From Gammaproteobacteria bacterium (GTDB taxonomy: Bacteria > Pseudomonadota > Gammaproteobacteria > Poriferisulfidales > GCA-002705445): 25,194 bases of DNA. The notes under the pieces were generated by a model, which worked only from the letters and a program-made list of their open reading frames with translations, did not search any database and had not been told where the DNA came from. Within the stretch, counting starts at the first letter, position 1. Each line of letters starts with the position of its first letter. Positions 1 through 25,194 of the stretch are shown here, one piece after another. The position numbers and the translations under genes are program-made. Location of the stretch: the NCBI GenBank assembly GCA_002702235.1, contig NZYO01000005.1:24852-50045 (forward strand), read 5' to 3'.

Positions 1-575
1 GCAAATTTCAAAATGAAATATGCATAAGATCATCTAATAATATATACAATCAATCAATGGTGGCATCATTTATATATCATTTTGGAGAAAAGAAAACTGA
101 AAAATTAATGAAAAAATTTGTTAATAACTTTGCAAGAAAGCCTTCGGGTAATGATAGAGCACAAATTTATTCTATTTTAAAAGGAGAATGTAGTATTGCC
201 GTTGTAAATCATTACTATTATGCGAGATTGGTAAAAAGTAATGAAGAGAAGGATAAAGATATCCCAAATAAAACTAAAATAATATTTTTAGATCAAAATG
301 ATATAGGGTCTCATGTAAATCTAAGTGGTGTTGGCATAATCAAATCAAGTAAAAACATAAAAAATGCAAACTTACTAATTTCTTTTTTATTACAAAAAGA
401 ATCTCAAGCATGGTATGCAAAAGTTAATAATGAGTATCCAGTTATTGAAGCGGCAGAAAATAATAAAATATTAGATTCATGGGGTGACGTAAAGATGGAT
501 ATCGAAAGTGTTTCAAGTCTTGGTGAATTAAATGCAGCAGCAATCAAACTTATGGATAGAGTAGGATGGCAATAA
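1..575 (+). CDS. fbpA: Fe(III) ABC transporter substrate-binding protein, 5' end missing
   Basis: This is the periplasmic iron-binding component of an FbpABC/AfuABC-type Fe(III) importer. The reading frame is already open at base 3 and reads through the first in-frame ATG at 57, so the gene starts left of the window. Before that ATG the frame encodes residues such as ICIRSSNNIYNQS, a conserved stretch of this family, which shows that 57 is not the start. Further family marks are the segment KPSGNDRAQI and the tyrosine cluster NHYYYARL, which matches the adjacent tyrosines that bind ferric iron in FbpA proteins. About 190 residues are visible, roughly the C-terminal 55 percent. The permease and ATPase genes follow on the same strand, which supports the assignment. 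The stop lies inside the probable start region of the permease, suggesting translational coupling. Confidence 0.85.
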   Translation, partial: KFQNEICIRSSNNIYNQSMVASFIYHFGEKKTEKLMKKFVNNFARKPSGNDRAQIYSILKGECSIAVVNHYYYARLVKSNEEKDKDIPNKTKIIFLDQNDIGSHVNLSGVGIIKSSKNIKNANLLISFLLQKESQAWYAKVNNEYPVIEAAENNKILDSWGDVKMDIESVSSLGELNAAAIKLMDRVGWQ

Positions 576-2180
576 TATCAGAAAAAACATTTAGTTTAAT
601 CATATACGGGTAAAGTTAATATTAAGTCTTTAACTAAAATAATCGAACTTTTATTTATTGTTCCAATAATCATTTTATTAGGATCTCTTCTTTTGCCATT
701 TAATGATAACTGGACTCATTTAACTGATAATGTATTAAATTTATATTTAACAAATTCAGCCATTATAGGCATATCCGTTGCAATCATAACTCTGCTTATT
801 GGCGTTACCACAGCTTGGGTCACATGTTTTTTTAATTTCCCTTTTAGAAAAACATTAAGTGTAATTTTAATTCTACCTTTGGCCATGCCAGCGTACATTT
901 CAGCAATTACATATGTTGGAATTTTTGAAGACTCAAATATCATTGATATAAGAAATATTTATGGAGCAATTTTTCTAATATCTTTTGTGTTATATCCATA
1001 TGTATATTTATTAGCCAGATCATCTTTTCTCGAGCAATCAAAGGAAGTATTTGAAAATTCAGAAATGCTTAGTGCAACTTATTTTAAAATCTTTACAAAA
1101 ATATCATTACCGCTTGCAAGACCATCAATTGCTTTAGGTGTAACTTTAGCGACGCTTGACGCACTTGCTGATTACGGTACCGTAGAGTTCTTAGGAGTTC
1201 CGACATTTACAACAGGTATATTCCGAGTCTGGTTTGGAATGGAAGATACAATATCAGCTGCACAAATGGCGTCAGTTTTTTTAACTATTTTATTTGTAAT
1301 TATTATTTTTGAAAAAAATCTCAGAAGTAAAATAAGTTATTCAGAATCAATAAAGCACTCGAAACCATTTGAAAGAATAGAAATTAAAAATTTATCTAAA
1401 TTATTATGTATTCTGATTTGCTTAATACCTGCATTAATTGGTTTTTTGATTCCTTTCTCTCAAATTAGTATCTGGGCTTTTTTCATATCAGATTATGGTT
1501 GGGGAGATGAATTTTTTAAAATAGCTTTTCAAACATTAGCTCTTGCTTCTCTTGGTGCATTCATAATTATTTTTACGTCAATCATTATTTCGTTCACAAA
1601 AAGAATGCGACCAGATAGATTTATTTCTCGAGGGACAGAGATTGTCGCAATGGGATATGCCATACCTGGACCGGTGATTGCTATTGCTGTACTAGTTCCT
1701 TTGACTTTTATTGACAACTCATTTGGTGACCTAAGTTTATATTTTTTTGAAGTGCATACCGGACAGATTCTATCTGGAACATTGTTTACTATAATTTTTG
1801 CATACGCTATTCGTTTCTCAGCTATTGGAATTAGAACGATTGATAATGGTTTGAAAAGAATTAGTAAGACAGTAGATGAATCCGCAACAATGTTAAATAT
1901 TACTGAGAGAAAATTAATAAAAGATGTACATATGCCTATGATGAAAAGCAGTATATTAACTGGTTTTTTGATAATTTTTGTAGATATTATGAAAGAACTT
2001 CCTCTCACTTCTATTCTTAGACCCTTTAATTTTAATACTTTATCTGTTAAAGCATTTGAGCTTGCATCAGATGAAATGATTGTAGACGCATCCAACTTAT
2101 GTTTTGCAATAGTATTATTTGGTGTTTTACCAGTTATTCTAATAATGAGGAATATTTATGGTAATAGAAATCATGTATAA
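566..2180 (+). CDS. fbpB: Fe(III) ABC transporter permease (FbpB type), apparent one-base frameshift near the start
   Basis: This inner-membrane permease forms the channel for Fe(III). It is mostly hydrophobic, with about twelve likely membrane segments in two homologous halves. Each half has an EAA-type ATPase-contact loop: one near SATYFKIFTKISLPLARPS, the other near SATMLNITERKLIKDVHMP. The uninterrupted frame covers only 600-2180 and holds no ATG before the second membrane segment; the first usable codon in frame is a TTG at 693, which would cut off the first helix (KIIELLFIVPIIILLGS, encoded at about 636-686). An ATG at 566 overlapping the end of fbpA opens MAIISEKTFSLIIYG and hits a stop at 611. 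Removing one G from the GGG at 608-610 joins both frames into about 537 residues, the usual length for FbpB. I therefore annotate the whole span with a frameshift, either real or a sequence error. Confidence 0.8.
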
Positions 2181-2187
2181 TTAAATA

Positions 2188-3249
2188 ATGAGCAAAAAGC
2201 TTTTAGTTTCAGATCTGTCATTAGAATATAAAGGTAAAAAAGGTTTATCCACTTTAAAAAATATCACTTTTGATCTTAATGTTGAAGAGATAGGTTGCAT
2301 TTTAGGACCGAGTGGTTGCGGTAAGACCTCTTTGCTAAGAGCTATTGCCGGGCTTGAAGATATATCTGAGGGAAGAATTATTGTGGATGGTAGATGTATT
2401 AGTACACCAACCTCTAGGGTACCTTCAAATGAAAGGTCCATCGGAATGGTTTTTCAAGATTATGCATTATTTCCTAACCTTAACGTAGAAAAAAATATAG
2501 CTTTTAGTTTTAATAACAAAAATCAACCAGACAGCCAAAAGAAAATAAAGGAGTTGCTTGATTTAATTGGTCTCTCAGGGCAAAACAAAAAATTTCCTCA
2601 CGAATTATCAGGTGGTGAGCAACAAAGAGTTGCTTTAGCTAGAGCCATTGCTAATGAGCCAAACATATTATTATTAGACGAGCCTTTTTCTAGCATTGAT
2701 ACTGAAATAAAAGAAAATTTAATCAGAGATATAAAAAATTTATTGGATCATCTTTCAATTACAACATTAATGGTGACACATGATCAATATGAGGCTTTTT
2801 CTTTAGCAGACACAATTGCTGTTATGAACGAAGGTAAATTTCATCAAATTGGCTCCCCGTATGATATTTATCATGAGCCGTTAGATAGATTTGTTGCAGA
2901 TTTTATAGGTATGGGTACTTTTCTTCCTGCGACAGTTAACAGTCATGGAGTTGAAACACCGTTAGGCACTTTTCCTATCTTTAAAAAAGATATAATTAAT
3001 TTGAATAAAAATCAGCTTGAAATTTTTGTGAGACCTGACGATGTTGTTCATAATGATCAAAGCAACCTCAAAGCAATAGTTAAAGAAAAGCATTTTAGAG
3101 GTGCTGACTTTTTGTATCACTTAATGTTTAAAGATCAGTATGAGCTTTTGTGTTATGCTCCCAGTCATCATAATCACGCAATTGGTGAATCAATAGGTAT
3201 TGAAGTTCATATGAAACATGCAGTGCTATTTGAGAAAGAATTAATTTAA
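2188..3249 (+). CDS. fbpC: Fe(III) ABC transporter ATP-binding protein (FbpC type)
   Basis: This cytoplasmic ATPase drives the importer encoded just upstream; its ATG lies 8 bases past the permease stop. All ABC motifs are present in the 353-residue protein: Walker A GPSGCGKT at residues 40-47, Q-loop VFQD near 88-91, signature LSGGEQQR at 140-147, Walker B ILLLDEP at 160-166, and the switch histidine in VTHD at 196-199. After about residue 230 comes a C-terminal regulatory region of the TOBE/OB type found in FbpC, AfuC and related iron, sulfate and sugar importers (for example EIFVRPDDV). Specificity for Fe(III) is inferred from the neighbouring binding protein; the ATPase alone would not distinguish iron from sulfate or polyamines. 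Confidence 0.9.
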
Positions 3250-3250
3250 G

Positions 3251-4918
3251 ATGAGTACAAAGTTTTCAAAAAAAATCGTTAGCGGTTATGAAAGGGCCCC
3301 ATCGAGAGCAATGTTAAGAGGGGTGGGCTTCAAAGACAAAGATTTTTTTATACCGCAAGTTGGCATTGCTTCCACATGGAGTCAAGTTACTCCTTGTAAC
3401 ATGCATATTGATAAACTTGCGCTTAAAGTCAGCAAGTCTCTTTCTAAACATAATGTTAAGCCAGTTATATTTAATAGCATCACAATTTCTGATGGAATTT
3501 CTATGGGTACTGAGGGCATGAAATATTCTTTGGTTTCAAGAGAAGTTATTGCTGATTCTATTGAGACTGTTGTTGGGTGCGAGGGTTTTGATGGATTAAT
3601 TACAATTGGTGGTTGTGACAAAAATATGCCTGGATGCTTGATTGCAATGTCAAGATTAAATAGACCTTCTGTCTTTATTTATGGTGGAACGATAATGCCA
3701 GGAAAACACAACAATAAAAATATTGATATTGTCTCTGTTTTTGAAGCTGTTGGAGAATTTTCAAAAGGACGTATTTCAAAAAAAGAACTAACTAATATTG
3801 AGACGAAAGCAATTCCAGGCCCAGGTTCTTGTGGAGGTATGTATACAGCAAATACAATGGCATCGGCTATCGAAGCCCTCGGGATGAGCTTACCTGGAAG
3901 TTCTTCGCAAGCAGCTATTTCTAAACAAAAAATGCTAGATTGTGAGAACGCAAGCAAGGCTTTAGCAAATTTAATCAAAAAAGATATTAAGCCTTCAGAT
4001 ATTATGACTAAAAAAGCATTTTATAACGCAATTACAATTGTAATTGCTCTTGGTGGTTCAACTAATGCGGTTTTACATATAATAGCTATGGCGAAAGCCA
4101 TGCATATTAATATTAATCTTGATGACTTTTCTAAAATAGGAAAAAAAGTTCCGGTTCTTGCCGATTTAAGGCCCAGTGGAAAATATATGATGTCAGAATT
4201 AGTGAATATAGGTGGTATTCAACCTCTTATGAAGTATTTACTTAAACACGGGCTATTATATGGTGATTGCTTAACGGTAACAGGTAAAACTTTGGAGCAA
4301 AATCTTAGGAATGTGAAACCATATAAAAAAGGTCAAAAGATCATTAAACCCATAGACAACCCTGTAAAGAAAGATAGCCATTTAGTTATCTTATATGGAA
4401 ATCTTGCAAGAGATGGGGCAGTTGCAAAAATTTCTGGAAAAGAGGGTTTAAGTTTTACAGGTAAGGCAATATGTTTTGATTCAGAAGAATCTGCAATGCG
4501 CTCCATACTGAATGGAAAAGTAAAAAAAGGTCATGTAGTTATTATCAGATTTGAAGGACCAAAAGGAGGGCCTGGCATGAGAGAGATGTTGGGACCTACA
4601 AGTGCAATTATGGGTGCCGGATTAGGTAAAGATGTCGCTTTAATTACTGACGGGAGGTTTTCTGGTGGCAGTCATGGTTTTGTAATTGGTCACGTTTCTC
4701 CTGAAGCCGCTGAAGGGGGCGAAATTGCCATTGTTAGAAATGGTGACTCTATTACAATTGATGCAAAATCAAAAAAAATCTCTTTACATCTGACAGCGAA
4801 AGAAATCAAACATAGAAAAAGTAAATTACCTGCTCATAAGTCCAAATACAAAAAAGGGGTTTTAGCAAAATATGCAAAATCTGTAAGCTCTGCATCTGAA
4901 GGTGCAATAACTGATTAA
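3251..4918 (+). CDS. ilvD: Dihydroxy-acid dehydratase
   Basis: IlvD converts 2,3-dihydroxy-isovalerate and 2,3-dihydroxy-3-methylvalerate to the corresponding 2-oxo acids in valine and isoleucine synthesis, using an Fe-S cluster and Mg. The 555-residue protein shows the IlvD/Edd cluster cysteines at 49 (TPCN), 122 ([10 protein letters not shown]) and 194 ([15 protein letters not shown]), and the C-terminal signature [11 protein letters not shown]. It matches the shorter form of the family (about 550-560 residues) rather than the roughly 616-residue E. coli enzyme. Its ATG begins one base after the fbpC stop, so it is probably co-transcribed with the iron importer. Edd or sugar-acid dehydratases share the fold; the length and motifs favour IlvD. 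Confidence 0.93.
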
Positions 4919-4959
4919 GTCATCAATAGTCTTATTACTTTAAAAAAGCATTGAGTTAA

Positions 4960-4974
4960 TGTTATATTATAACA
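4960..4974. promoter_or_regulatory. Predicted Zur (zinc uptake regulator) operator
   Basis: The sequence TGTTATATTATAACA is a perfect 15-base palindrome around a central T. It matches the core GTTATAnTATAAC known for gammaproteobacterial Zur boxes. It lies 35 bases before the start of the COG0523 GTPase gene, a class commonly repressed by Zur. A Zur dimer bound here with zinc would be expected to block transcription of the GTPase-DUF1826 pair. The site is seen in the sequence; binding is inferred. Confidence 0.7.
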
Positions 4975-5009
4975 GTTAGTTGTTTTATTATTTCTATGGA
5001 GTTGATTTA

Positions 5010-6212
5010 ATGAATAAATTACCTGTCACAGTTCTTTCTGGTTTCTTAGGTGCTGGAAAAACTACCGTATTAACAAATATTTTAAATAATCGAGAAGATA
5101 AAAAAGTCGCTGTAATTGTAAATGACATGAGTGAAATCAATATTGACAGTTCAATGGTGCAAAATGAAGTTTCTTTAAGCCATAAAGAAGAAAAATTAGT
5201 AGAAATGAGTAATGGTTGTATTTGTTGTACCCTTAGGGAGGATTTGCTTATTGAAGTAACAAAGTTAGCCAAAGACGGCAGATTTGATTACTTAGTAATA
5301 GAATCGACCGGCATTTCTGAGCCTTTGCCTGTTGCAGAAACATTTACCTTCGCTGATGAGGACGGCGTTTCTCTATCAGATGTTGCAAAATTAGATACAA
5401 TGGTAACTGTTGTTGACGCAGTAAACTTTCTTAAAGATTATGAAGAGGCAAAATATTTAAAAGAAACAGGAGAATCTTTGGGGGAAGAAGACGAAAGAAG
5501 TGTAGCAGACCTTCTTGTAGAACAAGTTGAATTTGCTGATGTTATACTTATAAGTAAAACAGACTTGGTTGAAAAATCAATTTTAGAAAAGTTAATTGCC
5601 ATTATTAAAACTTTAAACACTCGTGCTAAAATTATTCCTATTTCAAATGGCAATATTGAAACTAAAAAAATATTAAATACTGGGCTTTTTAATTTTGAAC
5701 AAGCACAGCTTGCCCCAGGCTGGCTAAAAGAAATGCGTGGGGAACATATTCCTGAAACTGAAGAATATGGTATCACTAGCTTTGTTTATCAAGCCAGAAA
5801 ACCTTTTTATCCAAAAAAGTTTTTTGAGTTTTTACATAGAAAAGATCATTCAGGTAAACTTATTCGCTCGAAAGGTTATTTTTGGCTTGCTACTCGCCCA
5901 CAATTCGCAGGTCAATGGAGTCAGGCTGGCGGCGTTGCACATTATGGGTTCGCAGGTATGTGGTGGAAAGCCGTACCTAAAGAAAACTGGCCTGATGACC
6001 AAGACTATTTAAACTCAATCAAAGAAAATTGGGTTGAACCATTCGGAGATATGAGACAGGAATTAGTTTTTATTGGCCAAGGCATAGATAAAGATGAAGT
6101 CACTCGAGCATTAGACGAGTGCCTTTTAACAGATGATGATTTATTAAAAGGTAAAAACCATTGGGCTTCGTTTGATGATCCTTTTCCTAATGATTGGCAA
6201 GAGACTCCATGA
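5010..6212 (+). CDS. COG0523 (CobW/ZigA/ZagA-like) GTPase, probable zinc metallochaperone
   Basis: This is a P-loop GTPase of the COG0523 family. The start at 5010 ([14 protein letters not shown]) is chosen because GGAG lies about 8 bases upstream and the family begins there; the frame itself extends 10 codons further left. In the 400-residue protein, Walker A is GFLGAGKT at 11-18, the metal-binding CxCC motif (GCICC) is at 69-73, and the base-recognition motif is SKTD at 182-185. The second half is a CobW C-terminal domain with the ZigA-like segment [17 protein letters not shown]. Length and C-terminal features fit the ZigA/ZagA subgroup rather than CobW (cobalamin) or HypB. The Zur-like box upstream and the coupled DUF1826 gene point to zinc delivery when zinc is scarce. 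The exact client protein cannot be told from sequence. Confidence 0.88.
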
Positions 6213-6889
6213 GTAAGTACATGAACAACTCAAATTGTAAAGTTTTAACAAGCTTTCAAAGACGAAGTTATATAGGGAATGAATCACACGAATTATCTGA
6301 AATTTATAATGATGAAATTAATATTTCTATTTGGCAAAGAAAGATAGATGATCATCTTTTGAAAGTAGCCAGTGAAATTATTGAAGCTGACCCTAGATTA
6401 CAAATATCAAAACTTATTAAACCTGAGGAAGTGGAAGAAACATTATTTTCAAAACTAGGCTTAGGAGATGATATTTTATATTTTTCAGAGGATATTAGAG
6501 AATTAGTTAATATGTTTTGTTATTTATTTAATTTAAAAAGAGTAGGTTTTAGACTATCAGTATTAGATCGTGCAATGTGCCCACGCTTTCATGTTGATAT
6601 GGTCCCATGTAGATTAATTACAACCTATCAGGGAATTGCTACTGAATGGATTGAACACTGCCAAGTGAATCGAAGTAAATTAGGTGCTGCAAGTCATGGT
6701 AAAACTGATGATGAGTCAGGAGTTTACTCAAAGAATTCTGATATTCAAAAACTTAAAGTAGGGCATGTAGCTTTGTTAAAAGGCGAGGGATGGAATAATA
6801 ACACCGGTGGTGGCTTAGTTCATAGATCACCAGACGTGAAGAATGATAAAGATAGGCGCCTATTATTAACATTAGATTTTGGAGACTGA
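6209..6889 (+). CDS. DUF1826 domain protein, zinc-regulon partner of the COG0523 GTPase
   Basis: This 226-residue protein is recognised as DUF1826 by the segment [19 protein letters not shown] (about 124-142) and the downstream GGLVHRSP (about 201-208). Its function is not established. The start at 6209 is chosen because the ATG overlaps the GTPase stop (ATGA), a typical coupled start; a TTG further left is less likely. H128, D130 and H205, followed by an arginine pair near 216-217, form an H-x-D...H...R order like the iron and 2-oxoglutarate ligands of cupin-fold dioxygenases. The flanking cysteines C124 and C134 could bind metal. This resemblance is my inference. The coupling to a ZigA-like GTPase under a Zur-like box suggests that it acts, or receives metal, under zinc starvation. 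Confidence 0.8.
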
Positions 6890-6891
6890 AT

Positions 6892-7131
6892 TTAACTTGC
6901 CTTAAAACTAAATCTTCCAGTCATAATCCATCTTAATATAATATATGTTGGAAAAGTTAAAAGTGCAGCCATAGATAAAGTGTTTGACGAAATTTCAGTA
7001 TACATAGCCATTAATTTAAATAGGGAGCGTCCCTTAATATAAATGTAAATAATATTAATTGGATGCATTAAAAAAAATAGAAGTGTAATCGCATACAAAA
7101 ATCTATTAATTTGTTGAGAAATACCGGCCAT
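6892..7131 (-). CDS. Small predicted membrane protein, unknown function
   Basis: This 79-residue protein has two strongly hydrophobic segments, roughly residues 10-33 and 54-69, separated by a charged loop, and a basic tail (MTGRFSFKAS). No family is recognised. It converges with the DUF1826 gene, the two stops being two bases apart. No clear ribosome binding site precedes the ATG, so the start is uncertain. Its amphipathic layout looks protein-like rather than random, and no other gene overlaps it; still, it could be spurious. Confidence 0.5.
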   Translation of the reverse strand: MAGISQQINRFLYAITLLFFLMHPINIIYIYIKGRSLFKLMAMYTEISSNTLSMAALLTFPTYIILRWIMTGRFSFKAS

Positions 7132-7188
7132 ATAAATATTTTAGCAAAGAATAAGTTTTAAATAAAATTTCAGGAAATAGTAAATACT

Positions 7189-8049
7189 TTATTTTTCAAT
7201 AAGTTCTACTAAAATCTTTTCCATATTTTCATAAAACCAATGGTGACCCCCGTTTTCAATTGGAATAAACTTGGCATTTTTATAGAAGTCTGTGTAAAAG
7301 TTAGCCATTTCCACGGGAACAGTTGGATCATCTTTACCATGCCAAATATTTATTTGGCCATTATAATATTTGTTTTTATATTCCCAACCAAATAGAAATA
7401 AATGTATATCTTGCATAATTCCCTCTACACCGCTTTCAAATGCCGAAAAATTTGACTTGATAAGAGAATCCCTAATTTTAATATTTTTAAGTGCTTTCTT
7501 ATCGTTTCTTGATGAGTGAAAACAAAGAATTTTTAAGAATATTCTTTTAAATCTTTTTCCATATTTAAAAATAACTTTTAACATACAACTTGCTAGGAAT
7601 TTATTTTTTTTAAATAAAACTAATATTAACTTTTGTGGTGTACCCATTTTTTTAAGATTTTTTTTATCAATTGGACCTAATGCACTTATTAGGTTTAAAG
7701 ACAAAAAATTTTCAGGAATTGAGTTTGCTAATGCAAATGCATAAGGCCCACCCCCAGATACTCCAATTAAATGACATGAACTTATATTTTGTTTTGCCAT
7801 TAGCTCTTTAATATCTTCTGAGTAATCTGAAAGCCGATTAAAAATTTTATAAGACGATTTGCCAATACCTGGTCGACTAGGAGCAATCAAACTAAAATTA
7901 AATTTTTTAGCAAGTTCATGAAAGTTTTCGAACATGAATTTAGAAGCGGGTGTGCCATGCAGACATAAAATAGGCGTTCCATTTTCTGCGCCATATAAAT
8001 CAAATGATAATTTCCTGCCATCCTTAAGTGTTAGTGAGTGAGTTTTCAA
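7189..8049 (-). CDS. Alpha/beta-fold hydrolase
   Basis: This 286-residue protein of the alpha/beta hydrolase fold probably acts in the cytoplasm on an unknown ester, lactone or similar substrate. Visible features are the oxyanion loop HGTP at 31-34, the nucleophile elbow GVSGGG with Ser98, an acidic residue in HGKDDPTVPV (Asp240 or Asp241), and the catalytic histidine in GGHHWF (269 or 270). A Lys- and Phe-rich lid region lies between about 130 and 220. It sits 10 bases downstream of the Sel1-repeat gene on the same strand, so the two are likely one transcript. Family members include haloalkane dehalogenases, epoxide hydrolases and bromide-free haloperoxidase-like proteins; the sequence does not decide between them. 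Confidence 0.85.
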   Translation of the reverse strand: MKTHSLTLKDGRKLSFDLYGAENGTPILCLHGTPASKFMFENFHELAKKFNFSLIAPSRPGIGKSSYKIFNRLSDYSEDIKELMAKQNISSCHLIGVSGGGPYAFALANSIPENFLSLNLISALGPIDKKNLKKMGTPQKLILVLFKKNKFLASCMLKVIFKYGKRFKRIFLKILCFHSSRNDKKALKNIKIRDSLIKSNFSAFESGVEGIMQDIHLFLFGWEYKNKYYNGQINIWHGKDDPTVPVEMANFYTDFYKNAKFIPIENGGHHWFYENMEKILVELIEK

Positions 8050-8059
8050 ATTTTTTATA

Positions 8060-8482
8060 TTAAAAGCCGGCTCTTTTCAGATATTCTTTAGCTTTAACAG
8101 GGTCTTTTTCTACTATTTTTCCTTCTTCATACATTAACGCTAATGTAGTGAGTGAACCTGTAAGTCCTTGGTCTGCTGCTTTCGAAAACCATTTTACAGC
8201 TAACTCGCCATTTTGTTCCGTACAATCACCTTCCATGTACATGAACCCTAAGCCATGTTGTGCAAGTGGATGCCCACTTTCAGCCGCTTTTTTCATCCAC
8301 TTGAAAGCCAACAATGGATTTTCTTTATTACCTAAACCATTCTGGTACATTATTGCGCATCTGTGCTGAGCTTCTAAATTACCTTCTTCAGCCAATGGAC
8401 TAAGAAGTTGCATAGCTCTTGTGAAATGTTTTGCTTCAAATGCTTGCAGCCCACTCGCTAAATCAACATCAATTCTTTTCAT
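8060..8482 (-). CDS. Sel1-like repeat (SLR/TPR) protein
   Basis: This 140-residue protein is made of about three Sel1-like repeats, recognised by units such as EAQHRCAIMYQNGLG, AQHGLGFMYMEGDCTEQNGE and SLTTLALMYEEGKIVEKD, with the A..W..KAA pattern between them. Such repeats form a helical solenoid used for protein-protein contacts. No signal peptide is visible. The frame can be read from 8548, but the extra 22 residues look non-native and would run into the divergent gene's control region, so the ATG at 8482 (MKRIDVD) is preferred. It leads a probable two-gene unit with the hydrolase. The partner is unknown. Confidence 0.8.
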   Translation of the reverse strand: MKRIDVDLASGLQAFEAKHFTRAMQLLSPLAEEGNLEAQHRCAIMYQNGLGNKENPLLAFKWMKKAAESGHPLAQHGLGFMYMEGDCTEQNGELAVKWFSKAADQGLTGSLTTLALMYEEGKIVEKDPVKAKEYLKRAGF

Positions 8483-8560
8483 ATTTTCAAAACCGTTTAA
8501 ATTATTTATAGTATTATGAAGATAAATTAATGAAAAGAAAATATACACAATGGAGATATT

Positions 8561-9649
8561 TTGAAAAGTTTAAGAGGTGCAATCCAGAAAGTAGCAACAG
8601 GACCGGAGTATAGTAAAGATATATCATTAGATGAAAGTTACGATGCAATGATGAATATTCTCAATCAGGATGTTGACCCAGTTCAGGCTGCAATTTATTT
8701 AATCTCTTTAAGAATGAAAAGAGAGACTATTGAAGAGAACTCAGGCTCTCTAAAAGCGTTAATTGATAATTCAGATATTTTAACCACAAATGTAAGTGAT
8801 CTTGTTGATTTGGCAGAGCCATACAATGGATTTTTAAGAAATACTCCAATTTCACCATTTGTTCCAGCAGTATTAGCTTCATGTGGACTTCCATGTTACT
8901 CGCATGGCTTAGCTAAAGTTGGACCAAAATTTGGTTTGACTCATCATTTAGTTTTAAAAGAGTTTGGGTTTGATGTTACTAAAAGCCTTAATGACGCAGC
9001 TGCGCAAATTAATGACCCGGACATTGGTTGGTCTTATATTGATCAAAGTATTTTTTGTAACCCGCTGCATAATTTAGTGGACTTAAGAACAAGAATGGTT
9101 AAGAGAACTGTGATAACTACTATAGAAGTCTTAGTTGGTCCATTAAGAGGCTTAAATAAAACTCATCTTTATACCGGGTATGTACATACAGCATATCCGC
9201 CAATTTACTTACACTTAGCAAAAGTATCTGGTTACGACTCAGCCACACTCGTAAAAGGAGTTGAGGGCGGTGTTTCACCTGCATTGAGACAAGATTCTAA
9301 AATTTTTCATTACAATGGTAGTGAAGAACTACAACCAAAGTTCAACCCAAGTGATATTTCCATTAGTCAAAATATGAGAGCTGTACCTCTTCCAGATTTG
9401 GCTAAAAGCAAATCAGGCCTAGATGAAATTTCTGCAGATATAGACGTAAAAGAATTTGCATCAAAAACAGCTGAAATTGGAGAGGAAGCATTATCTGGCA
9501 AAGACTCACCAGCTCTCGACTCAATTATTTATACTTCATCAATTATTTATAGTTTAATTAAAAATAAGTCTTTATTCGAATCATCAGATATAATTCGAAA
9601 ATCAATTAAAAAAGGCACAGCAAAAAGTTTTTTCAAAAACGCAATTTGA
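8561..9649 (+). CDS. Anthranilate phosphoribosyltransferase-like (TrpD2/YbiB-type) protein
   Basis: This 362-residue protein has the layout of the TrpD/nucleoside phosphorylase superfamily: an N-terminal helical domain (about 1-75), then an alpha/beta domain. The usual PRPP-binding glycine loop (GTGGD) is replaced by EPYNGFLRN near residues 86-94, and the KHGN motif by YSHGLAKVG near 108-116, as in the YbiB/TrpD2 group, which is not a tryptophan-synthesis enzyme. The TTG start is chosen because GGAGA lies 5-6 bases upstream and no in-frame ATG gives the conserved N-terminus. No other trp gene is nearby. YbiB-type proteins have been reported to bind nucleic acid, so an RNA- or DNA-related role is possible but unproven here. 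Confidence 0.75.
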   Translation: MKSLRGAIQKVATGPEYSKDISLDESYDAMMNILNQDVDPVQAAIYLISLRMKRETIEENSGSLKALIDNSDILTTNVSDLVDLAEPYNGFLRNTPISPFVPAVLASCGLPCYSHGLAKVGPKFGLTHHLVLKEFGFDVTKSLNDAAAQINDPDIGWSYIDQSIFCNPLHNLVDLRTRMVKRTVITTIEVLVGPLRGLNKTHLYTGYVHTAYPPIYLHLAKVSGYDSATLVKGVEGGVSPALRQDSKIFHYNGSEELQPKFNPSDISISQNMRAVPLPDLAKSKSGLDEISADIDVKEFASKTAEIGEEALSGKDSPALDSIIYTSSIIYSLIKNKSLFESSDIIRKSIKKGTAKSFFKNAI

Positions 9650-9679
9650 TATATAATAATTTTTTTTTAGGAAAATATA

Positions 9680-9874
9680 ATGGACGACACATATAGAAAA
9701 GCTATAACAGAAATGGAAAATCAAGGCATTCAAGACGAATATGTTCTTGGCTGGCAAGGTGGATATTTAGGGCATCCAGAAAGAGAAGAAACTAGGGTGA
9801 CTGATGCGTATGAAGCAGGTTATAAAGATGGACAAGAAAAAAACCTAGCAAACATTTCTGATTGGAAAAAATAA
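9680..9874 (+). CDS. Small acidic protein with RMF-like glycine-aromatic motifs
   Basis: This 64-residue protein is preceded by a good ribosome binding site (AGGAAAATATA before ATG). It contains two related motifs, LGWQGGYLG and AYEAGYKDGQEKN, recalling the G-Y/W...G pattern of ribosome modulation factor, which dimerizes 70S ribosomes in slow growth. It is more acidic than E. coli RMF, so the match is only suggestive. It follows the TrpD2-like gene by 30 bases, with a run of nine T between them. The next gene converges, its stop immediately adjacent. Confidence 0.65.
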   Translation: MDDTYRKAITEMENQGIQDEYVLGWQGGYLGHPEREETRVTDAYEAGYKDGQEKNLANISDWKK

Positions 9875-10429
9875 TTATTTGTAGAACGATCTCACCACTC
9901 TGTGCATAGAAGTCATCATTTTAGGAACCTCCAGATCTATTACATACATCCTTATCCAGTTGTTATCTAGTGAGCCCATCAGAGGCATCAATGCATTACC
10001 TAGCATGATTTTTGATTTATATGATGGTCCTTCGACGTATTCGTATTCTGTATACTCTGATAGTCTTTGATTCAAGTCCTTGTAAAATTCTTTATAAATT
10101 TCGTCATTTTTTATTTCTAGTTCTCTTACATTCTCTATTAATGTTAACTCAATTTTTTTCGCTACATCTTTAAGAATATTTTCTCTATTAGGCTCTTCTC
10201 GAATTAGAAGTTCATTAAATAAAATGTATATTTGAAAAAAAGATAACTCGCATAAAATTTTAAGTCTACTCTCCCATGTTTCTCCTTCGAACCCTTCATT
10301 CTCAAGGTTTAAAAGAGTTTTTTTTGAAATTTTCCATATATTCACGGCTACAACACCAGCAACTTGGCTTATTTTTCTCTCTTTATCCTTTTGGTTCCAG
10401 CCCGTGTGAATTCTTTGTATACTCATCAT
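9875..10429 (-). CDS. Conserved-looking hypothetical protein
   Basis: This 184-residue protein is not recognised. It appears soluble and mostly helical, with no signal peptide or cysteine motif. It has one cysteine, in a segment rich in aromatic residues and leucine (CELSFFQIYILFNELL, near 86-101), and charged amphipathic stretches following it. Its TAA directly abuts the stop of the RMF-like gene, and its start lies 28 bases from the divergent oxygenase gene. Two tandem ATG codons at the start leave the exact initiation ambiguous by one codon. Confidence 0.65.
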   Translation of the reverse strand: MMSIQRIHTGWNQKDKERKISQVAGVVAVNIWKISKKTLLNLENEGFEGETWESRLKILCELSFFQIYILFNELLIREEPNRENILKDVAKKIELTLIENVRELEIKNDEIYKEFYKDLNQRLSEYTEYEYVEGPSYKSKIMLGNALMPLMGSLDNNWIRMYVIDLEVPKMMTSMHRVVRSFYK

Positions 10430-10457
10430 ATCATTATAACTTAATACAATATTTTTG

Positions 10458-11030
10458 ATGAAAGAAATTAAAGAGAACTCATTTATTTTTGAATGTCATG
10501 AAGTTATTCAAAAAAGTATGTGTGAGCAAATAATAAATAGATTTGAGGAAGATAAGGATGGGCAGTACAGAGGGAAAATCGGTCAAACTGTCAAAAGTGA
10601 TGAGTCAATTAAAAAATCTACGGATATTTTTATAAGTGGTAAAGATCATTGGAAAGACGTAGATCAATTGTTGTTTAACTCTTTGGCATCTGCTTTAAGT
10701 AAGATAAGAAAAAAATATGAATTCTTTAATGGCCCTTTTAAAGATTGCGGCTATGGAATTCAAAAAACATCCATCAATGAATATTATAGTTGGCATATAG
10801 ACGGTGGAAGCCATGAGTTTAGCAAGAGACAACTTGTTGCTATTTGGTATCTAAATGATTTAGAAAGTAATGAGGGAGGAGAAACGGAATTTGAATACCA
10901 AAAAATTCAAATTCGACCAGAAGCAGGAAAATTGATTTTGTTTCCTCCTTTTTGGACTCATAGACATCAAGGTGCGCCAGTAAAAATAGGTACAAAGTAC
11001 ATTGCTACAACTTGGATTGTGTTTGCCTGA
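10458..11030 (+). CDS. 2-oxoglutarate/Fe(II)-dependent oxygenase (prolyl-4-hydroxylase/PKHD-like)
   Basis: This 190-residue protein has the double-stranded beta-helix oxygenase pattern. The metal ligands are H113 and D115 in SWHIDGG and H168 (or H170) in WTHRHQG; K180 in GTKYIATTW is a likely 2-oxoglutarate ligand. The middle segment YLNDLESNEGGETEF is typical of the P4H/PKHD class, including the GGET turn. The ATG at 10458 is preferred over a TTG one codon upstream. Members hydroxylate prolyl or other residues in proteins, or small molecules; the substrate is unknown. It converges with the small unknown gene at 11032, the two stops being one base apart, and is divergent from the unknown gene at 10429. 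Confidence 0.85.
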   Translation: MKEIKENSFIFECHEVIQKSMCEQIINRFEEDKDGQYRGKIGQTVKSDESIKKSTDIFISGKDHWKDVDQLLFNSLASALSKIRKKYEFFNGPFKDCGYGIQKTSINEYYSWHIDGGSHEFSKRQLVAIWYLNDLESNEGGETEFEYQKIQIRPEAGKLILFPPFWTHRHQGAPVKIGTKYIATTWIVFA

Positions 11031-11031
11031 G

Positions 11032-11358
11032 TTACTCTTTTAAAAAAATTGTATCTTCCATATTGCCAGTTGTATCTATATCGATCGTTTTAACGTCTGG
11101 CATTTGGTTTAAAATATATGCAGCCATAAGAATTGCTGTTTCTTTTTTACCTAAATGAACTGAAGTAAAAAGTCTGTCAGCAACGATCTGACATCTTTGA
11201 ACTTGATTTGGATTATCTACCCAGGATTTACTCATTTTCCAACCTTTATTCATATCGGCATCAAGCTTATTGAAGTAATCTTGTGCATCTGAAACAATTT
11301 TACTGCTAATTTTAAGAGGGTAAGAGTTTTCCCCTAATATGATTTTTACTTCAAACAT
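11032..11358 (-). CDS. Hypothetical protein, last gene of the minus-strand cluster opposite dsr
   Basis: This 108-residue protein begins with an alternating beta-like segment (FEVKIILGENSYPLKIS), then a helical centre with a single cysteine (QRCQIVADRLF) and a helix AILMAAYILNQMP. The size and the strand-helix start are loosely like ZapA-type proteins, but I do not claim the match. It follows the 66-residue gene by 16 bases, so it likely belongs to the same transcript as the DsrC-like and Cas6-like genes. Function unknown. Confidence 0.65.
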   Translation of the reverse strand: MFEVKIILGENSYPLKISSKIVSDAQDYFNKLDADMNKGWKMSKSWVDNPNQVQRCQIVADRLFTSVHLGKKETAILMAAYILNQMPDVKTIDIDTTGNMEDTIFLKE

Positions 11359-11374
11359 TTAAGAGAAACGAGAA

Positions 11375-11575
11375 TTATTTTTTTGAACCTTTTTCTTCGT
11401 GGGCGTCATCTACGATTTCCATCGCTAGATTCATATACTCAGACCTATGTTTTGCTAAATCTGATTCATCACTTTCAGGTGCAAAGTAGTCTTTAGGGTC
11501 AATACCCTCTCTGTCAAGTTCGATGAATTTTTTCTGCATCTCAAGTAATTTTTTTATCTTATCTTGTTTATCCAT
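11375..11575 (-). CDS. Small acidic hypothetical protein
   Basis: This 66-residue, highly charged protein is predicted helical: an N-terminal helix with leucines (IKKLLEMQKKFIELDREG), a short linker containing DYFAPESDESD, and a second helix (EYMNLAMEIVDDAHEE). No family is recognised. It lies between the DsrC-like gene (88 bases upstream) and the 108-residue gene (16 bases downstream), all on the minus strand. The 88-base gap upstream may hold its own promoter. Confidence 0.6.
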   Translation of the reverse strand: MDKQDKIKKLLEMQKKFIELDREGIDPKDYFAPESDESDLAKHRSEYMNLAMEIVDDAHEEKGSKK

Positions 11576-11663
11576 TTCCGTACTCGCCTAAAAAAAAGTT
11601 ATTCTACACTGTTTCATTATCTATTTACAATCCAAACTATTGAATATATAGGAATGGATATAG

Positions 11664-12002
11664 TCAATAACCACCCTTTCTTCTACTTTCGGGAAGGCCT
11701 GAGATTCTTCCACCCTGTTTACTTGGGTCCCCTGGGAATAAATCGTATAAAACTTTTGCATCAATTTTCTCTCCCCATTTTTTTTCGAAAAATTTTACAA
11801 GCTTTCTAGTATTTGGTTGATTGCCAGCATTATTGAAAAATTCATCTCTTAAGTGATTTATAACGTCCCAATGACGTTCAGTAAGCTCTATTTTTTCTTG
11901 TTCAGCCAAGTATTTACAAAGATCTTCGTTCCAATCTTCAGCATTTTCAAGATATCCCATTGGACTGGTTTCAATAACTTTTCCATTAAACTCTATACTC
12001 AT
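11664..12002 (-). CDS. DsrC/TusE-family protein lacking both redox cysteines (RspA type)
   Basis: This 112-residue protein aligns by eye with DsrC and TusE throughout: FNGKVIETSPMGYLENAEDW at the start, ERHWDVINHLRDEF in the middle and LYDLFPGDPSKQGGRISGLP near the end. True DsrC carries a penultimate cysteine and a second one about 11 residues before it; TusE keeps only the penultimate one. This copy ends ESRRKGGY and has no cysteine at all, so it cannot carry persulfide or form the DsrC trisulfide. Cysteine-free homologues have been grouped as RspA and proposed to be regulatory. A GGGGAA ribosome binding site precedes its ATG. It follows the Cas6-like gene by 16 bases. Confidence 0.85.
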   Translation of the reverse strand: MSIEFNGKVIETSPMGYLENAEDWNEDLCKYLAEQEKIELTERHWDVINHLRDEFFNNAGNQPNTRKLVKFFEKKWGEKIDAKVLYDLFPGDPSKQGGRISGLPESRRKGGY

Positions 12003-12018
12003 GATATATATTCCCCGA

Positions 12019-12693
12019 TTAGTTCTTTACTGCTACAGGAGCAATACTTTTGTAAGGTAAAAAGATACCACAACCAAATAATTTTCCAATACCAAATCCA
12101 TTTTCCAATATAGCGATAGATTGCTCTGGTTCAAGCTCTGTAATGAGTAAAGTAGTGGTTTTGAAAGTTTTTTCTGGAGTGACTACCAAATGCTTTTTTC
12201 CGCACATCATTTTTTTAATCTTAAAGCAAAGTTTGTCGTTACAATATTTATATAGTCTGTTCTGTATACTTTCCTCAGCTTCATTTTCGTCAATAATTAG
12301 ATAACGACAAAATAAAGTATCATAAGGCATCAAATCTTTGATGTGAAACTTATCAAGATATACATCATATTCACCAACTTTAAGATAAGAATTATCTAAA
12401 ACTCTAAAATTATCGGCAAATTGCCTAGGCATTCTTAAAATGAATTTTGTTCTCTTAGATAGATATATTTCATTATCCGGTCTTTGCCATCCAGCACCTG
12501 ACATCGCACCATGAATAGAATTAATAGATAAATTTTCTATCTCGGAAATGTTAGGTATTTTTTTATTTAAAGCTTGAAGTAAGTCATAAGCATGGTCAGC
12601 AGCAATTCTGGAACATTTTACATTAAAAATCACGTCAACGTATTCACTTACAATTTGACTATCTTCTTGAATATTTTCTTCTTCCCAATACAT
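12019..12693 (-). CDS. Cas6-like RAMP protein (Cmx6/MYXAN type), without a CRISPR array
   Basis: This 224-residue protein resembles the Cas6/Cmx6 group of CRISPR RNA-processing endonucleases. Supporting features are an N-terminal strand leading into ADHAYDLLQALNKKIP (about 32-47), a HG turn at 61-62, the basic strand LSKRTKFILRMPR (78-90), and a C-terminal glycine-rich loop GFGIGKLFGCGIFLPYKSI (199-217) typical of RAMP proteins. Such proteins have ferredoxin-like folds and bind or cut RNA hairpins. No CRISPR repeat array or other cas gene occurs in the window. The 62-residue gene ends directly before its ATG and the RspA-type gene follows, implying a role in this sulfur-linked cluster rather than immunity. 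The family call is from memory of motifs; catalytic activity is uncertain. Confidence 0.6.
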   Translation of the reverse strand: MYWEEENIQEDSQIVSEYVDVIFNVKCSRIAADHAYDLLQALNKKIPNISEIENLSINSIHGAMSGAGWQRPDNEIYLSKRTKFILRMPRQFADNFRVLDNSYLKVGEYDVYLDKFHIKDLMPYDTLFCRYLIIDENEAEESIQNRLYKYCNDKLCFKIKKMMCGKKHLVVTPEKTFKTTTLLITELEPEQSIAILENGFGIGKLFGCGIFLPYKSIAPVAVKN

Positions 12694-12882
12694 TTAATAC
12701 TTCCCAATAAATAAATTTTCAAGATCTTGTTCATAGTTATCTGGAGTATCGTCAAATGGTGGTTTCAGATCTATAGACAAAAACATTTCACCATCCTCAA
12801 TTTTTATTTTAATAAATTTTTTCAAATCATTATAAGACTGTATTTCATGTTGTGAGATTAAAATTTCGCTAATTGATATCAT
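12694..12882 (-). CDS. Small acidic protein between TauD-like and Cas6-like genes
   Basis: This 62-residue protein is not recognised. It consists of a hydrophobic start (MISISEILIS), an amphipathic helix with lysines, a strand-like MFLSIDLKPPFDD, and an acidic tail ending LENLFIGKY. Its ATG overlaps the stop of the TauD-like gene (ATGA), and its own stop directly abuts the ATG of the Cas6-like gene, so it is almost certainly translated from the same message. The tight coupling suggests a subunit or partner of the Cas6-like protein, which is inference only. Confidence 0.65.
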   Translation of the reverse strand: MISISEILISQHEIQSYNDLKKFIKIKIEDGEMFLSIDLKPPFDDTPDNYEQDLENLFIGKY

Positions 12883-13703
12883 TTAAGCTCATCTCCAAAT
12901 CTTAATCTTAACAAAAAGCGTTTATTATTTTCTAAATCTTCATAACTAGATCTTGCATGCAATACATTGTTAGCAATAATTCCTTGATTTTTTTTTAACT
13001 TAATTTTAAAAATTAATGGATTGTTTAAATCTAAAAAATTATCAATAAATTTTTTTATTTTTGGTAACTGTTCAGAACTTTTCCATTCTATATTTTTTTC
13101 ACGCATCGTGTATCTCATTGTTAAATTGTTTGCTTTATCAACATTAAAGACGAAAGAGCTAAAATTCCTATTGATCTCTAAATTTTTATTTGATGGTATT
13201 TTAAAAACATCTTTTTGGGTTAGGTAACCAATAAAATTTTTTGATTCTTTCATCAGCGCCTTGTAAAGAATTCTATGATCTAAGAAATAATTTTCACCTC
13301 CGTGTATTGCAGGGTTTTTACAATATAAGATAAATGCTCTAACTTCTTCTTTTTCAGAATTATAATATCCGTCTGTGTGCCAATTAAGTTTTTTATTTGT
13401 ATAGGGGATATATTCACCTTGTCTTTTGTCTTTAATTGCAGTGATATTTGAGACACCATTTTTATCTGAGTAAGGATTTTGAATTATTTTTTCTAGTCCA
13501 AGATTGTTGGCGAATTTAAGTAGGTTTGAATTAGTACAATCGTTTAATTCAAATAAAGTAAAATTATACTTCTTAATATTTGAACTAATTTTTTTCCTAT
13601 CTTTTATGGTGATATTTCCAATATCTGGGATTTTTACATTATATAAATCCTGAAAGAAACTAAGATTTTCACTATCTTTTTTGTTAATTGGTATTGAATT
13701 CAT
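12879..13703 (-). CDS. TauD/TfdA-family 2-oxoglutarate-dependent oxygenase
   Basis: This 274-residue protein carries the TauD/TfdA facial triad H109-x-D111 (NWHTDGYY) and H249 (NNVLHARSSY), with arginines in RFLLRLRF (262-268) for 2-oxoglutarate binding. The flanking motif NPAIHGGENYFLD is also typical of the family. TauD itself releases sulfite from taurine, but many relatives act on betaines, amino acids or other acids; nothing here fixes the substrate. It is the first gene of the minus-strand group divergent from dsrA and is coupled (ATGA) to the 62-residue gene. No tau transporter genes are nearby, so taurine use is not supported. Confidence 0.85.
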   Translation of the reverse strand: MNSIPINKKDSENLSFFQDLYNVKIPDIGNITIKDRKKISSNIKKYNFTLFELNDCTNSNLLKFANNLGLEKIIQNPYSDKNGVSNITAIKDKRQGEYIPYTNKKLNWHTDGYYNSEKEEVRAFILYCKNPAIHGGENYFLDHRILYKALMKESKNFIGYLTQKDVFKIPSNKNLEINRNFSSFVFNVDKANNLTMRYTMREKNIEWKSSEQLPKIKKFIDNFLDLNNPLIFKIKLKKNQGIIANNVLHARSSYEDLENNKRFLLRLRFGDELK

Positions 13704-13709
13704 GGAATA

Positions 13710-13738
13710 ACGATACTTGAAAAAGTATTATGTATCAA
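13710..13738 (-). promoter_or_regulatory. Possible sigma70-type promoter for the TauD-like gene cluster
   Basis: Read on the minus strand, TTGATA (13738-13733) and TATCGT (13715-13710) are spaced by 17 bases, giving 5 of 6 and 4 of 6 matches to consensus. The start would be only a few bases before the ATG at 13703, so the leader would be very short or absent. The -10 region overlaps the ATACTT-gaaa-AAGTAT inverted repeat. This is a weak prediction. Confidence 0.25.
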
Positions 13739-13779
13739 AGGTATACAGATACCCCATTTGGGGGGGTTAATTACTCCCC
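13713..13779. promoter_or_regulatory. Array of inverted repeats between the divergent TauD-like and dsrA genes
   Basis: Three or more successive palindromic elements occupy this stretch. ATACTT-gaaa-AAGTAT is at 13713-13728. GGTAT-acag-ATACC is at 13740-13753. An 18-base palindrome GGGG-gt-TAATTA-ct-CCCC is at 13762-13779, with an overlapping CCCC-attt-GGGG at 13752-13763. The runs of G and C are striking in such AT-rich DNA. Their place between two divergent operons suggests operator sites for one or more regulators of the sulfur genes. The last palindrome would be centred about 71 bases upstream of the predicted dsr start, a usual activator position. No known regulator motif is matched with confidence. 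Confidence 0.6.
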
Positions 13780-13806
13780 ATAAAGCATGTTTAATATATG
13801 GCATAT

Positions 13807-13835
13807 TTGAATAAAATATATAAAATAATTCTAAT
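13807..13835 (+). promoter_or_regulatory. Predicted sigma70 promoter of the dsr operon
   Basis: TTGAAT at 13807-13812 and TCTAAT at 13830-13835 are separated by exactly 17 bases, matching consensus at 4 of 6 and 5 of 6 positions. Transcription would begin near 13842, giving a leader of about 19 bases that contains the dsrA ribosome binding site. In AT-rich DNA such matches arise easily, so this is a moderate call. Confidence 0.4.
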
Positions 13836-13860
13836 ATTTAGATGATTCATGGAGAATGAA

Positions 13861-15111
13861 ATGGCTGATAAAAGACATCCTACACCAATGCTAGACGAAT
13901 TAGAACATGGCCCATGGCCAAGTTTTATTTCTGGAATTAAAAGATTAAGAGATAGTCACGATGACAAAAGAATCTCAGGTATGGCAAACGACCTATTGGG
14001 TCAGCTGGAACATTCTTATGAAACACGTAAGGGTTATTGGAAAGGTGGAACAGTAAGTGTATTCGGTTATGGAAGTGGAATTATTCCAAGGTTTTCTGAA
14101 GTAGGATCTTCTTTCCCAGAATCAAAAGAATTTCATACTTTAAGAGTTCAACCTCCTGCAGGAAATTATTATACAACTGACATGCTAAGACAACTTGGCA
14201 AAAGTTGGGAAAAACATGGATCAGGTTTAAGTACTTTCCACGGCCAGACTGGTAATATTATGTTTATTGGTGCTACCACAGAGAATACTCAACATTTTTT
14301 TGATGAAATTAATGATTATGGTTGGGATCTTGGCGGAGCCGGCCCTTGTGTTCGAACTGGAATGTGTTGCGTTGGAGCTGCAAGATGTGAGCAATCAAAT
14401 CTAGATGAAATAAAAATCCATAGAACTCTCCTTAACAACTTTACCGATGATGTTCATCGTCCAGCCTTACCTTATAAATTTAAATTCAAAGTTTCAGGAT
14501 GCCCAAACGACTGTGTTAACTCTATTGAAAGAGCCGACTTTTCGATTATAGGTACTTGGAAAGATGACATGAAAGTTGACCAAGATAAAGTTAAGGAGTT
14601 TGTAGCAAAAAAAGGACGTAAATATGTAATTGATAACGTAATTACACGCTGTCCTACTAATTCACTTTCACTAGAAGATAATGATGAGCTTACAGTTGAA
14701 AATAAAAACTGCGTAAGATGTATGCACTGTTTAAATGTAATGCCTGAAGCTCTCAGTCCTGGTGATGAAAAGGGTGCAACCATTTTGATGGGTGGAAAGA
14801 GAACTTTAAAAATCGGTGACTTGATGGGAACAGTAGTTGTTCCATTTATGAAACTTGATACTGAAGAGGATTATGAAAAGCTCACTGAGTTAGCTGAAGA
14901 AACAATAGATTTTTGGGCTGAAAACGGATTAGAGCATGAAAGATGTGGAGAAATGATCGAAAGAATTGGATTAGTGAACTTCCTTGAAGGAATTGGATTA
15001 GAAGTCGATCCAAACATGGTTAACGATCCAACTACAAGCTCTTACGTAAGAATGGATGGATGGGACGAAGAAGCTGAAAAATGGTTTAGAGACAGAGCGC
15101 AAGCCTCATAA
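13861..15111 (+). CDS. dsrA: Reverse dissimilatory sulfite reductase, alpha subunit
   Basis: With DsrB this forms the cytoplasmic siroheme enzyme that oxidizes sulfane sulfur carried by DsrC to sulfite. The start at 13861 (MADKRHPTPMLDELE) is chosen over the ATG at 13849 because GGAGA lies 5 bases before it and the family begins there. In the 416-residue protein the siroheme/[4Fe-4S] cysteines are C163, C169/C170 and C176, and C214 and C218 (SGCPNDC). An inserted ferredoxin domain has C264 and C284, C287, C290 (NCVRCMHC). The segment FISGIKRLRD and the dsrEFH/dsrL context mark it as the oxidative (reverse) type. It is the first gene of the operon. Confidence 0.97.
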   Translation: MADKRHPTPMLDELEHGPWPSFISGIKRLRDSHDDKRISGMANDLLGQLEHSYETRKGYWKGGTVSVFGYGSGIIPRFSEVGSSFPESKEFHTLRVQPPAGNYYTTDMLRQLGKSWEKHGSGLSTFHGQTGNIMFIGATTENTQHFFDEINDYGWDLGGAGPCVRTGMCCVGAARCEQSNLDEIKIHRTLLNNFTDDVHRPALPYKFKFKVSGCPNDCVNSIERADFSIIGTWKDDMKVDQDKVKEFVAKKGRKYVIDNVITRCPTNSLSLEDNDELTVENKNCVRCMHCLNVMPEALSPGDEKGATILMGGKRTLKIGDLMGTVVVPFMKLDTEEDYEKLTELAEETIDFWAENGLEHERCGEMIERIGLVNFLEGIGLEVDPNMVNDPTTSSYVRMDGWDEEAEKWFRDRAQAS

Positions 15112-15133
15112 ATTTTCTAAAGGAGTATATTTA

Positions 15134-16216
15134 ATGGACCAGCAAGCACAAAAACAAAGATCACCAATAGAAACAGGATGTCCAGATGCATTTCAATATA
15201 TGCATCCTGTTATGAGAAAAAATTACGGTAACTGGGCTTATCATGAAGACCCAAGACCTGGTGTTTTAAAGCACGTTGCACATAGTGGTGAGGCTATTTG
15301 GACTGTTCGTGCAGGTACTCAAAGAATTTTAGATGTATTTACTTTAAATTTACTCTGCGATATCGGTGATAAGTTTGCAGATGGATATGTAAGGTTTACT
15401 ATAAGAAGTAATATTGAATATATGGTTGACCAAGAGTCTAAGGTTGGACCACTAATAGTGGAATTGGAAAAAAATGGTTTTGTAGTTGGCGGAACTAAAA
15501 ACTCAGTTGCTATGATTTCTCACACCCAAGGTTGGCTGCATTGTGATATTCCTGGAACAGATGCTTCGGGTGTTGTTAAAGCTATGATGGATGAGCTGAT
15601 CGAGGAGTTTAAAGGCTGGAATATGCCAAACAGAGTCCATATGACAACATCTTGTTGTCAAATTAATTGTGGTGGTCAAGGCGATATCGCTATCAATGTT
15701 CAGCATACGAAGCCACCAAAAATTAATCATGAGCTTGTATCTAATGTGTGCGAAAGACCGTCTGTTGTTGCAAGATGTCCAGTAGCAGCTATTCGCCCAG
15801 CTCAGGTAAATGGAAAACCTTCGCTAGAGGTTGATGAGAAAAAATGTATCTGTTGCGGAGCATGTTATCCTCCTTGCCCTCCAATGCAAATCAATGATGC
15901 CGAACATACAAAACTTTCAATCTGGGTCGGTGGTAATCATTCAAATGCGAGAGGAAAGCCAACATTTCAAAAATTAGTTGCAGCTGGAATACCAAATAAT
16001 CCACCAAGATGGCCTGAAGCCACTGCTATTGTTAAAAAAATTCTGCGTGCATATAGAGATGATGCAAAAGATTGGGAAAGAATTAATGATTGGGTTGCAA
16101 GAATTGGATGGCCTAGATTTTTTGAACTAACTGGATTGCCATTTACTAAGTTCCATATTAATAACTGGAAAGGTGCCAGAAATAGTTTGAATGCATCGAC
16201 ACATATTAGGTTCTAA
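15134..16216 (+). CDS. dsrB: Reverse dissimilatory sulfite reductase, beta subunit
   Basis: This is the partner of DsrA and carries the siroheme active site of the alpha2beta2 enzyme. The frame is open from 15056 inside dsrA, but the real start is the ATG at 15134 (MDQQAQKQ), preceded by AGGAG 8 bases away and 22 bases after the dsrA stop. In the 360-residue protein the cluster and siroheme cysteines lie at C137 (GWLHCDIP) and C174-C179 (TTSCCQINCGG). The ferredoxin domain has C238, C241, C244 and C248 (KCICCGACYPPCPP). No truncation or unusual residue was noticed. Confidence 0.97.
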   Translation: MDQQAQKQRSPIETGCPDAFQYMHPVMRKNYGNWAYHEDPRPGVLKHVAHSGEAIWTVRAGTQRILDVFTLNLLCDIGDKFADGYVRFTIRSNIEYMVDQESKVGPLIVELEKNGFVVGGTKNSVAMISHTQGWLHCDIPGTDASGVVKAMMDELIEEFKGWNMPNRVHMTTSCCQINCGGQGDIAINVQHTKPPKINHELVSNVCERPSVVARCPVAAIRPAQVNGKPSLEVDEKKCICCGACYPPCPPMQINDAEHTKLSIWVGGNHSNARGKPTFQKLVAAGIPNNPPRWPEATAIVKKILRAYRDDAKDWERINDWVARIGWPRFFELTGLPFTKFHINNWKGARNSLNASTHIRF

Positions 16217-16235
16217 GTTTTCATAGTTAGCAATA

Positions 16236-16628
16236 ATGAAGATCGGAATATTAATAAACGAGGGGCCCTATCAACATCAAGCATCTGATACTGCTCTTCA
16301 GTTCACTAAGTCTGCTATAAAAAAAGGTCACGAAATATTTAGAGTTTTCTTCTATAACGATGGTGTAAATAATGCAACAAGACTTGCTATACCTCCCCAA
16401 GATGATCGTAATCTAACTAAAGAGTGGTCTGACTTAGCCTCAGAACACAATATAGATTTAGTTGTTTGCGTTGCAGCGGCACAAAGAAGAGGTCTTATTG
16501 ATGCTGATGAGGCAAAAAGAAATGGAAAGGACGCAGATAATATCGCGGAAGGATTTAGAATATCAGGACTAGGACAACTCGTTGAAGCTGGAATTCAAGC
16601 TGATAGATTAATTACTTTTGGAGATTGA
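16236..16628 (+). CDS. dsrE: Sulfurtransferase subunit DsrE
   Basis: DsrE is the persulfide-carrying subunit of the cytoplasmic DsrE2F2H2 complex, which receives sulfur from TusA and passes it to DsrC. The 130-residue protein holds the active cysteine at position 78 (DLVVCVAAAQRRG), the same position as in Allochromatium vinosum DsrE. It starts 19 bases after dsrB with only a weak ribosome binding site and runs into dsrF with a translationally coupled junction. The homologous TusD works in tRNA 2-thiolation, but the dsr context makes DsrE the right call. Confidence 0.95.
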   Translation: MKIGILINEGPYQHQASDTALQFTKSAIKKGHEIFRVFFYNDGVNNATRLAIPPQDDRNLTKEWSDLASEHNIDLVVCVAAAQRRGLIDADEAKRNGKDADNIAEGFRISGLGQLVEAGIQADRLITFGD

Positions 16629-16630
16629 TG

Positions 16631-17047
16631 ATGAGTGATGAAGCAAAAGTAAAAAAATTCATGTATGTTAACCGAAAATCTCCGTATGGAACAATTTATG
16701 CACTTGAGTCTCTCGAGGTGGTGCTAATTACTGCTGCTTTTGATCAAGACGTAAGTCTTGCATTTTTAGATGATGGAGTATTTCAGCTTACAAAAAACCA
16801 GAATACAGATGGAATAGGTATGAAGAACTTTTCACCTACATTTTCTGCATTAGGTGACTATGATATTAAAAAGATCTACATTGAAAAAGAATCTTTAGAC
16901 GAAAGAGGTCTTTCAGTTGACGATTTACAGGATTTAACTTGGGAAGATGAAGATAACGATTACGAAGAAAAAAGCTCAATTCATGTAGTCAACAAACAAG
17001 AGCTTTCTCAAATTATGAATGAACAAGACGTTATGCTTAGTTTTTAG
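16631..17047 (+). CDS. dsrF: Sulfurtransferase subunit DsrF
   Basis: DsrF is the structural subunit of DsrEFH, homologous to TusC. Three start codons stand in tandem across the dsrE stop (TTG 16625, ATG 16628, ATG 16631). I choose 16631 (MSDEAKVKKFMY) because the GGAG at 16620 then has a 7-base spacing and the family begins with this segment. The 138-residue protein contains KSPYGTIYALESLE and FLDDGVFQLT, typical of DsrF, and has no cysteine, consistent with sulfur transfer residing in DsrE and DsrH. The C-terminus ends LSF as in relatives. Confidence 0.94.
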   Translation: MSDEAKVKKFMYVNRKSPYGTIYALESLEVVLITAAFDQDVSLAFLDDGVFQLTKNQNTDGIGMKNFSPTFSALGDYDIKKIYIEKESLDERGLSVDDLQDLTWEDEDNDYEEKSSIHVVNKQELSQIMNEQDVMLSF

Positions 17048-17056
17048 GAAATTTTT

Positions 17057-17368
17057 ATGAATAATATGCTACATACAATTAACAAGTCACCTTTTGAAAA
17101 CAACACTCTAAGTTCTTGTTTCTCACTAATTACAAAAGATAGCAGTGTTATTTTAATAGAAGATGCTGTAGTGGCTTCCATGCAAAATACAAAATTTTCA
17201 GATTTAGTTTCTAAAGCGTCCAAGGATAACAAAGTTTATGTTCTTGAGCCTGATTTATTGGCAAGAGGACTTGATAAAAGCAAAATTATTGATGGTGTAA
17301 CTCCGGTTGGATATGATGATTTTGTTGATTTAACGGTTGAACATGATTCTGTTCAATCATGGTTATAA
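17057..17368 (+). CDS. dsrH: Sulfurtransferase subunit DsrH
   Basis: DsrH is the small subunit of the DsrEFH complex, homologous to TusB. The 103-residue protein begins MNNMLHTINKSPF and has its conserved cysteine at position 21 (LSSCFSL), equivalent to Cys20 of A. vinosum DsrH. It ends SVQSWL, typical of the family. AGGAA lies six bases upstream of the ATG at 17057, supporting it over a second ATG three codons later. It is followed after 21 bases by dsrC. Confidence 0.95.
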   Translation: MNNMLHTINKSPFENNTLSSCFSLITKDSSVILIEDAVVASMQNTKFSDLVSKASKDNKVYVLEPDLLARGLDKSKIIDGVTPVGYDDFVDLTVEHDSVQSWL

Positions 17369-17389
17369 CTTAAATAGGAGGTAATACTC

Positions 17390-17722
17390 ATGGCATTAGA
17401 AGTTGGTGGTAAGTCTTTTGAGACTGATGAGGAAGGTTATTTAGCTAATCTAAATGATTGGAATCCTGATTTAGCAAACGCTATGGCTGAGGTTGATGGA
17501 GCAGCATTGGATGAAAATCATTGGGAAGTTATCAACTTTCTTAGAGAATACTATGAAGAATATCAAATAGCTCCAGCTGTAAGGGTTCTTACAAAGGCTA
17601 TTGGTAAAAAATTAGGTAAGGATAAAGGAAACAGTAAATATTTATATGAGCTTTTCCCTTATGGCCCAGCTAAACAAGCATGTAAATACGCTGGTCTTCC
17701 AAAGCCTACAGGTTGCGTGTAA
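17390..17722 (+). CDS. dsrC: Sulfur carrier protein DsrC
   Basis: DsrC takes persulfide from DsrEFH on its flexible C-terminal arm, presents it to DsrAB for oxidation, and is then handled by DsrMKJOP. The 110-residue protein has both hallmark cysteines, the penultimate C109 (PTGCV) and C98 (KQACKY), so it is a true DsrC rather than TusE. The core DENHWEVINFLREYYEEY is well kept. A strong ribosome binding site (AGGAGG) precedes the ATG, the best in the operon, in line with the high DsrC levels reported in sulfur oxidizers. It contrasts with the cysteine-free homologue at 11664-12002. Confidence 0.97.
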   Translation: MALEVGGKSFETDEEGYLANLNDWNPDLANAMAEVDGAALDENHWEVINFLREYYEEYQIAPAVRVLTKAIGKKLGKDKGNSKYLYELFPYGPAKQACKYAGLPKPTGCV

Positions 17723-17740
17723 GCATCTTAATTTTTTTAG

Positions 17741-18478
17741 ATGGAATCCGTAACCTTTCTAAGTGGTTTTATGGCCGCGATATTTTACTTTGCGGCCAGT
17801 GTTCTTTTGTATGGCTTATTTTATAAAATTTTTCAATATACAAAAACTCCTGCTCCTTTGAAAATTCCTACCATGCCTGCTCCTTTAACTAGAACAGGTG
17901 TTGGATTTAGAATTTTCAAAGAAGTAGTTATTTTTGAAAGTTTATTTAAGTCAAACAAAGCAACTTGGTTGTTTGGATGGCTTTTTCACTTTGGTCTTTT
18001 TTTAGACATGCTGAGACACTTGCGATACTTTATAGATCCAATTTGGGGTTGGGTAGCTTTTATTCAGCCGTTTGGTAAGTACGGGTCCATATTAATGGTT
18101 GTTGGGTTGCTAGGGCTTTTGGGTCGAAGAATTTTTGTAGATAGAGTTAGATATATATCCTCACCCTCAGACCATTTGATGCTTGTATTACTTTTGGCAA
18201 TATCTTCTACAGGCATAGCTATGAGTTTCTACTTAGGCGCTGATGTAATTAGTGTTAAGTCCTTTTTTATAGGACTATTCACATTTGATATTCAATATAT
18301 TCCACCTGATCCTATTCTTATATCGCATTTGATTATGGTTGCTTTCTTAATGATAATTTTTCCATATAGTAAATTACTTCATGCCCCGGGGTTATTTTTC
18401 AGCCCTTCGCGAAATCAAGTAGATAATGCTAGAGAGAAAAGACACATATCGAAATGGGCTGCAGACTTGGAAAAATAA
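17741..18478 (+). CDS. dsrM: DsrM, cytochrome b subunit of the DsrMKJOP complex
   Basis: DsrM is a membrane heme b protein of the NarI (respiratory nitrate reductase gamma) family that exchanges electrons between quinone and DsrK. The 245-residue protein has about five to six hydrophobic segments, beginning at residues 5-28. Candidate heme histidines lie in WLFHFGLFLDMLRHLRYF, SDHLMLVLL and ISHLIMVAF. The C-terminal cytoplasmic tail SPSRNQVDNAREKRH is characteristic of DsrM. It starts 18 bases after dsrC, with a weak ribosome binding site. Confidence 0.95.
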   Translation: MESVTFLSGFMAAIFYFAASVLLYGLFYKIFQYTKTPAPLKIPTMPAPLTRTGVGFRIFKEVVIFESLFKSNKATWLFGWLFHFGLFLDMLRHLRYFIDPIWGWVAFIQPFGKYGSILMVVGLLGLLGRRIFVDRVRYISSPSDHLMLVLLLAISSTGIAMSFYLGADVISVKSFFIGLFTFDIQYIPPDPILISHLIMVAFLMIIFPYSKLLHAPGLFFSPSRNQVDNAREKRHISKWAADLEK

Positions 18479-18519
18479 ATGTACAGTTTTAAAAGAAAAA
18501 ATATAATTTAGAATAAGTT

Positions 18520-20058
18520 ATGGCAGAAAATAAATTTGATACACCAGAGTATAGAGAATACAGGATCATTCCTAAATTAAAAGATGGAGTGATGAAGCAC
18601 AGCAAACCTTTTGTTTCTAAAGAGCAATTTCAAACACCTCTTGGTTATCCTGGAGAACTGGTGGATAACTGGCAAGAAAAAGCTATTAACAAAATGGGTG
18701 AATTACAGAGTAAGTATAGATCTCTTCAAGTTTATCTTGACTCGTGTGTTAAATGCGGAGCTTGTACAGATAAGTGTCATTATTATTTAGGTACAACGGA
18801 TCCAAAAAATATGCCCGTTGCAAGACAAGATCTATATAGACAAGTTTATAGAAGATACTTTACTCTTGCTGGAAAACTTTTTCCAAAACTTGTGGGTGCA
18901 AAAGATTTAACAAAAGAAGTATTAGACGATTGGTACTCATATTTTCATCAATGCTCTCAATGCAGAAGATGTTCTGTGTATTGCCCATATGGAATAGATA
19001 CTGCAGAAATTTCTATGGCCGCTAGAGAAGTACTTGACACCGTTGGCGTGGGACAAAAATATTGTAACGAAATCATTGGTAAGGTTCATAAAATTGGAAA
19101 TAATCTTGGGCTGCCTGGCCCAGCACTTGAAGACACTTTGGAAGGCTTAGAAGAAGATGTAGAGGAAGAAACAGGCGTAAAGGTTAAATTTCCTCTGGAC
19201 CAAGAAGGCGCAGATGTTTTATTAGTTACTCCGTCTGCAGATTTTTTTGCTGAACCACACGTTGATGGATTAATTGGTTATGCTAAAGTTCTTCATGAAG
19301 CTGGAATTTCTTGGACATTAAGCTCTCACGCAAGTGAAGCTGCTAACTTTGGAATGTTTATAGGTAGCTATGACAACATGAGAAAGTTAGCATTAAGAAT
19401 TAGAGAAGCCGCAATTAAACTAAAAGTAAAAAGAATAGTTTTTGGCGAATGTGGTCATGCTTGGAGAGTCGCTTATAGTTTTCTTAATACTCTTGCTGGT
19501 CCTTGGGATTTTTTAGATCAAAATTATCCAGTTCCTCAACATATTTGTGAAGTCACATACAATTTAATACAAGAAAATAAGCTTAAGTTTGACAAGACTA
19601 AAAATGATGACATGACATTAACCTATCATGATTCATGTAACGTAGCCCGAGCATCAAGAATGGGCGATGTTAAAGGCGGGCAATTTTTAATTCCTAGAGA
19701 AATTATTAAAGCCACATGTAATAATTTTCACGATATGTCTGAAAATACTATCAAAGAAGGCACCTATTGTTGCGGCGGAGGCGGAGGCCTATTAACTGAT
19801 GACTTAATGGAATTAAGAGTTAAAGGAGCTTTGCCTAGAATGGAGGCTTTAGATGAGGTGGTAAGTAAGAAAGGAGTAACTCATATGGCTGCAATATGCG
19901 CTATATGTAAGAGCCAATTTGCGAAAGTACTGCCATATTACGGTTTTTCGATGGATCAGATAGTGAGTGTCCATCAATTAGTTAGCAATGCAATTATTTT
20001 AACAGGTGGTACAGATAATGAAGACTCCCCTAAAGAGGATATAGAGGAAGCAGCGTAA
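18520..20058 (+). CDS. dsrK: DsrK, HdrD-like iron-sulfur subunit of DsrMKJOP
   Basis: DsrK is the cytoplasmic catalytic subunit facing DsrC, related to the heterodisulfide reductase subunit HdrD. The 512-residue protein has two [4Fe-4S] ferredoxin sites: C76, C79, C82, C86 (CVKCGACTDKC) and C145, C148, C151, C155 (CSQCRRCSVYC). C-terminal CCG-type cysteine elements follow (ECGHAW, HDSCN, YCCGGGGG and CAICKSQ), which hold the noncubane cluster thought to act on disulfide or trisulfide. The acidic C-terminal tail is short. It begins 41 bases after dsrM with no strong ribosome binding site. Confidence 0.96.
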   Translation: MAENKFDTPEYREYRIIPKLKDGVMKHSKPFVSKEQFQTPLGYPGELVDNWQEKAINKMGELQSKYRSLQVYLDSCVKCGACTDKCHYYLGTTDPKNMPVARQDLYRQVYRRYFTLAGKLFPKLVGAKDLTKEVLDDWYSYFHQCSQCRRCSVYCPYGIDTAEISMAAREVLDTVGVGQKYCNEIIGKVHKIGNNLGLPGPALEDTLEGLEEDVEEETGVKVKFPLDQEGADVLLVTPSADFFAEPHVDGLIGYAKVLHEAGISWTLSSHASEAANFGMFIGSYDNMRKLALRIREAAIKLKVKRIVFGECGHAWRVAYSFLNTLAGPWDFLDQNYPVPQHICEVTYNLIQENKLKFDKTKNDDMTLTYHDSCNVARASRMGDVKGGQFLIPREIIKATCNNFHDMSENTIKEGTYCCGGGGGLLTDDLMELRVKGALPRMEALDEVVSKKGVTHMAAICAICKSQFAKVLPYYGFSMDQIVSVHQLVSNAIILTGGTDNEDSPKEDIEEAA

Positions 20059-20093
20059 TTTTAATAAAATTTAGATAAATATGGAGAATTAAT

Positions 20094-22049
20094 GTGAGTA
20101 GTCCAAAAGAAATAGTTGAGAAAAAGCTTACCTTCAGAAGTTTTGAAGATGGCGATTATAAATGGAAGAATTTTTCAGACCAAATTTTTGAGGGCGATCA
20201 TTCACATAAATGTCCTACTTATGTTCATAGAACACCTCCATGCCAAGGAAGCTGTCCTTCAGGTGAAGACATTAGAGGCTGGTTAGATATAGTCAGAGGT
20301 ATTGAGAAGCCGCCAGCAGACATCTCCATGCAGGAGTATGCTTTCCGAAGATCAACTACAGCAAATCCATTTCCATCTATGATGGGAAGAGTTTGCCCTG
20401 CACCCTGCCAAACAGGTTGCAATAGAAATGATGTTGAAGAATTTGTAGGTATTAATGCCGTTGAGCAGTACATTGGTGACACTGCTATCAAAGAGGGCTT
20501 TAGTTTTGAAAGTACAGATAAGTTAAGTGGCTATAAAGTTGCAATTATAGGTGGAGGACCAGCTGGTATGTCTGCTGCTTACCAACTTCGTAAAAAAGGA
20601 CATGCATCAACAATTTTTGAGGCTCACGATAAACTTGGCGGAATGATGAGGTATGGGATCCCAAGTTATAGAACACCAGATCAATTTCTAGACCCTGAAG
20701 TAAAAAGAATTTTAGATATGGGACACATTGAAGTTAAGTTAAATACAACTGTAGGTAAAGATATTAGTCTAAGTGAAATTGAAAACGAATATGATGCTGT
20801 TTTGTGGGCAATTGGATGTTGGACTGGAAGGCCACTACCTATCCCAAATAGTGATGCACCTAATTGCATTTCTGCAATTCAGTATTTAGAAGCCATTAGG
20901 CAAGAAAGACTTCACGTTACAACCAAAAAAGTTGTGTGCGTTGGAGGCGGCGATACATCTATCGATGTAGTTTCTTCATCTAGACGTCTTGGCACGTTAA
21001 AAAATGATCTCGAAGATAACATTAAACCTGAAAATATATTAAAAGATAACTCATCCCAAGACTCTAGTTTAGCTAGTGATCGAGTATTAAATGAGGTAAC
21101 TTTAACAACTTTATTTCCAAAAAATGAAATGACAGCAACCGAAGAGGAAGTACGTGATGCTGAAAAGGAAGGAGTTAAAATTTTTGACAGTGTAATGCCT
21201 TTAGAAGTTATCCTTGATGACTCCGGAAGGGCAAAAGGTTTAAAAATGGCTAAATGTACTATGGACGGCAACAAGCCAGTTCCTGTAGAAGGTTCAGAAT
21301 TTGAAATTGAAGCAGATTTAATAGTTGCAGCTATCGGCCAAAGCGGTGTTTTAGACGGATTAGAAGAATTAAATAATGGAAAAAATCTCATCGACGCAGA
21401 TTCCCACTACGCAGTTCCTGGCAAAGAAAAACATTTTGTTGCTGGAGACATTATAAGACCTCATCTTCTAACTACAGCGATTGGTCAGGGTGCTGTAGCA
21501 TCAGATACTATTGACAAGTTTTTAAATTCTGTCGAGTTAAGAAAAAGACCAAAAGTTGATGTCCATCATTTTGATCTTATTCGTAAGTTAAATGAATCCG
21601 GACTGTCACCTGAGTCTTATGAAGGTGGAGAATATAGGGGAACAGATAATTTAGATTTCTCTGTACATAACTACGAAGATAGATCAAGCCAAGAAGTTAT
21701 TACAACTGAGAGAATGTTTTTAGGTCATTTCCCTTATACTCCAAGAAACCATCGTGAAGAGGTAGGACCTGAAGCAAATGCGATCTTAGGTAACTTTGAA
21801 GAGAGGGTAAAAAATTATACTGAAGAAGATGCAATTGCTGAAGCTGGCAGATGTATGAGTTGTGGAATGTGTTTTGAATGTGACAATTGCGTTATTTATT
21901 GTCCTCAAGACGCAGTCTTTAGGGTTAAAAAAGATAAAAGCACAACAGGAAGATATGTTGATACGGACTATCAAAAATGTATTGGATGCCACATATGTTC
22001 TGATGTTTGCCCTACAGGCTATATAGATATGGCTCTTGGGGACCACTAG
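20094..22049 (+). CDS. dsrL: DsrL, iron-sulfur flavoprotein NAD(P)H:acceptor oxidoreductase
   Basis: DsrL passes electrons from DsrAB sulfur oxidation to NAD(P)+ and is essential for sulfur oxidation in A. vinosum. The 651-residue protein resembles glutamate synthase small subunits. An N-terminal cluster domain has C40, C50, C54, C101, C105 and C109. The FAD motif is IIGGGPAGMS at 151-160, and the nucleotide motif is VGGGDTSIDV at 283-292. A C-terminal ferredoxin domain has C587, C590, C593, C596, C599 and C603, then C629, C632, C635 and C639. The start is a GTG at 20094, preceded by GGAGA; the nearby ATG codons run into stops. Its position between dsrK and dsrJ is the standard order in sulfur-oxidizing gammaproteobacteria. 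Confidence 0.96.
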   Translation: MSSPKEIVEKKLTFRSFEDGDYKWKNFSDQIFEGDHSHKCPTYVHRTPPCQGSCPSGEDIRGWLDIVRGIEKPPADISMQEYAFRRSTTANPFPSMMGRVCPAPCQTGCNRNDVEEFVGINAVEQYIGDTAIKEGFSFESTDKLSGYKVAIIGGGPAGMSAAYQLRKKGHASTIFEAHDKLGGMMRYGIPSYRTPDQFLDPEVKRILDMGHIEVKLNTTVGKDISLSEIENEYDAVLWAIGCWTGRPLPIPNSDAPNCISAIQYLEAIRQERLHVTTKKVVCVGGGDTSIDVVSSSRRLGTLKNDLEDNIKPENILKDNSSQDSSLASDRVLNEVTLTTLFPKNEMTATEEEVRDAEKEGVKIFDSVMPLEVILDDSGRAKGLKMAKCTMDGNKPVPVEGSEFEIEADLIVAAIGQSGVLDGLEELNNGKNLIDADSHYAVPGKEKHFVAGDIIRPHLLTTAIGQGAVASDTIDKFLNSVELRKRPKVDVHHFDLIRKLNESGLSPESYEGGEYRGTDNLDFSVHNYEDRSSQEVITTERMFLGHFPYTPRNHREEVGPEANAILGNFEERVKNYTEEDAIAEAGRCMSCGMCFECDNCVIYCPQDAVFRVKKDKSTTGRYVDTDYQKCIGCHICSDVCPTGYIDMALGDH

Positions 22050-22090
22050 ATATATAATTCCATTAGCTTAAAAGTCGAGGAGAAACTTTT

Positions 22091-22495
22091 GTGTTTAAAG
22101 TTGGGATTGTTACATATTTAATTACTATATTTATATTACTCTTCAGTTTCAAAGCTGTCTCTCATAATGATAATGATCATGGAATATCTGCAGCATCGGG
22201 AGATAAATGCGTAGAACCGCTTGAAATCATTAGAGCAAAACATCATATACTTTTGAATGCGCATAGTCATGAAACTGTCGTAAAAGGTATCAGGACAACT
22301 CAACATAGTTTAAAGAATTGTATAAACTGTCATATTCAACCAACTGCAGACGGCACTTTTCCTGAAAAAAATTCTGAAGAACATTTCTGCTCAGGATGCC
22401 ATATATCTGCAGCTGTAAATTTCACATGTTTTGATTGTCATGCCTCGAAACCATTAGCTAAAACATCTAATGCCTCAAGGAACAAGAATGAATAA
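22091..22495 (+). CDS. dsrJ: DsrJ, periplasmic triheme cytochrome c
   Basis: DsrJ is the periplasmic multiheme subunit of DsrMKJOP. The 134-residue protein has an N-terminal hydrophobic segment (about 4-22) that serves as signal or membrane anchor, then three CxxCH heme sites at 77-81, 100-104 and 113-117. C40 (GDKCVEP) corresponds to the cysteine proposed as an unusual axial heme ligand in A. vinosum DsrJ. The start is a GTG at 22091 with AGGAGA 7 bases upstream. Its end overlaps the dsrO start by 8 bases. Confidence 0.95.
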   Translation: MFKVGIVTYLITIFILLFSFKAVSHNDNDHGISAASGDKCVEPLEIIRAKHHILLNAHSHETVVKGIRTTQHSLKNCINCHIQPTADGTFPEKNSEEHFCSGCHISAAVNFTCFDCHASKPLAKTSNASRNKNE

Positions 22496-23234
22496 AAAAT
22501 ATAATTTTGATCTAAGTAAAAGAAAGTTTTTAAAAGAATCTGCTGGTATTGGATTTTTAACTATAGCACCGGGTATTTTTCTGCAAAACTTTGCAAATGC
22601 TCGGGATCCAAACTTACCTGCTGATTCTTCAAAAAGATGGGGAATGTTGATCAATACAAACCTATGTGATGAAGGTTGTAATGCGTGTGTAGATGCTTGT
22701 AATGATGAGCATGGCATTGAAGATTTTGGAAGACCACATTCTGATGTTCAGTGGATAAGAAAATTAAATTTAGTCGATGAATTAACCGGTGCAAATAAGA
22801 GTATTCCAATGATGTGTCAACATTGCGAACATCCGCCGTGTGTAGATGTATGTCCAACTGGTGCATCTTTCATAAGGGCAGACGGTATTGTTTTAGTTAA
22901 TAGTCATACTTGCATTGGTTGTCGCTATTGTATGATGGCTTGTCCATACAAAGCTCGTTCTTTCGTTCACGAAAACCTTTCTAATCAACTGCCTGATGTT
23001 CCAAGGGGTAAAGGATGCGTTGAAAGTTGTACAATGTGCGTTCATAGAGTTGATAGAGGCGAACAAGAAACTGCATGTTCTGAGGCGTGTAAAAAAGACG
23101 GAGCTAAAGCTATAATTTTTGGCGATTTGAATAATCCAGAAAGTGAAATATCTAGGGAATTAAATAAATACGGTGGCAAAGCAATTCGAGCTGATTTAGG
23201 ATTAAATACTGCTGTAAGATACCAAGGAATTTAA
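22488..23234 (+). CDS. dsrO: DsrO, periplasmic ferredoxin-like iron-sulfur protein
   Basis: DsrO carries four [4Fe-4S] clusters and links DsrJ to the membrane subunit DsrP. The start at 22488 (MNKKYNFDLS) is chosen because AAGGA lies 6 bases upstream; the frame opens earlier at 22470 inside dsrJ. In this 248-residue protein cysteines cluster at 60-71, 110-122, 142-152 and 177-201, the NrfC/TtrB-type arrangement. The signal SKRKFLKESAGIGFLTIAP looks like a Tat signal but has Lys-Arg instead of the usual Arg-Arg pair. The protein is exported folded with its clusters, so the Tat route is expected. Confidence 0.95.
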   Translation: MNKKYNFDLSKRKFLKESAGIGFLTIAPGIFLQNFANARDPNLPADSSKRWGMLINTNLCDEGCNACVDACNDEHGIEDFGRPHSDVQWIRKLNLVDELTGANKSIPMMCQHCEHPPCVDVCPTGASFIRADGIVLVNSHTCIGCRYCMMACPYKARSFVHENLSNQLPDVPRGKGCVESCTMCVHRVDRGEQETACSEACKKDGAKAIIFGDLNNPESEISRELNKYGGKAIRADLGLNTAVRYQGI

Positions 23235-23236
23235 AT

Positions 23237-24433
23237 ATGCAGGATATAACAGAATACAAAATTATAGAATTTTCTAAAGCTATTTTAATTTATGGAATAA
23301 TATCTGCTATTTTAATCGGCTTAGGAGTTTATTCATTTTTCACTCTAGAGCATGAGGGCCATTGGCTAACTGGCATGAATAATCAGGTTGTTTGGGGAGT
23401 CCCCCATATGTTTGCAATTTTTTTAATCATTGCAGCCTCTGGAGTTTTAAACATCGCATCAATCTCTTCAGTATTTAATATTAAAATTTATAAGCCACTT
23501 GCTAGACTTTCAGCATTACTTGCAATCGCTTTACTAACTGGCGGGTTAATTGTGTTAGTGCTTGATTTAGGGCGACCGGAGAGGTTAATTGTTGCGATGA
23601 CAACTTTTAACTTTAAATCTATTTTTGCATGGAACATATTTTTGTACAGCGGTTTCGTGGTAATTGCAGCTTTATATTTATGGATGATGTTTGAAGCTAG
23701 ATATAACAAATTCTCGCAAAAAGTTGGAACATTTGCATTTATCTGGCGTGTTATTTTAACAACAGGTACGGGCTCGATTTTTGGTTTTTTGGTTGCCAAA
23801 GAGGCTTATAATGGAGCTATTTTAGCACCTTTATTTATAGCATTATCATTATTGTTAGGTACTGCTATATTTTATAAAGTGTTATTCTGGATGAATAAAG
23901 GATTAAATATTCCTTTAGGATCTGAAATTATTTTAAGGTTTAGAAAACTTCTTATTTATTTTACTTTTGCCGTTTTTTATCTAACGATTCTTTCTCATTT
24001 AACCAACTTATATGCAACAAAGCATCACGAATACGAGTTTTTCTTACTTTTTTCTGGGAATATTTACACTATTCTCTTTTGGATTGGTCAAATTCTAATA
24101 GGCACGTTCATACCATTACTAATTTTATATAGCAAAAATTTTTCTACAACAAAAATGGGATTATTAATCTCTAGCGCATTAATTATTTTAGGTGGGTTTT
24201 TTCAACTTTATGTAATTATTATCTCAGGGCAAGCTTTTCCACTAGACTTATTTCCAGGATACACTGAGAGTAGCTCTTTTCAAGACGGAATTATTTCACC
24301 ATATACACCCAGTATGTATGAATTTATGCTTGGATTAGGAGGGATTGGGATATCTGCTCTTATATATATATTTGCAATAATGATCTTAGACTTTACACCA
24401 AAAAGCTTAGATAACGACGCGTTAAAAAATTAA
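23237..24433 (+). CDS. dsrP: DsrP, NrfD-like integral membrane subunit
   Basis: DsrP is a multi-spanning membrane protein of the NrfD/PsrC family, the second quinone-interacting subunit of DsrMKJOP. The 398-residue protein has about ten hydrophobic segments. It contains the family segment LVLDLGRPERL near 107-117 and the loop GHWLTGMNNQVVWGVPH near 41-57. Its ATG comes 2 bases after the dsrO stop, so the two are translated together. No heme or cluster motif is present, as expected for NrfD proteins. Confidence 0.95.
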   Translation: MQDITEYKIIEFSKAILIYGIISAILIGLGVYSFFTLEHEGHWLTGMNNQVVWGVPHMFAIFLIIAASGVLNIASISSVFNIKIYKPLARLSALLAIALLTGGLIVLVLDLGRPERLIVAMTTFNFKSIFAWNIFLYSGFVVIAALYLWMMFEARYNKFSQKVGTFAFIWRVILTTGTGSIFGFLVAKEAYNGAILAPLFIALSLLLGTAIFYKVLFWMNKGLNIPLGSEIILRFRKLLIYFTFAVFYLTILSHLTNLYATKHHEYEFFLLFSGNIYTILFWIGQILIGTFIPLLILYSKNFSTTKMGLLISSALIILGGFFQLYVIIISGQAFPLDLFPGYTESSSFQDGIISPYTPSMYEFMLGLGGIGISALIYIFAIMILDFTPKSLDNDALKN

Positions 24434-24436
24434 ACT

Positions 24437-25194
24437 TTGAATAACATATATATATCTGCAGCTCAAAAATCCTCAGGAAAGACTATTTTAAGCATAGGAT
24501 TAGCAAAAATTTTCGCAGAAAAGAAAATACCAATTAGAACTTTTAAAAAAGGTCCAGATTTTATTGATCCTAGCTGGCTTAAATTTGCATCATCAAAAAA
24601 CTCATACAATTTAGATTTCAATACTCAAAGTAAACTTGAAATAAAAAATTTTTATAATCAAAAAAAACTTAAATTTAACATTATTGAAGGTAATAAAGGG
24701 CTCTATGATGGGGTCGATATTAGAGGGTCTGATAGTAATGCGGAAATGGCAAAGCTTTTAGATGCTCCTGTAATATTAATCCTCAACTGCGAAGGAATTA
24801 CTCGCGGCATTGCGCCTTTGATTCAAGGATATATAAACTTTGATTTGAAATGTAATATTAGTGGCGTAATTCTTAATAACGTTGCATCATCACGACACGA
24901 GTCTAAGCTTGTCAAATCTATAAATCATTATACAAATTTAGATACTTTAGGTAGTATCAGAAAAACAAAAGACTTGATTAGTGAAAGACACTTAGGTTTA
25001 ATACCATCATTTGAAAATAAAACAAGCCAAGATATTGTTCAAAAGATTTCACATTTGATAAGCGAAAGTGTTGATACAAAAAAAATACTTAAAAAATTCT
25101 CTACACCAGAAAAAGAACCCTCAATAAAATTGTCAAAAAAAAATAAAAAAGAAAAAGTTTTTTTGAAAAATACAGAAAGAAAATTAAATCTTGG
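24437..25194 (+). CDS. dsrN: DsrN, siroheme amidase (CobB/CbiA-like), 3' end beyond window
   Basis: DsrN resembles cobyrinate a,c-diamide synthase and is thought to convert siroheme to siroheme amide for DsrAB. The frame stays open from a TTG at 24437 to the window end, about 252 codons. It reads NNIYISAAQKSSGKT, the P-loop ATPase start of CobB proteins, then FKKGPDFIDPSW and EGNKGLYDG, both standard motifs. No ATG suits the N-terminus and no ribosome binding site is obvious, so initiation at TTG is inferred from position, 3 bases after the dsrP stop. Near the window end the product becomes very lysine-rich, probably the linker to the C-terminal glutaminase domain, which lies outside. Confidence 0.9.
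   Translation, partial: MNNIYISAAQKSSGKTILSIGLAKIFAEKKIPIRTFKKGPDFIDPSWLKFASSKNSYNLDFNTQSKLEIKNFYNQKKLKFNIIEGNKGLYDGVDIRGSDSNAEMAKLLDAPVILILNCEGITRGIAPLIQGYINFDLKCNISGVILNNVASSRHESKLVKSINHYTNLDTLGSIRKTKDLISERHLGLIPSFENKTSQDIVQKISHLISESVDTKKILKKFSTPEKEPSIKLSKKNKKEKVFLKNTERKLNL

Follow-up and report, generated by a model that had tools for sequence, protein, structure and literature searches.

In Gammaproteobacteria, a gene of the Cas6 family is associated with the oxidative dissimilatory sulfite reductase (dsr) cluster; the association is real and widespread, and the linkage is firm. The accepted role of Cas6 is the processing of CRISPR RNA, and the family member described here lies outside any type I-MYXAN CRISPR system. 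Judging from its sequence and surroundings, we consider that this non-CRISPR Cas6 is, on balance, likely to act as an RNA-cutting regulator of sulfur oxidation within the Dsr cluster. We characterized the gene in a 25,194-nucleotide stretch of DNA (hereafter the window, meaning that whole stretch), in which it is surrounded by the following features:

9875..10429, minus strand: 184-aa protein, a recurrent neighbour
10455..11030, plus strand: 2OG-Fe(II) oxygenase-like protein, a recurrent neighbour
11032..11358, minus strand: p108, conserved protein of 108 aa, no family above cut-off
11375..11575, minus strand: s66, conserved protein of 66 aa, no Pfam match
11664..12002, minus strand: DsrC/TusE-family paralogue (PF04358, E 3.9e-31), tail RKGGY, two C-terminal redox cysteines absent
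12019..12693, minus strand: Cas6-family protein (P0001), 224 aa, with helix-1 His34, R81, R87 and the loop G199-x-G201...G207-C208-G209
12694..12882, minus strand: small acidic protein of 62 aa (s62), immediately upstream of Cas6, unmatched in Pfam, PADLOC and PDB folds
12879..13703, minus strand: TauD/TfdA-family 2-oxoglutarate dioxygenase-like protein (PF02668, E 6.6e-16), its stop overlapping the start of s62
13704..13848, no strand: promoter region separating dsrA from the divergent Cas6 module, in which the palindrome common in the class (below) is not matched
13849..15111, plus strand: dsrA, dissimilatory sulfite reductase alpha (TIGR02064, 619.7 bits)
15056..24433, plus strand: remaining dsr operon genes (dsrB, E, F, H, C, M, K, L, J, O, P)

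The open reading frame at 12019..12693 had been singled out, from the sequence alone, as an orphan RAMP/Cas6 protein of Cmx6 type. The frame is real, and so is the family assignment: the product matches the Pfam Cas6 family PF09559 at 143.6 bits (cut-off 26.7) and the PADLOC Cas6 model at 147 bits. Against the profiles that the original prediction proposed as a check, the Cas6 family is exceeded but TIGR02807 (cas6_cmx6, NCBIfam) is narrowly missed, with 93.3 bits for an equivalog cut-off of 98.85. The tandem ferredoxin-like folds sought in a structure prediction are present, the model (pLDDT 90) being a Cas6 fold with two ferredoxin-like (RAMP) domains that matches 40 PDB chains, Cas6-type by their titles, at E 0.001 or better. 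NCBI already labels some relatives Cas6/Cmx6, and membership of the 224-aa product in the Cas6 family, with a Cas6 fold, is firm. The word orphan did not survive, as the gene is part of a conserved module of TauD-like gene, 62-aa gene, Cas6 and DsrC paralogue.

The small acidic partner and the adjacent dsr operon of the original prediction were both recovered, the former as the 62-aa upstream frame (13 D/E and 6 K) and the latter with dsrA transcribed divergently. The operon is of the oxidative type, with dsrA and dsrB, dsrE/tusD, dsrF/tusC and dsrH/tusB above their NCBIfam cut-offs, as are dsrK and dsrO, and with dsrC above its subfamily cut-off; dsrM falls below its cut-off, dsrL gives a broad NAD(P)-binding subfamily match and dsrJ has no NCBIfam match, and the names of dsrM, L, J and P are our assumption from operon order. 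Among the smaller neighbours, s62 matched no PDB fold at E 0.001, p108 gave a single weak NCBIfam match (E 0.07) and none in Pfam or PADLOC, and the 184-aa protein gave a weak PADLOC match to DpdK (E 0.009) and none in Pfam or NCBIfam; Rfam returned nothing in the window at gathering scores. Conservation of s62 is at least as good as that of Cas6 (mean column identity 58% and 53%, respectively). The 2OG-Fe(II) oxygenase-like protein at 10455-11030 matches the PADLOC CRISPR-associated '2OG' model, which may itself derive from genes next to non-CRISPR Cas6 genes such as this one. At one other locus (L062) a protein of about 237 aa, TPR-like in appearance, is encoded directly upstream of Cas6, between it and the 62-aa gene (8661-9374); relatives of this protein occur in 14 other loci, where their position was read from the median offset only.

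We surveyed 274 gammaproteobacterial genomes, drawn evenly and spanning about 170 families, and found PF09559 in 91 of them, with a single match in 90 and two adjacent pieces in the remaining one (G264). At E < 1e-30, dsrA was called in 94 genomes; 70 more, with weaker matches that are probably other sulfite or nitrite reductases, were scored negative. Both genes were present in 87 genomes, Cas6 alone in 4, dsrA alone in 7 and neither in 176 (Fisher p 1.9e-57, a value that, like the cas1 p value below, overstates independence because the genomes are related). Physical linkage follows the same line, with dsr genes adjoining Cas6 in 32 of the 41 loci that were opened, namely the window and 40 of the other 90 carriers, picked mainly by size of contig and read over at most 17 kb each. 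Named genomes yielded 505 relatives when scanned, and the best 80 of these carry titles from Gammaproteobacteria (Thiohalocapsa halophila, Thiothrix, Thioploca, Thiosymbion, Acidiferrobacterales and others), from Candidatus Muproteobacteria or from unspecified Proteobacteria or bacteria; the full taxonomic range is not readable from these best 80, because the query was itself gammaproteobacterial and they are the best matches only.

The composition of the module was read from 116 of 122 loci that were left after removal of near-copies, each count being taken over loci with enough flank. A divergent dsrA lies within 6 kb of Cas6 in at least 70 of 87 loci. Downstream, the DsrC paralogue follows within 1.5 kb in at least 91 of 106; upstream are s62, in at least 82 of 102, and the TauD-like gene, in at least 75 of 102. 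All of these counts are lower bounds because over-long reading-frame calls hid genes that are present (for example in L034). Even the genomes of two divergent class members (G479 and G506) hold dsr, Cas6 and the DsrC paralogue.

Exceptions to the pairing within the class are weak. In all four Cas6-positive, dsrA-negative genomes (G067, G093, G127 and G186) the contig ends on the flank expected to hold dsrA; their best dsrC matches are 74% in G067 and 47%, 43% and 48% in G186, G093 and G127, so that true absence is possible in the latter three, and G127, which is 100% complete, has a best dsrA match of E 1.1e-13 and no close dsrC, its cluster stopping at the contig end. Among the seven genomes with dsrA alone, four are 55-86% complete (G070, G079, G211 and G238), and in the four that were opened (G207, G123, G110 and G070) the contig stops shortly beyond s62 or leaves no more than 0.7 kb ahead of dsrA, so that Cas6 may be unassembled there. 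Some arrangements indicate that Cas6 and dsr can come apart: dsrA is absent from G520 (95% complete), where s62 and Cas6 are preceded by two genes that we take to be aroK and aroB; in G525, a single contig, Cas6 and its partners, s62 and the TauD-like gene, are 650 kb from dsrA, next to which lies a second, DsrC-like match that is probably the paralogue; and in L050 and L056 the gene beside Cas6 is presumably an RNase III.

Outside the class, PF09559 was found in 0 of 47 dsrA-positive genomes of a phylum sample. We opened 16 of these 47, of which 12 had no dsrEFH in the stretch; the stretches of the other four hold dsrEFH, the TauD-like gene and s62 and lack both Cas6 and a cysteine-less DsrC. 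The range of the TauD-like gene and s62 is therefore wider than that of Cas6, and Cas6 together with the DsrC paralogue looks like an addition made within the class. A viral origin was also considered and rejected, with no phage record, no confirmed viral contig and, among 10 pattern hits, none that is a relative.

The original prediction reported no CRISPR repeat or other cas gene, and named a CRISPR-cas locus elsewhere in the genome that uses this protein as the finding that would speak against it. The absence of CRISPR extends beyond the window: an exact-repeat scan found no array in the window or in its 94-kb contig, and in the genome (1.1 Mb in 31 contigs, 94% complete, 5.6% contamination) cas1 was not found, cas3_core gave matches below cut-off only and PF09559 is represented by one gene, with no second. 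No array was recognized at any of 120 Cas6 loci scanned; as a control, the procedure was run on 6 CRISPR-bearing stretches and recovered arrays in 2 of them but none in the remaining four, which were short. Two of the Cas6 loci gave 3-copy repeats, which we rejected as arrays since their sequence reads as ordinary tandem repeats. With no array found in its contig, no cas1 found in its genome and dsr genes as its recurrent neighbours, the protein is a member of the Cas6 family but stands outside any type I-MYXAN CRISPR system. The genome survey of dsr and CRISPR co-occurrence that had been proposed at the outset came out on the side of dsr (for dsrA, 87 genomes with both and p 1.9e-57; for cas1, p 0.064; no array recognized at 120 loci). 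As there is apparently no CRISPR job for the dsr-linked Cas6, it probably acts on some other RNA.

The protein retains characteristic Cas6 residues. The start of helix 1, H34 here, is presumably the place of the catalytic histidine in Cas6 enzymes, and the C-terminal glycine-rich loop is what we take to be the RNA-binding element. Across 121 aligned Cas6 sequences, the window and near-copies included, H34 is kept in 120, one relative (L052) having Asn at this position, and R81, R87, G207 and G209 are kept in all. Four CRISPR Cmx6 proteins and one plasmid protein were aligned as well, and all five have the D33-H34 pair and the glycine loop unchanged. An SG(A/N)GW-x-RP insertion occurs in most gammaproteobacterial members and is absent from the aligned CRISPR proteins, as it is from two divergent class members (L154 and L155).

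A tree of 62 proteins has a branch with 99% SH-aLRT support that separates 47 class proteins from 14 CRISPR-type proteins and one plasmid protein. The 47 comprise 40 from class loci (some of them away from dsr), 2 divergent members and 5 database homologues included by sequence only; the 14 are all cyanobacterial, 6 of them with cas3 beside them and 8 so classed by NCBI name only. The tree was built by a quick method with a midpoint root, and it is compatible both with descent of the dsr-linked form from a CRISPR Cas6 and with a common ancestor of the two. We also observed a Cas6/Cmx6-family gene on the Gloeobacter morelensis plasmid pGMOR1 (L162, 2974-3765); no cas gene is annotated less than 3 kb away, and the gene lies in a run of mainly hypothetical genes that includes one for a PAPS-reductase-family protein.

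The gene downstream of Cas6 had been described as a cysteine-free DsrC homologue. The homology and the position stand, whereas the window protein does have one cysteine, at residue 29; it has neither of the two conserved C-terminal cysteines of a functional DsrC. Of 99 relatives read, 78 have no cysteine at all and every one ends in the RKGGY tail. No paralogue has the penultimate cysteine (0 of 99), and none in which the position is readable has the second tail cysteine (0 of 98); for dsrC proper the corresponding counts are 71 of 71 and 70 of 70. The usual sulfur relay is therefore not possible for the paralogue, which may instead have a sensing or regulatory role. A class of cysteine-less DsrC relatives bears the name RspA, a name that was not found in the open-licence PMC literature searched. 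In A. vinosum, according to passages of PMC3397948, DsrC carries sulfur on its penultimate cysteine, and a passage of PMC5944118, citing another paper, reports that DsrC binds DNA upstream of the dsr cluster.

Our search for an RNA target covered the dsr intergenic gaps, the leaders and a palindrome upstream of dsrA, and found no target among them. The palindrome, TATCCC-N4-GGGATA with up to 2 mismatches, occurs in 58 of the 76 divergent regions between dsrA and the Cas6 module that were taken, each under 850 bp. A -10-like TANANT box follows it at 70-73 nt in 48 of these 58, compared with a mean of 0.5 and a maximum of 4 over 23 control windows. The palindrome is present upstream of dsrA even though Cas6 is distant, lying 42 kb away in G109 and on another contig in G098, G009, G163 and G090. 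It was rejected as a Cas6 hairpin target on account of this spacing and of its presence where Cas6 is remote, both of which lead us to read it as a dsrA promoter element or operator; together, palindrome and TANANT box appear to form a dsrA promoter architecture conserved across the class. A second element, of CACCCC type, lies exactly 34 nt beyond the palindrome in 23 of the 58 regions. Structured leaders of dsrA or of the TauD-like gene were not detected in 77 regions (mean z -0.48 and -0.25).

In the mechanism that we propose, the Cas6-family protein would be independent of CRISPR and would function as a lineage-specific component of the gammaproteobacterial oxidative Dsr cluster, being encoded with the TauD-like oxygenase, the 62-aa partner and the DsrC paralogue that lacks redox cysteines, divergently from dsrA. 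Cas6 cleavage chemistry is metal-independent, and by this usual chemistry the protein would bind and cut one structured RNA, which may belong to the control of sulfur oxidation, either among the dsr messages or as a small RNA. The DsrC paralogue, predicted to fold like DsrC and to bear no sulfur on tail cysteines, could report the state of the Dsr system to Cas6. A more specific version, which we put forward tentatively as one possibility, is that a CRISPR-type ribonuclease was domesticated as a sulfur-state-dependent RNA switch, in which the DsrC look-alike would sense Dsr loading and, with the 62-aa protein, gate the cutting, by Cas6, of a transcript on which the output of sulfur oxidation in Gammaproteobacteria depends.

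Other explanations were weighed against this proposal. Cas6 might serve CRISPR arrays in trans where a CRISPR system has no Cas6 of its own, and cas1 was indeed detected in 42 of 91 Cas6-positive and 62 of 183 Cas6-negative class genomes; at p 0.064, however, cas1 shows no significant association with Cas6 in the class, 49 of the 91 carriers, the window's genome among them, are without cas1, the 20 genomes of the window's order include 19 with Cas6, 17 with dsrA and 2 with cas1, and the location of Cas6 tracks dsr. We regard service in trans as strongly disfavoured and very improbable. It is rather unlikely, too, that the Cas6 fold has been kept as a protein scaffold or a non-catalytic RNA clamp that cuts no RNA: family members can be without the histidine, position 34 being Asn in L052 and likewise in the Cas6 of the CRISPR-associated transposon structure 8fcj, but its retention across many families, in 120 of 121 sequences, with invariant arginines and glycine loop, speaks against this reading. 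The idea put forward in the original prediction, of an RNA-binding protein that links a DsrC/TusE-like sulfur relay to tRNA thiolation, draws on the adjacency of Cas6 to a DsrC paralogue and on the homology of DsrC to TusE, which hands sulfur to MnmA for tRNA modification (passages of PMC3397948); the paralogue, however, lacks the tail cysteines throughout, and the window neighbours scanned include no known tRNA-modification gene, which leaves the link unsupported and, in our estimate, quite improbable.

A further possibility is that the substrate of Cas6 is the dsr mRNA, cut at hairpins in the gaps that follow dsrA and dsrC, which would raise the dsrC message over that of dsrAB. At Cas6-positive loci, these intercistronic gaps form stronger hairpins than shuffled sequences do (dsrC-dsrM, mean z -1.95, n=54; dsrA-dsrB, mean z -1.07, n=74), and passages of PMC11267869 give log2 shifts of -4.7 and -1.2 for dsrA and dsrC, which share one operon in A. 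vinosum. Comparable hairpins nevertheless occur without Cas6 (z -1.64, n=7, and z -1.20, n=5, respectively, small numbers from four other-class and four class loci, one of which ends at a contig end), and for this reason we rejected them as a Cas6-specific target; in addition, the stem sequences examined vary between species, and the dsrC-dsrM gap of the window measures just 18 nt. Cleavage at these hairpins therefore seems unlikely to us, and we retain the broader proposal of an RNA-cutting regulator within the Dsr cluster.

The neighbourhood is already in print, as cas6 is drawn ('purple: cas6') in a figure of dissimilatory sulfur gene organization in MAGs (PMC10989796, mLife 2023); in that paper, cas6 is named in the figure legend alone and the word CRISPR is absent. 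Elsewhere in the passages found, Cas6 belongs to CRISPR systems, and no discussion of the Cas6-dsr link was found in the open-licence PMC literature, a body that mostly leaves out subscription papers and preprints. The novelty of the link is accordingly provisional. If true, the proposal would give Cas6 a non-CRISPR job in energy metabolism, on a branch present in 87 of the 94 dsrA-positive class genomes, and would add a layer of RNA-level control to an environmentally major pathway. Automatic annotation of dsr-linked Cas6 genes as CRISPR genes may, moreover, lead to partial CRISPR systems being overcounted. The proposal lends itself to direct testing, since the genes are short and lie close together and the carriers include at least one named strain in culture, Thiohalocapsa halophila DSM 6210.

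Set beside known systems, the window protein shares its family (PF09559, TIGR02807) with the type I-MYXAN Cas6/Cmx6 proteins, such as those of Cylindrospermopsis (L159) and Gloeothece (L160) plasmids, in which D33-H34 and the glycine loop are invariant as they are in the class members aligned with them. It differs from them in sequence, with 23-27% identity and a place on the opposite side of the 99% branch, and no cas3, cas5, cas7, cas8 or array was found adjoining its gene. The DsrC paralogue matches DsrC/TusE both as a family (PF04358) and in sequence to the solved DsrC 1yx3, but ends in RKGGY, without redox cysteines, where DsrC/TusE proteins end in PTGCV/I. The nearest solved relative of the Cas6-family protein is that of 8fcj, from a type I-B CRISPR-associated transposon, which has Asn in place of His34 and which, by the titles of the entries, sits in a Cascade-transposition complex.
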